Shown here: piece after piece, positions 1 through 64,000 of the stretch
Numbering within the stretch: position 1 is the first letter of the stretch
How the letters are laid out: each line of letters starts with the position of its first letter
Translations under genes and position numbers: made by a program
Origin: Paraburkholderia azotifigens
Lineage (GTDB): Bacteria > Pseudomonadota > Gammaproteobacteria > Burkholderiales > Burkholderiaceae
Reading direction: 5' to 3'
NCBI RefSeq assembly: GCF_007995085.1
Contig: NZ_VOQS01000003.1
Location: forward strand, 248,001-312,000
DNA: 64,000 nucleotides
The notes under the pieces: model-generated
The model's database searches: none
What the model was told of the DNA's origin: nothing
The model's input: only the letters and a program-made list of their open reading frames with translations

Positions 1-19
1 AGTGCGGGCACAGGCTGGC

Positions 20-223
20 CTACAGCGGCTTGATATTTGCTGCCTGTAGTCCTTTTGGACCACGTTTCGTTTCGTAGCTAACCTTCTGGTTTTCGGCCAG
101 GGTCTTGAAACCTTCGCCACTCACTTCGGAGAAGTGCGCGAACAGGTCCTCCCCACCTGTGTCGGGGGTAATGAACCCAAAGCCTTTGCTATCGCTAAAC
201 CACTTTACAGTACCGGTATCCAT
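20..223 (-). CDS. cold-shock protein (CspA family)
   Basis: A 67-residue single OB-fold cold-shock domain that binds single-stranded nucleic acid and acts as an RNA chaperone in the cytoplasm. RNP1 (KGFGFI) and RNP2 (DLFAHF) are both intact. Of two in-frame ATGs the inner one (221-223) is chosen, because AAGGA lies about 6 nt before it, while the outer ATG at 227-229 touches the same AAGGA. The length matches the family. Upstream, about 380 nt without a gene separate it from a divergent small gene, leaving room for the long structured leader common in csp mRNAs. Which paralogue it is cannot be told. Confidence 0.93.
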
Positions 224-605
224 AAACATTCCTTGAAAGACAAAGTGTCAGCTCCAATGGTGGAGTGTCCGAAGAGTCAAGGAGTGAGAGGACAACGAAT
301 ACCGCTGACGCAGCGAGCCATTGATGAGCAGCAATCGACCTTCTTGAGCTTCGCGTCCCACCATACGCTGGTGATGGCAATCAAGCAAGAAGAATGTAAA
401 TGCGCGGCTCGTCCTGTTCGTCGCGTTCGCGCATGCCAAGCATTGATGGGTATCTTCCACATCTAAAGCGCGCCGTGGGCGACTGGCGCGGTCTGCCTGT
501 TACCGTACAGGGCTTGTCGAAAATAGATCGCGACGGAAACAGCAAATGCGCACAGAATGGACAACAAGGCGGCCGCTTTCGCGGTCGAAGTAACTGGAGA
601 ACACC
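224..605. other. gene-free divergent intergenic region
   Basis: No convincing gene is seen between the cold-shock gene (minus) and the small gene at 606 (plus). Open frames here are short, mutually overlapping and lack ribosome-binding sites. The region must carry both divergent promoters and the csp 5' leader. Confidence 0.5.
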
Positions 606-746
606 ATGGCAAAGGGTCAACAACGCGGCAATCGCGAGGCAAAAAAGCCTAAGCAGCCGAAAAAAGTACCGTCTCCTGCAGCGGATGTGTCCTGGACGAC
701 AGCCACGAGGACCTCCGCTACCAGCTCACCAGCGAAAAAGAAATAG
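606..746 (+). CDS. Lys-rich 46-residue protein (MAKGQQRGNREAKKPKQ type)
   Basis: The ORF encodes 46 residues, starting MAKGQQRGNREAKKPKQPKK and ending in AKKKK-like basic residues, with a GGAG about 7 nt before the ATG. It is highly basic and low in hydrophobic residues, so probably unstructured and possibly nucleic-acid binding (inference). A second copy of the same length and N-terminal pattern lies at 12340-12480 on the other strand, which strongly supports that both are real genes. The function is unknown to me. Confidence 0.75.
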   Translation: MAKGQQRGNREAKKPKQPKKVPSPAADVSWTTATRTSATSSPAKKK

Positions 747-759
747 CCAGCACGTGAGA

Positions 760-779
760 ACGCAGACCGAGATCTGCGT
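760..779 (+). terminator. possible hairpin terminator after the Lys-rich gene
   Basis: A perfect 7-bp stem (ACGCAGA / TCTGCGT) with a 6-nt loop follows the stop codon by 14 nt. The tail after it is only weakly T-rich (CTTCTGATT), so efficient intrinsic termination is uncertain. Confidence 0.35.
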
Positions 780-1067
780 CTTCTGATTCCCTTCTTCCGC
801 GCGCACCGCCCGTCCAGGTGCCATCCGGGTGGCCAGGGGCCGGCCCATTTCCTCTTTGCTGCCGGATTTGTCGCGCGACACACGCGACGTACCGCACGCG
901 CGGTGTGCCGGAGTTCGTCATGCCGGCAATCCGTGCTCACAACCACGGGTCATCGTAGCGATGGCGTCCCGCACGCCTTTCAACAGCGTCGCGCGCGGGG
1001 GCGCCGCTTTGCCTCGTCCGTTCGAATTACCTAACCGCAGGAAAAGGGCGTCTGTGAACAAATTGCT
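780..1067. other. no gene recognised
   Basis: Overlapping frames on both strands show no family resemblance. The right part borders the broken end of an alcohol dehydrogenase gene and may be deletion debris. Confidence 0.4.
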
Positions 1068-1604
1068 TCAGTACGCCGCGCGATTTCGGCCACGCCTACC
1101 GGGCTGCACTTTACCGTTGAGCACGCCGCATTCGAAGCCGGTCGGCAGGATGTCGCTCAGCATCACCAGCGACTCGTCATCGGCATCGTCCGGAATCCGG
1201 TACAGGCTGGTGTCCGCGTAAGGAATACGGACGTATTCGGCCTGCGTGCCGTCGATCTTATTGCCCAGTATCCATCCACCGCTCGTGCAGTGCGAATACA
1301 TCTGCTTGCGGCAATACACGCATTTCCCGCACGAGGTGATGCACGAAATCAGAACACGCTCGCCCGGTCTGAATGTCGTCACGGACGGGCCGATCTGATG
1401 GACCACGCCTAATCCCTCGTGACCCAGCACACGGCCAGGCTGACAACTCGGGACGTCGCCGTTGAGGATGTGCAAATCCGTGCCGCAGATTGTCGTCCTC
1501 GTTACCTTCACGATCGCGTCCGTCGAGGCCGAGATTTCCGGTACGGGACGCTGTTCGAGGGCCTTGTCTGACGATCCTTGATATACAAGTACAAGTGCTC
1601 TCAT
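1068..1604 (-). pseudogene. zinc-dependent alcohol dehydrogenase, C-terminus lost
   Basis: The 178 residues match the N-terminal catalytic half of medium-chain zinc alcohol dehydrogenases, whose usual length is about 345. Visible are CGTDLHI with the catalytic-zinc Cys, GHEGLGVV with the His-Glu pair, and the structural-zinc cluster CGKCVYCRKQMYSHC. Similarity stops at LNGKVQPG, just before the Rossmann GxGxxG motif, and the frame ends within 10 residues. With no cofactor domain it cannot be an active dehydrogenase. It is last in a minus-strand series with the PRC-barrel and SPFH genes, 13 nt after the former. Confidence 0.85.
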
Positions 1605-1617
1605 TTCGATCTCTCCG

Positions 1618-2497
1618 TCATGGGGGCGGGCAGTCACTACAGGTTGATGAATTCGTGCATCGTGATTGGCAGTGCCCTATGGGGCCGCAGACGCTACGCC
1701 ACCCATTCCTTTCAGGCGCAACGCCACCCTTTTCATCCGACCAGTACCCTACCTTGCCATAGAACGCGTACAGCTGCGTTTCGAAATCGCGCTCCAGTGG
1801 AATCCTGTTGTCGTAGGCCGGACTGCTTTTGATGGCGTCGCGTGTCAGTTTTGTCGAAACAGTGGACTCGAACCAGTCGATCAAGGATATCCACTCCGTT
1901 GCCAGTAACGCTTCCCTTGACGGCCACCAGTTTTGCGTGTCGACGGTGAGATAGCGAATGGTCCAGGCTTCATCGTCGAAGATGAATCCGGACACGTGGC
2001 CAATATCGCCATCGGCCGCGGCGAAGTGGTACCCGTCCACCGCGTCCGTGCTACGCAGATGACCGTCGCCCGGCGGATGGTCACCGACTAGTGGGAGTTG
2101 CGCGCGCGTCTGCGACGACACCGCCGCGCGGCTGAAATGCCGGATAGCTGCTAACGCCCCATACGTCCGGGCCGCCCCAGTACGCCGGGTAACCGTAATA
2201 GCGGGAATACTCCGCTTCATACTGACGCGAGATCGGTTTGTGGGTGTCGATAGGGGGACTGTCGCTCACCTGCTGTCGCGTGAGATCGACGTGGACGCTC
2301 AGCGCCGCCGGCTCCGCTCGGATAACCGAGTAGGGCGAAATCAGCACGTGCCGCCCGTCGATCCAGTTTCCCGTTTTGACGACCAGATAGCAGATACCCC
2401 ACGCTTCGTGATCGAAATAAAGCTCTTCGACATTGCCTATATCACCGTCACTCGCGACCACGGCGCATCCGTTCAGACTCTCGATATTTCGCAGCAT
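1618..2497 (-). pseudogene. two-domain PRC-barrel protein, frameshifted
   Basis: One frame starting at 2497 (MLRNIESLNGCAVVASDGDIG) encodes a first PRC-barrel domain and ends with YYGYPAYWGG, typical of the linker in Burkholderiales PRC proteins. A second frame, open from 2220 to 1618, carries HLRSTDAVDGYHFAAADGD and a second PRC-barrel domain ending YAFYGKVGYWSDEK. Intact homologues, about 260-280 residues, carry both domains in one chain, so a frameshift between about 2150 and 2081 splits the gene. After the second domain the frame runs about 35 residues into unrelated sequence. PRC-barrels occur in RimM, photosynthetic reaction centres and stress-associated soluble proteins; the role here is unknown. 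Confidence 0.8.
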
Positions 2498-2533
2498 GGT
2501 TCGATACTCCAGTGATGGACGTCGGGCGCCCGC

Positions 2534-3403
2534 CTAAGCCGCCGTCTTGAGCGGTGTCGGCGACATGCCCGCTACGTCGTGCGCGGCTATGGCCAGCGCC
2601 AGCGGCGGGTTCAGGCTATCGATCATCGAACTTGGAATCAGGATGGTCGCGCCGCGCTCCTTCGTAGTTTCATAGATGATATTCATCGCCCGCAATTGCG
2701 GTGCCCCTGGGTGGTTTTCATAGACCCGGGCGGCGTCCACGAACTTCGCGGCAATTTCGGCTTCGGCAGAACCGAGGATCACACGCGCCTGCTTTTCGCG
2801 TTCGGCCTGGGCCTGCCTCGACATCGCGTCCTGCAACGCTACCGGGATCGCAACGTCCCGGATCTCTACCGATCGAACCGTGACGCCCCAGTCGGCAATC
2901 TTGCCCCCTATTTCGTCGCGCAGGTGCGCATCGGCAGCCCGTCGATCCGAGAGAAGCGAAGCCAGCATCGAGGCGCCGATCATCTCGCGCAGCGAAGTCT
3001 GGGCGACGCGGTCGATCGCTTGTCGGTAGTCCGTAATGGCAAGCGCCGCCTTTTGTGCATCATGCACGTGCCAGAAGATGATCGCGTCGACATTGACGGG
3101 GACCGTATCTTTCGTCAGCGCCTGCTCCGCATTAAAGGCGGTAGTCTGGACACGCTCGCCGATGATGGCGACCACGCTGTCCAGCACCGGGATGATCATG
3201 AAGAGTCCCGCTCCCCTGACGCCATGGAGTTTGCCGACGCGCAGGATGACAAACTTCTGCCACACGTTGGCGACCTTCACCGAAGCCGCGACCAGAACTG
3301 CAACGAGAAAAATGGGCGGCGCAAGATAAAGGCTGACCCATTGACCAACCGCGATTGCGATCAGTGTAACCGCGACGGAAAGAGAAAGTGTGATCGGGTT
3401 CAT
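2534..3403 (-). CDS. SPFH/band-7 (stomatin/slipin-like) membrane protein
   Basis: The 289-residue protein has two N-terminal hydrophobic segments (about residues 5-45), then an SPFH domain: QKFVILRVGKLHGVRGAGLF, the NVDAIIFWHV strand and the SLREMIGAS region. A charged helix (QAQAEREKQARVILGSAEAE) follows, as in stomatin oligomers. It probably anchors in the inner membrane and scaffolds a microdomain. The second of two close ATGs is chosen because GGAG sits 7 nt before it. The C-terminal OB-type NfeD region seen in some relatives is absent, and no nfeD gene is adjacent. It is first of a minus-strand series with the PRC-barrel and alcohol dehydrogenase remnants. Confidence 0.88.
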   Translation of the reverse strand: MNPITLSLSVAVTLIAIAVGQWVSLYLAPPIFLVAVLVAASVKVANVWQKFVILRVGKLHGVRGAGLFMIIPVLDSVVAIIGERVQTTAFNAEQALTKDTVPVNVDAIIFWHVHDAQKAALAITDYRQAIDRVAQTSLREMIGASMLASLLSDRRAADAHLRDEIGGKIADWGVTVRSVEIRDVAIPVALQDAMSRQAQAEREKQARVILGSAEAEIAAKFVDAARVYENHPGAPQLRAMNIIYETTKERGATILIPSSMIDSLNPPLALAIAAHDVAGMSPTPLKTAA

Positions 3404-3703
3404 AGGCATGCTCCTGGCGCGGGGCGGCGGTTAGCGCGCGTGCGCTGAAGGCCTTTCGCGTGACACCGCACTGGAAAGCACGAGAAACATACGTTCAGCG
3501 CATCGTGGATTATGGTGCCCGCTGATGAGGTGAAAATCGGTACGGTAGCGGACGGCGTCAGCGACCACCAGGACGTAACATGGCCGAAGACGCGCAGACA
3601 GCTTACGCCGGTCCACCCAACACCGCATAGCTGCCAGGCACGGCCTTGACCATCGCCTGCATCCGACGCGCCACCATCTTCACAGTGTTCAGGGAACAAT
3701 GCC

Positions 3704-4453
3704 ATGCTAGTCAGAGATGTGATGAAAGAGCCAGTCTGTATCCAGGCCAATGAAATGCTCGACTCGGCCTCCCGAAAGTTCAAAAAATTCAATGTCGGCG
3801 CGTTGCCGGTGTGTCTCAACAACAAGGTAATCGGCATGATTACCGATCGCGATGTGACGGTGCGTGGCGTCGCCGATGCGCGCGATGTGGGTCGCATGAC
3901 GGTGCGCGAGGCGATGTCGGCAGATATTCTTTTTTGCTTCGAGGACGATCCTGTTGAGGAAGCTGAACGGATCATGCGCGAGCGTCACGTTCAGCGGCTC
4001 GCCGTCCTGGATCGCGCGGACCAGCACCTGGTCGGGATCATTGCGCTCACCGCCTTGAGCGGCGGCGCCTCCGAACGGCGACCTTACGAACTCACCTTCC
4101 ACAAGACATTCATCGATCACAGAGGGCATCCACACCACACTGAACTGATGCGTGTGACTGTAGCCCAAGGCACGAAGGCAGAAGCCATCGTCATCGGTAT
4201 CCGTCAGTTCGAGGAAATGAACCATGTGAATGCATGGCATCAACTAGCCGACGGATACGATGTCACGACCGTGCATATCGACGCAGGCGGCGAAACGGTC
4301 GAAGAACGTGAGCCGACTTCCGTCAGGGAGGCGAGCATCCTGGTCCGCGCACGCGAACTGTGGGAACAAGCGGGTAAGCCGCAAGGACGCGACAAGCAGT
4401 TTTGGGAACAGGCAGCCGGCGAAGTTGACAGCGCGCCACCCCGCCACGCCTAA
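3704..4453 (+). CDS. CBS-pair protein with C-terminal DUF2934 domain
   Basis: The 249-residue protein begins with two CBS motifs (about residues 1-60 and 70-125; VRDVMKEPVCI and GALPVCLNNKVIGMITDRDV are typical), a module that binds adenosyl ligands and senses energy state. A middle part of unknown fold follows, then a DUF2934-like stretch near residues 215-240 (ARELWEQAGKPQGRDKQFWE). The fusion is unusual to my knowledge. Only a weak GGGA precedes the ATG. It is followed 48 nt later by a CsbD-like gene, so the two may be co-transcribed. Confidence 0.88.
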   Translation: MLVRDVMKEPVCIQANEMLDSASRKFKKFNVGALPVCLNNKVIGMITDRDVTVRGVADARDVGRMTVREAMSADILFCFEDDPVEEAERIMRERHVQRLAVLDRADQHLVGIIALTALSGGASERRPYELTFHKTFIDHRGHPHHTELMRVTVAQGTKAEAIVIGIRQFEEMNHVNAWHQLADGYDVTTVHIDAGGETVEEREPTSVREASILVRARELWEQAGKPQGRDKQFWEQAAGEVDSAPPRHA

Positions 4454-4501
4454 CGTTTTCGATCCTGTTTTCCACCGAGGCAGCGCACGAGGAACGACGT
4501 A

Positions 4502-4678
4502 ATGAACAAGGATCAGATGCATGGCTGGACAAAGCAGATTACCGGCACGCTGCGCGCACACATTGGCAAGGTCATTGGCAATCGGGCGTTCACGCTGAAA
4601 GGCCGCGTGGGGCAAGTGATCGGCAAGACCCAGGCTTCTTACGGTAGCGCGCAGGCCCGCCTCAAGAAACGCGGGTGA
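4502..4678 (+). CDS. CsbD-like small stress protein
   Basis: The 58-residue protein has GTLRAHIGKVIGNRAFTLKG followed by a GQVIGKTQASYG turn, the layout of CsbD-family proteins (about 60 residues, general stress, function unknown). An AGGAACG lies just before the ATG. Its place after the CBS/DUF2934 gene fits a stress regulon. Confidence 0.75.
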   Translation: MNKDQMHGWTKQITGTLRAHIGKVIGNRAFTLKGRVGQVIGKTQASYGSAQARLKKRG

Positions 4679-4942
4679 GCAGCCGCCATGGCAGTCCGTC
4701 GGCACGACCGGTTCCAGGCTGCTGCGCTCGCGTAGCAGCCGACGCAGCCGACATAGAGAGAAGCAGGGAGCGTGACGGATGGATACCTGGCTGGTGGCTC
4801 CGTTCAGGAAAACGGGTGATGGTGGCTTACAACGTGGGACGTCGAAGCATAGGGTGTGACGTCAGTTGTCGGCGCACCCGAAGAAGTAAACCTTGACCGC
4901 TGGAAGCTTTGCGCGGAACAACATTAATAATGGAGACTCGAA

Positions 4943-5080
4943 ATGACCGATTTCCTCGCAGCAGCCCTGGAATGGGTGGTAACCCTTTTCGTGATTCTCT
5001 CTTGCGTAGTGGCAGCGGGAACTGCTGCGCTGATTCTTATTAGCTACATAACCAGCCGACGCAACTGGCGTCATTCTTGA
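4943..5080 (+). CDS. 45-residue single-span membrane protein
   Basis: The ORF encodes MTDFLAAALEWVVTLFVILS and continues hydrophobic to about residue 36, then ends with a basic tail (SRRNWRHS). One transmembrane helix with the tail on the cytoplasmic side is likely. A clear TGGAGACTCGAA leader stands before the ATG, the same kind of leader (TGGAGAC) found before the genes at 5214 and 14450. No function can be assigned. Confidence 0.65.
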   Translation: MTDFLAAALEWVVTLFVILSCVVAAGTAALILISYITSRRNWRHS

Positions 5081-5213
5081 ACCGAAAAGCGGGCATGGGG
5101 GAACAGGTCACCTGCGACGAAGGACCAGTAGCTAGACGCAATCCATGTCAGGGCGGGTCGATTTCGTTTGAAGCTTGTCGGACGATTCCTCGAAATAATT
5201 TGTGGAGACCTAT

Positions 5214-5450
5214 ATGCAGCCTTGCGATGCCTGCCGTGACCTGGTTGGAAAGCCATCCAGCGTACCGCCACACGGCGATCTCGCCGTTTCGGGTGTCGGT
5301 GCGGTCGGTCTACCCGGCAACATGGCGAAGGTCAGCAGTAGATGGAACTGCACGGTCTGCGGCAACTGGATGTACCAAAACACGGCGGAGGGATATCCAC
5401 CGAACGAATGGGCTATTGGCGAACGACCGGCAAACTGGCCGGCAAAATGA
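5214..5450 (+). CDS. small double-CxxC protein (MQPCxAC family)
   Basis: The 78-residue protein starts MQPCDACRDLVGKPSS and has a second pair, NCTVCGNWMYQN, near residue 52. Two CxxC pairs suggest a small zinc ribbon. The ATG at 5214 is preferred over a GTG 12 nt upstream because GTGGAGACCTAT places GGAG correctly. A homologue at 14211-14450 shares most of the chain (PPHGDLA, NCTVCG, YQNTA, PPNEW), confirming the frame. The partner molecule is unknown. Confidence 0.75.
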   Translation: MQPCDACRDLVGKPSSVPPHGDLAVSGVGAVGLPGNMAKVSSRWNCTVCGNWMYQNTAEGYPPNEWAIGERPANWPAK

Positions 5451-5637
5451 CGGCCATGCACTTCGCGTAGCGCCCGCCGGTGATGCCCAGCGAAACGCAC
5501 AATTCCGGCGACATCGATTCGTTCTCTGACAAGGACAGCATGATGTCCTGTACGAATTCATGGGCCATCGAGTGGTGTGACGAAAACTTGACTGACACGA
5601 ATGCGGCCGTTCCGCGCACATGGCGATGGAGAGCGAC

Positions 5638-5790
5638 ATGCTACATGAGCTTAAAACTGCGCAGGAGCTACTTGAGATCGTGTCAAATGCACTCGATGCC
5701 AATGCAGACACGGCCGGGTGGAGTCCAACAGGAATCCAGGAGCACGCTGAAGGGCGCTGTCAGGTTGGTGGACAGGCTTCGGTAGAATGA
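5638..5790 (+). pseudogene. small protein truncated by IS6-family insertion
   Basis: A frame beginning MLHELKTAQELLEIVSNALD, with GGAG 7 nt before the ATG, runs into the left end of the IS6-family element at 5753. Its last dozen codons come from the IS end. The N-terminal part looks like a genuine helical protein and the remainder is missing; nothing matching it resumes after the element. It was probably cut by the insertion or by an adjacent deletion. Confidence 0.45.
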
Positions 5791-6583
5791 AGCGATGAAG
5801 AAGACGAAATTGCTTTATCACGGCCACCGCTTCCCTGCTGTCGTCATCAGCTGCGCGGTTCGCTGGTATTTCCGGTTCAGCCTGAGCCTGCGCGACATCG
5901 AAGAGTTGTTACTCGAGCGCGGCGTCGTGGTCACGTACGAAACGATCCGTTGCTGGTGCGACAAGTTCGGCGCTGGCTTTGCCCAGTGCGCCAAGGCAGT
6001 GCGGCGGAAGCCGGGCAGCACCTGGCACCTTGACGAAATGTTCGTAACGCTGCGTGGCGAGCCGTATCTGTTGTGGCGTGCGGTCGACGAGCATGGCGCA
6101 GAACTCGACGTGCTGGTACAGAAGCGGCGCGACAAGGGCGCAGCCAAGCGCTTCTTTCGGCGGGTGCTGCGATCAAATCCGGTGCCGCGCAAGATCGTTA
6201 CCGATCAACTGCGCAGTTATCCGGCAGCGAAGGCTGATATTCCTGAACTCGCTCAGGTAAAGCACGTTTTCGTCAAAGCGGCCGCACGCGTGAACAACCG
6301 CGCCGAGAATAGCCACCAGCCGACCCGCAGGCGCGAACACCAGATGTGCGGCTTTCGCGATGCGCGTCGCACGCAGTCGTTTCTCTCATCCTTCGGCCCG
6401 ATCCGGCAGCAGTTCGCGTTGCCCAGACATCAGATGAACGCGGCATGTCATCGCGCCATACTCAAAGAACGCCTCGCCACTTGGCATGGTTGGACGGTTG
6501 ATGCCGCAGCCGAGGAAGCTATTTGATAAGGATAACTGTTTTTTTCTGACCACATAGCCTACGCTCGTCAACCTGACAAAGCC
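5753..6583 (+). mobile_element. IS6-family insertion sequence (831 bp)
   Basis: Imperfect terminal inverted repeats can be read: GGCGCTGTCAGGTTG at the left and, reverse-complemented, GGCTTTGTCAGGTTG at the right, 13 of 15 identical. They enclose one transposase gene. The size is normal for IS6. The 8 bp on each side (CGCTGAAG and GCCGGTGG) do not match, so no target duplication survives. This points to recombination or deletion next to the element, and both flanking genes run into it. Confidence 0.8.
5795..6526 (+). CDS. IS6-family transposase
   Basis: The 243-residue DDE transposase opens with the short N-terminal helix-turn-helix of the family (FSLSLRDIEELLLERGVVVT and YETIRCWCDKFG). The catalytic residues appear in WHLDEMFV, VTDQLRSYPAA and the NRAENSHQPTRRRE segment with the Glu. 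The length is typical (about 235). It appears intact. The product would form cointegrates by replicative transposition. Confidence 0.92.
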   Translation: MKKTKLLYHGHRFPAVVISCAVRWYFRFSLSLRDIEELLLERGVVVTYETIRCWCDKFGAGFAQCAKAVRRKPGSTWHLDEMFVTLRGEPYLLWRAVDEHGAELDVLVQKRRDKGAAKRFFRRVLRSNPVPRKIVTDQLRSYPAAKADIPELAQVKHVFVKAAARVNNRAENSHQPTRRREHQMCGFRDARRTQSFLSSFGPIRQQFALPRHQMNAACHRAILKERLATWHGWTVDAAAEEAI

Positions 6584-7404
6584 GCCGGTGGTTCCGCGTC
6601 GGTAGGAATGTCAGCCAGATACCGGAAAAGTGCCAGCGCCCGATTCGCCGTCGAGGCATCGTGCCCGCTCGTGATGAAACTGCTGGCTTGTCGATCGATA
6701 CGCGCGAGAATGTACAGACCCCATACGTCGTTCGTCTGGCGCTGCGCAAACACTACCGTCTGCAGCGCAGTCGGCCCGAACACTGTCAGTCCCAAGGCAC
6801 GGACCGGCGACACATTTTCCTCGCCCAGCGCTATCCGCTGCGGGCTGCGCTCCAGCACCCGCATCCGGTACACCACGGAGCCGGAGCGACTGTCGTTTGC
6901 CCAGAAGTAAACGGTTCGGCCGGCCAGCAGTTCCGACGGGCGGAAATCACCCCCCCGTTGCTCGCCCTCGGCAGGTCCGGTCAGCGCTGCGGCGTCCATG
7001 AACAAAGGACGCCACTGCTGGTCCGTCGTGGACCAGTAGCGCATGGTGTGCAGAGAGGAGACCGCCCCGGCACGTGCCAAAAGCGTCTCGGGACCGCCCG
7101 CGGCGTCGACCAAACCTGCGATCGCGACCACAACCCTGGTGCGTGAGGTGGCTGGCCATCCAGTGCACGAGGACGGCCGCCACACATTTGCATCAAGTTC
7201 ATCCGCATCGAGGATCGCGATCGCGGGTTGCACGCCCAACGACGCGTACGCCGGTACCGGTGGTGTCCCGCACGGTGGCGTTGGCAACGGCGTCGCCGCG
7301 GCGATGCCGGTGCCCATCGCGAGCGGCGCATAAAGGGCGGCTGCCCTCAGCCAATACAAACGGCGAAGACGCACAGTTTTCCTCACAGTAGAGCGAATTC
7401 TCAT
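6568..7404 (-). CDS. exported protein of unknown function, 3' end at IS6
   Basis: The 278-residue protein has a basic N-terminus and a hydrophobic stretch ending near residue 36 (MGTGIAAAT), a likely signal peptide. The mature part contains MRYWSTTDQQWRPLF and SGSVVYRMRVLERSPQR. It resembles, from memory, exported beta-rich proteins of the DUF6675 type in Burkholderiales; this name is not certain. The natural C-terminus (IPTDAEPPAA) seems almost complete, since only the last few codons lie in the IS6 element at 6583. It could therefore still be functional. Confidence 0.7.
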   Translation of the reverse strand: MRIRSTVRKTVRLRRLYWLRAAALYAPLAMGTGIAAATPLPTPPCGTPPVPAYASLGVQPAIAILDADELDANVWRPSSCTGWPATSRTRVVVAIAGLVDAAGGPETLLARAGAVSSLHTMRYWSTTDQQWRPLFMDAAALTGPAEGEQRGGDFRPSELLAGRTVYFWANDSRSGSVVYRMRVLERSPQRIALGEENVSPVRALGLTVFGPTALQTVVFAQRQTNDVWGLYILARIDRQASSFITSGHDASTANRALALFRYLADIPTDAEPPAALSG

Positions 7405-7595
7405 ACACTGACCCGCATTGCTTATTATTGATCGTTGGGGCGCTACCTCTGTTCCGAGGCGAACGTAGGATCGTATCCAAAGCCGGTGCGCCCTTTTTCA
7501 GAAGCCCTTGGCGCCCCGGCATAGCCCACGATTCTGTCAACAGGTCGAGACCGGCTCTGCAGTCGAGTCCAGCGGGTGCTGATCGCGGAAGCGGT

Positions 7596-8060
7596 CTACA
7601 CACTGTCACCCTTCTCGCAACGCGCCAACAATGGTCCGGCAGCCGGGCGTTCGCGCGACACCGTGTCACTGCGCGGCCAGCCTTGTGTGTTGTGCCGCTT
7701 GTTGACGACGTGAGTTTGGCATTCCATGCCAGGTTCGAACAGTAGCTCGATGCGGTGCAGTTTGGGTCGATCGGGAAGTCGTACGCACTGCGCCGCTAAT
7801 TTCATGAAGACGGCCGGGAAGTGACCCGTGAGCGCGATCTCGTATTCGTGTCCAGTGTCTTGCGGCTGCTCCGCCGCGTAACGATTCCATGGCGCGCCAT
7901 GTGCCTCGGTCCGAATTTTGACGGCGGGCTCATGCCGTTTCCTCCCGCCGCCTGGAACGTTGCGGGAGGAGCAGGATGCATGCGACGATAAATGCGAACA
8001 AAAACAGGGACGCGTAGAAGCGGCTGACATGAAGCCCGCCTTCAGCCACCGGTTTGTCGA
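7596..8060 (-). other. gene fragments beside the duplicated segment
   Basis: Minus-strand frames look partly coding but none is complete. At 8060-7930 a frame abuts the duplication edge with HVSRFYASLFLFAFIVACIL, one membrane helix and a basic tail, resembling the C-terminus of a membrane transporter (MFS-like, low certainty). From about 7920 to 7596 another frame holds HEYEIALTGHFPAVFMKLAA and LHRIELLFEPGMECQTHVVN, unrecognised. A long open frame joins these to the recombinase fragment at 8061, but that fusion is accidental. Confidence 0.4.
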
Positions 8061-8513
8061 GATGTCTCCGACCTTCAGGGCCACCACCTCGCTGGCACGT
8101 AGTCCTGTGCCATAGGCTACTGCGAGCGCTGTCTGATGCTTGAGGTTACTGGCCGCCGCGATCAGCCGCCCCACTTCGTCGCGGCTGAGTATGACGGGCA
8201 AGGTACGCGGAAGATAAATCGGACGCATCTTCGCCATCAACTCCCCTTGACCGAGCGTGGTGGCAAAGAAGAACTTCAATCCGGTGATCGCCGCGTTGAG
8301 GGAAATCGGCGACACACCGCGGTCAACCAGATGTAGCTGATAGCGCCGCAAGTCCTCGACGGTGGCGGTGTCAGGCGAGCGACCGAGAAAGACGGTGAAC
8401 TCTCGAACCACACGAAGATAGTTGGCTTGTGTGGCTGGCGCGAGGCGGCGCATGCGCATGTCGTCCATCATGCGCTGGCGTAGCGGACTGATGCCTTGGC
8501 TGGGGGTAGTCAT
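8061..8513 (-). pseudogene. tyrosine recombinase, 5' half only (copy A)
   Basis: The frame starts MTTPSQGISPLRQRMMDDMR and covers the core-binding domain (LAPATQANYLRVVREFTVFL) and the first catalytic Arg (TGLRASEVVALKVGDI). It ends at 8061, where unrelated DNA begins. The HxxR and Tyr motifs are absent here; they exist for the other copy at 24020-24442. This fragment cannot be active. Confidence 0.85.
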
Positions 8514-8526
8514 GGCTGGGCTCCTG

Positions 8527-8586
8527 TTGAGCAACGAGGCGGAGTGCCTCATTGCTCAACATAGGAAACCGGGCGGGTTTCCTATG
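8527..8586. repeat. two adjacent hairpins before the recombinase gene (copy A)
   Basis: Hairpin 1 (8527-8559) pairs TTGAGCAACGAGGC with GCCTCATTGCTCAA, one mismatch, 5-nt loop. Hairpin 2 (8560-8586) pairs CATAGGAAACC with GGTTTCCTATG perfectly, 5-nt loop. They lie 14 nt from the recombinase start. Such tandem subterminal palindromes suit the terminus (terIS side) of an IS91-type element, but this is inference. The same pair is at 27507-27566. Confidence 0.6.
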
Positions 8587-8759
8587 AAGAACCACCGCGT
8601 TCAAACGGAGTGCATACCGCGCGAGCGGTTTAGGCAGTATGACTTTCCGTGAGCCAGTGGCTGGCCCGCCGTGAGGAACCAAACGCGGGTTAGCATCACT
8701 GCCAGAGCCGCACGATGTGCACAGGGCACACCCCGGCGATTTCCAGCGCGGAGGCCAGC

Positions 8760-9890
8760 GTGAACCACGATAGCACGGTGTTTGTCGGTCTGGATGTTCA
8801 CAAGGAGTCGATCACGGTGGCGTACGCAATCGATATGGCCGACGTGGAACTGTTGGGCAAGATCGGAACGCTGAAGGCGGATATCGATCGCTTGTGCAAG
8901 CGTGTTCAGTCGAAGGCGCGCCATGTCCGCGTTGTCTATGAAGCCGGCCCCTGCGGCTACGGACTCTACAGGGAGCTCGTTGAAAGAGGATTCGACTGCG
9001 TGGTATGCGCGCCGTCCCTGATCCCGAAGAAACCGGGCGAGCGCGTCAAGACGGACCGGCGCGATGCGGTCAAGCTCGTACGCGCACTGCGCGCTGGCGA
9101 CCTGTCAGCGGTACACGTGCCGGATGTTGAAGATGAGGCGTTCCGGGACCTGGCGCGCACATGGGCGGCAGCGAAAGCAGATCTCAGACAGGCCCGCCAG
9201 CGATTGAAGTCCTTCCTGCTATCGCATGGAGTCCGCTACTCAGGTAACGCCAACTGGGGTCCCGCGCACCGGCGATGGATAAGCGTATTTGCATTCCCAA
9301 ACCACTGGCAGCAACTGGCCTTCGACGAGTGCCGTCGCACGATCGAAGACAGGTTTGCGCAATGTGAGCGCCTCGAGGCGACCCTGCACGAAGCTGTCGT
9401 CGGCTGGCGATTTTATCCGGCCATTCTCGGTCTGCAGACCATGCGCGGCATACAGTTCATCACCGCCGTGGGCATGCTCTCCGAATTGGGAGATCTCTCC
9501 CGCTTCGAGCACCCGCGTCAACTGATGGCCTGGCTGGGCGTGACGCCCTCAGAACATTCTTCGGGTGAGCGGCGGCGTCAGGGCAGCATCACGAAGAACG
9601 GCAATAGCTATGCAAGAAAGCTGCTCGTCGAGGCCGCCTGGAGCTACAGATACCCGGCACGCGTGAGCCCGGAAATTCAGCGCCGACATGAAGGCATCCC
9701 CAAACGCATCCTCGACCGTGCCTGGGACGCACAGGTCCGACTCTGCCGCCGATACCGCAAGCTGGCAGCACGCGGCAAGAATGTGAACATCGCTGTCGTC
9801 GCCGTCGCACGCGAACTTGCGGGGTTCATCTGGGACATCAGCAAGCTCGCAATGTCGCTCGCCGTAACGCGAAACGAGCAGCCGGCGTAG
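8760..9890 (+). CDS. IS110-family transposase (copy A)
   Basis: The 376-residue protein has an N-terminal DEDD RuvC-like domain (TVFVGLDVHKESITVAYA, VYEAGPCGYGLYREL, KTDRRDAVKLVRAL) and the C-terminal Tnp_20 domain with the serine region (GVTPSEHSSGERRRQGSITK). The GTG at 8760 is chosen because GGAG lies about 7 nt upstream; an ATG at 8715 also reads in frame. Members recombine DNA guided by a structured noncoding end RNA (bridge RNA). It is identical in translation to 27740-28870. Element ends were not resolved. Confidence 0.9.
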   Translation: MNHDSTVFVGLDVHKESITVAYAIDMADVELLGKIGTLKADIDRLCKRVQSKARHVRVVYEAGPCGYGLYRELVERGFDCVVCAPSLIPKKPGERVKTDRRDAVKLVRALRAGDLSAVHVPDVEDEAFRDLARTWAAAKADLRQARQRLKSFLLSHGVRYSGNANWGPAHRRWISVFAFPNHWQQLAFDECRRTIEDRFAQCERLEATLHEAVVGWRFYPAILGLQTMRGIQFITAVGMLSELGDLSRFEHPRQLMAWLGVTPSEHSSGERRRQGSITKNGNSYARKLLVEAAWSYRYPARVSPEIQRRHEGIPKRILDRAWDAQVRLCRRYRKLAARGKNVNIAVVAVARELAGFIWDISKLAMSLAVTRNEQPA

Positions 9891-10379
9891 CGCTGAGCTT
9901 GGCTACACAGATTTGACGAGTTTCCTGAAGGCGGCGTAGCCCGGCACCCGAGCAACCCGCGGCTGGACTATGCAACGGACATCATTCGATTTGCGACTTT
10001 AGATAGCGGCAGGCTCAAGGGGCGGACCTCTGTAATGCGGTACCCAACCCGCGAATATCAGTGCGATCCACCGTCGAGACTTACTGCTACGTCGCCCTCA
10101 GGAAATTCATGTGTCTTCCAAACGAAAACCGATCCCGATTGACACGGAAAGTCATATCAGTCCACTGGCAGGTCGGTGCCTGACGACGGTAGGCAACACA
10201 CGCCCAAACGCGTCATCTGCGACACCACCAAGAAATGACTGTCCGTCATCGCTTTGACAGATGGACGGCGGAGCCCCCATTCAACTCTTTGAAATTCGAA
10301 ACTGAATAAAGAGGCGGATTGCTGCGTCCATGATTGCTGTGTTGGAAGCGGAGCGACGTAGTCCGAAAGCCGCACGAAC

Positions 10380-11183
10380 TCACTCGGGCGCGCAGTGGAC
10401 ATCGAATTTGACGAGCTTCGTCGGACCAAATGTGTTGCTGATCGCAACATCGGCAGCATCGCGGCCGCGCGCCATCAGCACACGTCCAGTACGCGGCGCG
10501 TTGTTGCGCGGATCGAAGGTCTGCCATGAGCCCCCAACGTAGGCTTCGAACCAGGCTGCAAAATCCATCGGACTCCAAGGCGGCGGCACGCCGACATCAC
10601 TGATGTATCCCGTGCAATAGCGCGCCGGAATATTCATCGCGCGGCACAACGCCACGGCCAGATGCGCGAAGTCGCGACACACGCCCTTGCGTTCCTGCCA
10701 CGCCTGAAAAGCGGTCTTGGTCGGCCGTGCAAATTCGTATCCAAACGTGATGTGATGATGCACGTAGTCGCAAATCGCCTGCACCCGGCGGCTCCCCGGA
10801 AGCGTACTGGAAAACAGTTTCCACGCAATGTCGGACAGCAGATCGGTTTCGCAATAGCGGCTGCCGAGGAGGAACATCAGACATTCATCCGGAAGCGTTT
10901 CAATGGCATGCTGATAGTCGAGCCGTTCGTTCGTCTCGGGTTGATCGGAGATGTCGAGCAGCGCGGTGGTGGAGAGCGAAATCAGCCCTGCCGGCGCGAC
11001 GATGCGGCTGCAGAGATTGCCGAAGCTATCGCGATACTGCTTGATCGCCACCGGGGGATCGACCGCCAGCAGATCGGCGGACAACACATCCTGCGCTCGG
11101 GAAAAATGCGTGTTCAACATCAGCATCATCGGTGTCGGCTGCACGCACTCATATATCAGTTCATAGCCCACTCGAAGATTCAT
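10380..11183 (-). CDS. transglutaminase-like cysteine protein
   Basis: The 267-residue protein has an N-terminal beta region and a transglutaminase-core domain. The nucleophile Cys is seen in RKGVCRDFAHLAVALCRAMN. The segment that usually holds the catalytic His reads PMDFAAWFEAYVGGSWQTFD, with Ala where a DxHAW His is expected; the Asp strand follows (FDPRNN). Related bacterial proteins with DFSAWFE exist to my recollection, so this may be a family trait. AAGGGTGG precedes the ATG. It lies 42 nt after the other transglutaminase gene, and the pair likely forms one operon. Confidence 0.85.
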   Translation of the reverse strand: MNLRVGYELIYECVQPTPMMLMLNTHFSRAQDVLSADLLAVDPPVAIKQYRDSFGNLCSRIVAPAGLISLSTTALLDISDQPETNERLDYQHAIETLPDECLMFLLGSRYCETDLLSDIAWKLFSSTLPGSRRVQAICDYVHHHITFGYEFARPTKTAFQAWQERKGVCRDFAHLAVALCRAMNIPARYCTGYISDVGVPPPWSPMDFAAWFEAYVGGSWQTFDPRNNAPRTGRVLMARGRDAADVAISNTFGPTKLVKFDVHCAPE

Positions 11184-11225
11184 CTGGCCACCCTTGCATT
11201 GAAAAAGTCGTGACGCGCCGGGCGC

Positions 11226-12104
11226 TTAGACGTCTTCCGTCACGCTCACGTCGACCTCGAGACCGAGGAACGAATACGTCGCACCATGCCACGTGCCCCA
11301 GAGCGGCAGCACTTGCTCGTAATTCCACGCTACCGCCACACGAATCAGATGCCGGTTGCCGACGATACTGTTGGTCGGATCGAAATCCACCCACCCTGCG
11401 CCGGGAAGATAGATCTGCAGCCATGCGTGGGTCGCGCCGCCCCCCAAGGTAGCGTCGTAGTCCGGCACGAAGATATAGCCGCTGACAAACCGGGCTGCGA
11501 AGCCAAGCGAGCGGACGGCATCCATCATCAGCACCGCGAAATCGCGGCAGCTGCCGCAGCGCAGGCGTAAGGTGTCGGCAGGACGATTAACGCCCTTCTC
11601 GGTACGCCGCACGTACGTGAAGCTGTTCTTGATCTCGAGCGTCATACTGCGCAACAACGTCATCGTGCCCGTGGTGCCGCCGGATTCGATAAAGCGTCGC
11701 GCCCATAAGTCAACCTCGGCGTCCGGGTACTGACGGCTTCGCGCGTTCACCAGATCGGAGGCCTCCTCGCTCGTATATGCGAAGGGCCACGTCGACGCAT
11801 AGGGCTCCAGCGAATAATCGGGCAACGGCGCCTCCCAGTGTTCGAGCGTCACCTCGCTTCGGAACTGCAGCTCGGACGCTTCGGCCGAAAATGTCGCGAC
11901 TGCGACCGAGTTGTCCAAGACATCGTGCAACCAATGCAGCCGTTCGGGTGTGGGTGTAATCAGCAGCTGCATGGTGAGAAGCCGCAAATCATGACTCGCA
12001 CGCGGGCGGAACATCATCCGATGCTCGCCGAAGCGCACGGGCTCCGAGTAGCGGTAGACGCTCTGATGCCGTACGGTTAGCCGGTGAGGTGCGCTCATTT
12101 CCAT
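11226..12104 (-). CDS. transglutaminase family protein
   Basis: The 292-residue protein has the bacterial transglutaminase N-terminal domain (residues 5-95, HQSVYRYSEPVRFGEHRMMF) and the catalytic core. Cys is in RCGSCRDFAVLMMDAVRSLG, His in GGATHAWLQIYLPGAGWVDF, and Asp in FDPTNSI, so the triad is complete. No signal peptide is seen. Probable roles are a protease or amidase of the cytoplasm; the substrate is unknown. It is upstream of and same-strand with a second, less canonical transglutaminase. Confidence 0.9.
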   Translation of the reverse strand: MEMSAPHRLTVRHQSVYRYSEPVRFGEHRMMFRPRASHDLRLLTMQLLITPTPERLHWLHDVLDNSVAVATFSAEASELQFRSEVTLEHWEAPLPDYSLEPYASTWPFAYTSEEASDLVNARSRQYPDAEVDLWARRFIESGGTTGTMTLLRSMTLEIKNSFTYVRRTEKGVNRPADTLRLRCGSCRDFAVLMMDAVRSLGFAARFVSGYIFVPDYDATLGGGATHAWLQIYLPGAGWVDFDPTNSIVGNRHLIRVAVAWNYEQVLPLWGTWHGATYSFLGLEVDVSVTEDV

Positions 12105-12339
12105 TCGCCGCGATCAAACTTGCTCACCATTTCGTCCCCAGAAAGAAAGCTCACCGCAACAGGACGGACTGGGCGGCAATTGTCAACAACTCGGACACGC
12201 ATTGAATACGGCTATCGACGAAGACAACAAGGCGCACGTCGATGGCAGCGGCGCGGCTTCTCCCGGACTGATTGGGGCCCTCGGCCGACACTGTGCGCAC
12301 CTGAAACGAAACAACCGCGCGCTCACATGCGACGGTCGC

Positions 12340-12480
12340 CTACTTCTTCCTCGTCGAATCGCTCGACACCGAAGCCCTCGGGGACAGTGTCTTGAACCGG
12401 TCTGGGCTGGGAGATGGCAGTTTTTTAGATTGTTTAGGCTTCTTTGCCTCGCGATTACTACGCTGTTCGCCTTTTGGCAT
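12340..12480 (-). CDS. Lys-rich 46-residue protein (MPKGEQRSNREAKKPKQ type)
   Basis: The protein has 46 residues beginning MPKGEQRSNREAKKPKQSKK and ending DSTRKK. It matches the protein at 606-746 in length, basic character and N-terminal pattern (MxKGxQRxNREAKKPKQxKK). An in-frame ATG 48 nt upstream exists but the alignment of the two copies fixes this start. The function is unknown. Confidence 0.72.
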   Translation of the reverse strand: MPKGEQRSNREAKKPKQSKKLPSPSPDRFKTLSPRASVSSDSTRKK

Positions 12481-12829
12481 TTCGCTCCCCGTCTCAGCAA
12501 CCACGGATCGGGCCGCTCTCTGCCCCATTCTGGGCGTATTTTTAATGGATGTCGCGATCTATTTGCCGCAAAAGACCCGGCCGCCGCTTTGCCGATTGTT
12601 CTTGCGTTGTTGCGTCATGCGGCGCACTCTCGGATAGCCAACGTGAGTACGCAAGCCGCTTTCATCGGCGCCGTTCGTGTCTGGATCGACAAACCCAGCA
12701 CGAATATGTGTTGAATCGTGCACGCGAATGAGCATCGCGGCCTTGATGTGGCCCGTCGCGGTGCTCAGGCGTGCTTTCTGGCCTCGGGCCATTGCCTTGA
12801 AGTTACACTCTCTTTTTGCAGGCATCCAG
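12481..12829. other. no gene recognised
   Basis: Between the Lys-rich gene (minus) and the DUF1488 pair (plus) only short overlapping frames are seen. Promoters for both divergent units must lie here. Confidence 0.35.
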
Positions 12830-13015
12830 ATGCTGAAGCGCCCCCCAATGAGCCTGACCCCGTCGAGCACACAGGAAGACCACGTTGCGACCCGGAGGGC
12901 TCGCGCCGAAGCCTTGCGGCAGGCGGAAGCAGACCGTGCCCAGAAGCGGCTTGAGGGTGATGCGCGCATTGATGTCAATGCCGCAAAGTGGCACTACGTC
13001 TCATCGAGGGAATAG
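12830..13015 (+). CDS. small partner protein upstream of DUF1488
   Basis: The 61-residue protein is highly charged (DHVATRRARAEALRQAEADR) and ends GDARIDVNAAKWHYVSSRE. A similar protein (DATIDSN-type tail, NASKWRYS) stands directly before the second DUF1488 gene at 18502-18693, so the gene pair is a conserved unit. The ATG has only a weak GCAGG before it. Its stop codon is followed at once by the DUF1488 start, which indicates translational coupling. Role unknown. Confidence 0.6.
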   Translation: MLKRPPMSLTPSSTQEDHVATRRARAEALRQAEADRAQKRLEGDARIDVNAAKWHYVSSRE

Positions 13016-13282
13016 ATGGCAAAGAAGGTGGTCGGGCTCAGCTTTCCCAATCCCAGTCGTTCTTACGACGCATCAAGGCGTTGCGTGTGTTTTGGGGGCT
13101 ACGACAAGGCTCGCGAGATCGCGTTTCTTGTCGATGGCCAGATCCTGATGAAGCTCAACCCTGGAACCCGCAGCGAGGAAACCGATCTGCTCGCCGCGTT
13201 CGATCGCAGTCTCGACCAAATACGGGAACTGGCCAAAACGTTATACAAAGGTGGCCAACAGATCCGGTACGTGATCTCCTGA
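13016..13282 (+). CDS. DUF1488 family protein
   Basis: The 88-residue protein contains LSFPNPSRSYDASRRCVCF and GYDKAREIAFLVDGQIL, the signature of DUF1488, and a helical C-terminus (DRSLDQIRELAKTLYKGG). Its ATG directly follows the stop of the upstream small gene, and AGGGA at that gene's end can serve as binding site. Two further, damaged DUF1488 copies lie at 14494-14892 and 18699-19050. Function unknown. Confidence 0.85.
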   Translation: MAKKVVGLSFPNPSRSYDASRRCVCFGGYDKAREIAFLVDGQILMKLNPGTRSEETDLLAAFDRSLDQIRELAKTLYKGGQQIRYVIS

Positions 13283-13538
13283 ACCACATAGGCGTGGACC
13301 CGTCGCGCACAAGCATCTGCATTTGCAGGACATCCATCAGCGTGCGCAATGATCGGTCGCGCCTGCTCCGGATCGGTCGATGGAGCGAAAACCTCCCGCT
13401 CGACGGATCGCCTAACGTACACACCGGACACCCGTCGGCGTCTTCGCCGTATAAATCAGCATCCCGCATTCCTTCGGCGCGGGCAACCCCATAGTCGAGC
13501 GCGCCCCCTTCAGTTCGCCGAAATCCACAGCCACCCTC

Positions 13539-13763
13539 CCGATCAATGCCGATGAGCATCCGCTCATGCGTCGCTTCCACAAGCCGAGAGACGAGCAGCG
13601 CTCGATCGTGATCGTGCGGTCGAAAGGATATGGCGACTGGCTCGACTGCAGGAGCGCCGAGGAGGCGCGATCGTCCCTGCAGGTATTTCCGTCAGAACTG
13701 ATGGCCGCTGTCGCCTCAGCGAAGCCGAGCTGCATCAAGCCTGATCCGATCGCCACTTCCTGA
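13539..13763 (+). pseudogene. SRAP (SOS-response-associated peptidase) C-terminal remnant
   Basis: The frame reads PINADEHPLMRRFHKPRDEQ, then RSIVIVRSKGYGDWLDCRSA and EEARSSLQVFPSELM, which matches the last third of YedK/HMCES-type SRAP proteins, including the His-rich active-site segment. The catalytic N-terminal Cys domain is absent upstream, where frames are broken. SRAP proteins crosslink abasic sites in single-stranded DNA. This copy is a remnant. Confidence 0.6.
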
Positions 13764-13968
13764 CACCATTGCCGACAGGGTGGTGCTGGCCGGTTACCGT
13801 GTGTCGCAAAGGTCGCTGATTGCTTCCCCTTTGAGCGTTCGGAAACGACTCGTAAGTGGCGGTTTCCGGCTCGACATGAGCCAATCGTTTCACGTCAACT
13901 GCAGCCTGCACGTTGTAGCCCACCGTTCCCGTGCGGCGCGTGTCTTCCCACAGGGTTCCGTGAACCAA
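13735..13968 (-). pseudogene. IS1182-type transposase fragment
   Basis: A short minus-strand stretch reads RRTGTVGYNVQAAVDVKRL, the conserved VGYNVQxAVD core of IS1182-family DDE transposases. Nothing else of the roughly 450-residue protein remains nearby. It overlaps the end of the SRAP remnant, so two dead genes abut here. Confidence 0.6.
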
Positions 13969-13977
13969 TGTGCAAGA

Positions 13978-14175
13978 CTAGCCTCGCTTGCCTTGGTGTT
14001 CGTCAACCGCAGCGCGAAGCCGATTGAATCCGTCTGCGAATGCAGCCGACGCGTCACGAAATCGAGCAATTGGCATCGGAACGTTGCGTGCGGCGATATA
14101 GAACCCGGCAAGTGCGTCACCATCGACTGCGACGTCCAGTTTACATCCCCTATATAGCTCGTTGCGTCGCAGCAT
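13978..14175 (-). CDS. 65-residue protein of unknown function
   Basis: The protein begins MLRRNELYRGCKLDVAVDGD and continues ARFRDASAAFADGFNRLRAA. The inner ATG is chosen because ATGGAGACTGGC places GGAG 8 nt before it, as in neighbouring small genes. The YRGxxL pattern faintly recalls the protein at 21641-21913. It lies 35 nt after the double-CxxC gene and is probably co-transcribed with it. Confidence 0.5.
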   Translation of the reverse strand: MLRRNELYRGCKLDVAVDGDALAGFYIAARNVPMPIARFRDASAAFADGFNRLRAAVDEHQGKRG

Positions 14176-14210
14176 GCCAGTCTCCATCGTGATTTTCGAA
14201 GCACCGCTTG

Positions 14211-14450
14211 TCACGTCCTCCCGGGCGAATCGCGCTGATGCTCGCCCATCACCCACTCGTTAGGAGGGGCGCCATCAGCGGTATTTTGGTATAGCCAGCT
14301 TCCGCAGACCGTGCAGTTCGAGTTGCTGCCGATTTTCCTCATGCGGCCCGGCGGCTCGATTGCACTGACGCCGGAAGCGGCAAGATCGCCATGCGGGGGA
14401 GCGCTGGATGGCTTGCCGACCCATTCGCAACAGGCATTGCAAGGCTGCAT
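14211..14450 (-). CDS. small double-CxxC protein (MQPCxAC family)
   Basis: The 79-residue protein starts MQPCNACCEWVGKPSSAPPH and has the second pair in NCTVCGSWLYQN. It is homologous over most of its length to 5214-5450. TTGGAGACCAAT provides the ribosome-binding site and fixes the start. Four spaced cysteines suggest one bound metal ion. Function unknown. Confidence 0.75.
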   Translation of the reverse strand: MQPCNACCEWVGKPSSAPPHGDLAASGVSAIEPPGRMRKIGSNSNCTVCGSWLYQNTADGAPPNEWVMGEHQRDSPGRT

Positions 14451-14493
14451 ATTGGTCTCCAATGATCCGGTTCGAGTAGTCAAATCACTCCAC

Positions 14494-14892
14494 CTATGCC
14501 GCGATCTCGACGCACCACTGGATAGTAATGGCCGCCGGCATTAAGAGGTGACGCGTCGATATGGAAGGCCTGTAGTTCGAATTGCATCGTCGCCTCCCAA
14601 CGAGAGGAAATCCTTCAGTGCCGCACTGCGATGGTAACCAGTTGGGATACCAATCCGTGGCTGCAAGCTGTGGAATGCAGACGCGCGGAGGAACCTGACG
14701 TTCGTCCGCTTCGATCAGTCGCATCTTCCGCCCTCCCCTCGGTCCGACACCGATATTCGTGATCTCCTTCACGACGTTGTCATAACCCCAGAACGTTACG
14801 CAGTGCCCGAGTGCGTCGTAGTTGCGGCTGAGGTTGTGAAAGCCAAATGCGATGCGCTCATCAGTGTCCGATCGGTCGCAGTCGGGAGTCAC
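14494..14892 (-). pseudogene. DUF1488 remnant
   Basis: About 35 residues (FHNLSRNYDALGHCVTFWGY, then DNVVKEIT) match the N-terminal half of the DUF1488 protein at 13016. Beyond that the frame diverges into sequence without resemblance, so the C-terminal helix is lost. The frame stays open for 132 codons, but only the first third is recognisable. Confidence 0.6.
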
Positions 14893-15298
14893 CAGCGTAC
14901 AGCTTTAGTGCACGTGCTCGATGGGAAACTGTCCGGACAGTTTTGTCATAGTTCCTGCCATCCTTCATGACCCATCGCAATTTGCATCGTTGCGCATCGC
15001 CCATGAGCGGTCGAAACCGCCTGCAGCTGCCGCAAAAGACGCAAAGTCCCTTCTGCGTGAGGCCCCTGCGCTGAACCATGTCATCGCGTGACGTTGTCCC
15101 GCCCGGGATTGTTTGCACGGTGCCGCTATCAGCAGCAATTGTGCAAAGCGCCAAGGCTCGCATCTGTGCCGACAGCAACGTCCGCTCGCTGGACGAGTCG
15201 ATGCGAATGGACGGACCAGTCCATGCGCTGACCGATAGTGGAGGCTCGTTGGCCACAACAGGGCTACACTCAAAATGGATAAATTCCGGAGCAATACC
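14893..15298. other. no gene recognised
   Basis: Long minus-strand frames exist but lack ribosome-binding sites and recognisable content. The right edge carries the CCGGAG leader of the gene at 15299. Confidence 0.35.
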
Positions 15299-15616
15299 AT
15301 GACCGACGCTAGCCCCCAAAGTACATTTCGCGGTCTTCCCCTGACGCCGGAGCAGGACGCAGAAGTCAGGCACTACATAAAGAAGAAAGAGCAGCATGGC
15401 GCGCCGTGGGACACCCCGGAGTTGGAGGCCATGCTTCGAGACATGCTGGAGCCTCCGAGCGACGACGAGGGAGGACTCGGTTCCACCGTCGACGAAACGA
15501 AGGCGGCCACAGAACGCGCGACAGCTTCCATCGACGAGACCATGGAACCCATTGAAGCCTTCGAAGAGCGGAATGCTGCGATGGAAACCGAGGGTATGAG
15601 GGGACCGAAGCGTTGA
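15299..15616 (+). CDS. 105-residue acidic protein of unknown function
   Basis: The protein has FRGLPLTPEQDAEVRHYIKK near the start, then a short helical part (ELEAMLRDMLEPP) and a long acidic, Thr- and Glu-rich tail with a possible coiled coil (STVDETKAATERATASIDET). The ATG at 15299 is chosen over one 24 nt upstream because CCGGAG lies 9 nt before it. No family is recognised. Confidence 0.55.
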   Translation: MTDASPQSTFRGLPLTPEQDAEVRHYIKKKEQHGAPWDTPELEAMLRDMLEPPSDDEGGLGSTVDETKAATERATASIDETMEPIEAFEERNAAMETEGMRGPKR

Positions 15617-15923
15617 ATCCCAGGCAGCGCTCGCGACTGGTGTTGAAATTCACCCCCGACGCGTTCGGACCGTGGCATGAGCCTGTCGGGAACCCGGAAT
15701 CACATCGATTGCGGCGCCGCCGGTCAGCTCTGCAATCAGCGCTCCCCACCGGCGAGACGACAGGGCTCGCGGTGTACTCCGCGGCTCGCGTCGTGCCACC
15801 CTTTTCGCGGCACTGTGCGAAAGCGCAAAGAGCCGTGCAGCAAGCCACACCCGGTATGATCGCGCGGACGTTGCACCCGTGGCGCGCTTTCGATGTATGT
15901 CCTATCTGCGACAGGAGGAAATC
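15617..15923. other. no gene recognised
   Basis: Frames on both strands are short or shadow each other. The AGGAGG of the next gene lies at its right edge. Confidence 0.35.
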
Positions 15924-16178
15924 GTGAAACGCGATATGAATCTGGCACTCGCAATACTGAAGACTCTCGAGGAAAACAAATCCCCGCACCTCAGCGAATA
16001 TGACATTGAAAGCGCGCTCAAGGATGCGTTCGATGTTTCGAACCGGGGTGTGTGGTATCAGTTGAACCTGCTGGCCGACGCAAATCTCGTCCGCTCGATG
16101 GGTAGCGACTGGCGGCTAACCTGGGATGGCCACGAGTTTTTAAAGTCGGCGGTCCCGAATACCTTCGAAGACACCTGA
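15924..16178 (+). CDS. DUF2513-like small protein
   Basis: The 84-residue protein starts at a GTG with a strong AGGAGG 7 nt before it: MKRDMNLALAILKTLEENKS. It continues as a winged-helix-like fold (GVWYQLNLLADANLVRSMGS, WRLTWDGHEFLKSA). The start MKRDMxL and the LTxxGHEFL end are typical of DUF2513, common in phages and islands. DNA binding is plausible but unproven. Confidence 0.75.
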   Translation: MKRDMNLALAILKTLEENKSPHLSEYDIESALKDAFDVSNRGVWYQLNLLADANLVRSMGSDWRLTWDGHEFLKSAVPNTFEDT

Positions 16179-16379
16179 AGGGTGACCTAAGCGCTGGAAA
16201 AATCCCCCGGCTTTCGTGAAGACAACCCGATTGCCGGGGCATCGCACAGGAGGCGCCGAACGCAGTAGCAGTTTGCCGAAGCGCGTTCGATTCCACGACT
16301 TGATGACGACCGCGCCCGGACGTCCAGCCAGCCGGTTTTGTACAGCCACATGTGCGGATATTCCTGGTCTGAGGGGAAC

Positions 16380-17978
16380 ATGGACCGGTTAAAGCATGCA
16401 ATGCTTGAATATCACGAGCGCAGCAAGCATCGCGTCAGCGGCTACGCCCCTGGCCCCGGGATACTCGACTGGGCAACCCAACCGGATCCGTTCCGGGTGT
16501 TTCACGGCGCACCGCGCATTGGTCTGCCGTTAGCCGCGGATAGCCTGACTACACGCTACAACGAACTGCGCTGCGGCGCTTTGCCGCCCGCGCGCAGATT
16601 CGATCTTTCCAGTCTGGCCATCCTGTTCGAACTTTCGCTCGGCCTGTCGGCGTGGAAATCCTACGGGACCCAGCGGTGGGCACTGCGCTGCAACCCTTCG
16701 AGCGGAAATCTGCATCCGACCGAGGGCTATCTTCTGTGTCCGACTCTGCCCGGCTTGTCCGGTGGGGTCTACCATTACCTGAGCCGGGACCATTCCCTTG
16801 AATGTCGCGCTGCAGTGGATGACGAACGATGGAGCGAGGCGTTCCCGCAAAGCGGCGTCTTGGTCGGCATAAGCTCGATCCCTTGGCGCGAGGCGTGGAA
16901 ATACGGCATACGCGCCTGGCGCTACTGCCAGCACGATAGCGGCCATGTCATCGCCGCGGTGAGTTACGCCGCGGCAGCGCTTGGCTGGCAGACGCGGCTG
17001 GTGGAGGCGGCTGCGGACGACGCCGTGGCCAACCTGCTTGGATTGAACCGCGGAGAAGATTTCGCGAAGGCAGAAGCAGAGGCGCCGGATGCCTTGCTCT
17101 GGATCGGCAACCCTGCATTGCGGCCTGATCTTGAGCGCATGCTGATCGCCCTGGATAGCGCACAGTGGCACGGACGCGCGAATCAGCTGAGTCCGGGACA
17201 TGTGAAGTGGCCGGATATCGATTCGATCCATCGCGCCACGCATAAGGCCCGTACTCGCGAACCAACCTCGCCGAATCCAGAGCTGCATCCGTCGCCCGCG
17301 GCGCCCGCCCTTGATCTCAGCTTTGCCCGGATCGCGCGGCAGCGTCGCAGCGCGGTGAATTTCGACGGTACGACGTCCATCGCCAAGGCGGCGTTTTTCA
17401 GCATGCTGGCGTGCCTGTTGCCACGTCATGACACGCCGCCGTGGAATGCGCTGGTGTCTCCTGCGGCAGTGCATGCAGCGCTAATGGTGCACCGCGTGGG
17501 CGACCTGGAGCCGGGCCTGTATATGTTCGTGAGAAATCCGCGCGCGCTGCCGGATCTCAAGCGGTCTCTACGTCCAGAATGGCTCTGGCAAAAGACCGGC
17601 CCCGATCATCTGCCGCTCTATCTTCTGCTGCCTTACGATTTACGCGCCACGGCAAAGTTGATCTGCTGCCACCAGGATATCGGCGCCGATTCCTGCTTTA
17701 CGCTGGGGATGATCGCGGGATTCGGAATCGCGTTGAAACAGCCATGGCGTTATCGCCATCTGTTCTGGGAATGCGGCATTCTTGGCCAGGTGCTCTATCT
17801 CGAAGCCGAAGCCGCCGGCGTGCGCGCGACAGGGATTGGCTGCTTTTTCGATGATGAAATGCACGCACTGCTCGGCGTGGAGGATCACACCTGGCAAAGC
17901 CTGTATCACTTCACCGTCGGCCGTGCGGTAGACGATCAGCGCCTGTCCACGTGTCCACCGTATGAGGTTCAGCCTTGA
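16380..17978 (+). CDS. SagB-type nitroreductase/dehydrogenase, two-domain
   Basis: The 532-residue protein belongs to the nitroreductase superfamily branch that includes SagB/ThcOx-type FMN-dependent oxidases. The first half shows YGTQRWALRCNPSSGNLHPT, the canonical RxxPSSGxLxP FMN and substrate motif, and a second, weaker nitroreductase-like unit follows (RQRRSAVNFDGTTSI). GGGGAAC precedes the chosen ATG. No cyclodehydratase, precursor peptide or YcaO gene is adjacent, so a role in azoline oxidation is not supported by context. Homologues exist as lone genes in Burkholderiales. Confidence 0.8.
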   Translation: MDRLKHAMLEYHERSKHRVSGYAPGPGILDWATQPDPFRVFHGAPRIGLPLAADSLTTRYNELRCGALPPARRFDLSSLAILFELSLGLSAWKSYGTQRWALRCNPSSGNLHPTEGYLLCPTLPGLSGGVYHYLSRDHSLECRAAVDDERWSEAFPQSGVLVGISSIPWREAWKYGIRAWRYCQHDSGHVIAAVSYAAAALGWQTRLVEAAADDAVANLLGLNRGEDFAKAEAEAPDALLWIGNPALRPDLERMLIALDSAQWHGRANQLSPGHVKWPDIDSIHRATHKARTREPTSPNPELHPSPAAPALDLSFARIARQRRSAVNFDGTTSIAKAAFFSMLACLLPRHDTPPWNALVSPAAVHAALMVHRVGDLEPGLYMFVRNPRALPDLKRSLRPEWLWQKTGPDHLPLYLLLPYDLRATAKLICCHQDIGADSCFTLGMIAGFGIALKQPWRYRHLFWECGILGQVLYLEAEAAGVRATGIGCFFDDEMHALLGVEDHTWQSLYHFTVGRAVDDQRLSTCPPYEVQP

Positions 17979-18501
17979 AGCGACAGCCTCACGTCCCGAT
18001 CGTGGTGAGGCGGTATTTTCCCCCGAGCGCCCGGCGATTGAACGGTTGGAGCGGCCGAACTGGACATCGTCGTCAGTCAGGGGATGACGCCGGCGTTTTG
18101 GTGGGCAACGCGCTGATGTGTTTTCGCAGTCCCCCGTTCAGGCGATGCAGCAAGCTAATGACCCACGACGCGAAGTGCGGGCGTGCCCAACGATCCTGCA
18201 CGGTAAATCCTAGAGGTCAGTCATGACCTCTCCCGGCGCGGCAGTGGTACCCACCAGCGCAATCTGCTCCGTCGGCGGTCGCCGCCATCTAGTGATCAGC
18301 GCCTGCGTATAGCGGAGCAAAAGGCGCTGGACAAGCGACGGCGGTCGCCGTCCGAGCGAATTCTTCAAGGTCGCATTGTATAAACGTTTCGGAAAACTGA
18401 ACTCCAAGGATCCCCGGCAAATAAAAACGTTGGTGCCAGCCAAAGGGTATACAGTGGGGAGACGGGTCGCCCACGCGCGACCTCCAGCTTCGGAGCCCAT
18501 C
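17979..18501. other. no gene recognised
   Basis: About 520 bp without a supported gene. Plus and minus frames overlap and have no family resemblance. The right end must hold the promoter of the DUF1488 pair. Confidence 0.4.
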
Positions 18502-18693
18502 ATGCGATCACAATTCAAACCTGCTTCGGCTGCAATTGGCAGCGAGAGCGAGTATGCCGTCGAACGCAGGACGCGTGCTCATACACTCGACGCAGCGGAT
18601 GCTCTGAGAGCAGAGCAAAGACGTGTCAGTTACGCCACGATCGACTCCAACGCCAGTAAGTGGCGCTACTCGGCCGTGCGCGCGAAGAGTTGA
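18502..18693 (+). CDS. small partner protein upstream of DUF1488 (second copy)
   Basis: The 63-residue protein begins MRSQFKPASAAIGSESEYAV and ends with YATIDSNASKWRYSAVRAKS. The charged helix and the NASKWRYS end correspond to NAAKWHYV of the protein at 12830-13015. As there, the DUF1488 frame follows at once. Function unknown. Confidence 0.55.
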   Translation: MRSQFKPASAAIGSESEYAVERRTRAHTLDAADALRAEQRRVSYATIDSNASKWRYSAVRAKS

Positions 18694-18698
18694 TCGCG

Positions 18699-19050
18699 GT
18701 GCTTAAATTTCCCAACCCCAGCCGTAGCTATGATGCCTCCCGACATTGCGTGTGTTTCTGGGGGGTACGACAATTCACGCGAAATCACCTTCGTGGTCGA
18801 CGACGCCATGCTCAGAAATCTGCAATCTGACGTTGGATCCGACGAGCGGTCGGTGCCTGGTGCCTTTGACGAGTTTCATGAAAAGGTTCTCGAAATCGCA
18901 AAGAAGCAGTATGTCGGCGCTCCGCCGAATCGATATTTCGATTTCATGAGCTACAGACCTGTCGCGAGAATGCTTCCAGATCCGCCAATCCCCGGCTTCC
19001 TGGAGTGCCCTGCACACCGTCCTAACGGGGCAACGCCGCTTGGCTTCTGA
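18699..19050 (+). pseudogene. DUF1488 gene, frameshifted at a G run
   Basis: From the GTG at 18699 the frame reads LKFPNPSRSYDASRHCVCFW, then is lost. In the next frame, GYDNSREITFVVDDAML continues the same family pattern to a stop at 19050. The break falls in a run of six G at about 18764-18769; one G fewer would restore a single frame. It is either a true pseudogene or a sequencing error in a homopolymer. Confidence 0.75.
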
Positions 19051-19294
19051 CGACGATCAGGGGTGCAACCATTGCCTGTGCTGCATTTAGCGCAAGGTAG
19101 TCTGAATCGACCGTTCGTCCGGCCACGCCGGAACGTCATCCTTGGACCCGCTGAGTAGCGTCGCTGGCTGTATCGCAGTATGCAGCCGCTCGACACGGTT
19201 CGCGCGAAACAAGGAGCGTTGAATGAAGATGGCGCCTGCTATTTCCCTGGCCACCTAAAATATAAGCATGGTTCTGACCTCAAAGGAGGCTGCG
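19051..19294. other. no gene recognised
   Basis: Gene-free spacer ending in AAAGGAGG at 19282-19289, the strong ribosome-binding site of the short leader that follows. Confidence 0.35.
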
Positions 19295-19315
19295 ATGACC
19301 CAAGTCAATGATTAG
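19295..19315 (+). CDS. possible 6-residue leader peptide
   Basis: An AAGGAGG 6 nt upstream is followed by ATG, five sense codons and a stop (MTQVND). The stop overlaps the ATG of the membrane-protein gene at 19308, which has no good site of its own. Translation of the leader could therefore feed initiation of the next gene. This is inference from layout only. Confidence 0.35.
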   Translation: MTQVND

Positions 19316-19454
19316 TTTTGTAGTGGGGATCGTGGTGCTGCTATGCGTCGCGACACTCGCAACAGCGCGGTACAGGCGAGAACACAAGGACGCGCCGGTT
19401 ACCCGCTGGCTAGACGTGCATCCAATTCGCGACTGGCTGCACCACAAGCACTGA
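19308..19454 (+). CDS. 48-residue single-span membrane protein
   Basis: The protein begins MISFVVGIVVLLCVATLATA, one transmembrane helix, and continues with a basic hydrophilic tail (RYRREHKDAPVTRWLDVHPI). Its ATG overlaps the end of a tiny leader frame. No family is recognised. Small membrane proteins are also at 4943-5080 and 19559-19726. Confidence 0.55.
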   Translation: MISFVVGIVVLLCVATLATARYRREHKDAPVTRWLDVHPIRDWLHHKH

Positions 19455-19558
19455 ATGATTCGACATGATTTTTGGACGCGCTGGGGCGCGCGCGTGCTAT
19501 TTCTCTATCGTGCGGTCTGTCGCCGTATGTAAAGCGAAAACAGATTGAAAAGGATGAT

Positions 19559-19726
19559 ATGACGTATGCAATGTGGGGCATCGCGGTCGGGCTGGCGCTG
19601 ATGTTCGGCGTGTCGCTGCGGCGATACAGGCACAGCCTTCTGCGCAAGCGGGAGATCCGTTGGATGGATGAGCACCATCTATTGGACCGGCTACGCGAGC
19701 AATTGGGATTGTCGCTCCAGAGATGA
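19559..19726 (+). CDS. 55-residue single-span membrane protein
   Basis: The protein begins MTYAMWGIAVGLALMFGVSL, a transmembrane helix, then a charged amphipathic part (EIRWMDEHHLLDRLREQLGL). GGATGAT stands close before the ATG. Function unknown. Confidence 0.5.
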   Translation: MTYAMWGIAVGLALMFGVSLRRYRHSLLRKREIRWMDEHHLLDRLREQLGLSLQR

Positions 19727-19782
19727 CACGCGCTGGGCAGCTTTGCACGTTGCAAAGACTACTTTCTTAAGGAGTTGGCGAG

Positions 19783-19989
19783 ATGACCATGAATTACGCA
19801 GGCAGGTCGCACGATGAAGCTGTGGCAGCGCGGCACAGGCAGAAGCAAAAGGCACAGGAACAGGCCGGCGGCGAAATGGCGATCGAAGGGACGGAGGCCG
19901 ACGCGGAGCATAGTTGCGGCGAGCTCTCCGAGCGGGGAAAGCAGGTATGGCGAAGCGGAAGCGGGATCAACGGTGGGGGAAAGGAGTAA
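19783..19989 (+). CDS. 68-residue hydrophilic protein
   Basis: The protein starts MTMNYAGRSHDEAVAARHRQ and is rich in Gln, Glu and Gly, hence probably disordered. AAGGAG lies 10 nt before the ATG. It follows the small membrane-protein genes on the same strand. No family is recognised. Confidence 0.45.
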   Translation: MTMNYAGRSHDEAVAARHRQKQKAQEQAGGEMAIEGTEADAEHSCGELSERGKQVWRSGSGINGGGKE

Positions 19990-20222
19990 TAGGGTTTCGG
20001 TGTTCTGACGCGATGCGGGCGGAGCAATTCACTTCGCCCGCCGTCGTGAGCAGATCCATTCCGCTACTCCGGTACCATTTGACCCAATCCGTCTTCGCCG
20101 TCTTGAGAGGCGTCACTGCGGCCTCCGTTATATTGCGAGTGCTGAACCGTGATCAAGCGGGAATTCGAGCGCCTGTTACCGGATTTGAAGGCGCTGCGAC
20201 CGGGACGTAAACGCGTCGCGGT

Positions 20223-20459
20223 TCATCCCGGTGACCGTCTGGCGGTGGCCTTGCCTGATGTCAATGCGCGCTCGACTTCATCGAATACACTAAGCAGTCG
20301 GGTTACGCGCCTGTTCCCATCGGGTAGCAGACCCTGCTGCGTCGATAGCGAAGAAATGCGACGTCGCCAGTACGATAGCGCGAGCGGATTTCCGCGCACA
20401 AGTAATGGGATGATCTGTTCGAGGTGCGTCAGGTCGATTTCGAATTGGTAGCGCGACAT
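20223..20459 (-). CDS. 78-residue protein of unknown function
   Basis: The protein begins MSRYQFEIDLTHLEQIIPLL and alternates hydrophobic and charged residues like a folded helical domain (RVTRLLSVFDEVERAL). AAGGA lies 6 nt before the ATG. It is preferred to the overlapping plus-strand frame, which has poor composition. Confidence 0.45.
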   Translation of the reverse strand: MSRYQFEIDLTHLEQIIPLLVRGNPLALSYWRRRISSLSTQQGLLPDGNRRVTRLLSVFDEVERALTSGKATARRSPG

Positions 20460-20811
20460 CAGGATCCTTGCAGAAGTGATTCGGTGTCACAGATCAAGTC
20501 TGTACCGGCCGGGCTGGCATGTCTGCACGCTAAGCCGTACCGGGGCTCGGGCGGCCCGAACTTGTCACACGAGCCGCGGATGCTTCACGCGTGCGGCTTC
20601 ACGTCGAAATCCATGCCACCTCGCCTGGATCGCGATATGGCACCGTAGCCGGTCTTCTCAAACCTGCGCTAGCAGATCTGGCGTCAGAGCCTGGTTAGGA
20701 CTTTTGTACCGGAACGATGCCGCCCCACTGCGAGAGAACCGACCCTTCGCCGGTTCTTCCGCCTCCGCCGTCTCAGGGCGGAACAATATTTTCCTTATGA
20801 GTCACCGACGT
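20460..20811. other. no gene recognised
   Basis: No coding pattern can be supported on either strand. Confidence 0.35.
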
Positions 20812-21021
20812 TCAGCGTCGCAAAAAGCCGCTGCCAGCACCCAGCCATTTTCTTGCGTGCCTGACCCATTGCTTCGCTGTTCTGTGTCGAATCCCTTCGG
20901 CGGCATCTCGCTCGTTATCTTCCCGGACCACCCGCATGCCATCATCTGTCGCATTGGCCGCAGCCTCTCTCTGTCTCCGGCTTTCTGCCAGTTCTTCGGC
21001 ATTTACCTGATCGTCAATCAT
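20812..21021 (-). CDS. 69-residue charged protein
   Basis: The protein begins MIDDQVNAEELAESRRQREA and has a helical, strongly charged N-terminal half and a basic C-terminus (HRTAKQWVRHARKWLGAG). TAGGAG stands 7 nt before the ATG. No family is recognised. Confidence 0.5.
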   Translation of the reverse strand: MIDDQVNAEELAESRRQREAAANATDDGMRVVREDNERDAAEGIRHRTAKQWVRHARKWLGAGSGFLRR

Positions 21022-21184
21022 GACGCACTCCTACTATCGAACAAACCGGTTCGCCAACAGGCGGTTGGCGTCGCCCTCGATAGTCGGGACGACGCGGCAC
21101 ATCGTAAGTTCTAGTCTTGATTGGTGACGCCGGTCGTGGCGTGCGACGACATCGGTCCGCGGACATCTGCCGGACAACCGGCGT

Positions 21185-21598
21185 CTAGGGCAATTGCCCT
21201 TCGTCCCGGTTTCCAAGTTCGTGTACGGCAGCCAGCGTAAAGAACGTAGAGCGCGTCGAGTGACGCTCTTTTGCTGCAGCGTCGACTCTCTGCAGCAGAC
21301 TCTCGGGCAGACTGAATTGAACGCTCACGGCTTTCGAGGTAACCCGTGCCAGATTGATCTCGATGAACATCCAGATCCCTTTCCCATCGTCCATGTCGAG
21401 CGATTGCAACTCCGACGTACTGCAGGTGGGAGCGGGTATGAGTTGCTCGCTGCGGTCATACATCAGCTCGACAACCTCCTGTGCGTTGCGTTTCAGTTCA
21501 TCGAACGAATGGCCACGCGCAACTGCTCGGGGAAGGTCGGGAAAACTGGCGCGAAAGCCGGTATTGCCGTCCCGGTGCACATAAAGCGGATATTGCAT
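21185..21598 (-). CDS. HicB-family antitoxin, orphan
   Basis: The 137-residue protein has the HicB RNase-H-like fold (YPLYVHRDGNTGFRASFPDL and ARGHSFDELKRNAQEVVELM) followed by a ribbon-helix-helix-like C-terminus (VSVQFSLPESLLQRVDAAAK). GTGGAG 6 nt before the chosen ATG favours it over one four codons upstream. HicB normally blocks the HicA mRNA-interferase and represses its operon. No hicA is found on either side; the upstream gene at 21641 is unrelated. Confidence 0.85.
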   Translation of the reverse strand: MQYPLYVHRDGNTGFRASFPDLPRAVARGHSFDELKRNAQEVVELMYDRSEQLIPAPTCSTSELQSLDMDDGKGIWMFIEINLARVTSKAVSVQFSLPESLLQRVDAAAKERHSTRSTFFTLAAVHELGNRDEGQLP

Positions 21599-21640
21599 GA
21601 CTTGCTCCACTCAGCTGCGGGCTGACTCACATTCGGTATG

Positions 21641-21913
21641 TCATAGTTCGGTTGGCTCAACTTTGCCATCGACGATGTCTTTGCCGTATTGCATCGCGAG
21701 GTCGATGGCGTCACCTGCGGTGGTGGGACTTAACGCGTCGAACAACGTTGCATAGCGCCGTGCCTTGACTTCGCCGGACGGAATGGTGTCGATCCGTACG
21801 AACGATGAGAACTGCCTTGGTCCTTTGGCATACGGATCACGATGTAGCGGAAACACCTGGTGAGAGTACGCACGTAGCTCGTACCCTCTGTATTCGATGG
21901 TGGGAATGGTCAT
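21641..21913 (-). CDS. 90-residue protein of unknown function
   Basis: The protein begins MTIPTIEYRGYELRAYSHQV and contains GPRQFSSFVRIDTIPSGEVK and GDAIDLAMQYGKDIVDGKVE. The pattern is that of a conserved small Burkholderiales protein without known role. AGGAGC is correctly placed before the ATG. The hicB gene starts 42 nt downstream of its stop on the same strand, so they may share a transcript. Confidence 0.65.
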   Translation of the reverse strand: MTIPTIEYRGYELRAYSHQVFPLHRDPYAKGPRQFSSFVRIDTIPSGEVKARRYATLFDALSPTTAGDAIDLAMQYGKDIVDGKVEPTEL

Positions 21914-22475
21914 GATGGCACGCTCCTTAAGCGATACTGACCGTCATGAACCGATGCCTGTCCGGATGCGAAAGGGCGGTCAGGTACATCTGGATCTTTT
22001 CACCATGCGCTCAATGCCGTCGAAAAGCAAACTAAATCTTGACGTGTGAAAGCGAAGCTTGCGTCGTGCCGAGATCGCCGGGACGACCTGCTCATGCAGG
22101 GCATCGTTTTCCTGCTTGCGCGCGAGCCACGCATCCCGATCGCCTACGCAATGTCGGGCACCGCGGTACGCGGCGTCCGGGTGCCGGCACGAGCTTGACG
22201 GATTCCTGCTTCATGCCCTGAGCCCGCACCACCCAGCCGATTGCAGAGCGCATTGCGTTAAAGGCAGCGTCCACGCGAAAAAGGGACGCTGTCCAAGGTT
22301 AGTCGTTGTCTGCGTCCAGATGGCGTTCTAATGGTTATGCAGGTCTTCGCCGTACGTGCCGCAGCTGCGTTACTGCGCGGGTCAAACGCCACGCCGCCGT
22401 TTTTTTGGGAGGGCCGTTAATCGAGGGTTATCGGCCGTTCGCGAAAGCACGTCCAATGTCTCAAAATGTTTAGGG
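21914..22475. other. no gene recognised
   Basis: About 560 bp with only short, overlapping frames. It forms the junction between the small-gene island and the IS91-type element. Confidence 0.4.
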
Positions 22476-22545
22476 TTGTAGGACGCCTGCCCTGATCCAT
22501 CGACACGTCAACTCCCCCAGACGCCAGCGGGCAGGCGTCCTACAA
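22476..22545. repeat. 17-bp stem palindrome downstream of IS91 transposase
   Basis: TTGTAGGACGCCTGCCC at 22476-22492 pairs perfectly with 22529-22545 around a 36-nt loop. It lies about 280 nt after the stop of the IS91-type transposase, where the replication origin end (oriIS) of such elements is expected. Equally it could be a dispersed palindromic repeat. Confidence 0.55.
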
Positions 22546-22822
22546 GCCCCAAGGGAGGAAACCGCGGAGTGCTCCGGCATGGTCTGAACGTTTCACCGCT
22601 ATGGCGATTTGTTCGATCCCATTGAAGGCATGGTGGATATAAACGCGGGTAAATCTGCGGTTAGACACGCATGATCGCGGCGACGGCACAGCGGTGGGTT
22701 GTCATCGCGCCGACTCGGCCAGCGCCAGACTGCCTGTTTGGAACGATAGGCACAGGCGTCTGCTATTGGCTCTCGTTGCCGAAGAGCCGACAGTCGAATT
22801 GTGCATCCTGACACGATGGCGT

Positions 22823-24010
22823 TCATGCGTGGGCGCACTCGACAGGCGGTGCCCGGATAGGTCTGCTGCGTTGGAGTATGTCGATGATGATCATTGGCGA
22901 ACCGCAGTGCCGGCAAACGAAGCTTGGCGGTACTTCCACGGTGGATACGACGTTGGCACTGAGGCCGACACTGTTAGGCGCGGCGCCCAGCAACTCGCGT
23001 ATCGTCGCGAGATTCTCGCGCCGCGATGGGTTCGCGAGCAGACCGTAGTGGCGGATGCGGTGGAAGCCGCCAGGCAGCACGTGCAGCAGGAACCGGCGCA
23101 CGAACTCATCTGCCTGGAGCGTCATGGTCTTGTTGCGTGTGCGTCCGTCTACGCGGTAGTCCTTCCAGCGGAAGGTGACGCCATGTTCGTCGAGCGCGAC
23201 CAGGCGTTGGTTGGAGATCGCCACCCGGTGGGTATAGCGTGACAGATAGGCGAGCACTGCTTTGGGCCCTGCAAACGGGCGTTTGGCGTATACCACCCAC
23301 TCACATGTACGCATTGGCGCAAGCCACCCGGCAAAGGCTGCCATATCGTTGAGCTCGGCGTATTCGCCGAAGAAGCGCAACTGGCCGCGGCGATAGATCG
23401 CTTCCAGCTCCTCGAGGAAGCGTCGCCGGAACAGGCGCGAGAGCACGCGCACCGGAAGGAAGAAGCCTGGCTTGCACGCTACCCACCTGCTTCGGTCCGG
23501 CGACAGCCCACCACCGGGAACGATGCCATGCACATGGGGATGATGCGTGAGCGCGGAGCCCCAGGTATGCAGCACGAGAGTGGCACCGATCTGTGCCCCG
23601 AGATGCTTCGGATCGGCGGCGATGCTGCGCAATGTTTCGGCCGCGATATCGAACAGCAGCCCATAGATGACGGCCTTGTTGTAGTACGCAATCGCGCTGA
23701 TCGCAGCCGGCAGCGTAAAGACCACGTGGTAGTACTCGACGGGAAGAAGATCGGCCTCACGCGCTTGGAGCCACCGGCGCGCAGCGGTAGCCTGACACCT
23801 CGGACAATGTCTGTTGCGGCATGAGTTGTAGGCGATCTCGATCCTGGCGCATCCCTGGCAACGCAGCACGTGCCCTCCCAGCGCCGCGCTGCGGCACTGT
23901 TCGATCGCTGACATCACCTTCAGTTGCCCAAGGTTCAGGTGAGCGGATTGGCGCCACGCTGGACCAAGAGCGCGGAAGACATCGGCTACCTCGAGCGCGC
24001 AATGCGCCAC
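22823..24010 (-). CDS. IS91-family (HUH, Y2-type) transposase
   Basis: The 395-residue protein has the N-terminal zinc region (HVLRCQGCARIEIAYNSCRN, then RHCPRCQ), the HUH motif (HHPHVHGIVPGGGLS) and the Tyr region YLSRYTHRVAISNQRL, all typical of IS91 rolling-circle transposases. The C-terminus ends in another Cys pair (FVCRHCGSPM). It begins 9 nt after the stop of the recombinase 3' half, so the two form the usual recombinase-transposase pair. It appears intact. Confidence 0.93.
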   Translation of the reverse strand: MAHCALEVADVFRALGPAWRQSAHLNLGQLKVMSAIEQCRSAALGGHVLRCQGCARIEIAYNSCRNRHCPRCQATAARRWLQAREADLLPVEYYHVVFTLPAAISAIAYYNKAVIYGLLFDIAAETLRSIAADPKHLGAQIGATLVLHTWGSALTHHPHVHGIVPGGGLSPDRSRWVACKPGFFLPVRVLSRLFRRRFLEELEAIYRRGQLRFFGEYAELNDMAAFAGWLAPMRTCEWVVYAKRPFAGPKAVLAYLSRYTHRVAISNQRLVALDEHGVTFRWKDYRVDGRTRNKTMTLQADEFVRRFLLHVLPGGFHRIRHYGLLANPSRRENLATIRELLGAAPNSVGLSANVVSTVEVPPSFVCRHCGSPMIIIDILQRSRPIRAPPVECAHA

Positions 24011-24544
24011 GACGGCTATCTACGCAGGATCCAGACCATCGAGAGGGCTGACCACTTCACGCAGAATATCGGTGGCGACCTGGGCATAAAGCGCTGTGGT
24101 CTCGAGCTTCTTGTGCCCAAGCATGACCTGAATCACGCGGATATCGACCTTCTGTTCCAGTAGGTGGGTGGCAAAGCTATGGCGCAAGGTGTGCATGGAC
24201 ACACGCTTGTCGATTCCAGCGGCCTCGGCGGCCGCATGGACCACCCGATTGAGTTGACGGGTGCTGAGCGATTCAATCGGATTGAGCCCGGGAAACAGCC
24301 AGCCGCCGTCGAGCATCTTGCCCTGGGCCCGGGCCACTCGCCACCAGACCCGCAGGCGCTCAAGCAGCACCGGGGACAGCATCGCGTAGCGGTCCTTCTG
24401 ACCTTTACCCTGTTCAACGCGCAGCGTCATGCGCTGGCTGTCTGCGTAATTCGTGGAAGCTGGACACGCGTTTCGCGTGAAGGTGGACGGCTGATTCGCG
24501 CGAAGCTGGACAGTCGGAGCGCAGCGACGCGGGGTTTCCGATTT

Positions 24545-25303
24545 TTACTCTGATCGGGGTTTGTCGGTCAAACTCTTTTTGTGTTTGCGCATCGACTCGC
24601 CGCTGAGATTGACGCGATAGGTGTTGTGCACGAGTCGATCGAGAATGGCGTCGGCGAGCGTCGGATCCCCGAGTACCGCGTGCCAGTTCTCAATTGGAAT
24701 CTGACTTGTCACAAGCGTCGAACGGTGGCCGTGACGATCATCAAGAATCTCCAGCAGGTCGCGCACGGCGCCGTCGCTCATGGGCGCCATCGCGAAGTCA
24801 TCCATCAGCAGGACGTCCGTCTTTGCCCACTGCGCCAGCAGGCGTGCGTAGCGGCCACTACCGTGGGCAATGGCAAGATCCTCGTTCAACCGGGGCATTT
24901 TCAGATACAGCGTTGAGAAGCCCTGACGGCATGCCTGGTTGGCCAGTGCACAAGACAGCCAGGTCTTGCCAAGACCGGTGGCGCCTATGATCACCGTGCT
25001 GTTGCGCTCGCGAATCCAGTTGCACGTCAGCAGCTGGCCGATGAGACTGCGGTCGAGTCCCCGTGCCGAGCGGTAGTCGATGTCCTCGGGCACGGCATCG
25101 GGGAACTTCAGTTTTGCGCGGCGTAGCCGCGCCGTCGTCTGCCGTGATTCGCGCACGCTGGACTCTCGCTCAACAAGCAGACCCAGTCGTTCCTCGAAGC
25201 TCATTGCTTCGATGTCGGCGAGTCCCTGCTGCTCGGTGAGCGCGGCGGCCATGCCGCTCAGGCGTAGCTCGTGCAGCTTCTCGATGGTCGGATGTCTGAG
25301 CAT
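24545..25303 (-). CDS. istB: IS21-family helper ATPase IstB
   Basis: The 252-residue AAA+ protein of the IstB/DnaC type has Walker A (VIIGATGLGKTWLSCALANQ) and Walker B (DVLLMDDFAMAPMSD). The N-terminal domain (EKLHELRLSGMAAALTEQQG) is typical. It remodels target DNA and recruits IstA. It starts 9 nt after the istA stop; the length is normal and it appears intact. Confidence 0.95.
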   Translation of the reverse strand: MLRHPTIEKLHELRLSGMAAALTEQQGLADIEAMSFEERLGLLVERESSVRESRQTTARLRRAKLKFPDAVPEDIDYRSARGLDRSLIGQLLTCNWIRERNSTVIIGATGLGKTWLSCALANQACRQGFSTLYLKMPRLNEDLAIAHGSGRYARLLAQWAKTDVLLMDDFAMAPMSDGAVRDLLEILDDRHGHRSTLVTSQIPIENWHAVLGDPTLADAILDRLVHNTYRVNLSGESMRKHKKSLTDKPRSE

Positions 25304-25312
25304 ATTTCTCCT

Positions 25313-26851
25313 TCAATGGTAGTAGTTGGGCCCACGCACGTTGGCGTGCGTAAGCGGTAAGTCGGCCTGTGCAGATGTCGGCGAGGGTTGCTGATCCAGA
25401 CCGTTCTTCAGCGTTGAGGCGATGAACTTGTACCCCGGCGCTTTGAGATCGATGGCGCGGCAGCAGGCCACCTCAAGTCGCTCGTTGCCATAGTCCTTTG
25501 CGAGCCGAAGCACACCAAGACAGGTGCGATAGGCCTGCTGCGGATGCTGGCGACCGCCCAGCAGATGCTCGATGACTGCGGCGGTGTATGGGCCGATGCT
25601 GTCCGCCCAGTTGCGCAGGCGCTGTGGGTCCCAGCCAGTGACGGCCTGATGGTTAGCGGGCATGTGTTCATTGAGCGTGGTATGGGCGCCGCGCCGGTCG
25701 CTCTTTGCGTGCGCGGCGATACGCTTGCCGCGATGGAAGATCTCGACCGTCGATGTGGTGTAACGAAGGTCAACCTGTTCGCGCGCAAAGCGATGTGGGA
25801 CCGAGTAGTAATGACCAGTCAGTTCGACGTGATAGTCGATGCCGACGCGGGCGACCTTCCAGTCGGCGTACTGGTACGGCAGCACAGGCAACGCCTTGAG
25901 CGCCGGACGGTCAAGTTCCTCGAAGGCGCTGCGGCGCGAACCCGGCAGCTTCTTGAAGGCCTTGTTGTTCAGGCTGGCGAGCAATCCGGCGATTGCCCGG
26001 TTCGCCTCGGCCAGACTGAAGAAGCGCTGCTTGCGCAGCCGGGCGAGAATCCAGCGCTGGACCAGGAGTACGCCCTGTTCAACCTTTGCCTTGTCGCGGG
26101 GCTTCCCGCTGCGAGCCGGGAGGACAGTGACGCAATAATGCGCGGCCATTGCTGCGTAGGTGCGATTGATCAGCGGATCATAGAAGCTGGGCTTGTGTAC
26201 GCCTGACTTAAGGTTATCCGGCACGACAATCTCAGGACAGCCACCGATGAATTCGAACGCACGCACGTGCGAGCCGATCCAGTCCGGCAACTGCTGCGTC
26301 CAGGTCGCTTCGGCGTACGTGTAGTTCGACGCGCCGAGCACTGCGACGAAGAGCTCCGCCTCACGGATCTCGCCCGTCGCCGCATCGATGATTGCGACCC
26401 TGTCGCCGGAGTAGTCGACGAACAGCTTCTCGCCCGGAGCGTGCGTCTGGCGCAATGTCAGGGGCAACGAGCTGGCCCACTGGCTGTAGTGCGTGCAGAA
26501 CCACGTGTACGCATAGCCGTCCGGATGCTCGGCCTTGTACTCGTTCCACAGCAGATCCAGCGTGACGCCCTTGCGCGAGAGCTCGCGACGGACGGTGGGC
26601 CAGTGGGGTTCGGGCCGCTGCCCCTCGACCTGTGGTGGCGGCGGGTACAGCAGCGCTTCGAGTTCATCGTCGGACAGCGTCGCCGACACCGCCCAGGTAA
26701 GCCCTGCGCGCTCCATGCGCCGCACATACTGTCCGACTGTCGTTGGAGAGGCACCGACTGCCCGGGCAATCTCACGCTGCTTAAACCCGCAGTCGAAATG
26801 CAGGCGCAGCACTTCACGAATTTTACGCATGGTCAACGTTGGATATGCCAT
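25313..26851 (-). CDS. istA: IS21-family transposase IstA
   Basis: The 512-residue DDE transposase has an N-terminal helix-turn-helix (DCGFKQREIARAVGASPTTV) and an rve core: KLFVDYSGDRVAI, EIVVPDNLKSGV and the Glu segment PRDKAKVEQGVLLVQRW. The inner ATG, with GAGAGG before it, is preferred to one 11 codons upstream. It forms an operon with istB and is apparently intact. Confidence 0.93.
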   Translation of the reverse strand: MAYPTLTMRKIREVLRLHFDCGFKQREIARAVGASPTTVGQYVRRMERAGLTWAVSATLSDDELEALLYPPPPQVEGQRPEPHWPTVRRELSRKGVTLDLLWNEYKAEHPDGYAYTWFCTHYSQWASSLPLTLRQTHAPGEKLFVDYSGDRVAIIDAATGEIREAELFVAVLGASNYTYAEATWTQQLPDWIGSHVRAFEFIGGCPEIVVPDNLKSGVHKPSFYDPLINRTYAAMAAHYCVTVLPARSGKPRDKAKVEQGVLLVQRWILARLRKQRFFSLAEANRAIAGLLASLNNKAFKKLPGSRRSAFEELDRPALKALPVLPYQYADWKVARVGIDYHVELTGHYYSVPHRFAREQVDLRYTTSTVEIFHRGKRIAAHAKSDRRGAHTTLNEHMPANHQAVTGWDPQRLRNWADSIGPYTAAVIEHLLGGRQHPQQAYRTCLGVLRLAKDYGNERLEVACCRAIDLKAPGYKFIASTLKNGLDQQPSPTSAQADLPLTHANVRGPNYYH

Positions 26852-26904
26852 GTGGCCTCTCGACGAAATCGTCGAGCGTGCCACGGTTGACCCGCGTCGC
26901 TACA

Positions 26905-27033
26905 TCAGAGCGTTACTGTCCAGCTTCGTGTGAAATCGCTGTCCAGCTTGCCGTGAAATCCGTGTCCACCTTCGCGTGAAATGCCTGTCCAGCTTGCCGC
27001 GAAATCACTGTCCAGCTTGGTGTGAAATACGCA
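26905..27033. repeat. multiple IstA-type end repeats
   Basis: On plus, five copies of a motif near CTGTCCAGCTTSSYGTGAAA follow one another at 22-24-bp intervals up to the element end. Three inverted relatives are present at 24443-24515. Arrays like these are the transposase-binding sites of IS21 elements; the third right-end copy has CACCTTCGC instead of CAGCTTGCC. Confidence 0.75.
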
Positions 27034-27040
27034 GGCTGTC

Positions 27041-29143
27041 GATGTCTCCGACCTTCAGGGCCACCACCTCGCTGGCACGTAGTCCTGTGCCATAGGCTAC
27101 TGCGAGCGCTGTCTGATGCTTGAGGTTACTGGCCGCCGCGATCAGCCGCCCCACTTCGTCGCGGCTGAGTATGACGGGCAAGGTACGCGGAAGATAAATC
27201 GGACGCATCTTCGCCATCAACTCCCCTTGACCGAGCGTGGTGGCAAAGAAGAACTTCAATCCGGTGATCGCCGCGTTGAGGGAAATCGGCGACACACCGC
27301 GGTCAACCAGATGTAGCTGATAGCGCCGCAAGTCCTCGACGGTGGCGGTGTCAGGCGAGCGACCGAGAAAGACGGTGAACTCTCGAACCACACGAAGATA
27401 GTTGGCTTGTGTGGCTGGCGCGAGGCGGCGCATGCGCATGTCGTCCATCATGCGCTGGCGTAGCGGACTGATGCCTTGGCTGGGGGTAGTCATGGCTGGG
27501 CTCCTGTTGAGCAACGAGGCGGAGTGCCTCATTGCTCAACATAGGAAACCGGGCGGGTTTCCTATGAAGAACCACCGCGTTCAAACGGAGTGCATACCGC
27601 GCGAGCGGTTTAGGCAGTATGACTTTCCGTGAGCCAGTGGCTGGCCCGCCGTGAGGAACCAAACGCGGGTTAGCATCACTGCCAGAGCCGCACGATGTGC
27701 ACAGGGCACACCCCGGCGATTTCCAGCGCGGAGGCCAGCGTGAACCACGATAGCACGGTGTTTGTCGGTCTGGATGTTCACAAGGAGTCGATCACGGTGG
27801 CGTACGCAATCGATATGGCCGACGTGGAACTGTTGGGCAAGATCGGAACGCTGAAGGCGGATATCGATCGCTTGTGCAAGCGTGTTCAGTCGAAGGCGCG
27901 CCATGTCCGCGTTGTCTATGAAGCCGGCCCCTGCGGCTACGGACTCTACAGGGAGCTCGTTGAAAGAGGATTCGACTGCGTGGTATGCGCGCCGTCCCTG
28001 ATCCCGAAGAAACCGGGCGAGCGCGTCAAGACGGACCGGCGCGATGCGGTCAAGCTCGTACGCGCACTGCGCGCTGGCGACCTGTCAGCGGTACACGTGC
28101 CGGATGTTGAAGATGAGGCGTTCCGGGACCTGGCGCGCACATGGGCGGCAGCGAAAGCAGATCTCAGACAGGCCCGCCAGCGATTGAAGTCCTTCCTGCT
28201 ATCGCATGGAGTCCGCTACTCAGGTAACGCCAACTGGGGTCCCGCGCACCGGCGATGGATAAGCGTATTTGCATTCCCAAACCACTGGCAGCAACTGGCC
28301 TTCGACGAGTGCCGTCGCACGATCGAAGACAGGTTTGCGCAATGTGAGCGCCTCGAGGCGACCCTGCACGAAGCTGTCGTCGGCTGGCGATTTTATCCGG
28401 CCATTCTCGGTCTGCAGACCATGCGCGGCATACAGTTCATCACCGCCGTGGGCATGCTCTCCGAATTGGGAGATCTCTCCCGCTTCGAGCACCCGCGTCA
28501 ACTGATGGCCTGGCTGGGCGTGACGCCCTCAGAACATTCTTCGGGTGAGCGGCGGCGTCAGGGCAGCATCACGAAGAACGGCAATAGCTATGCAAGAAAG
28601 CTGCTCGTCGAGGCCGCCTGGAGCTACAGATACCCGGCACGCGTGAGCCCGGAAATTCAGCGCCGACATGAAGGCATCCCCAAACGCATCCTCGACCGTG
28701 CCTGGGACGCACAGGTCCGACTCTGCCGCCGATACCGCAAGCTGGCAGCACGCGGCAAGAATGTGAACATCGCTGTCGTCGCCGTCGCACGCGAACTTGC
28801 GGGGTTCATCTGGGACATCAGCAAGCTCGCAATGTCGCTCGCCGTAACGCGAAACGAGCAGCCGGCGTAGCGCTGAGCTTGGCTACACAGATTTGACGAG
28901 TTTCCTGAAGGCGGCGTAGCCCGGCACCCGAGCAACCCGCGGCTGGACTATGCAACGGACATCATTCGATTTGCGACTTTAGATAGCGGCAGGCTCAAGG
29001 GGCGGACCTCTGTAATGCGGTACCCAACCCGCGAATATCAGTGCGATCCACCGTCGAGACTTACTGCTACGTCGCCCTCAGGAAATTCATGTGTCTTCCA
29101 AACGAAAACCGATCCCGATTGACACGGAAAGTCATATCAGTCC
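27041..29143. repeat. 2103-bp direct repeat, copy B
   Basis: It matches 8061-10163 base for base in the lines compared. Its left edge lies immediately after the IS21 target duplication. Here the recombinase 5' half continues, across IS21, into its 3' half, so copy B is in the ancestral context and copy A is probably derived. The hairpin pair of copy A recurs at 27507-27566. Confidence 0.95.
27740..28870 (+). CDS. IS110-family transposase (copy B)
   Basis: The translation is identical to the copy at 8760-9890, with the same DEDD motifs (VGLDVHKES, KTDRRDAVKL) and serine region. The GTG with GGAG upstream is again the preferred start. Noncoding flanks of about 150 bp before and 220 bp after belong to the duplicated block, one of which probably encodes the guide RNA of the element. 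Confidence 0.9.
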   Translation: MNHDSTVFVGLDVHKESITVAYAIDMADVELLGKIGTLKADIDRLCKRVQSKARHVRVVYEAGPCGYGLYRELVERGFDCVVCAPSLIPKKPGERVKTDRRDAVKLVRALRAGDLSAVHVPDVEDEAFRDLARTWAAAKADLRQARQRLKSFLLSHGVRYSGNANWGPAHRRWISVFAFPNHWQQLAFDECRRTIEDRFAQCERLEATLHEAVVGWRFYPAILGLQTMRGIQFITAVGMLSELGDLSRFEHPRQLMAWLGVTPSEHSSGERRRQGSITKNGNSYARKLLVEAAWSYRYPARVSPEIQRRHEGIPKRILDRAWDAQVRLCRRYRKLAARGKNVNIAVVAVARELAGFIWDISKLAMSLAVTRNEQPA

Positions 29144-29405
29144 CTTGGCCGAAAACGGAAGAAGAGCGCGCTTACCACCAGTTCGAATACATCAGCCATC
29201 GCGAAGCACGTTCTCCCGCAGTCAGGTCTTGTGGGATCTCACGGACGCCATGAACGGTGGCTATCGATATAGCCCTGCCGGCGCCGGGACCCCTGATTTT
29301 GCCAGATGCAATCGCAATGCGGCCACGCCCGCAACGGATCATCAGATTCCACTGCAAAGTCCCAGATCCGGGAAAAGCCGCAACAGAATCGTGCTATTAG
29401 GATAA
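29091..29405 (+). CDS. hypothetical protein spanning the repeat edge
   Basis: A GTG-initiated frame of 104 residues reads MSSKRKPIPIDTESHISPLA and later RSQVLWDLTDAMNGGYRYSP. Its first 53 nt lie in the duplicated segment; in copy A (10111-10163) the frame is cut by the repeat edge. No good ribosome-binding site is seen and no family is recognised, so it may be a remnant or chance frame. Confidence 0.3.
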   Translation: MSSKRKPIPIDTESHISPLAENGRRARLPPVRIHQPSRSTFSRSQVLWDLTDAMNGGYRYSPAGAGTPDFARCNRNAATPATDHQIPLQSPRSGKSRNRIVLLG

Positions 29406-29513
29406 GTTTTCTTATCGGACCGGATCGGTTGTACAGATTCAAGACCTTTCCGATAGGAATCCTACCAAGAAACAATTTTAACGATTACGCTTACCGGTGG
29501 TTATCGGCTCGGC

Positions 29514-29912
29514 TCAATCCCCTTCTGGAATCGGCGAACTGGCGGTCCCGCAAAGATACCGCGCGAGTTGCCGCTCGGCGTCGACGACTTTGTGCAGCGG
29601 CGCAACGTTGAGTTGCGAGTCGTGTAGCGCCAACAGCTTTTCAAAAGCCGGTAGCGCCTCGTTTGCGAGCAGCCATTCTCCGGATTCATACGCAAGCGTG
29701 AGCGCGGCTTCGACCGCATATTCGGCAAACTTGTACAGTGCCACTGGCTCGTCGCCGTATCCAGCCTGCTGGAGAAACCACGCGACGTACACGGTTCGTA
29801 TCAGTTCATTGAACAGATAGTTGTTCCCGTAACCAATCCGGCATGTCGCGAGCGCGAGATGATAGGACAGCGACTGTTCCCGCGCGGCCGTCACGTCCAT
29901 GGGTAACAGCAT
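29514..29912 (-). CDS. 132-residue helical protein of unknown function
   Basis: The protein reads MLLPMDVTAAREQSLSYHLA, then NNYLFNELIRTVYVAWFLQQ and LPAFEKLLALHDSQLNVAPL, an all-helical cytoplasmic type seen in Burkholderiales replicons (from memory). The ATG at 29912 fits this family better than the one 20 codons upstream. No partner gene is evident. Confidence 0.6.
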   Translation of the reverse strand: MLLPMDVTAAREQSLSYHLALATCRIGYGNNYLFNELIRTVYVAWFLQQAGYGDEPVALYKFAEYAVEAALTLAYESGEWLLANEALPAFEKLLALHDSQLNVAPLHKVVDAERQLARYLCGTASSPIPEGD

Positions 29913-30314
29913 CGTTTTCGAGAGGGGGCCTCTCGGCCAGCTCACGCTGCCCGGACCTCGCTTTGAACTCATGTGATGTAGTCAATGGCCACGTCTGATC
30001 GGTGGCCTGATTGTAGCCAAGGTCTGTAGCACGGAGCAGTAGCAGACCTGCGGCCGGTTCGGCACACGGCACATTCCCAGCTCACAGCGATGCCTCACCG
30101 CCGGCTGGCATGCGCCACCTATAGCTAATACTTTCGGGCGCTGCGAGCCGCACTCCCTGTACGGATTGTCGCCCATCAGCTGCGTGCAGCGTCACGATGT
30201 CAATGAAACGGCCTCGAGCTTCCGCGGGACAGAGATCCAACCATCTCACAACCATGGGAAACGGCTGTAAGCGTGGCAACGCTACCACAAATCAATGACC
30301 AAACGCGCCGGCGG
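29913..30314. other. no gene recognised
   Basis: Spacer between the HU gene and the helical-protein gene, both minus. No stable terminator was recognised. Confidence 0.35.
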
Positions 30315-30593
30315 TTACTGGCCGTTCACTGCGTCCTTGAACGCCTTGCCAGCGGTGAACTTCACCGTCTTTGCCGCAGCGATTTGGATTTCTTCGCCGG
30401 TGGCCGGATTGCGACCAACGCGTGCGGCGCGGGCCCCGATCGAAAACGAGCCGAAGCCGATCAGTTGCACCGTGCCACCCTTCGTCACTTCGGCGGTAAT
30501 CGTCGCCACGAACGCCTCGATCGCTTCACCCGTTGCAGCCTTGCTTTCGCCTGTCTTCGCCGCAATCGCGTCGATCAGTTCCTGCTTCGTCAT
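30315..30593 (-). CDS. HU-family DNA-binding protein
   Basis: The 92-residue protein has the N-terminal helices ([20 protein letters not shown]), the [20 protein letters not shown] beta-arm with the intercalating Pro region, and the closing [14 protein letters not shown] helix. It binds and bends DNA as a dimer. AAGGACT stands before the ATG. Whether it is the housekeeping copy or an island copy cannot be told; its place next to mobile DNA suggests an accessory copy. Confidence 0.93.
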
Positions 30594-31031
30594 CGTTTAG
30601 TCCTTTCTTAAGGTGGTTAGTCGTCACCACCCTACCCGATAAGGACGTCTTCGCGCAACTCGCGGAGCAGTCGCGCTCGATCGCACCCCAGGCTGAGCTG
30701 AACGGCCAGCCCGTCCCCCGCCGATGGCACGACCGCACAACGAGAGCCGTAACGCGACCGACCGCGAGGCTACACTCAAGCCGCGACGAATGCTTATCAC
30801 TGAAATCCGCCTCGGATTGCTGCCGACAGACCGCAAACGACCCAGATGGAATGGACACCTAGACGGCGCCAGCTTCGACGCAACGGCGTCACACCCATCG
30901 GCGCAGTTAACTGTTTCTACAATCGATCTGACAGCAACGAATTATTAGACAGTTCGGATGCTTCGGCCGTGCCCCGCTCAACCGTCTCAAGGGTTGTGTT
31001 GATGCTCGTCGGTGTTTTCACCGTGAAAAGT
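30594..31031. other. no gene recognised
   Basis: About 440 bp with only poor overlapping frames. It contains the promoter of the HU gene and lies downstream of the AbiEi-type gene, where an AbiEii toxin gene would be expected but is absent. Confidence 0.4.
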
Positions 31032-31694
31032 CTAGCATCGCAGCGTACTCGCCCATCGATGCCCTTCGCTTTCAGCCAGTGTCTTCAGTGTCCTGATAAC
31101 ATCGCGCCGCAAGCAGTGATCGGCAAGAGTTTGAAGCACCGCAGGCCGGATTGCCCGTAGTTCGCTCACAAGATTTCCAGCGTGTTCCAGACCTTCGCCA
31201 CCCACGTCTGCGAGGAACTCGATGATCGCACGCTCGCGATGCGAGACCATGACATCAGGATGCTTTAACGGAAGCGCAGACACCGCATAGCGTGCATCAA
31301 GTGCGCTGTCGAAAAGCGGACGATGATCATACCGGGGAGACAACACCGACTTGGTCCACTCCGGAAATATGAAACTCTTGGAACCACGGAGCTGCAAGCG
31401 CTCGCGAACATACACGTAGTGGCGCACACCCCAACGATCAAGTGCACTGCGTCCAGCGATGTGAAGATGCGGCACATGCCTCGAAAGGTAGGCTACCGTC
31501 CCTTCGATCGACGGTTTATCTCCTCTCAAAAGGTAGGCATTATCGGAGAGTTGATTGAGCCAGCCGCTGCCAATCAGCACCGGAACTTTCGCCGGGGGAA
31601 TCCCGATACTCGCGAGGTACGGACGATCGAACGGCTGCCCCCGAGTGACCAGGTCCATGAGGGTCTGTACGTCACACGCGAGGTCCAAGGGCAT
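31032..31694 (-). CDS. AbiEi-type antitoxin/regulator
   Basis: The 220-residue protein has a winged-helix N-terminus (TRGQPFDRPYLASIGIPPAK, GWLNQLSDNAYLLRG) and the AbiEi_3-like domain (HIAGRSALDRWGVRHYVYV), then a helical end. AbiEi proteins repress their operon and counter the AbiEii nucleotidyltransferase toxin (type IV toxin-antitoxin). GCGGAG 9 nt before the ATG fixes the start, 16 nt after the stop of the upstream gene. No AbiEii gene follows, so the partner may be the upstream gene or be missing. Confidence 0.75.
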   Translation of the reverse strand: MPLDLACDVQTLMDLVTRGQPFDRPYLASIGIPPAKVPVLIGSGWLNQLSDNAYLLRGDKPSIEGTVAYLSRHVPHLHIAGRSALDRWGVRHYVYVRERLQLRGSKSFIFPEWTKSVLSPRYDHRPLFDSALDARYAVSALPLKHPDVMVSHRERAIIEFLADVGGEGLEHAGNLVSELRAIRPAVLQTLADHCLRRDVIRTLKTLAESEGHRWASTLRC

Positions 31695-31710
31695 GGTGCC
31701 GTACTCCGCT

Positions 31711-32142
31711 TCAGGGCGCTTCGACCAAAGACCGGATAGCCAGTTCGGCCGACTGCCAGACGACGGTGTGATTTGTCGCTTGGTCAGGATCAGGCTGAAG
31801 GAGCTCGCATGCCGTGGCACGCCCCCCTTTGTCCCTGTAGGCAAAATACGTCATTGAAGTTTCGCCTTCCGCATAAGACCAAAACTCATCGACGGCAACC
31901 AGTCGATCCCACTCAAGCGCATACACCTGGATAGAATGACCGTCCGCACCGTCCAGGACGGCCTTCAGAACCTGAGGGCCAAAAATCAGATATGAGTAGC
32001 CGTCTCCGTCGTCACGAAGTGCTTGGGAAGAGCGCACCATGAATACCGTCGAATTGTGCGTCACTCCTGTCATTTCCCAGCGAGTGAATGCATCACCGGC
32101 GATTTTCATCGAAGATTGCCAGGAAGGTTTGGTGAAGAACAT
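31711..32142 (-). CDS. 143-residue protein of unknown function, paired with AbiEi
   Basis: The protein contains SYLIFGPQVLKAVLDGADGH and VYALEWDRLVAVDEFWSYAE, alternating strands and helices of a soluble globular protein. No family is recognised, and no nucleotidyltransferase motif (GSxxxD) is seen. Its stop is 16 nt before the AbiEi-type start, so they form one operon. Starts at 32142 or 32109 are both possible, neither with a clear ribosome-binding site. Confidence 0.5.
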   Translation of the reverse strand: MFFTKPSWQSSMKIAGDAFTRWEMTGVTHNSTVFMVRSSQALRDDGDGYSYLIFGPQVLKAVLDGADGHSIQVYALEWDRLVAVDEFWSYAEGETSMTYFAYRDKGGRATACELLQPDPDQATNHTVVWQSAELAIRSLVEAP

Positions 32143-32802
32143 ATTCGAGCAGCAACAACGTCCAAACGGGATTTGAGAGACGGAAGATCAAACCCTTTTG
32201 GGTCGTAAATGCCGTGTTGTTAAATGTACCATAGTTGTAGCCCATGATAAACCGCTATCAGATGAGAGTTGCTGCACTGACATCCGGTAATCGACTCGAC
32301 GCCCGCGAGTTTCCTCTCTATCTGGCTGCCTCTGCACATCCTGTTCATTGCAATCATGCGAAAAAATTGGGTGTCGCGCGGGGTTCGTGGTGGTCCAGGG
32401 TGTAGGCTTAACCACGCGTTAGTCCCGTGCGCGAGTTGCGAAGGGCTGGTATCGAATATGCGTGACCAGAGGCGCAGACTATACCCACTCCTTTCAGGTT
32501 TTCTTCACCCGGTGATAAACAGATACAACATCATTCAATACATTGCTTGTATTAAAAGTTAAACAAATAGTATTTCTTGTCAAAATACAAATCGAATAGT
32601 AGATTTACACCAAAAATCCTCTGCTCACATCATCAGCCGCAAGAATTTCGACTTGTCGCAAGATCTAAAGCATCGCAATGATGCATCTATAGCGCATCTA
32701 CAAGATGATGACTTGACAACGGCCTGTTTGGCGGGATCGCGTGTGATTACAGAGAACCATTGTGCTGCCGGATATCTTTTTAGACCACTGCTAAGGACTC
32801 GC
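32143..32802. promoter_or_regulatory. AT-rich region upstream of the Tn7-like operon
   Basis: This 660-bp stretch has no gene on either strand. It should hold the tnsA-proximal transposon end. Two related segments starting TTGCTTGTATTAAAAG (32543) and TTTCTTGTCAAAATAC (32573) lie 30 bp apart and could be TnsB sites. A clear terminal TGT or a 5-bp target duplication could not be fixed. Confidence 0.4.
32577..32605 (+). promoter_or_regulatory. candidate sigma-70 promoter of tnsA
   Basis: TTGTCA (five of six to the -35 consensus) is separated by 17 bp from TAGATT (four of six to -10). It points at tnsA, leaving a leader of about 190 nt. It overlaps one of the candidate TnsB repeats, so transposase binding could repress the operon (inference). 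Confidence 0.4.
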
Positions 32803-33501
32803 ATGTACGCACCGGGGTACGTCTCATCGAACCGAATTATGTCCATCACTTACCCGAAGGATGGCGACATTCGCATAAAAACAATCATTAGTCGGTCCAA
32901 CGCCAGACCAACGGGCAAATATCCATCGTGGAAGATGGAAAGGATGATGCACTGGTCTACACGGCACGAACTGAATGCGTATCGACTGCTGGATGTACAT
33001 CCAGCCGTGCTCAGTTTTAGTGAACATCCGTTACGTATCGCCGTGAGGTGGAACGGGACAATCATCGAACACTGGCCGCAGGTGTTAGTCGATCTCGGTT
33101 CGTGGCGCGAGCTTTGGTACATATGCACCGCCGAGCAGGCAGATGTGCCCGATGCGCTCGCGCTTACGGATTTGTTGCAAACTCAATTGCCGAAGTATGG
33201 CTATTCGTATCGCGTCGTAACCGGTGAAATGCTCGCACGGCAACCTCGCCTTTCAGTTGCGTTGTCTTTGCTCAGGTACGGAAGACGACCAATTGCATTA
33301 GCCGAACGTGAACACATGCGTTGCCTCCTCGCAAAAACAGGCTTCATTCTGTGGGGCGCAACTGATTCAGGGATACTGGGACGCCGAGGCCGCGCAGCCA
33401 TCTCCCGGCTAGCACTTGAAGGCATTCTTCAGTTCGATTATGACGCCCCGCTAGGACCACACACCGCTTTTATGCTGAAAGACAATTTATCCCGACGGTG
33501 A
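32803..33501 (+). CDS. tnsA: TnsA-like protein with degenerate nuclease site
   Basis: The 232-residue protein has the TnsA entry motif (GKYPSWKMERMMHW), the helix with Glu56 (STRHELNAYRLLDVHPAVLS) and a strand EHP, then EHWPQVLVDLGSWRELWYIC. In active TnsA proteins this last part reads like YxPDF...LxEVK: the catalytic Asp is here Gln93 and the Lys position is Cys108, with Tyr106 in place of Glu. The C-terminal half resembles the DNA-binding, TnsC-contacting part. AAGGA before the ATG at 32803 fixes the start; an upstream TTG also reads in frame. The tnsB start follows 4 nt after the stop. First-strand cleavage is predicted to be lost. Confidence 0.75.
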   Translation: MYAPGYVSSNRIMSITYPKDGDIRIKTIISRSNARPTGKYPSWKMERMMHWSTRHELNAYRLLDVHPAVLSFSEHPLRIAVRWNGTIIEHWPQVLVDLGSWRELWYICTAEQADVPDALALTDLLQTQLPKYGYSYRVVTGEMLARQPRLSVALSLLRYGRRPIALAEREHMRCLLAKTGFILWGATDSGILGRRGRAAISRLALEGILQFDYDAPLGPHTAFMLKDNLSRR

Positions 33502-33505
33502 TCTT

Positions 33506-35524
33506 ATGGCCACTCGTACCTTCCATGCAGGCGCACAAGTACGAATCGACGGGAGCGCCGCGACTTTACTAAGAAAGTTATCCGACGGGAAGTGGCAAGT
33601 CGAGGACGACCGCTCAAAGCGAATTACGGAATATTCCCTGAACCAACTGTATTCTCTGTACCTTCAGAACCGACTTGTATTCTCCGGGCGTCTACCCGCG
33701 CCTTTCTCCCGACCACATCTGCCGGAGGCACATGCCAAAGACGCTGATTGGGAACTCGCCAAGATCCGGCGACTTTATGTCATTGCCATCATCGAAATTC
33801 CTACTTGGAGTCCGGCGGTAATAATCGCCATAAAGAATGTGTGGTCTCGCATACAACAGCCGCGCAATATTCCCGGGGAAACCACCGTGTACCGGTGGAA
33901 GCGGAGATTCCTCAACGCAGGACGGGATATCCGATCGCTGCTTCCCGCTGACGCGCTCAAGGGTAACAAAACGAATCGATATCCAGACGAGGTGATGGCT
34001 TTCGTAAGTGGTGCAATCGAGCATACGTTCTTGACATTAGAAAGAAATACCGTTCAAGACACACTCGATGACGCGAAATACCGCGTGATTCAAGAGAATA
34101 AATTGCGACCACGATCGGATCAGCTTCCGCTGCCCACATACTGGGTGGTAAAGGCGGCGATCGACGCAATCCCTGCGTTTGATCGTTATGCTGCCCGTCA
34201 CGGCCGCACTGCCGCAGAAAAGAAATTTCGAGCTGTCTTGGGTCACCGCACGACACAAGCGCCGCTAGAGCGCGCAGAAATTGATCACACACCTCTTGAT
34301 CTATTCGTCATCGACGATGACACACTCATGCCACTCGGACGCCCATACGCGACAGCGTGCATCGACGATTACACAAGGTGTGTTTTGGGCTTCTATATCA
34401 GCTTCGAACCACCAAGCCACTTTACCGCAGCACGTTGCCTAAAACAAGCCTTTATGCCCAAAACGGAATTTCTTCAGACCTATCCGGGAATTCGTAGCCA
34501 ATGGCTGGCACACGGTGTTCCGATAGAACTGATCGTCGACAACGCACGAGAGTTTCATAGCGCAAGCTTCGAGAACGCTTGCCTCTCGCAAGGCACATCA
34601 ATTGAGTATGCTCCTCGCAAGAAGGCGTGGTTTAAAGGGAAAATCGAGCGATTTCTACGAAGTGCTAATGCAGAAATTGCACATGGAAATCCTGGAACCA
34701 CGTTCAGTAATATTTTTGACAAAGAAGACTACGACCCCGCAAAATTTGCCGTCGTCAGATTCAGCACCCTCAAAGAAATCGCGTATACATGGATAGCCGA
34801 CGTATATCACCAGAGAACCCACCGTACTTTGGGAGTACCACCGGAGTTGATGTGGGCAAATAGTATTCATCCGGAGGATATCCCAGTCCCGGAAGATCCA
34901 CTCAGTCTCGACTTTATCCTCGGGCAATGCGAGGAACGAACCCTCACTCACAAGGGCATAGAACTTCATGAGCTGTACTACAACTCACCTGATCTCACCA
35001 TCCTTCGTGAAAATCTAGGTGACCAGCTAAGGGTCGAGATTCGCGTCGACAATTCAGACCTTGGTCATATCGTCGTACTCGCGCCTGACAAAAGCGAAAC
35101 GTACAAAGTGCCTTGCCTGAAAGCCGACTATGCAACGGGGTTGTCTCTCTGGCAGCATCGAGTCTGCAAGCGCTTTGCGAATCGGTCTTTAGAAACTTAC
35201 AACGCGGAGGCGTGGCTCGAGGCTAAAGCACGCATCAGGCAGTTAGTCGAGAACGAGTTCATGTACAAAGCTCGACGTACCCGCGCGAAGTTAGCACGAT
35301 TTAAAAACTTCGATGCAGTGACACCAACAGAAGACAAACAATTGCCGGAAGATCACGCTCCGCCTTTGACATCAAATGACGTCTCGGATGCAATCGGTGA
35401 ACTGCCGGCATCTGGGATGAACGTTTCCCCACCCACCGTCGAGCGCCCGCGCCGAATAGTTCCCCAGTATCGCGAGCGCCATCCGGCCGATCCTGAACTG
35501 CCCGGAGAAAATAATGAAAACTAG
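33506..35524 (+). CDS. tnsB: TnsB-like DDE transposase
   Basis: The 672-residue protein of the Mu/TnsB retroviral-integrase group has helical DNA-binding domains in the first 240 residues (TTVYRWKRRFLNAG). A catalytic core follows with Asp260 (RAEIDHTPLDLFVID), Asp345 (LIVDNAREFHS) and Glu381 (KKAWFKGKIERFLR). A Mu-C-type beta-barrel (about 470-560) and a disordered C-terminus follow, the latter the usual contact for TnsC. The length is near Tn7 TnsB (702). All catalytic residues are present. Its 3' end overlaps tnsC by 11 nt. Confidence 0.93.
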   Translation: MATRTFHAGAQVRIDGSAATLLRKLSDGKWQVEDDRSKRITEYSLNQLYSLYLQNRLVFSGRLPAPFSRPHLPEAHAKDADWELAKIRRLYVIAIIEIPTWSPAVIIAIKNVWSRIQQPRNIPGETTVYRWKRRFLNAGRDIRSLLPADALKGNKTNRYPDEVMAFVSGAIEHTFLTLERNTVQDTLDDAKYRVIQENKLRPRSDQLPLPTYWVVKAAIDAIPAFDRYAARHGRTAAEKKFRAVLGHRTTQAPLERAEIDHTPLDLFVIDDDTLMPLGRPYATACIDDYTRCVLGFYISFEPPSHFTAARCLKQAFMPKTEFLQTYPGIRSQWLAHGVPIELIVDNAREFHSASFENACLSQGTSIEYAPRKKAWFKGKIERFLRSANAEIAHGNPGTTFSNIFDKEDYDPAKFAVVRFSTLKEIAYTWIADVYHQRTHRTLGVPPELMWANSIHPEDIPVPEDPLSLDFILGQCEERTLTHKGIELHELYYNSPDLTILRENLGDQLRVEIRVDNSDLGHIVVLAPDKSETYKVPCLKADYATGLSLWQHRVCKRFANRSLETYNAEAWLEAKARIRQLVENEFMYKARRTRAKLARFKNFDAVTPTEDKQLPEDHAPPLTSNDVSDAIGELPASGMNVSPPTVERPRRIVPQYRERHPADPELPGENNEN

Positions 35525-36536
35525 GACAGTCCCCGCAACTCTCGTTGATGACACGTTGGTACCCCACCAGGCGTATCTTGCAGCAACGTCCCGGCTGGAC
35601 CAGTGCTTTACTTACGCACACGGCGCAAGGGAGCCTGTCTGCTTCGCTCTCGTCGGCGAGTCGAGGACAGGCAAGAGTCGGACACTGGAGGAGTTTTTTG
35701 ACAGACATCCAATTACGCGCAACGACGACGGACTTTCCATTCCCATCCTTCGTGTAGCCACACCTTCAAAACCAACCGTAAAAAGTTTGGTAGAGGTAAT
35801 GCTGAAAGATGGCATGCACGACGAGTTAGCAACTAGCGGTTCAGAGAATCAGAAAACGAATAGACTGATCAAGTTGATGAAGGAATGCGACACGCAGATG
35901 GTGATGATCGACGAATTTCATCATTTCGTCGATAAGGGCTCCCATAAGGTAATCCATCATGTCGCGGATTGGCTAAAGGTTTTGGTTGATAAGCTTCGAT
36001 GTGTTCTTGTCGTTGCTGGTCTCCCCATCTGTCAGTCCGTACTAGCACAAAATGAACAACTCCAGGGAAGGTTTTACGCACCCGTAATCATGCCGCGTTT
36101 TAATTGGGAGATTGACGATCAACGCGTGGAGTTCGTTGCAATTTTGGGGTCTTTCCAAGAATCGCTGAGCAGATATTTCGACCTCCCTCCACTGGATGGT
36201 GACGAGATGGCATTCCGTTCCTACTGCGGCTCAGGCGGACTCATGGGCTACCTGACGAAGTTCTTGCGGAAGGTCGTTTGGAATGCAATAGATCAACAAA
36301 AGAGAAGAGTTACACTTCTCGACCTCGCCACCGCCCATGAAGAGGCAGTATGGGCGAAATTCTCTCCCGGACGTATTCCGAACCCGTTTTCGAAAGAGTT
36401 CCATCCCCGTCCGAGTGAAGAATTGCTCTCCCTAATCCGTAAGATCGGCACGTCCGTAGAATCACCACTTGTGCACCGCGAGCATAAAGGGCGCTCGAAA
36501 GGCCCGTCTGTACGCGATGTGCTGAGCGCCAGGTAA
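35514..36536 (+). CDS. tnsC: TnsC/TniB-like AAA+ regulator
   Basis: The 340-residue AAA+ ATPase has Walker A GESRTGKS (48-55) and Walker B VMIDEFHHF (130-138), with the conserved HHFVDKGS sensor loop of TniB/TnsC proteins. It should polymerise on DNA, link TniQ to TnsB and convey target immunity. GGAGAAAATA precedes the ATG. The stop and the next start share bases (TAATG), so tniQ is translationally coupled. It is shorter than Tn7 TnsC (555) and like Tn5053 TniB in size. Confidence 0.93.
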   Translation: MKTRTVPATLVDDTLVPHQAYLAATSRLDQCFTYAHGAREPVCFALVGESRTGKSRTLEEFFDRHPITRNDDGLSIPILRVATPSKPTVKSLVEVMLKDGMHDELATSGSENQKTNRLIKLMKECDTQMVMIDEFHHFVDKGSHKVIHHVADWLKVLVDKLRCVLVVAGLPICQSVLAQNEQLQGRFYAPVIMPRFNWEIDDQRVEFVAILGSFQESLSRYFDLPPLDGDEMAFRSYCGSGGLMGYLTKFLRKVVWNAIDQQKRRVTLLDLATAHEEAVWAKFSPGRIPNPFSKEFHPRPSEELLSLIRKIGTSVESPLVHREHKGRSKGPSVRDVLSAR

Positions 36537-38812
36537 TGCTCGTACGTACTCCCCCGCACGCACTCACAGAAAGCTTGCTTGGTTATGTGCTGCGCGTGTC
36601 AGAAACCAATGGATATGAAACGCCGTGGCACATCCTCAGGTATGCTGGGCTGCTACAGGCAGAGATGAGCACACCCAGCTTCCCTGTGGCGAAACTTGCA
36701 TCGATCTTGGGTCGACCTCCGGAAGCCTTGCACGATATATCGTACGTGGCGTCCGTTGGCGCCGAAAGAGGTTTCGTCATACTAGGCCATCACCTAGGCG
36801 GCAGTTTCACTTTCAGGCCTCTGAGGTTGCGACGCCCAGCACTATGTCCAGAATGTGTGTCTGACCGCGGATTCATTGAGGCATTTTTCGATTTGAGCCT
36901 CGTTGTCGCCTGCCCTGTCCATGGCAGGGAACTGCTTTTTCGGTGCGAAGTTTGCGAACAGCAACTGTCGCATTTTCGTCCCGGTCTGCTTGTCTGCAAA
37001 TGTGGGGCAACGCTATTGGGGCAATGTCGTCGCGATGTCAGCGACCGCGTCATCGCCTTGATGGCCGTGCTGAAAGCAAATCTCGAACGCACCCATGTTC
37101 CATCCGGCACACCGGTTCAGGGCCTCCCGGTACAAAACTTACTGGGGATGCCACTTCGCTCCCTGCTCGTGCATCTCCCAAAATTCTCGCAGTTCAACCG
37201 GCCCGCCGCTGATTCCATTTCACTCGAAGCTGTCGATGGAGTCGCTGAGGCCCTCGAAGATTGGCCCCATGGTTTCCATCGCTTTTTGCGTCGGCATGGT
37301 CAGAGCAGGGACGCACCGACTTTCCATAAACGCTTTGAGAAATTTTCAGAGTCGTTCTTCGGGGTACCGCAAACGCGTCGTGAATATGGCTGGTTGCACA
37401 CCCAGTTCCTCGAATTCGGCATGATGCACGCGAACGGCTCCATCGTGGACCCGAGGACTATACCCGGCCGCGTCCACAAGCGTCGCTTCGTCTCACTCCG
37501 CGATCTTTCAAAACGCATCGGTCATGACGTACGTTCACTTGAAGCTTGGTCTCGAAAAGGATTAGTCGATGTCACCAGTATGAGGAACGGTGCGAGCCGT
37601 CGGTTCATCGTTGACCTCGAAGCGATTAGCCTTCCACCTCGCCCGGAAAAGACGGATATTTTGGGGAAGCGAGAGGCAGCCGCATGGCTAGGCATGCCGC
37701 TAAGTGTCCTCACCAGATTAAGAAATCACGGTCACTTTAAGGTTTTCCATCATCTCGAGTTTCGTACCGGTTACCACCAGGCCGATCTGGAAGCGTTCCG
37801 CAAACAACTTCTCGCTCCTAGCCCGAAAATCGAACATGCGGCATTGCCGGAATTGGTGGTTAGTCTCAAACAAATGTTGTCGACTTCGCGCCTCCACAGC
37901 GTTGAGCATAAGACGCAACTAGTGATTGCGTATTTAGATGGCCGATTTTTGTCCGTCGGGAGGACGGGTGAGACCATTGCCGACATTTATTTTGAGAAGC
38001 GGCGTGTCGCGGCGCTCGCAGCTGCAAGTCGTGCGGTCATTGCCCGCGGAACTCTCACGCACGCACAGGCGGCGCAGGCAATCGGATGCAATGTATCGCT
38101 GATCCCCGGACTGCTAGCGCGCAACTTTCTCAAGAAAACAGAAGTGACAAAGCGCTTCGGCATTGATGCGACCAGCGTGGAGTCGTTCGCCCATCGCTAC
38201 GTGCAGCTTTCAAATTGTGCATCTGATTGGGATACAAGCTCCCTGCGTCTCAAGCGAATTTGCAGGCATGCGCACGTTCGCGTTTTTCACGTCCCTCATC
38301 GAGCCAACGGCGAAGTACCTTTCATAAGCCGCCGTGATATTCAATCTCTGCATGACGCCCTGAATCTTGAGAACAGTTACCAATCCTCGAAGGCACCTCG
38401 AGAGATCGGACCCGACCCCATCGTCCTGCTTCGTCGGTACCTTGCGAATTTGTCGTATAGCAATGAACCGCTCCCTTGGCGAGATGGACAACCAAACAAA
38501 ATGGCGATAGCCAAGGCCTGTGGATTCGATCGCGATGTTTTTTACAGTAATGCCAAAGCGATCAAGATTCTTCTCACTTTCGCCCGCGGCGAACGGAAGC
38601 GACGTACTGCCGCGGGAAATTCCGCAGATTCATCAATAGCCCGACTACGCAGCTACCTCGACCAGTTAAAAAGGGATGGGAAGGATCTCCCATCTCATGG
38701 CGGGCACCTCAACAAGAGGAAAATCGCTGAAAGCGCGGGCGTCAACCGCAACCTGTTTTATAACAGCGTCGAGGCACTGCAGATGTTAGAAATTTTCAGA
38801 CGCCGAGCTTGA
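36536..38812 (+). CDS. tniQ: TniQ/TnsD-like target-selection protein
   Basis: The 758-residue protein opens with a TniQ domain (TESLLGYVLRVSETNGYETP) and two zinc modules: CPEC (104-107) with CPVH (126-129), and CEVC (137-140) with CKC (154-156). The middle shows helix-turn-helix-like segments (DILGKREAAAWLGMPLSVLT). Two tandem copies of a domain close the chain at about 628-685 and 700-757 (PNKMAIAKACGFDRDVFY and LNKRKIAESAGVNRNLFY). The great length and DNA-binding tail fit a TnsD-type protein that recognises a fixed attachment site. That site is not identified. Confidence 0.9.
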   Translation: MLVRTPPHALTESLLGYVLRVSETNGYETPWHILRYAGLLQAEMSTPSFPVAKLASILGRPPEALHDISYVASVGAERGFVILGHHLGGSFTFRPLRLRRPALCPECVSDRGFIEAFFDLSLVVACPVHGRELLFRCEVCEQQLSHFRPGLLVCKCGATLLGQCRRDVSDRVIALMAVLKANLERTHVPSGTPVQGLPVQNLLGMPLRSLLVHLPKFSQFNRPAADSISLEAVDGVAEALEDWPHGFHRFLRRHGQSRDAPTFHKRFEKFSESFFGVPQTRREYGWLHTQFLEFGMMHANGSIVDPRTIPGRVHKRRFVSLRDLSKRIGHDVRSLEAWSRKGLVDVTSMRNGASRRFIVDLEAISLPPRPEKTDILGKREAAAWLGMPLSVLTRLRNHGHFKVFHHLEFRTGYHQADLEAFRKQLLAPSPKIEHAALPELVVSLKQMLSTSRLHSVEHKTQLVIAYLDGRFLSVGRTGETIADIYFEKRRVAALAAASRAVIARGTLTHAQAAQAIGCNVSLIPGLLARNFLKKTEVTKRFGIDATSVESFAHRYVQLSNCASDWDTSSLRLKRICRHAHVRVFHVPHRANGEVPFISRRDIQSLHDALNLENSYQSSKAPREIGPDPIVLLRRYLANLSYSNEPLPWRDGQPNKMAIAKACGFDRDVFYSNAKAIKILLTFARGERKRRTAAGNSADSSIARLRSYLDQLKRDGKDLPSHGGHLNKRKIAESAGVNRNLFYNSVEALQMLEIFRRRA

Positions 38813-38935
38813 GTGTTGATCTCGGAAAATGCCGCTTCCCGGCAAGTCGATATTTGCACGCGATGCAAGGTTAAGCGAGACACTGTCAATGCTTGTCGCC
38901 GAGATGTAGACTGGACGGGGCTTCTAGCGGTATTC

Positions 38936-39124
38936 GGCGAATATCTCACCTTATGCTTCAATCGTGGGCGAAAATATCACCTTTTGACGACTTTCCATTC
39001 CACATTATGGTGTATCTGCGTAGCTTAAGCTATTGATTTAAATGGATTTAACAGTTCACTTTATGCTGCAACCCACAATGCGCCCATTAGCAAATCATGC
39101 AGAGCGAACTAAACTGACTTATCA
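38936..39124. repeat. candidate TnsB-binding repeats of the tniQ-side end
   Basis: GGCGAATATCTCACCTT at 38936 and GGCGAAAATATCACCTT at 38967 are 15/17 identical and 31 bp apart, about three helical turns. Weaker relatives are CAGTTCACTTTATGCTGCAA near 39052 (compare CTCACCTTATGCTTCAA) and GCGAACTAAACTGACTTATC at 39104. Ordered repeats that stop where core-like DNA begins fit a Tn7-type end. The exact terminus is not proven. Confidence 0.55.
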
Positions 39125-39168
39125 ATGCCTTAACCGGTAAGGGTTCCGACGAACCAAGGGTGGCCGGT

Positions 39169-39704
39169 AGCGTGATCGAGCACGTCACGAGGTGGATCGT
39201 ATGTATTGCGCGCCGCAATCCATTTCATTGGATTGCTGGCGCGTTGTTGCTTCTGAATTGCGGCATGGCGTTCGCCAACGGCCACGTTCACGGTCACGCC
39301 CCACCCGAAAGACATTCGCCCTCTATTCTCTTTTATTCGTATCGCGTCATAGCATCGCCCGCATACGCGACTTTGCGGCATCTACACCGATACGTCCTCA
39401 GAAACGCGCTGCAAATGAGCGCGGCGGCTTACGGACTGCCCGAATACGAGAACATCGCGCAAGGCAAGCAGCGCTTTCGCCACGGGCACGCGCCGGGCAA
39501 TCCCTACCTTGCCCCCTCGACGGCGTCCAGGCCGCCCAGTCGCCTGCATTGCCCGCCTATGGGTTCGGCATCCCGTCCGACGCGCAGAGCATTCCGCCCA
39601 CCGCCGCGAGCGACGATGACTGGAGTTTCAGAGCAAACCCGCTTCTGAACCTCAATCACGCACACGAACGGGGCGCGACCTTTTCGATCCGGCACGACTT
39701 TTGA
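39169..39704 (+). pseudogene. exported protein gene with frameshift
   Basis: The first frame has a signal-peptide-like start (NPFHWIAGALLLLNCGMAFA) and then YGLPEYENIAQGKQRFRHGH and APGNPYLAP. The natural continuation, ALPAYGFGIPSDAQSIPPTA and DDWSFRANPLLNLNHAHERG, is in the next frame and ends at 39704. One extra C in the run near 39511 would join them. It is the first core-like gene beside the transposon. Function unknown. Confidence 0.55.
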
Positions 39705-39732
39705 GGCCGCAGCCACATTCGCCGCACGGACG

Positions 39733-39771
39733 AAAAAAATGCTGCGCTCCTCGTCAAAGGAAACGCAGCAT
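39733..39771 (-). terminator. intrinsic terminator of fdhA
   Basis: On the minus strand ATGCTGCG pairs perfectly with CGCAGCAT around a 17-nt loop and is followed by seven T. It lies 67 nt after the fdhA stop. Confidence 0.8.
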
Positions 39772-39837
39772 CGTCCAGATTGAGGACAGAGGAGACTTCG
39801 ACCTGCTACCCGCGTCTTGCAAACCAGCCGGTTTGCA

Positions 39838-41037
39838 TCACGCAGCCTTCAGCAAACCATGCGGATCGAGCACGAACTTGCGCGGCGCGCCGCCATCGAA
39901 CTGGCGATAGCCATCGGGCGCGTTGTCCAGCGAAATGACCGTCACGTTGACGATATCCGCGATAGGCAGACGGTCCCACAGAATCGCCTGCATCAGGTTG
40001 CGGTTGTACTTCATCACGGGCGTCTGTCCCGTGTGGAACGAGTGCGACTTCGCCCAGCCGAGGCCGAAGCGGATCGACAGGCTGCCCTTCCTCGCGGCGG
40101 CGTCGACGGCGCCCGGATCGTCTGTCACATAGAGGCCGGGAATGCCGATTGCGCCCGCGGGCTTCGTGATGTCCATCAGCGAATTGAGGACCGTGGCGGG
40201 CGCTTCCTCGTGCGCGCCGCTGCTGCCGTGACCGTGCGCCTCAAAGCCCACGCAATCGACGGCGCAATCCACTTCGGGCTTGCCGAGAATCTGCGCGATC
40301 TGCTCGCCGAGCGTCGCGTCCTTCGACAGATCGACCGTCTCGAAGCCGACCGCGCGCGCGTGCGCGAGCCGCTCTTCGTTCATGTCGCCGACGATCGTGC
40401 ACGCCGCGCCCAGAATGCGCGCCGACGCGGCGGCCGCCATGCCGACGGGCCCTGCGCCCGCGATGTACACCGTCGAGCCCGGCTTCACGCCCGCCATCAC
40501 GGCGCCGTGATAGCCCGTCGGCAGAATGTCGGAGAGACAGGTGAGGTCGCGGATCTTTTCCATCGCGCGGTCGCGGTCGGGAAACTTCAGCAGATTGAAG
40601 TCCGCGTACGGCACGAGCACGTATTCCGCCTGGCCGCCGATCCAGCCGCCCATATCGACGTAGCCGTAGGCGCCGCCGGCGCGCGACGGGTTCACGTTCA
40701 GGCACACGCCCGTATGCTGCTCCTTGCAGGTCTGGCAACGGCCGCAGGCCACATTGAACGGCACGGAAACCAGATCGCCGATTTTCAGCGTTTCCACGTC
40801 GCGGCCGACTTCGACCACTTCGCCCGTGATTTCGTGCCCTAAAACAAGGCCGATTTCAGCCGTCGTGCGGCCGCGCACCATGTGCTGATCCGACCCGCAG
40901 ATATTCGTCGACACCACTTTCAGGATCACGCCGTGGCCGATGGCGCGTCCGCGCGGATCGACCATCTTCGGATAGTCGATCGACTGCACTTCGACCTTAC
41001 CCTGTCCCAGATACACGACACCGCGATTGCTGCTCAT
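39838..41037 (-). CDS. fdhA: glutathione-independent formaldehyde dehydrogenase
   Basis: The 399-residue zinc alcohol dehydrogenase-family enzyme oxidises formaldehyde to formate with NAD without glutathione. Catalytic zinc ligands are in NICGSDQHMVRGRT and GHEITGEV, structural zinc in CGRCQTCKEQHTGVC, and the NAD fold in YIAGAGPVGMAAAASAR. The long insertion and length near 398 match Pseudomonas putida FdhA. The inner ATG with GGAGACGAGACG before it is chosen. It is divergent from betI and suits formaldehyde release from betaine-derived methyl groups. Confidence 0.93.
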   Translation of the reverse strand: MSSNRGVVYLGQGKVEVQSIDYPKMVDPRGRAIGHGVILKVVSTNICGSDQHMVRGRTTAEIGLVLGHEITGEVVEVGRDVETLKIGDLVSVPFNVACGRCQTCKEQHTGVCLNVNPSRAGGAYGYVDMGGWIGGQAEYVLVPYADFNLLKFPDRDRAMEKIRDLTCLSDILPTGYHGAVMAGVKPGSTVYIAGAGPVGMAAAASARILGAACTIVGDMNEERLAHARAVGFETVDLSKDATLGEQIAQILGKPEVDCAVDCVGFEAHGHGSSGAHEEAPATVLNSLMDITKPAGAIGIPGLYVTDDPGAVDAAARKGSLSIRFGLGWAKSHSFHTGQTPVMKYNRNLMQAILWDRLPIADIVNVTVISLDNAPDGYRQFDGGAPRKFVLDPHGLLKAA

Positions 41038-41174
41038 CGTCTCGTCTCCATGTTGGTCTGCATGCGCAAAAAGGCGCTGAGTCGAGGTTAGTCCTTTTGC
41101 CCCATGCGCCAATGTTCAAAACCCGACACGCGCTTTCCTCAAACCGACAAAGCCGTCCTGGACGGTTTTTGTTG

Positions 41175-41188
41175 ATTGAACGTTCAAT
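41175..41188. promoter_or_regulatory. BetI box
   Basis: ATTGAACGTTCAAT is a perfect 14-bp palindrome in the fdhA-betI spacer, 46 nt before betI. It is very close to the E. coli BetI operator core (ATTGAACGTCCAAT, from memory). BetI bound here would repress the bet genes until choline is present, and might also affect fdhA. Confidence 0.75.
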
Positions 41189-41233
41189 AAAAAAAGACTA
41201 GAGTGACGACTTTCGGAAGCGCTGCGAGTCTTC

Positions 41234-41824
41234 ATGCCCAAAGTCGGAATGCGCGAAGTGCGTCGCGCGCAACTGATCGACGCCACCTTGCTCACCATCG
41301 ACCAGTCCGGTCTGTCGGGCACGACGCTCGCGTCCGTCGCGCAGCGCGCGAACATTTCGACGGGCATCGTGAGTCACTATTTCGGCGACAAGGACGGTCT
41401 GCTCGAAGCGACGATGCGCCATATCCTGCGCGACCTGTGGGCCGCCACGACGCGCCGCCGCATCGCAGCGAAAGCGCAGCCGCGTGCGCGTTTGCGTGCG
41501 ATCGTCGCGGCGAACTTCGACGTCTCGCAGGTGAGCGGCCCCGTCATGAAGACATGGCTCGCGTTCTGGTCCGAGAGCATGCACGAGCCCGCGCTGCGCC
41601 GCTTGCAGCACGTGAATACGCGGCGGCTCTATTCGAATCTGTGCGCCGAGTTCGCGAAGGAATTGCCGCGCGCGTCGGCGCGGCGCGCGGCCAGCGGCCT
41701 TGCCGCGATGATCGACGGCTTGTGGCTGCGCGGCGCGTTGTCGGGCGATCCGTTCGACACGAAGGCAGCGCTGCGCCTCGCGAACGACTATATCGACCTG
41801 CTGCTCGCACAAAGCGCCTCGTAG
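41234..41824 (+). CDS. betI: choline-responsive TetR-family repressor BetI
   Basis: The 196-residue TetR protein opens with [20 protein letters not shown] and the helix-turn-helix [20 protein letters not shown], followed by a ligand domain with [17 protein letters not shown], typical of BetI. It heads the betIBA cluster and has a BetI box upstream. The length equals that of known BetI (about 195). Confidence 0.94.
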
Positions 41825-41868
41825 CACCGCGCATTGCGAAAAACACCTGCATTTCAAGGAGAAAACAG

Positions 41869-43338
41869 ATGCCCGCATACGGCCTGCAACGTCTCTACAT
41901 CGGCGGCGAATATGTCGACGCCACGAGCGGCGCCACCTTCGACACCTTCGACCCCGCCACGGGCGAGCTGCTCGCCACGGTCCAGCAGGCAAGCGAAGCC
42001 GACATCGAACGTGCCGTGCAAGCAGCCCGCGAAGGCCAGCGCGCGTGGTCCGCGATGACGGCGATGCAGCGCTCGCGCATTCTGCGCCGCGCGGTCGAAT
42101 TGCTGCGTGAGCGCAACGACGAACTCGCCGACCTCGAAATGCGCGACACGGGCAAGCCGATTGCCGAGACGCGCGCGGTCGACATCGTCACGGGCGCGGA
42201 CGTGATCGAGTACTACGCGGGCCTCGCAACAGCCATCGAAGGCCAGCAGATTCCGCTGCGCGCCGAATCGTTCGTCTATACGCGGCGCGAGCCGCTGGGC
42301 GTGACGGCCGGTATCGGCGCATGGAACTATCCGATCCAGATCGCGTGCTGGAAGTCGGCGCCCGCGCTCGCGGCCGGCAACGCGATGATCTTCAAGCCGA
42401 GCGAAGTCACGCCGCTGTCGGCCTCGAAGCTCGCTGAAATCTATCTCGAAGCCGGCGTGCCCGCCGGCGTGTTCAACGTCGTGCAGGGCGACGGACGCGT
42501 GGGCGCGATGCTGAGCGCGCATCCCGGCATCGCGAAGATCTCGTTCACGGGCGGCGTCGAAACGGGCAAGAAGGTGATGTCGGTGGCGGGCGGCTCGTCG
42601 TTGAAAGAAGTGACGATGGAACTCGGCGGCAAGTCGCCGCTGATCGTGTTCGACGACGCCGACCTGGATCGCGCCGCCGATATCGCCGTGACCGCCAACT
42701 TCTTCAGCGCGGGACAGGTGTGCACGAACGGCACGCGCGTATTCGTGCATCAGTCGGTGCAGCAGGCCTTCGAAGCGCGCGTGATCGAGCGCGTGAAGCG
42801 CATTCGCGTCGGCAAGCCGTCGGATCCGTCGACCAATTTCGGGCCGCTCGCCAGCGCGGCGCAGCTGGACAAGGTGCTCGGCTACATCGAAAGCGGCAAG
42901 CGCGAAGGCGCGCGGCTCGCGACGGGCGGCGCACGTCTCGTCGACGGCGATTTCGCGCGCGGTCAATACGTACAGCCGACCGTATTCGCCGATTGCCGCG
43001 ACGACATGAAGATCGTGCGCGAAGAAATCTTTGGACCCGTGATGAGCCTTCTCACGTTCGCCGACGAAGACGACGTGGTCGCGCGTGCGAACGACACGAT
43101 CTACGGTCTCGCAGCGGGCGTCGTGACGGAGAACCTGTCGCGTGCGCATCGTGTGATTCACCGGCTCGAAGCGGGCATCTGCTGGATCAACACGTGGGGC
43201 GAATCGCCTGCGGAAATGCCCGTGGGCGGCTACAAGCAATCGGGCGTGGGCCGCGAAAACGGCATCACGACGCTCGAGCACTACACGCGCATCAAGTCCA
43301 TCCAGGTCGAACTGGGCCCCTATCAGCCCGTGTTTTGA
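41869..43338 (+). CDS. betB: betaine aldehyde dehydrogenase
   Basis: The 489-residue aldehyde dehydrogenase converts betaine aldehyde to glycine betaine with NAD(P). Visible are the cofactor segment [20 protein letters not shown], the Glu motif [12 protein letters not shown] and the nucleophile Cys in [20 protein letters not shown] lies 8 nt before the ATG. It lies 44 nt after betI and 11 nt before betA, in one operon. Confidence 0.96.
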
Positions 43339-43349
43339 GGGAGCGCAGC

Positions 43350-45068
43350 ATGGCAGCCAAAGAGTATGACTACATCATCATCGGTGCGGGATCGGCGGGT
43401 AATGTGCTCGCCACGCGCCTGACGGAAGACCGCGACGTCACCGTGCTGCTGCTCGAAGCGGGCGGTCCTGACTATCGCTTCGACTTTCGCACGCAGATGC
43501 CCGCCGCGCTCGCGTATCCGTTGCAGGGCCGCCGCTATAACTGGGCCTATGAAACGGACCCCGAGCCGTTCATGAACAACCGGCGCATGGAATGCGGACG
43601 CGGCAAGGGTCTGGGCGGTTCGTCGCTGATCAACGGCATGTGCTATATCCGCGGCAATGCGCTCGACTACGACGGCTGGGCCGAACGAAAAGGCCTTGAA
43701 AACTGGGCCTATCTGGATTGTCTGCCGTATTTCCGCAAGGCCGAAACGCGCGACGCGGGCCCGAACGACTATCACGGCGGCGACGGTCCCGTGCACGTGA
43801 CGACCAGCAAGCCAGGGGTGAATCCCCTCTTCGGAGCGATGATCGAAGCAGGCGTGCAGGCAGGCTATCCGCGTACCGACGACCTGAACGGCTACCAGCA
43901 GGAAGGCTTCGGTCCGATGGACCGCACGGTGACGGCCAACGGCCGCCGCGCAAGCACCGCGCGCGGCTATCTGGATCAGGCAAAGCCGCGTCCCAATCTC
44001 ACGATCGTCACGCACGCGACCACCGACCGCATTCTTTTCAGCGGCAGGCGCGCGCAAGGCGTCGTGTATCTGGACGGACAGGCGCAGATTACGGTGCACG
44101 CGCGACGCGAAGTGCTGCTGTGCAGCGGCGCGATCGCTTCGCCGCAAATCCTGCAACGCTCGGGCGTCGGTCCCGGCGCATGGCTGCGCGAGTTCGACAT
44201 TCCCGTCGTGCTCGACCTGCCCGGCGTCGGCCAGAATCTGCAGGATCACCTCGAGATGTACATGCAGTACGAGTGCAAGGAGCCCGTGTCGCTCTACCCT
44301 GCGCTGCTGCTGCGCAATCAGCCCGCCATCGGCATCGAATGGATGTTGAAGGGCACGGGTATTGGCGCGAGCAATCACTTCGAAGCGGGCGGCTTTATCC
44401 GCACGCGCGACGACGATCCGTGGCCGAACATCCAGTATCACTTCCTGCCCGTCGCGATCAACTATAACGGCACGAACGCGATCAAGATGCACGGCTTCCA
44501 GGCGCACGTCGGCTCGATGCGCTCGCCGAGCCGAGGACGCGTGAAGCTGCGCTCGCGCGATCCGCGCGAGCATCCGTCGATTCTCTTCAACTACATGGCG
44601 GAAGCGCTCGACTGGCGCGAGTTTCGCGACGCGATCCGCATTACGCGCGAGATCATCGCCCAACCTGCGCTCGACCGTTTCCGCGGACGCGAGTTGAGTC
44701 CCGGCGCCGAATTGCAGACCGACGCGCAGATCGACGCATTCGTGCGCGCCCGCGCGGAAACGGCGTATCACCCTTCGTGCTCGTGTGCGATGGGTTACGA
44801 CGAGATGGCCGTCGTCGATGGCGAAGGACGCGTGCATGGTCTCGAAGGATTGCGCGTGGTCGATGCATCGATCATGCCGCGCATCACCACGGGCAACCTG
44901 AATGCGCCGACCATCATGCTCGCTGAGAAGATCGCCGATCGCATTCGCGGACGCACGCCGCTCGCGCGTTCCACGGCGCCCTACTATGTGGCGAACGGCG
45001 CACCGGCACGCGGCGCCAGGCACGTTGCGCGCGCACCTTCACAGAGCATGGCCGCGCATACGCATTGA
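43350..45068 (+). CDS. betA: choline dehydrogenase
   Basis: The 572-residue GMC flavoprotein oxidises choline to betaine aldehyde. The FAD motif is [16 protein letters not shown]; the GMC signatures [20 protein letters not shown] and [16 protein letters not shown] are present, and the C-terminal His region reads [18 protein letters not shown] precedes the ATG. The last about 35 residues are Ala/Arg-rich and may be a variable tail. It is usually associated with the inner membrane and respiratory chain. Confidence 0.96.
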
Positions 45069-45226
45069 GCGGCCGAGTGCGTCATCGCGACAGACACGGC
45101 CGATGACGCACACATACCATTCCAATGCCGAATCTGTTCTATATGACGGTTTAATGGCGGCATCTACTGGAACGAACCGGCTTCGCTAAAGGAGCCGGCT
45201 TCTTCCACCCTCCAACCGGAGATGCC

Positions 45227-46651
45227 ATGCCGACCGCCGCTTCCGCCAAACGAGCCAGCGCTGCCGCGCGGCTCGAACGCCTGCCGTTTTCGGGCTATCA
45301 CCGCACCATCTTCATCATCATCGCGATTGCGTTTTTCTTCGACTCGGTCGATCTCGGCACGATGACCTTCGTGCTCGGCTCGATCAAGACGGAGTTCGGT
45401 CTGTCGAGCGCGACGGCTGGGCTCGTGGCGAGCGCGAGCTTCTTCGGCATGGTGCTCGGCGCCGCCGTTGCGGGCCTGTTCGCGGACCGCTTCGGGCGGC
45501 GTCCCGTGTTTCAATGGAGCATGGTGCTGTGGGGCGTCGCGTCGTATCTGTGCTCGACGGCGCAAAGCGTCGACTCGCTGATCGTCTATCGCGTGCTGCT
45601 CGGCATCGGCATGGGCATGGAGTTCCCCATCGCACAAACGCTGCTATCGGAATTCGTGCCGACGGCTTCGCGCGGCCGTCTCGTCGCGCTGATGGACGGC
45701 TTCTGGCCGCTGGGCTTCATCACGGCGGGCTGCGTGTCGTTCTTCGTGCTGCCCCACTTCGGCTGGCGCACCGTGTTCGCGCTGCTCGCGATTCCCGCCG
45801 TGTTCGTGCTGATCGTGCGGCGCATCGTGCCTGAATCGCCGCGCTGGCTCGAACATCGCGGACGTCTCGCGCACGCCGATGCCGTGCTCGATTCGATTGA
45901 AGCGAAGGTCATGAAGTCGAAGGGACTGTCGTCGCTGCCCGCACCGTCGCTGCTCGCTGATTCTGGCGCGCCGTCGAAGCATGGTGCGTTCCGCGAAATC
46001 TGGAGCGCCGCGTATCGTCAGCGCACGATCATGGTGTGGGCGCTGTGGTTCTTCGCGCTGCTCGGCTTCTACGGGCTCACGTCGTGGCTCGGCGCATTGA
46101 TGCAGCAGGCGGGCTTTGCCGTGACGAAATCGGTGCTATACACGGTGCTCATTTCGCTGGGCGGCGTGCCGGGCTTTCTGTGCGCAGCGTGGCTCGTCGA
46201 GCGCTGGGGACGCAAGCCCACATGCATCGCTTCGCTGGTAGGCGGCGGCGTGATGGCTTACGCGTATGGCCAGACCGCGCTGCACGCCGACAGCGTGACG
46301 CTGCTGATCTGCACGGGCCTCGCGATGCAGTTCTTCCTGTTCGGCATGTGGGCCGTGCTCTACACGTACACGCCTGAGCTCTACGGCACGGGCGCACGCG
46401 CGACGGGCTCGGGCTTCGCATCGGCGATCGGCCGTATCGGGTCGCTGATCGGCCCGTATGCGGTCGGCGTGGTGCTGCCCATCTTCGGACAAGGCGGCGT
46501 GTTCACGCTCGGCGCGCTGTCGTTCGGTGTCGCGGCGCTAGCCGTTTGGGCGCTCGGAATCGAGACGAAAGGCCTGTCGCTCGAAACACTCGTCTCCCAT
46601 GTCGACGACGAAGCGTCCCCCTGGCGCGTCACCGCCGACGACGCGCGCTGA
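45227..46651 (+). CDS. MFS transporter
   Basis: The 474-residue protein has 12 hydrophobic helices and the MFS motifs DRFGRRPVFQWS (loop 2-3), PESPRWL (after helix 6) and ERWGRKPT (loop 8-9). It resembles sugar- and organic-acid-type porters. GGAG stands 6 nt before the ATG. It follows betA by 158 nt on the same strand, so uptake of choline, betaine or a related compound is possible, but the usual BetT/BCCT family is different, so the substrate is unproven. Confidence 0.85.
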   Translation: MPTAASAKRASAAARLERLPFSGYHRTIFIIIAIAFFFDSVDLGTMTFVLGSIKTEFGLSSATAGLVASASFFGMVLGAAVAGLFADRFGRRPVFQWSMVLWGVASYLCSTAQSVDSLIVYRVLLGIGMGMEFPIAQTLLSEFVPTASRGRLVALMDGFWPLGFITAGCVSFFVLPHFGWRTVFALLAIPAVFVLIVRRIVPESPRWLEHRGRLAHADAVLDSIEAKVMKSKGLSSLPAPSLLADSGAPSKHGAFREIWSAAYRQRTIMVWALWFFALLGFYGLTSWLGALMQQAGFAVTKSVLYTVLISLGGVPGFLCAAWLVERWGRKPTCIASLVGGGVMAYAYGQTALHADSVTLLICTGLAMQFFLFGMWAVLYTYTPELYGTGARATGSGFASAIGRIGSLIGPYAVGVVLPIFGQGGVFTLGALSFGVAALAVWALGIETKGLSLETLVSHVDDEASPWRVTADDAR

Positions 46652-46939
46652 TACACATGATACGCATCGACGAACCCGGGCGTAACGCGCCACGCCCTTT
46701 CCAGTTGCTGTAACGGGCTTTCCCTCGCGTAAGCCTGTTACCGCGTCAGCATCGCGCCGTCATGGCGTCGATGCGCGCATTTGGCGAGCGCGCCGCGAGT
46801 CCATCGCGCAAGCCAGCGCCTTTCGCCACTGTCAGACGTGTAACGACGTAACGTGGTGAAAGAAGTCCGTCGTCAAACCGTCGCGCCATCCCATTAGCAT
46901 GTCAGCACTGATCGCTCACTTGTCCACGGAGGTGTCCGA

Positions 46940-47143
46940 ATGTTGAGCCCTCACGAACTCGCGACGCTCATGCTGCTGAATGGCAGCGAACGCCGTATAG
47001 AATCGCTCGACCCCGATGTGCTGGCTTTACGTCACTACGAACTCGTCGAAGTGCACGAGCTTCGCGGCGGCGTGGCCGCGTTGCAGATCAGCGCGCGTGG
47101 ACGCGATCTGCTTAAAAGACTTGGGATGGATGCGGCGCGCTGA
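46940..47143 (+). CDS. 67-residue protein of unknown function
   Basis: The protein reads MLSPHELATLMLLNGSERRI, then ALRHYELVEVHELRGGVAAL and ends ISARGRDLLKRLGMD, the look of a small winged-helix domain (LTxxGRDLL). GGAGGTG stands 8 nt before the ATG. A DNA-binding role is possible. The preceding 290 bp hold no gene. Confidence 0.65.
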   Translation: MLSPHELATLMLLNGSERRIESLDPDVLALRHYELVEVHELRGGVAALQISARGRDLLKRLGMDAAR

Positions 47144-47179
47144 ATGGCGTCGCCGTCGCATGGCACGCAGGCAGGCAGC

Positions 47180-48445
47180 TTAGCGTCGACGCGGGCGAGC
47201 TACGGTGTTCGCGCCCTGCTGCCGCTCGCTTGCGACATTGAACATGCTCATCCGCACGGTGATGTGCATCGTATTCGCGGTGAACGAAGCCAACGGTTGC
47301 CGCACGGGTTTTGCTTCAGACGCGCGATGCGGGCCGCTGTCCTGGACGCCGGTGCGCTTCGCGTCGATCGGAATATCCGCCGTCGCGGGATGCTCGACGA
47401 CCGCTTCTCCGACGGGCGCGGCGTTATCCGCCATCACGGGTACGTTCATTTCCGCCCGGCTTTCTGCAAACTCACGTGCCGGTTCATGCGACGGCGCATG
47501 CGGCAACTCATGTGACAGCTGATGAGCCAGTTCAGGCACATCGGCCCTGGCCATGTCGTCCGCGAACATCGGCTCGCCGGTGCGCGCAGCGGTGGCAGTC
47601 ATCACAGGCTCACGCCGGGCCTGCTCGACGGCATCGGTATCGGCGGCTGAAGAACCCGCGTACACGTCGACCCATTTCGGCAGATCGGCGAGATCGACGA
47701 TCGTGAGCCTTCCGCCATAGACCGCACCCGTGTCGATGTTGATCACGTTGTCTTTCGCGGTGACGCCCGCCACGGGCGTATGGCCGACGATCACGGCCGT
47801 CACGTTCCCGATCCGTCCCGGCGCATGCGACTGCGCGCGCACGCTGTGCTTCGCCTTGTCGAGCAGGCTGCGCAAGGTGTTACGCGACGGCGCGGGAGGC
47901 GGCTGATAGGTCTTCCAGCGGGTGCGTGCCCAGATCGCCTTGCGACGTGTCTTGCCGTCGGCCTTTTCTTTTTCGATCTCATCGACCAGCCGGTTCCAGT
48001 CCGAAACGGGCGAATCGGCATGCACGATACCGACCAGCCCGTGTTCCGTTTCGATCTCGATCAGATACGGCAGCGACGCCATGTACGCGGCGATCGCGTT
48101 CACCCATTCGCTGTCTTCCGCCCGGTCGAGCAGCCAGTTGCCGCCGTTGCTCAGCAGCGAAAACGCCTGCTCTTCGCCGGCATGCCAGCGCACGATGACG
48201 TCCTCGTGATTGCCCTTCACCGACCTGATGCCATACCGTTCGACGACGTCGAGCAGGTGCTCCGATTGCGGCCCGCGATCGACGAGATCGCCGACCGCGA
48301 ACAGCCGGTCGCGTTGCGGATCGAAGTTGCGCGCTTCCAGCTCCGCGCGCAGTTGCGCGAAGCAGCCGTGTATATCCCCGACGACGAAGTCGCGTCCCGA
48401 GTCGTTACGCGGATAGCGGTGAACGGCGCGATAGGGCTCTCTCAT
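47180..48445 (-). CDS. PrpA/PrpB-type metallophosphatase with long C-terminal tail
   Basis: The first 260 residues form a calcineurin-like phosphoesterase with all metal motifs: VVGDIHGCFAQL, VGDLVDRGPQSE, VKGNHEDVIVRW, HADS and VGHTPVAGV. Such enzymes dephosphorylate Ser/Thr/Tyr proteins or cleave diadenosine tetraphosphate. The last 130-150 residues are a low-complexity tail rich in Ala, Glu and His (HELPHAPSHEPAREF), absent from E. coli PrpA (about 218 residues). The ATG at 48445 is preferred to a GTG four codons earlier. Confidence 0.85.
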   Translation of the reverse strand: MREPYRAVHRYPRNDSGRDFVVGDIHGCFAQLRAELEARNFDPQRDRLFAVGDLVDRGPQSEHLLDVVERYGIRSVKGNHEDVIVRWHAGEEQAFSLLSNGGNWLLDRAEDSEWVNAIAAYMASLPYLIEIETEHGLVGIVHADSPVSDWNRLVDEIEKEKADGKTRRKAIWARTRWKTYQPPPAPSRNTLRSLLDKAKHSVRAQSHAPGRIGNVTAVIVGHTPVAGVTAKDNVINIDTGAVYGGRLTIVDLADLPKWVDVYAGSSAADTDAVEQARREPVMTATAARTGEPMFADDMARADVPELAHQLSHELPHAPSHEPAREFAESRAEMNVPVMADNAAPVGEAVVEHPATADIPIDAKRTGVQDSGPHRASEAKPVRQPLASFTANTMHITVRMSMFNVASERQQGANTVARPRRR

Positions 48446-48716
48446 GGTTTGGAACACACGAATAACAGCATTGGACGGAAGAAAAAAATCCGCGAAAAAA
48501 AATCAAATAAAACAGATAAAAAATCGGGGCAGGTACGGCCGCACTGGCCCGCTGCACTGTTGATGGCCTAGCATAGCGCGCAGAAAGTGGAAAAGGTGCT
48601 ACACAAAAAAGGTTTGTGTAACCGTTCGTGAGCACGTTCGTTCGGTGCGCCGGGTCGTCGCCGGGTCGTCGCTGGGTCGTGCATGTCGGCGCGCAAACAG
48701 GCGCATTGGCAGCCGC

Positions 48717-50051
48717 TTACGCGGAGTCCATCCGCATCGCACCGGGCGTCGCCACGGCCCGTCTGGCATTCGAGGCGAGCATGCGCGCGAGCAACACCTT
48801 CGAAATATGCAATTCCGTCGCCGCTGCATCGAGCCGTCCCTGATTTCGCGCGACGGCCAGTTCGACGGCATCCCATTCGGGAATCTCATCGGTTTCGTCC
48901 GATGCCCGCATCAACGGCGTGCTGGCGACATGCTCGAAGCCCAGATCCTCCGCGGTGATCAGCGGACCATTGCTGGCCACGAGGGCATGCCGGATACGGT
49001 TGATCATTTCTCGCACGTTGCCGGGCCATGTGTGCGTATCGAACGCTTCCCATGCGCACACGGAGAACCCCTGCACACCGTGCCGCGAATCGGAACGGAA
49101 GCTCTTCAGCAGATGCGCCGCGAGCAGACGGATGTCCGGGCCGCGTTCGCGCAAAGGTGGAATGGCAATTGTCGCGGGGGAGAGCAACGCAAAAAGACGC
49201 GCGTGCAGACGGGTCTCGTCTGCAGCGCGCTGCAAGTCGATATGTGTCGAGCAGATGATGCGCACGTTGCGCGCTCCGTCACCGATCAGATCCGCGAGCC
49301 TTTCTTGTGCCGCAAGCGGCAGTTCGCAGATGCCGTCGATATACAGTGAGCCGCCCTCCGCCATGCTCAGGCGGGATCGCTGATTGCCCGTTTCGACTTC
49401 AGTCTCCTCTACGCCAAATATTTCCGCCTCCACGCGCTCGGGCGCGTACGCTGCGCAATCGATCGAGACGAACGGCCCTTCGCGGCGCGCCGAACCAAGA
49501 TGTATCGACGAAGCCGCCAGCGTCTTGCCACTCCCCGATTCGCCGACGATCGTCAGCGGACGTTCGTGTTCCGATGCAGTCCGTATTGCCGCGCGCACCT
49601 CGCTCATCGAAGCGCATGCACCGATCATCGCCAGCACTCCCGTATTGGCGCCCTTGTGCTCGATCGCATCGACAGCAGTCATCTCATACGCGCGATCGAG
49701 TTCCTGCGCGATCGTTTCGGCTGCTGCGGGCAGGCGGATATAGCTCACACAGCGCGTACGCACGATCCGCCCGATCTCGGGATCGTTCAGATGCGCGTTG
49801 GTGACGACGGCGACCCAGCTGATCGCCGCACTCGAACGCGTGAGTTCGTCGACTTCGTTCAGATCGTCGGGAATGTTCAATGAGGGAAATTCGATCAGAC
49901 CCGCGGCACGATCGTTCGCAAGCAAGGCAGCGCCCTGCCGGTCTCGAATGTCTATGCAGCGGATACGCCATTGCAGCGACGGAAGATTCCCATCGAGACA
50001 TGCGCGCTCGGGATTGCAGACGTGATAGAGCCGTTTCAGGTTTAGATTCAT
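48717..50051 (-). CDS. sigma-54-type regulator with degenerate AAA+ site
   Basis: The 444-residue protein has a VpsR-like N-terminal domain (residues 1-125), an AAA+ domain with Walker A GESGSGKT (170-177) and a Fis-like C-terminal helix-turn-helix (RLDAAATELHISKVLLARML). The sigma-54 contact loop GAFTGA is missing; the corresponding stretch reads FGVEETEVETGNQ. Walker B has GGSLYIDGI where GGTLFLDEI is usual, so the catalytic Glu is Gly. It is therefore probably a sigma-54-independent DNA-binding regulator. The ATG at 50051 starts the recognisable domain; upstream codons are open but AT-rich. Confidence 0.8.
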   Translation of the reverse strand: MNLNLKRLYHVCNPERACLDGNLPSLQWRIRCIDIRDRQGAALLANDRAAGLIEFPSLNIPDDLNEVDELTRSSAAISWVAVVTNAHLNDPEIGRIVRTRCVSYIRLPAAAETIAQELDRAYEMTAVDAIEHKGANTGVLAMIGACASMSEVRAAIRTASEHERPLTIVGESGSGKTLAASSIHLGSARREGPFVSIDCAAYAPERVEAEIFGVEETEVETGNQRSRLSMAEGGSLYIDGICELPLAAQERLADLIGDGARNVRIICSTHIDLQRAADETRLHARLFALLSPATIAIPPLRERGPDIRLLAAHLLKSFRSDSRHGVQGFSVCAWEAFDTHTWPGNVREMINRIRHALVASNGPLITAEDLGFEHVASTPLMRASDETDEIPEWDAVELAVARNQGRLDAAATELHISKVLLARMLASNARRAVATPGAMRMDSA

Positions 50052-50758
50052 GACGTGATCGGTTAGCCCGCCTCGATTGATCGAACAGGTACCGACTCTG
50101 ACGCCCCCGTTAAACGTCAGCGGTCGGTGACTAAAAAGTAGCGGAATAGCAGATGCATCAATACGGCGGGTTGTTACCGTTTGAAAACATCTACACGTAA
50201 CCACCGTTTGCCCGATTCTTGAATGGAGAGACGGCAGCGAGCACGCGAGCCGCCACTGTAAAGCGACAGAAGGGAGACGGCCGGAATGCCGCATAACGCG
50301 TCATGGTTACGCGGGTAACGATCCTTTACATTCGTAGAAAAGCACTGTGGCGAACTGGACACAGCGGTAATTTGAGACGCCGCGAGCGCAGTACTTGTTT
50401 CCCATTCGATGGATATATAACGAGGAAATTACGGCTGGATTCCAAAGCCGGAAAAGATGGATCCGGTAATCATGAATCGGTTCAAGCCGCTGGCGAAGTG
50501 CTTACCGGTGTCGGCGGAATGTGGGGGCGGGCATGATAGCGCGTAATGCTTAAGGGATGCTGATGCGAAAAACGCAAATTCGCACACAACGACGCAGCGA
50601 GTCAGCCTTACTGCATAGACGTAATTGTTTAGCTATCGTGTGACGAATGTTTCTTTATGAGTCGCGCGACTTAAGCAAGACTTCAGTGTTGTTGCGTGAC
50701 AATGATGTTCTCTCAGGTTCCGGCAGCATGGCCCTCGGAATAAGCCGGAATCTTTTGT
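50052..50758. other. gene-free region, possible small-RNA locus
   Basis: About 700 bp of AT-richer DNA without a supported gene. It holds the promoter of the minus-strand regulator. The right part leads on plus into a strong terminator that no gene explains. Confidence 0.4.
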
Positions 50759-50785
50759 GGCCGACCTCGGGTCGGCCATTTTTTT
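50759..50785 (+). terminator. strong intrinsic terminator without an upstream gene
   Basis: GGCCGACC pairs perfectly with GGTCGGCC across a 3-nt loop, then A and seven T follow. The T run exists only for plus-strand transcription, and the neighbouring genes are both on minus. It could end an unannotated small RNA. Confidence 0.8.
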
Positions 50786-50819
50786 GGCCGGTCATGTTTT
50801 GCGTCGCGGCAATCCCGTC

Positions 50820-51299
50820 TCAAAGGGCGTCGAAACTCCAGCTGCCTTCCACGTCGATCACCGTCTTCACCGAATTGGCGAGAAAACAGGCGTCATGCGC
50901 GAGATGATGCAGATGCGCGAGCGCTTCGTCGCTGGGCGCTTTCACGCCTGCAAATGCAACGGCAGGCTTTAGCACGACGCGCGCAACCACTTCCTTGCCC
51001 GCGTCGTTCTTTGCCATCGTGCCTTCGGCTTCATCGCGATACGCCGTGACGACATAGCCCTGCTCCGCCGCGATCGACAGAAACCACAGCATATGGCAAC
51101 TCGACAGCGCGGCGACGTAGGCCTCTTCGGGATCGACGCCTGCGGGATCGGAGAACGGCACGCGCACGACGTGTGGCGAACTCGATGCGGGTATTACCGC
51201 GCCGCCGTCGAACGTCCACTGATGCGCGCGGCTATAGCGGTTGTCCGTGAACTTGCTACCGTTGCTGCTCCATTCGATCAGCGCCGTATGTTTGGCCAT
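50820..51299 (-). CDS. OsmC family peroxiredoxin-like protein
   Basis: The 159-residue protein has both OsmC cysteines: ALSSCHMLWFLSIAAEQGYV and AHDACFLANSVKTVID, with the Arg/Glu-bearing strands between. OsmC dimers reduce organic hydroperoxides in the cytoplasm. It is 27 nt downstream of the 2-hydroxyacid dehydrogenase gene on the same strand and probably co-transcribed. Confidence 0.93.
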   Translation of the reverse strand: MAKHTALIEWSSNGSKFTDNRYSRAHQWTFDGGAVIPASSSPHVVRVPFSDPAGVDPEEAYVAALSSCHMLWFLSIAAEQGYVVTAYRDEAEGTMAKNDAGKEVVARVVLKPAVAFAGVKAPSDEALAHLHHLAHDACFLANSVKTVIDVEGSWSFDAL

Positions 51300-51326
51300 G
51301 ACGTCAAAGATCCTCTATGTGGATGA

Positions 51327-52259
51327 TCAGATGGGTGTCAACACGTCTTCGCCCGCGAAGTGACGCGTGGCGTTCGTGATGAAGTTATCGACGGATGCCG
51401 TGATGGCTTCCGGCGACGTGCCTGCCACATGCGGCGTAAGCACGACGTTGGTCAGATGGAGCAGCGCCTGCGGCGGGTGCGGCTCGCCTTCGCACACATC
51501 GAGTCCCGCGCCCGCGATCGCACCGCTGCTCAACGCATGCGCGAGCGCAGGCGTATCGACGACGCTGCCGCGCGACACATTCACCAGAAAGCCTTTCGGC
51601 CCCAGCGCTTCCAGCACGTCCCGATCGACGAGATGATGCGTCGATGACCCGCCCGGCGTTGCAACGACGAGATAGTCGCTCCAGCGCGCGAGTTCGCGCA
51701 GGTCGCCGAAGTAGCGCCACGCGACGCCGTCGCGCGGTTGGCGGTTGTGATACGCGACGTCGATATCGAAGCCCGCTGCGCGCCGCGCGACCTTCTGCCC
51801 GATATTGCCGAGGCCGATGATGCCAAGCCGTTTGCCCGACACGGAAGGACGCATCGGCAGCGCGTCGCGCCAGACACCTTCGCGTGTTGCGCGATCGCGT
51901 TGCGGCACGTCGCGCACCACCGCAAGCAGCAAGGCCATCGCATGATCGGCGACGCAGTCGTCATTCGTGCCTGCGCCGTTCGCGAGCACGATGCCGCGCG
52001 CACGCGCATGGTCCGTCGCGATGTTTTCGTAGCCCGCGCCGAGCGCGCTGACGAATTCGAGTGCAGGCATGGCGACGATTTCCCCCGACGTCAAACCCGT
52101 CGTGCCATTGGTCAAAACAGCACGGATCCTGGCGCCGTGCGCTGCGACGGCTTCTGCGCGCGCTTCGCGGGTCGGGGCGTAGTGGAGATCGAACGATGCT
52201 GCGATGCGGGTGCGACTGTCGTCGCCGAGGGGAATCAGTACGAGGAGGGAAGGTTTCAT
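51327..52259 (-). CDS. D-isomer-specific 2-hydroxyacid dehydrogenase
   Basis: The 310-residue NAD(P)-dependent enzyme has the Rossmann motif GIIGLGNIGQKVARRA and the catalytic set Arg (NVSRGSVVDT), Glu (GLDVCEGEPHPP) and His (LTPHVAGTSPE). It resembles glyoxylate/hydroxypyruvate reductases, but the substrate cannot be named. The ATG at 52259 starts the domain; upstream codons come from the tandem-repeat DNA. It appears to lead a two-gene operon with osmC. Confidence 0.9.
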   Translation of the reverse strand: MKPSLLVLIPLGDDSRTRIAASFDLHYAPTREARAEAVAAHGARIRAVLTNGTTGLTSGEIVAMPALEFVSALGAGYENIATDHARARGIVLANGAGTNDDCVADHAMALLLAVVRDVPQRDRATREGVWRDALPMRPSVSGKRLGIIGLGNIGQKVARRAAGFDIDVAYHNRQPRDGVAWRYFGDLRELARWSDYLVVATPGGSSTHHLVDRDVLEALGPKGFLVNVSRGSVVDTPALAHALSSGAIAGAGLDVCEGEPHPPQALLHLTNVVLTPHVAGTSPEAITASVDNFITNATRHFAGEDVLTPI

Positions 52260-52337
52260 GACGTCGATGCCATGTGGTGGGAGGGCAACGCGGAGTGTAG
52301 CAATAAGGTTCGCTGCGCGATGCGTTTTGGTCTGCTG

Positions 52338-52391
52338 GGTGGTATACGCGGTTTGGGTGGCATAAGCGGTTTGGCTGGCATCCGCGGTTTC
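52338..52391. repeat. 18-bp tandem repeats, three units
   Basis: GGTGGTATACGCGGTTTG, GGTGGCATAAGCGGTTTG and GCTGGCATCCGCGGTTTC follow without spacer. They border the 580-bp palindromic unit. Inverted relatives (CAAACCGCGGATGCCAGC) stand beside the second unit at 59153-59206. Confidence 0.8.
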
Positions 52392-52410
52392 GTAGCGGTG
52401 CTTCAAGCGT

Positions 52411-52990
52411 CGCCCCTGTGCGGGGCGGCACCTACTTTTCTTTGCAGCGGCAAAGAAAAGTAGGCAAAAGAAAGCCGCTCACACCGCCAATCCTTGTGTT
52501 TGCCTGCGGGCCCCCTACAGGTCCCGCACTCCAGACGGCAACTCACTTTTCCACGCGTGTTGCCAGCGCCTTTAACAGGCGCATCACCCGCTCCAGTCAC
52601 CCGTAGCACAGCCAGCGGCGGCAATCCGTCACCGCCGCCCAGGTGGCAAACGGTGTGTAGCTTGTCGCACCGCATGTGTTGGCGCTCCTACGACACCGAT
52701 CCCGCTTTTCAGTCCGGAGTGGTGCACTTCCATCGCGACGGCCTACACACCGTTTGCCACCTGGGCGGCCGGGGACTTTCTGGTAACGCGTTCCGTGACG
52801 CGGGCATGCGAAGCGGGTGAGGCGTGAGTTAGCACGCTGGCAACGGGCATAAGTCAGTGCGTTGCCGTCTGGAGTGCGGGACCCGTGGGGGGCCCGCAGG
52901 CAACTACCAGAACTGGCGGGGTTAGCCCGCTTTCTTTGCTTACTTTCTTTGCGGCGGCAAAGAAAGTAAGTGCCGCCCCGCACAGGGGCA
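52411..52990. repeat. 580-bp palindromic intergenic unit, copy 1
   Basis: The outer arms read CGCCCCTGTGCGGGGCGGCA on the left and its reverse complement TGCCGCCCCGCACAGGGGC on the right. Next inward are local hairpins in CTTTGCNGCGGCAAAG. The centre has a perfect 26-bp inverted pair at 52635-52660 and 52743-52768. A second unit of exactly the same length is at 58555-59134. Short frames inside are by-products; no gene is supported. Similar sequences are, from memory, common in Burkholderia-type genomes. Confidence 0.85.
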
Positions 52991-53083
52991 ACGCTAATAA
53001 ACCAGAAGCAAACCGCGGATGCCAGCGCAAGCCAAAACCAAAACCCAAAACCAAATAATGGCGACTAGCGTCGCAGACAAAAA

Positions 53084-54097
53084 TCAGTGCGCACTGCGCT
53101 TCTCACTATCAAGATGCGCCATCTGCGCAGCAGCATACCGTTCACCCGCCGCCGCGCCCTTGGGTACCGCTCGCTCGATGGCAGCGAGCTCCCCCGCATC
53201 CAGCCCAACGTCCAGCGCGCCGAGCGCTTCCACCAGCCGATCGCGCCGCCGCGCGCCGACAAGCGGCACGATATCGCCGCCTTGCGCGGCAACCCACGCA
53301 ATCGCGATCTGCGCAACAGAAACGCCCTTGCCATCCGCGATCTCGCGAAGCGCTTCGACCAGCGCAAGATTGCGCTCAACATTCTCCCCCTGAAATCGCG
53401 GGCTCATCGCGCGAAAATCGCCCTTGCCCGCCGCGTCCTTCTGCCAGTGCCCGCTGATCAGCCCACGCGACAGCACGCCGTACGCCGTCACGCCAATGCC
53501 GAGTTCGCGCAGCGTCGGCAGGATGTCGTCTTCGATGCCGCGCGAAATCAGCGAGTACTCGATCTGCAGGTCGCAGATGGGCGTAACGGCCGCCGCTTTG
53601 CGGATCGTCGCCGCGCCCACTTCGGACAGCCCGACGTGCCGCACATAGCCCGCCTGCACCATCTCGGCGATCGCGCCGACCGTGTCTTCGACAGGCACGT
53701 TCGGATCGAGCCGCGCCGGACGATAGATGTCGATGTGATCGACGCCGAGCCGCTGCAGCGAATAGGCGAGAAAGTTCTTCACGGCCGCCGGGCGCGCATC
53801 GTACGCGGTCCAGCCGCCCGCCGGATCGCGCATCGCGCCGAACTTCACGCTGACAATGGCATGGTCGCGCCGCGACGCGGGCGCGCTCCTCAACGCCTCG
53901 CCAAGCAGGATCTCGTTGTGGCCCGAACCGTAGAAATCGCCCGTATCGAACAGCGTCATGCCCGCTTCCAGCGCCGCGTGGATCGTTGCGATGCTCTCGG
54001 CGCGGTCGGCCGGTCCATACATGCCCGACATGCCCATGCAGCCGAGGCCGATCGCCGAACTCGCCGGGCCCGCCTTGCCAAGTCGCAGTTGCTTCAT
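53084..54097 (-). CDS. aldo/keto reductase
   Basis: The 337-residue NADPH-dependent TIM-barrel protein has Asp and Tyr in TLFDTGDFYGSGHNEILL, Lys in AIVSVKFGAM and IDIYRPARLDPNVP in place of the common HxxD strand, as in AKR families acting on pyridoxal or aryl aldehydes. The C-terminal cofactor segment reads IVPLVGARRRDRLVEALGAL. GGAGAG precedes the ATG. It is divergent from a LysR regulator that probably controls it. Confidence 0.92.
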   Translation of the reverse strand: MKQLRLGKAGPASSAIGLGCMGMSGMYGPADRAESIATIHAALEAGMTLFDTGDFYGSGHNEILLGEALRSAPASRRDHAIVSVKFGAMRDPAGGWTAYDARPAAVKNFLAYSLQRLGVDHIDIYRPARLDPNVPVEDTVGAIAEMVQAGYVRHVGLSEVGAATIRKAAAVTPICDLQIEYSLISRGIEDDILPTLRELGIGVTAYGVLSRGLISGHWQKDAAGKGDFRAMSPRFQGENVERNLALVEALREIADGKGVSVAQIAIAWVAAQGGDIVPLVGARRRDRLVEALGALDVGLDAGELAAIERAVPKGAAAGERYAAAQMAHLDSEKRSAH

Positions 54098-54225
54098 GTT
54101 CGTTCTCTCCGTGGATTCGTCCAATGCGTCGAACGCGCTGCGCGACGCTTGAGACGCAGTATCCGCGCAAATCGACCGTGCGATAATCCACCTCAATCCG
54201 AATGCCCTGTGCGAAATTCCGAACA

Positions 54226-55137
54226 ATGGTCGAACCCGATCTGGCCGATCTGAAAGCCTTCGTCGCCGTCACGGCCGCACGCGGCTTCCGCAACGCAGCG
54301 TCGACGGGCGGCGTGTCCGCATCGTCGCTGAGCGAGGCCGTACGGCGTCTCGAGCAGCAACTGGGCGTGCGTCTGCTGAACCGGACCACGCGCAGCGTCA
54401 CGCCGACGGAAGCCGGACAGCGCCTGTTCGAACGGCTCGCGCCGGCGTTCGGCGAGATCTCGACGGCGCTCGATGCGATCAACGTGTTCCGCGACAGTCC
54501 CACGGGCACGCTGCGCCTGAACGTGCCGTCGATCGTCGCGCGCGAAGTCCTGCCCGCGCTGCTGTCGCGCTTCCTCGCCGATCATCCGGGCATCAGCGTC
54601 GAGGTGGCGTCGAACGACACCTTCATCGACATCCTGGCAGCCGGTTTCGACGCGGGCATCCGTTACGACGAGCGCCTCGAGCGCGACATGATTGCCGTCC
54701 CCATCGGGCCGCCGATGCAGCGCATGATCGCCGCCGCGTCGCCCGCCTATTTGCAGCAGCACGGCGAACCGCGTCATCCCGACGAACTGGTGCGGCACGC
54801 GTGCATCGGCCATCGCTTCGAAAGCGGCGTGCTGGCTGTGTGGGAGTTCACGCGCGGCAGCGAGACCGTGCGGATCGCGCCGAACGGGCCGCTCGTCGCG
54901 TCGATTATCGATATCCAGCGGCGCGCGGCCGTCGACGGACTCGGCATCGTCTATTCGTTCGACGAGTTTTTGCGCCCCGCGCTCGACGACGGCACGCTCG
55001 TCCCGATCCTGCATGACTGGTGGCAGTCGTTCACGGGGCCACGTCTGTACTACGCGAGCCGCGAGCACATGCCCGCGCCGCTGCGCGCCTTCGTCGATTT
55101 CGTGCTGCGCGACAATCGCAGCCGCGACGCGGCATGA
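54226..55137 (+). CDS. LysR-family transcriptional regulator
   Basis: The 303-residue protein has an N-terminal winged helix (SLSEAVRRLEQQLGVRLLNR, TTRSVTPTEAG) and a substrate-binding domain of the CrgA-like group (GTLRLNVPSIVAREVLPALL). An ATG 8 codons upstream is also in frame. It is divergent from the aldo/keto reductase gene, 128 bp apart, the typical layout of LysR with its target. Confidence 0.92.
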   Translation: MVEPDLADLKAFVAVTAARGFRNAASTGGVSASSLSEAVRRLEQQLGVRLLNRTTRSVTPTEAGQRLFERLAPAFGEISTALDAINVFRDSPTGTLRLNVPSIVAREVLPALLSRFLADHPGISVEVASNDTFIDILAAGFDAGIRYDERLERDMIAVPIGPPMQRMIAAASPAYLQQHGEPRHPDELVRHACIGHRFESGVLAVWEFTRGSETVRIAPNGPLVASIIDIQRRAAVDGLGIVYSFDEFLRPALDDGTLVPILHDWWQSFTGPRLYYASREHMPAPLRAFVDFVLRDNRSRDAA

Positions 55138-55153
55138 CGCGCACGGGCACGGC

Positions 55154-55417
55154 TCAGCGCCGCTTGCCGTACTTCTTCCAGTAGCCGAACGTGTCTTCGT
55201 GACACTCAATGTCGAGTTCCGACACGCGCGCCATCATCCGTTCCTGCGCGTCCTGCACCGCAAGGTTGTAGATCACAGGCCCGATTTCCTCGACGAAGAA
55301 GCCGAGCAGCGCGCCCGCCTGGATGTTGCCGATCGGCTCGTCCATGTTCTCCGCGAAGTAGCGCTGCAGCGAAGCGATCGCTTCGTTGCGCACGTCCTTG
55401 TCCAGTTCGATTGCCAT
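55154..55417 (-). CDS. DUF2164 family protein
   Basis: The 87-residue protein reads MAIELDKDVRNEAIASLQRY, NMDEPIGNIQAGALLGFFVE and ends FGYWKKYGKRR, matching DUF2164 over its full length. Function is unknown. It is convergent with the LysR gene, 16 nt apart, and lies downstream of the hydrolase gene on the same strand. Confidence 0.9.
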   Translation of the reverse strand: MAIELDKDVRNEAIASLQRYFAENMDEPIGNIQAGALLGFFVEEIGPVIYNLAVQDAQERMMARVSELDIECHEDTFGYWKKYGKRR

Positions 55418-55523
55418 GCGTGTTCATCCCGGTTGCCTGCATCGGGCGATGCAGCACTGCGGATGAAACAGGAAAGCGGCGCGCCCCGCAAGAGGCGCGC
55501 CGCTTTCGACAGGCGTGCGCGGG

Positions 55524-56345
55524 TCAGCTGTTGATGAACGCGAGCAGATCGGCGTTGACCTTGTCGGCTTCCGTCACGCACATGCCGTGCGGGCCGCCCT
55601 CGTAGATCTTGAACGTCGCGTTCCTGACGATCTTCGCGGACAGCTTGCCGGCTGCGTCGATGGGCACGATCTGGTCGTCGTCGCCGTGCAGGATCAGCGT
55701 CGGCACGTCGATCTTTTTCAGGTCTTCCGTGTAGTCGACTTCGGAGAACTCGCGGATGCACAGATACTGCCCATGCACGCCGCCCGCCATACCCTGCGCC
55801 CAGAACGCGTCGATCGTGCCCTGCGACACTTTCGCGTTGGGCCGGTTGAAGCCGAAGAAAGGCATCGCGAGATCCTTGTAGAACTGCGAGCGGTTGTCGG
55901 CGACACCCTTGCGGATGCCGTCGAACACGTCCATCGGCAGCCCGCCCGGATTCGCTTCCGTCTTCAGCATGATGGGCGGCACGGCGCCGATCAGCACGGC
56001 CTTCGCGACACGCTTCGTGCCATGACGTCCGATGTAATGCGCGACTTCGCCGCCGCCCGTCGAATGGCCGACGAGCGTCGCGCCCTGAATATCCAACGCA
56101 TCGAGCAGCGCGGCGAGATCGTCGGCGTAGGTGTCCATGTCGTTGCCGTTCGACGGCTGGTCCGAGCGGCCATGACCGCGCCGATCATGCGCGATTACGC
56201 GAAAGCCGTTCTGCAGCAGGAACAACATCTGTGCGTCCCACGCGTCCGCGTCGAGCGGCCAGCCGTGCGAGAAGACGACGGGACGGCCCGTACCCCAATC
56301 CTTGTAGAAAATCTGCGTGCCGTCTTTCGTGGTAATCGTACTCAT
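55524..56345 (-). CDS. alpha/beta hydrolase, non-haem chloroperoxidase type
   Basis: The 273-residue protein has the family start ([20 protein letters not shown]), oxyanion HGWP, nucleophile elbow [17 protein letters not shown], Asp in [11 protein letters not shown] and His in GGPHGMCVT, so the Ser-Asp-His triad is complete. Relatives act as esterases and perhydrolases. GGAG stands 9 nt before the chosen ATG. Confidence 0.94.
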
Positions 56346-56664
56346 GCGGTTTCGCTCCATTGGGTGTTGACACATTGCGCCGCACTGCGGCGGGCGGGTT
56401 GATCGCAGGACAACGACAGGACAGCGGCACGCACAACATCGAGGCGCTCGACTCGATGCGCGCGCAAATATCCGGGCTGTCCCTTCGATTATCGACGGCC
56501 ATGTTACAGCGCGATAAAACATCCTTCAGACGAAGGGCTATCGACGCAAACGGACGAGCGCACGCGCAGCGCGTCCCCGCGAACGCACGCGCACAGCGGA
56601 CACGCGGCCCGCTTCGTGCCCGCTTCGATCTTCGGCAGTGACGGCGAGCGCCGCCGCTCGCGCT
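56346..56664. other. no gene recognised
   Basis: GC-rich spacer upstream of the hydrolase; only overlapping frames without binding sites. Confidence 0.35.
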
Positions 56665-56871
56665 TCAATGCGCTTCCCGTGGCTGCGCATTCGCGACACG
56701 CGGCTCCTGCGCGGCGACCAGCGTGGGCGTCGACGTGGACGTGGCATCGGCATCGCCCGTCTCCATGTCATTGTGATGGGACATGACAGCCTTGACGCCC
56801 GCTTCGGCGGCAGGCGTCGCCACATAGGGAACGAAAGCCGAAATGGCGACGACGATCAGATAGGTAAACAT
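56665..56871 (-). CDS. 68-residue protein with one membrane segment
   Basis: The protein begins MFTYLIVVAISAFVPYVATP, a membrane helix or signal anchor, and continues with a polar part (MSHHNDMETGDADATSTSTP). GGGGAAGC precedes the ATG. No family is recognised. Confidence 0.55.
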   Translation of the reverse strand: MFTYLIVVAISAFVPYVATPAAEAGVKAVMSHHNDMETGDADATSTSTPTLVAAQEPRVANAQPREAH

Positions 56872-57271
56872 GATGCTTCCCCTGCAACCCGCGTTGACGC
56901 GTTGGCGCCTTGCGCCGTTCTCATGCAGCAAGGTGGTTGCGATTTCGAGGCACGAAGGGGCGCACCGGCGTGCCGGCGCGCTGCAGACTGATCGTCGCCT
57001 GCTTCACGGCGAAGCGTATCGAAACGCATCGCCGGAAAACACGCTTTCGTCGTATTGCGCGTGCCGCTCGCGTTCTTCGACGCGATACGCGATCACGTTG
57101 GCAATCCGCGAACTGCGTGTACCCTCCGAACAGCATCCGGCGACTTGTATGAACCTTTGCACCGATATCACCGACGACCGGTTAATTCGATTCGTAGGGC
57201 ATGGATATGCGAAAGTCAACTCGACGATCGCGGCGCGCGTTGCACGCGCTACGTGATGGCGGATTAGCCCG
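56872..57271. other. no gene recognised
   Basis: About 400 bp; frames overlap on both strands without similarity to known families. It holds the promoter of the pyruvyl transferase-family gene. Confidence 0.35.
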
Positions 57272-58462
57272 ATGACGGCGCATCCGTTACCTGTCGTTCT
57301 GTTCGGCGCGTTCGACCGGCACAACTTCGGCGACATGCTGTTCGCCCACGTCGCCGCGCGCCTGCTAACGGACCGCCGCGTGCGCTTTGCGGGCCTGGCG
57401 GCACGCGATCTGCGCGCGCAGGGCGGTCATCGCGTCGAAGTGCTGCGGCAGATGCACGAACGTGCGGTCGATCTGCTGCATGTCGGCGGAGAGATCCTCG
57501 CCTGCGATGCGTGGGAAGCCGCCGTGATGCTGCAATCGCCTGACGACGCGCAGAAGGTCATCGCATCGCAGCAGCACGATCGTTCCGGATGGGCGCAACG
57601 CGTGCTCGCCACGAGCGAACGCGTGCCGTATGTGGTGTCGAAGAATGAGTTGCCGTGCGCCGCGCGTGTGATGTTCAACGCCGTGGGCGGCGTCGCGCTC
57701 GATGTTCGCGAGGCCGCGTTGCGCGATGAAGTGATCGCCAAACTCGCACACACCGACGATATCAGCGTGCGCGATCTCCACACTCAGGCGCTGCTCGCGC
57801 GATCGGGCATCGATGCGCGGCTCGCGCCCGATTGCGCGCTGCTGGTTGCCGAACTGTTCGGCGACGTGATCCGCGAACGTGCGAACGCTCAGGCCCTCGC
57901 AACGCTCCGCGAAGCCGCGCCCAACGGCTATCTCGCCGTGCAGTTCAGCGCCGATTTCGGCGACGACGCCACGCTCGCGCGTCTCGCCGCGCAACTGGAC
58001 CGCACGGCCGACGCGCATCGTCTCGCCATTGTGTTGTTCCGCGCCGGCGCAGCGCCGTGGCACGACGATCTGTCGTGTCTGGAGCGCACGGCGGCGCAAA
58101 TGCACGCGCCTTGCGTGCAGGTATTTCGTTCGCTGAATATCTGGGACATCTGCGCGTTGATTGCACACAGCCGCGGCTATCTCGGCAGCAGCCTGCATGG
58201 CCGGATCGTCGCGATGGCGTATGGGCTGCCGCGCATCAATCTGCTGCGCGACGAAGACTTCGCGCGGCCCTGCAAGCAGACCGCGTTCGCGCAAACGTGG
58301 GAAGACGCGGACGCGCCCATCGCCGTGCGCGTGAGCGAGATCGCGAGCGGCATCGATGCCGCGATGTCCGTCGATATCGAGGGGCTGAAGCAAACCGCGG
58401 CGCGGCTCGTCATGCTGTGCCGCAGCGCATTTCAAACGACAGTTTCACATCTGAGCAGGTAA
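57272..58462 (+). CDS. polysaccharide pyruvyl transferase family protein
   Basis: The 396-residue protein starts VVLFGAFDRHNFGDMLFAHV, the NxGD-type motif of the family, and has AHSRGYLGSSLHGRIVAMAY near the end with the conserved SLHG. CsaB-like members transfer pyruvate to surface sugars. No glycan biosynthesis genes are adjacent, so the acceptor is unknown. There is no obvious binding site before the ATG. Confidence 0.85.
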   Translation: MTAHPLPVVLFGAFDRHNFGDMLFAHVAARLLTDRRVRFAGLAARDLRAQGGHRVEVLRQMHERAVDLLHVGGEILACDAWEAAVMLQSPDDAQKVIASQQHDRSGWAQRVLATSERVPYVVSKNELPCAARVMFNAVGGVALDVREAALRDEVIAKLAHTDDISVRDLHTQALLARSGIDARLAPDCALLVAELFGDVIRERANAQALATLREAAPNGYLAVQFSADFGDDATLARLAAQLDRTADAHRLAIVLFRAGAAPWHDDLSCLERTAAQMHAPCVQVFRSLNIWDICALIAHSRGYLGSSLHGRIVAMAYGLPRINLLRDEDFARPCKQTAFAQTWEDADAPIAVRVSEIASGIDAAMSVDIEGLKQTAARLVMLCRSAFQTTVSHLSR

Positions 58463-58554
58463 GGGTTTTCTGTCTGCGACGCAGTCGCCATCATTTGCTT
58501 TTTTGCTTTTTTGCTGCGCTGGCATCCGCGATTTCGTATCCGTACTTCATGCGT

Positions 58555-59134
58555 CGCCCCTGTGCGGGGCGGCACCTACTTTTCTTTGCAGCGGCAAAGA
58601 AAAGTAGGCAAAAGAAAGCCGCTCACACCGCCAATCCTTGTGTTTGCCTGCGGGCCCCCCACGGGTCCCGCACTCCGCACGGCAACGCGCTATTTCATGT
58701 GCGTTGCCAGCGCCTTTAACAGGCGCATCACCCTCTCCACTCACCCTTAGCCCAGCCAACGGCAGCGATCCGTCTGCGCCGCCCAGGTGGCAAACGGTGT
58801 GTAGGTTGGCGCACCTTACGCGTTCGCGCACCTACGACACCGATCCCGCTTGTCGGTCCGGAGTGGCGCACTTCCATCGCGACGGCCTACACACCGTTTG
58901 CCACCTGGGCGGCTGTGGACTTTCTGGTAAAGCGAAACGTGACGCGGGAAGGTGAAGTGGGTGAGGCGTGAGTTAGTACGCTGGCAACGTGCGTGAGACA
59001 GTGCGATGCCGTGTGGAGTGCGGGACCCGTGGGGGGCCCGCAGGCAATGACCAGAACTGGCGGTGTTAGCCCGCTTTCTTTGCTTACTTTCTTTGCGGCG
59101 GCAAAGAAAGTAAGTGCCGCCCCGCACAGGGGCA
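58555..59134. repeat. 580-bp palindromic intergenic unit, copy 2
   Basis: It has the same length, orientation and nested inverted arms as 52411-52990, including the identical 26-bp inverted pair at 58779-58804 and 58887-58912, with scattered differences between. It lies between the convergent-side ends of the pyruvyl transferase-family gene and the promoter side of the GGDEF gene. 18-bp repeats follow at 59153-59206. Confidence 0.85.
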
Positions 59135-59381
59135 ACGCTAGCAAACCGATACGAAACCGCGGATGCCAGCCAAACCGCCGATGCCACCCAAACCGCGGAT
59201 GCCAGCGCAAGCCAAAACCGCGAATGCCAGCGCAGCAAAAAACCAAAAGCAAAAAACCAGAATTGGCGACTGCGTCGCAGACAAACAAAAAACCGGCAAA
59301 GCCCGCGCCCCGCAGGCAATTTTCTTCAGTGCCCCATGGCACCGTAAAATACACAGACATTCGCCCTTGGACACGTCCGTC

Positions 59382-60854
59382 ATGCCCGCACCAGCCAGCC
59401 CGCGCAGCCCCACCTCCGACGACTCCGAAATGTTCGATCTCGCGCCCGTGGCGCTCTGGCTCGAAGATTTCAGCGGCGTCAAAGCGCTGTTCGAAGACTG
59501 GCGAGCACAAGGCGTGACCGATCTGCGCGCCCACATCGGCAGCGACCTCAAACGCGTCGGCGAATGCGCAAGGCGCATCCGCGTGATCAAGGTCAACCAG
59601 AAAACGCTCTCACAATTCGAAGCCGCGGATTTCAGCTCGCTGACGGATAACCTGTCGACCGTCTTCCGCGACGACATGCTGAAAACCCACCTCGAAGAGC
59701 TGTGCCAACTCTGGGCAGGCCAGGATCACTTCACGAGCCAGACGGTCAACTACACGCTCGGCGGCCGACGTCTCGACGTGCTGCTCAAAGGCAAGATTCT
59801 GCCGGGCCACGAGGACGGCTGGGATCGCGTGCTGGTGTCGACGGAAGACATCACTGAACTGGAAGGCGCGCGCCATCGCGTGACAACCGCCGAACAGTAC
59901 GTGCGCGGGCTGTTCGAGTACTCGCCCGTGTCGCTGTGGGTCGAGGATTTCAGCGCCGTCAAGCGTCTGCTCGACGAAGCGCGCGCCGCCGGCATCACCG
60001 ATTTCCGCACCTTCACCGACGTGCATCCGGAATTCGTCGAGCGCTGCATGGCAGAGATTCACGTGCTCGATGTCAACCAGCACACGCTGGACATGTTCGC
60101 CGCGCCCGACAAGAAAACGCTGCTCGCCCGCCTGCCCGAAGTGTTCCGCGACGACATGCGGCCGCATTTCCGCGAGCAGCTGATCGACCTGTGGGACGGC
60201 AAACTCTTCCAGCAGCGCGAAGTGCTCAACTATTCGCTCGAAGCCAACGAGATCCACGTGCACCTGCAGTTCTCCGTGCTGCCCGGTCACGAACGCAGCT
60301 GGGATCTCGTGCTCGTCGCGCTCACCGACATCACCGCGCGCAAGAAAGCCGAAGCGTATCTGGAGTTCCTAGGCAAGCACGACGTGCTGACCAAGCTGCG
60401 CAACCGCTCGTTCTACGTCGACGAACTGAACCGGCTGGAACGCAAGGGCCCGTTCCCGGTGACTGTCGTCATGGCCGATCTCAATGGCCTGAAACGCGTC
60501 AACGATCAGCTCGGCCACGCAGCCGGCGACGCGCTGCTGCGCCGCGCCGGCGAAGTGCTCGCGAAGGCGCTGGAGACGCCCTTCAACGCCGCGCGTATCG
60601 GCGGCGACGAGTTCGCGATCCTGCTGCCCGGCACCGACGAACGCGGCGGCGCAGCGATGATCGAAACGATCCGCCAGCTGGTCGATCTGAACAACCAGTT
60701 CTATCCGGGCTCCCCCATCAGCTTCTCGATGGGCATGGCGACGGTGCAGCGCGGAGAGCGTATCGAAGCGGGCGTGCAGCGCGCCGACCTGCTGATGTAC
60801 GAGGAAAAGCGCGCGCACTACACGTCGCAGGAATCAGCCGGTCCGCAAAAGTAA
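59382..60854 (+). CDS. diguanylate cyclase with two PAS-like domains
   Basis: The 490-residue protein has two homologous PAS-type sensor domains (about 15-160 and 180-320; compare APVALWLEDFSGVKALFEDW with SPVSLWVEDFSAVKRLLDEA) and a C-terminal GGDEF domain with intact ARIGGDEFAILLPG. No RxxD inhibitory site precedes it. It should make cyclic di-GMP. No membrane segment is seen, so it senses in the cytoplasm. The start lies after repeat-derived codons; an in-frame ATG at 59163 would add a junk-like tail. Confidence 0.92.
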   Translation: MPAPASPRSPTSDDSEMFDLAPVALWLEDFSGVKALFEDWRAQGVTDLRAHIGSDLKRVGECARRIRVIKVNQKTLSQFEAADFSSLTDNLSTVFRDDMLKTHLEELCQLWAGQDHFTSQTVNYTLGGRRLDVLLKGKILPGHEDGWDRVLVSTEDITELEGARHRVTTAEQYVRGLFEYSPVSLWVEDFSAVKRLLDEARAAGITDFRTFTDVHPEFVERCMAEIHVLDVNQHTLDMFAAPDKKTLLARLPEVFRDDMRPHFREQLIDLWDGKLFQQREVLNYSLEANEIHVHLQFSVLPGHERSWDLVLVALTDITARKKAEAYLEFLGKHDVLTKLRNRSFYVDELNRLERKGPFPVTVVMADLNGLKRVNDQLGHAAGDALLRRAGEVLAKALETPFNAARIGGDEFAILLPGTDERGGAAMIETIRQLVDLNNQFYPGSPISFSMGMATVQRGERIEAGVQRADLLMYEEKRAHYTSQESAGPQK

Positions 60855-60884
60855 GCGGTTTTCTTCGTGCGGCCCGCGGCATGC

Positions 60885-61199
60885 TCAGGACTTCACGGGC
60901 ACGCCGTACGTGCCGACGATGCGCCTGTCCTGCTCCGCCGCGGAAAACAGCTCCCATTCGAGCCCATTCACGTCGATGCTGCTCGAATAACCTTCGACCG
61001 CATCGTCCTCGAACCCGACGTGCCGCAATTGCCCTGCTTTGCCGGGCTTTTCGTTGATCGAGAAGTTGAGCAGGTCCGTGCGCCACATCGCATATTGCCC
61101 CGGCACGACAGCCGAGGGCGGCTGTCCGAGACGGCGGCTATAGTCGTCGATCGATTCGTCGAGATTCGCAACGGCCAGTGCGATGTGAAAGCGCTTCAT
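60885..61199 (-). CDS. VOC-superfamily (glyoxalase-like) protein, cadmium-inducible type
   Basis: The 104-residue protein reads MKRFHIALAVANLDESIDDY, PGQYAMWRTDLLNFSINE and RHVGFEDDAVEGYSSSIDVN, a single VOC beta-alpha-beta module pair. The metal ligands His5 and a C-terminal Glu (WELFSAAE) are in place. Its GGAG is 7 nt before the ATG. The substrate is unknown. Confidence 0.82.
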   Translation of the reverse strand: MKRFHIALAVANLDESIDDYSRRLGQPPSAVVPGQYAMWRTDLLNFSINEKPGKAGQLRHVGFEDDAVEGYSSSIDVNGLEWELFSAAEQDRRIVGTYGVPVKS

Positions 61200-61355
61200 G
61201 AGTGGGCTCCGCAGCAGGTTGAGATGGTGCAGCCCGACCATCGTAGCCACGCCTCGCACACGTAGCCAGACCAGCGATCATGCTGGTATCGGCATTACCA
61301 GCATTACCAGCATTACCCGCCTTGCCGCATCCGTTTCAGAAAGGAGCCGCATTCG

Positions 61356-61748
61356 ATGCTTTCCCATGTGTTCATCGGTGTCAACGATTTCGAGCGGGCG
61401 TTTGAGTTCTATTCGGCGATACTCGCCGAACTGGGGCTCGCGTTGAAATTCCGCGAGGAAGAGCGGCCGTGGGCGGGCTGGATGAAGCCCGGCGTCGCGC
61501 GGCCGCTGTTCCTCGTCGGCAGGCCGTTCGACGGCCAGCCTGCCGTCGCGGGCAACGGGCATATGGCTGCGCTGCTGGCCGCGGACCGCCCTACCGTCGA
61601 TCGCGTGCACGCGACGGCGCTCGCGCACGGCGCCGTTTGTGAAGGACCGCCCGGGCTGCGCCCCGAATATCACGCGAACTACTACGGCGCGTACTTTCGC
61701 GATCCCGACGGCAACAAGCTCTGCGTCTGCTGCCACGACCCTGCGTGA
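61356..61748 (+). CDS. VOC-superfamily protein
   Basis: The 130-residue protein begins MLSHVFIGVNDFERAFEFYS and ends YYGAYFRDPDGNKLCVCCHD, the standard start and end of VOC/glyoxalase-fold proteins, with the metal His and Glu-like positions. AAAGGAG lies before the ATG. It is divergent from the other VOC gene, 156 bp apart. Confidence 0.88.
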   Translation: MLSHVFIGVNDFERAFEFYSAILAELGLALKFREEERPWAGWMKPGVARPLFLVGRPFDGQPAVAGNGHMAALLAADRPTVDRVHATALAHGAVCEGPPGLRPEYHANYYGAYFRDPDGNKLCVCCHDPA

Positions 61749-61788
61749 CAGCATAGACAGCGCAGACCGCACGGCGTGACGCGCCCGG

Positions 61789-62775
61789 TCAGTTCGTCGT
61801 CACGTACTTGCGCGTTGCGAGGACGGAGCGCTGCGGCGGCGGTACGACGGGATCGAGCGTGCCTCGCATGCGCTTCACTTCATCGATGGGACTCAGGCCG
61901 AACAGGCGCTTGAATTCGCGGCTGAACTGCGACGCGCTTTCATAACCGACGCGCGCCGCTGCCGCGCTTGCGTTGAGCCCATCCTGCACCATCAGCAGAC
62001 GCGCGTGATGCAGGCGCGTGGTCTTCACGTACTGCATCGGCGAAGTCGACGTGACGTTCTTGAACTGCGCATGAAACACCGCGAGGCTCATGCCCGACTC
62101 GCGCGCGAGCGTCTCGACGTCGAGATCGCCGTCGTATTCCGTGTGAATGCGCCGCAGCGCCTTCGCGATACGCCCGAAGTGATGCTGATGCGTAAGCGCC
62201 GCGCGGATCGCATCGCCCTGCACGCCCGTCAGCACGCGGTAGCAGATCTCGCGCACGATCGACGGCGCGAGAATGCGCGCATCGAACGGCGACACCAGCG
62301 CTTCGAGCAGACGCAATACAGCGTCGCCGAGCGGCTGGTCGAGCGGCGTCGAGTAGATGCCGCGCGGCTCGCTGTCGACGGTGCCGTGCGTTTCGTTGAG
62401 CAGCATCAGCAGTTCGGCGACCATCGTCAGATCGACGCGGATCGAAATGCCCAGAAAGGGCTCGTCGACGCTCGCTTCCGTCTCGCATTCGAAAGGCAGC
62501 GGCACGGACAGCACCAGATACTGCTGCGCGTCGTAGATGTACGAGTGATCGCCCAGATAGCCGCGCTTGCGCCCCTGACAGACGATGACGATGCTCGGCT
62601 CGTACATCACCGGGCGGCGCGGCATCGGATGATTCGCGCGCAGGAACTTGACGCCTTCGAGCGGCGCATCCGTCATGCCCTCGGCGGGCGCAAGCGTGCG
62701 CAGCAATTCGACCATGCGCTGTTGCGGGTTGCGCTCCGCGAGCGGCGCGCCTTGTGAATGTTTTGTGTCGGACAT
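61789..62775 (-). CDS. AraC-family regulator (cupin AraC_N type)
   Basis: The 328-residue protein has an N-terminal AraC_N cupin-like domain (EPSIVIVCQGRKRGYLGDHS) and two C-terminal helix-turn-helix motifs (DLDVETLARESGMSLAVFHA, ASAAAARVGYESASQFSREF). It is divergent from a zinc alcohol dehydrogenase gene; in many proteobacteria this regulator type activates that neighbour. An ATG 8 codons upstream is also in frame. Confidence 0.92.
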   Translation of the reverse strand: MSDTKHSQGAPLAERNPQQRMVELLRTLAPAEGMTDAPLEGVKFLRANHPMPRRPVMYEPSIVIVCQGRKRGYLGDHSYIYDAQQYLVLSVPLPFECETEASVDEPFLGISIRVDLTMVAELLMLLNETHGTVDSEPRGIYSTPLDQPLGDAVLRLLEALVSPFDARILAPSIVREICYRVLTGVQGDAIRAALTHQHHFGRIAKALRRIHTEYDGDLDVETLARESGMSLAVFHAQFKNVTSTSPMQYVKTTRLHHARLLMVQDGLNASAAAARVGYESASQFSREFKRLFGLSPIDEVKRMRGTLDPVVPPPQRSVLATRKYVTTN

Positions 62776-63152
62776 GATGAAATCCAGTCGGCGAACCATG
62801 TGGCGCCAGAGAATATGGCTTGAAATCTAGCATTAAATGTCCTACCGCGTACGCCACCAGGAGAAATAGGCAAACCTTCAAGACGTTCAGGTATTCCCTG
62901 GGCCGGGTCCGATGCCTAACATGGGAACCCTGTCGCAAAGCCCGCTTCCTGTCCGCGACACCCGTCCATCGCCTCGCACGAGGCACACGCGCCGCGCTTT
63001 CCGTGCCTGGCGCCCGCCGGACGGACCTCACGACGGACACTCCGCGCGCCACGGCGCACGACAGATTCATTCGCCGCGCTCTCAGGCCATCAGCAGGCCG
63101 CCTGCAGGCCGCGCGGCGCCTCGCGCAATTGCATCATCGAGCTGGAGCCCAC
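62776..63152. promoter_or_regulatory. divergent araC-adh promoter region
   Basis: The spacer of about 375 bp has no supported gene. It must carry both promoters and the AraC sites. CTGGAGCCCAC at its end is the binding site of the dehydrogenase. Confidence 0.45.
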
Positions 63153-64000
63153 ATGACCACGACCTACGCCTTCGCCGCAACCGACGCACAATCGAAACTC
63201 GCGCCGTTCGAATTTCAGCGTCGCGATCTGCGCGAACACGATGTACAGATGGAAGTCCTGTTTTGCGGTGTCTGTCATTCGGACCTGCATCAGGCACGCA
63301 ATGAATGGAAGAACACGATTTACCCCGTCGTTCCGGGCCATGAAATCGTCGGCCGCGTGACGAATGTCGGGTCGCAGGTGACGAAGTACAAGGTCGGCCA
63401 GCTGGTCGGCGTCGGCTGTCTGGTCGATTCGTGCCGCACGTGCCCGAGCTGCCAGGAAGGCCTCGAGCAGTATTGCGAGAACGGCTTCGTCGGCACGTAC
63501 AACGGCAACGACCGTCAGACGGGCGCGGTGACGTACGGCGGCTATTCGACGCAACTCGTCGTCGACGAAGACTTCGTGCTGCGCGTGCCGGAGAACCTCG
63601 ATCCTGCGGGCGTCGCCCCGCTGCTGTGCGCGGGCATCACGCTGTATTCGCCGCTGCGCACGTGGGGCGCGGGGCCCGGCAAGAAGGTCGGCATTGTCGG
63701 CCTGGGCGGCCTCGGCCACATGGGCGTGAAGCTCGCGCATGCGATGGGCGCGCATGTCGTGCTGTTCACGACGTCGGTGTCGAAGATCGAGGATGCGAAG
63801 CGTCTCGGCGCCGACGAAGTCGTGATCTCGAAGAACCCGCAGGAGATGGAAGCGCATGCGAACAGCTTCGATCTGATCGTCAACACGGTCGCGGCGCAGC
63901 ACGATCTGAATCCGTTCATCAACCTGCTCAAGCGTGACGGCACGCTGACGCTGGTGGGTGCGCCGGAGCACGATCATCCGTCGCCGCAGGTGTTCAACCT
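63153..64000 (+). CDS. zinc-dependent NAD(P) alcohol dehydrogenase, cut by window end
   Basis: The first 282 codons are present, starting MTTTYAFAATDAQSKLAPFE. Catalytic zinc ligands are in CGVCHSDLHQARNEW and GHEIVGRV, structural zinc in CRTCPSCQEGLEQYC, and the cofactor motif in VGIVGLGGLGHMGVKLAHAM. It belongs to the YahK/CAD-like group (about 350 residues), which reduces aldehydes broadly. GGAG lies 5 nt before the ATG. It is divergent from an AraC regulator. Confidence 0.95.
   Translation, partial: MTTTYAFAATDAQSKLAPFEFQRRDLREHDVQMEVLFCGVCHSDLHQARNEWKNTIYPVVPGHEIVGRVTNVGSQVTKYKVGQLVGVGCLVDSCRTCPSCQEGLEQYCENGFVGTYNGNDRQTGAVTYGGYSTQLVVDEDFVLRVPENLDPAGVAPLLCAGITLYSPLRTWGAGPGKKVGIVGLGGLGHMGVKLAHAMGAHVVLFTTSVSKIEDAKRLGADEVVISKNPQEMEAHANSFDLIVNTVAAQHDLNPFINLLKRDGTLTLVGAPEHDHPSPQVFN

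Follow-up and report, generated by a model that had tools for sequence, protein, structure and literature searches.

A conserved, putatively nuclease-dead TnsA in a probably replicative Tn7-like transposon of Paraburkholderia inserted at nrdJ

In the Vibrio cholerae CRISPR-Tn, a D90A substitution in TnsA is reported to lead to cointegrates (PMC8188705), and replicative transposition is described as unimpeded by mutations in the TnsA catalytic site (PMC8649781). With TnsA present, 39.1% of the insertions in an assay of Tn6022 were recorded as co-integrates (PMC10293859). A literature search, outside of which lay supplements and most subscription papers, revealed neither a naturally nuclease-dead, conserved TnsA nor a Tn7-like element with its attachment site at nrdJ, and the two papers containing both "nrdJ" and "Tn7" (PMC5962746, PMC8388888) concern, by their titles, other subjects. 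Here we describe a Paraburkholderia azotifigens element that, like its close relatives, probably spreads by copying rather than by excision.

The tnsA-tnsB-tnsC-tniQ operon lies at positions 32803..38812 of the 64,000-nt stretch of DNA that was analysed (the window; Table 1). As the preliminary description had claimed, the operon is intact, and alignment and Pfam confirmed the TnsB triad as well as both Walker motifs of TnsC. The DDE triad is present in the TnsB of all five operons in which tnsA encodes a protein without its catalytic residues (dead TnsA), by alignment and in agreement with Pfam, and the gene adjoining tnsB encodes an AAA+ ATPase with Walker motifs, as in Tn7-like elements. 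TniQ matched the TniQ/TnsD family (PF06527, E 1.1e-9, 39.6 bits against a cut-off of 27), and this long protein would act as a TnsD-type factor that recognises the 3′ end of nrdJ. Among the five elements tnsA, tnsB and tnsC are open in all and tniQ in four, the tniQ frame of genome G346 ending after 413 aa, 94 bases short of the contig end.

Table 1. Features of the element; positions refer to the window unless contig C3 is named.
Feature	Position	Strand	Description
tnsA	32803..33501	+	232-aa TnsA; S52/Q93/Y106/C108 at the catalytic E/D/E/K positions
tnsB	33506..35524	+	DDE transposase; D260/D345/E381 intact
tnsC	35514..36536	+	TniB/AAA ATPase; Walker A GESRTGKS, Walker B MVMIDE
tniQ	36536..38812	+	758-aa long TniQ
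Cargo gene	31032..31844	-	AbiEi-type regulator; in the P. gardini and P. ginsengiterrae loci, ~40% identical relatives precede tnsA
Cargo gene	31711..32142	-	143-aa protein, no assigned function; a gene close to the left end in the G276 element encodes a relative (40% identity, 132 residues)
Element left end	C3:196593		27 bp past the nrdJ stop, outside the window
Element right end	38943..39077		Four TnsB-site-like repeats; terminal ...CCCACA ending at 39077
Right-end repeats	38943-38959, 38974-38990, 38997-39013, 39053-39069	-	
Target duplication, left copy	C3:196588-196592		ATGCG, 5 bp, exact
Target duplication, right copy	39078..39082		ATGCG, 5 bp, exact

The TnsA of the window retains the TnsA fold without the catalytic E, D, E/Q and K of a PD-(D/E)XK site: S52, Q93, Y106 and C108 stand in place of E, D, E and K, so that the earlier claim of lost nuclease residues in a full-length TnsA can be extended to all four positions. 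An alignment artefact was ruled out, as the flanking columns P92 and W105 are invariant and W51 nearly so, and as solved TnsAs give the same alignment. In the alignment of 148 rows, the four-residue state of the five dead TnsAs is SQYC, AGRC, GERC, GERC and RDSR or, position by position, S/A/G/G/R, Q/G/E/E/D, Y/R/R/R/S and C/C/C/C/R. The proteins of this clade would consequently lack nuclease activity. In the fold search, the rows ranked under the TnsAs were PD-(D/E)XK or winged-helix domains, with some others.

Together with four close Paraburkholderia relatives, the window TnsA forms a single clade, with support of 100/99 in a 79-row tree and of 100/98 in a 40-row tree from which the four catalytic columns had been removed, the rows of both trees having been selected by us. 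In the TnsB tree, the five dead elements lie on one side of a branch with an SH-aLRT of 99. The residues EDEK are kept in 125 of the 148 aligned TnsA rows. The remaining 23 comprise seven that represent the five dead elements, two of which appear twice, twelve with one or two changes (P0005, P0033, P0041, P0057, P0072, P0074, P0078, P0080, P0082, P0113, L076 and L079) and four in which not all four catalytic columns are shown (the short rows L077, L080 and L081, and L083, whose correct frame reads WES/PD/EIK); among the rows spanning all four columns, at least three changes are confined to the dead clade. A genus-wide TnsA search gave matches in 6 of 144 genomes, namely the window's own, three close relatives, G075, in which TnsA is distant and its site intact, and G319, in which the match is not a TnsA. 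Judged from these sequences, loss of the nuclease residues is a trait of the clade, whose five members rule out a lone decayed copy.

Between P. ginsengiterrae and P. gardini, the dead tnsA is under purifying selection (dN/dS 0.30, p 1.6e-5; 28.5 synonymous changes in 168 sites and 28.5 nonsynonymous changes in 516), the ratio being the highest of the four tns genes in this pair (0.30 vs 0.12-0.24). Dead TnsAs diverge relative to TnsB no faster than intact TnsAs: the mean of TnsA minus TnsB identity was -0.039 for the dead TnsAs (10 pairs) and -0.054 for the intact ones (80 pairs, those with TnsB identity >0.45), the pairs not being independent. Of the earlier proposal that a dead TnsA serves as a structural subunit in an element that moves by copy-out, the first part gains from this retention of a full-length TnsA under selection throughout the clade. 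As for the second, the genomes revealed neither a cointegrate nor a second copy nor a donor/recipient pair, one such tnsA being present in each of the genomes G000, G136, G276 and G346.

The element is 90,485 bp in length, its right 39 kb being positions 1..39077 of the window and the other 51 kb lying to the left of it. A scan for end repeats recovered TnsB-site-like repeats on both sides, three on the left and four on the right, with termini TGT...ACA; one extra internal match, at C3:236647, was taken as chance. A sister element in genome G276 is likewise complete, at 31.9 kb, with a perfect 5-bp duplication, GTTCC. Both complete elements are thus simple insertions with target duplications, and because the two duplications are perfect and different, the dead lineage has transposed after losing the nuclease residues. 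A simple insertion with a target duplication is also expected from cut-and-paste. In P. gardini the left-end duplication is absent after the right end, and for P. ginsengiterrae the 10-kb flank of the element shows no left end. Six of seven comparison genomes match the window from 39103-39106 onward and G306 from 39614 only, the left flank having been tested in one of them (G298).

The left end lies 27 bp past the nrdJ stop in all four hosts checked, in two of which the operon is on the same contig, and relatives with an intact TnsA, among them those of Roseateles (L063, L066) and Undibacterium (L067), also insert at nrdJ. For P. gardini, P. ginsengiterrae and G276, a scatter of insertions around a hydroxyacid dehydrogenase gene was considered and ruled out by nrdJ in the hosts, which reveals a fixed site. 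Based on the DDE TnsB, TnsC, TniQ, the repeat ends, the 5-bp duplication and this fixed site, all of them sequence features, the element is best classed as a Tn7-like transposon. P. ginsengiterrae, P. gardini and BCC1885 have an IS3-like ORF with an rve domain immediately ahead of tnsA. As a replacement for the TnsA nuclease it was rejected: it has a dN/dS of 0.58 (p 0.04), and no such ORF was found in the elements of the window and of G276, so that it is not required.

The preliminary description had found no resolvase, a claim that does not extend to the whole element. Inside it, outside the window, a tyrosine recombinase gene is divergent from a KfrA_N partner gene across 166 bp, and the two resemble, by gene layout, a TnpS/TnpT pair; the interval contains a single 11-nt inverted repeat with 91% complementarity. 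Of five related pairs examined, one adjoins a Tn3 transposase, so that the pair in this element may be what is left of a nested Tn3-type transposon. The G276 element lacks the pair. No match to PF00239 or PF00589 was found anywhere in the complete G276 element (Pfam on its cargo took in 9 of the 15 ORFs of at least 100 aa), so that a cointegrate there would have to be resolved by the host or by a factor acting in trans. No serine resolvase was found on contig C3, where none of the seven PF00239 places in the genome lies.

An outcome resembling cut-and-paste would arise if TnsB joined the 3′ ends and a host nuclease trimmed the old flanks, with no copying through. This sequence of events, which we consider unlikely though not negligible, would fit the perfect duplications of both complete elements, their single copy per genome and the lack, in the G276 element, of a recombinase of the two searched families; infecting phage Mu provides a precedent for a host-trimmed simple insertion. 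A resolved cointegrate, however, ends equally as a simple insertion, and the TnsA D90A mutant of the CRISPR-Tn gave cointegrate hallmarks (PMC8188705). That a further Tn7-like element in the host supplies active TnsA in trans is, in our estimate, quite improbable. Although the genome of the window contains two more TnsA-like frames (C5:2521255-2521533 and C1:2475825-2476097, the latter below the Pfam cut-off for PF08722), and a distant, site-intact TnsA occurs in the genus (G075), a search with the window TnsA gave one match in that genome and neither of these frames, which therefore belong to other subfamilies; in addition, a dead TnsA under selection is not expected if a foreign one had replaced it.

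We assign a very low probability to a TnsA that still cuts through shifted or unusual residues, such as the Cys at the Lys position. The preliminary description had called for the conservation of Q93 and C108 in homologues to be checked; the Cys recurs in four of the five elements, so that replacement has not been wholly random, whereas the Q position varies, and the four positions together differ among the five proteins. Residues 44-131 of the window TnsA contain no Lys, and hence no shifted nearby Lys fills the site, while the closest acidic residue on the strand concerned, E103, is almost always present in site-intact TnsAs as well. Decay of a lone, immobile copy is the most improbable reading of all. 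Site-intact TnsAs reach at most about 54% identity to the window TnsA (P0003) among the matches listed (120 of 158 proteins), but homologues of the same overall sequence with intact D and K, which had been named as the sign of such a copy, were not found, close relatives likewise lacking the site, and the open frames, the purifying selection and the exact target duplications of both complete elements all speak against decay.

It is likely, in our view, that the TnsA of this homing and probably replicative Paraburkholderia transposon is a conserved structural protein without nuclease activity: because the cutting residues of TnsA have been lost and the protein kept, the element probably copies itself, a suggestion that draws on the TnsA-mutant literature. 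TniQ, as a TnsD-type protein, would read the nrdJ 3′ end, and TnsC would relay the target signal to TnsB sitting on the end repeats. TnsB would then cut and join the 3′ ends only, at a position 27 bp past the nrdJ stop, where the 5-bp duplication results. Without a 5′ cut by TnsA, the branched intermediate would most likely be replicated into a cointegrate, for whose resolution host recombination or a recombinase acting in trans could serve, as possibly could, in the present copy, its TnpS/TnpT-like genes. With somewhat better than even confidence, we propose further that TnsA acts as a pseudonuclease scaffold for TnsB and TnsC, that homing to nrdJ is coupled to copying, and that the element stands, as a naturally occurring intermediate, between Tn7 with its cut-and-paste mode and the replicative elements that lack TnsA. 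The clade would thereby separate the cutting function of TnsA from its part in keeping the transpososome assembled, and its intact relatives at nrdJ provide a matched control for a direct test. The presence of tnsA alone does not predict cut-and-paste, and both a naturally evolved, apparently non-cutting TnsA and an nrdJ attachment site become available for study.

Tn7 itself combines TnsABC with TnsD and uses attTn7 at glmS, whereas here the TnsA site is lost, the target is nrdJ and TnsC is a 340-aa protein of the TniB type. Tn6022 is similarly Tn7-like, with TnsABC and TniQ, but it uses TnsF and targets comM, and the available part of its account makes no mention of a lost TnsA site (PMC10293859). 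The recombinase genes recall the TnpS/TnpT-rst module of the Tn3 family, in which a tyrosine recombinase is divergent from its partner gene (PMC7157771), although the partner here is KfrA_N, the likeness to TnpT is one of layout only, and the pair is possibly a nested remnant that G276 lacks. Tn5053-type elements and type V-K CAST are also without a working 5′ cutter, and a cointegrate is predicted (PMC8649781, PMC11406308); unlike them, this element has kept and conserved tnsA, has no serine resolvase on contig C3 and occupies the nrdJ 3′ end. The presence of a TnsA under purifying selection, and the absence of an own serine resolvase from contig C3 and from the G276 element, likewise separate the clade from the Tn5053/Tn402 type. 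The D90A mutant of the V. cholerae CRISPR-Tn resembles it in that TnsA is present but dead and TnsB intact (PMC8188705); that mutant, however, is a one-residue laboratory construct, whereas the change described here is natural, affects four residues, extends throughout a clade and has been kept by selection.

The nuclease-dead TnsA, from which the preliminary description had proposed possible copy-out movement of a Tn7-like element, is not a lone decayed copy. Five Paraburkholderia TnsAs, those of the window, genome G276, P. gardini LMG 32171 (G136), Paraburkholderia sp. BCC1885 (G346) and P. ginsengiterrae DCY85, are changed within the four catalytic columns that read EDEK in the intact protein (SQYC in the window, with GERC, GERC, AGRC and RDSR in the others), and they fall on one side of a branch supported at 100/99 in a 79-row tree and at 100/98 in a 40-row tree from which these columns had been removed. 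The TnsB tree is concordant with this grouping (SH-aLRT 99). The BCC1885 lineage, which splits first in the TnsA tree, retains the D and the adjacent Q75, suggesting that the nuclease site was eroded stepwise.

The window's genome (9.7 Mb, five contigs) carries a single copy of such a TnsA, and a search of 144 genomes of the genus (E ≤ 0.001) matched six: the window's own, the close G136, G346 and G276, and two others, of which G075 encodes a distant TnsA with an intact catalytic site and G319 a protein that is not a TnsA. When 84,980 species genomes were scanned with a pattern-based method, 25 loci came up: those of G136, G346 and P. ginsengiterrae DCY85, plus 22 from other genera. Among these 22, EDEK is present in 17 and three do not extend far enough to be judged; the remaining two read EDKK and EHTK, one of them lying at the edge of a contig and the other being 140 aa in length. 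In an order-level sample, 22 of 399 genomes matched, and the best match outside the genus (G438) reads WES/PD/EIK. Twelve other TnsA rows have one or two catalytic-column changes, including P0033 and P0041 (EADR) and P0080 (EDDQ), metagenome or environmental proteins that cluster together (support 98/85) and may have lost the nuclease site on a second occasion.

Comparison of P. ginsengiterrae with P. gardini gives 28.5 synonymous changes over 168 sites in tnsA and 28.5 nonsynonymous changes over 516 (p 1.6e-5). The resulting dN/dS of 0.30, compared with 0.12 for tnsB, 0.19 for tnsC and 0.24 for tniQ, means that the dead tnsA is constrained, but less so than its neighbors. Dead TnsAs also diverge no faster than intact ones: the mean of TnsA minus TnsB identity was −0.039 for the dead pairs (10) and −0.054 for the intact ones (80), pairs that are not independent. 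Together, this constraint and unaccelerated divergence point to a non-catalytic function, for which assembly with TnsB and TnsC is the simplest candidate.

Six of seven insertion-free genomes resume matching the window at 39103–39106, and the one left flank compared, that of insertion-free G298, finds its match 90 kb upstream on the window's contig. These matches delimit an element flanked by ATGCG on both sides, whose end repeats of type ACAGCATAAGTTGATAT number three at the left (plus a partial fourth, visible by eye) and four at the right. A complete sister element of 31,869 bp in G276 has GTTCC on both sides; because these two perfect target duplications differ, the insertions are separate events of one lineage, whose common ancestor, by the tree, had already lost the TnsA site. 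The sister's cargo includes a 1630-aa protein with an AAA_16 match below cut-off. In P. gardini, TGAAT follows the right end vs GCTGA at the left (L058 9853, L116), possibly through rearrangement, an adjacent deletion or the presence of two different elements. In G346, tniQ is open for 413 aa and then stops close to the end of the contig.

Directly left of the window's and G276's elements lies nrdJ, encoding adenosylcobalamin-dependent ribonucleotide reductase (the G276 copy scores above the TIGR02504 cut-off; other copies were identified by 83–86% identity). Exactly 27 bases separate its stop codon from the TGTG of an element left end in all four hosts checked (window, G276, G346 and G136), and the sequence of those bases differs among them. 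Operon and nrdJ end share a contig in the window's genome and G276 and lie on separate contigs in G346 and G136, where the ends probably belong to the operons, since the repeats are alike and tnsA is single. G298 and G327 have nrdJ with no such element end after its stop. The homing site is common to dead-TnsA elements and their intact relatives, because an nrdJ end was found in the fetched flank of four of the 16 intact-TnsA loci searched. Counted from the stop codon, the element begins after 27 bases in L063, after 26 or 28 in both L066 and L067 (TGTGTG), and after 29 or 31 in L062, where another end-like sequence lies at 2. The putative reader of this site is TniQ, on the model of Tn7 TnsD and its part in target choice.

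Features of the dead-TnsA elements and their surroundings (C, contig; C3, NZ_VOQS01000003.1; L, fetched locus)
Feature	Position	Remarks
Window's element	C3:196593-287077	90,485 bp; termini TGTGGG (left) and CCCACA (right, last base at window 39077)
nrdJ 3′ end	C3:196563-196592; L111, L112, L113, L116; L063, L066, L067	fixed-distance site, 26–28 bp past stop, dead and intact TnsA
2872-aa open frame	C3:225725-234343	cargo, left of window
LmuA- and LmuC-like genes	L046:10088-11856	Lamassu-type defense; cargo left of window
387-aa tyrosine recombinase	L046:12189-13352	inside window's element; divergent from KfrA_N protein, 166 bp between
Recombinase/KfrA_N pair	L046:12189-14463	
318-aa tyrosine recombinase frame	window 7596-8552	catalytic domain partial match, positions 3–52 of 172
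IS110-type transposase, second copy	window 8715-9890	
IS91-type transposase, two integrase pieces around IS21-type transposase, IS110-type transposase	window 22823-28870	
Tyrosine recombinase piece	window 24020-24430	with next piece, flanks IS21-type and adjoins IS91-type transposase
Tyrosine recombinase piece	window 27005-27532	start resembles frame at 7596-8552
sRNA ncS54 (RF02871)	window 50706-50785	Burkholderia sRNA, Rfam match; outside element
RADAR pair RdrA, RdrB	L051:5801-8377; L051:8381-11107	G276 sister cargo
IS3-like rve-domain ORF, ~180–200 aa	L057:9269-9877; L008:15604-16212; L016:5153-5701	directly upstream of tnsA in 3 of 5 dead elements
Nine tyrosine recombinase places	C234:10451-22100	G346, 5–17 kb upstream of tnsA on its contig; possibly within that element

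According to PMC8188705, the TnsA D90A mutant of the V. cholerae CRISPR-Tn gives cointegrates, and PMC8649781 states that replicative transposition is not hindered by mutations in the TnsA catalytic site; by the same reasoning the dead-TnsA elements should move replicatively. Neither a cointegrate nor a second copy or a donor turned up in the dead-TnsA genomes examined. Non-replicative repair in place of copying, for which phage Mu offers a precedent, is a less probable route. Help from another TnsA, of which the window's genome encodes two distant ones, also ranks lower, and the same is true of an unusual chemistry of the altered TnsA itself.

Replicative movement would leave cointegrates, and here the preliminary description, which had found no resolvase, does not hold across the entire element. 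None of seven serine resolvase places in the genome lies on the window's contig, and the complete G276 element contains neither serine nor tyrosine recombinase families; the window's element, however, has tyrosine recombinase matches at four places, including a TnpS/TnpT-like pair. Related divergent recombinase/KfrA_N pairs recur on plasmid records of Paraburkholderia, Caballeronia, Cupriavidus and Rhodanobacter. One of five such pairs examined, in Cupriavidus taiwanensis, adjoins an annotated Tn3 transposase (one record has no gene table), and no ORF among those of at least 500 aa in the window's element approaches the size of a Tn3 transposase (~1000 aa); for these reasons the pair in the window's element may be left over from a nested transposon, though it might still be functional. 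Its divergent layout is the one described for TnpS/TnpT in PMC7157771.
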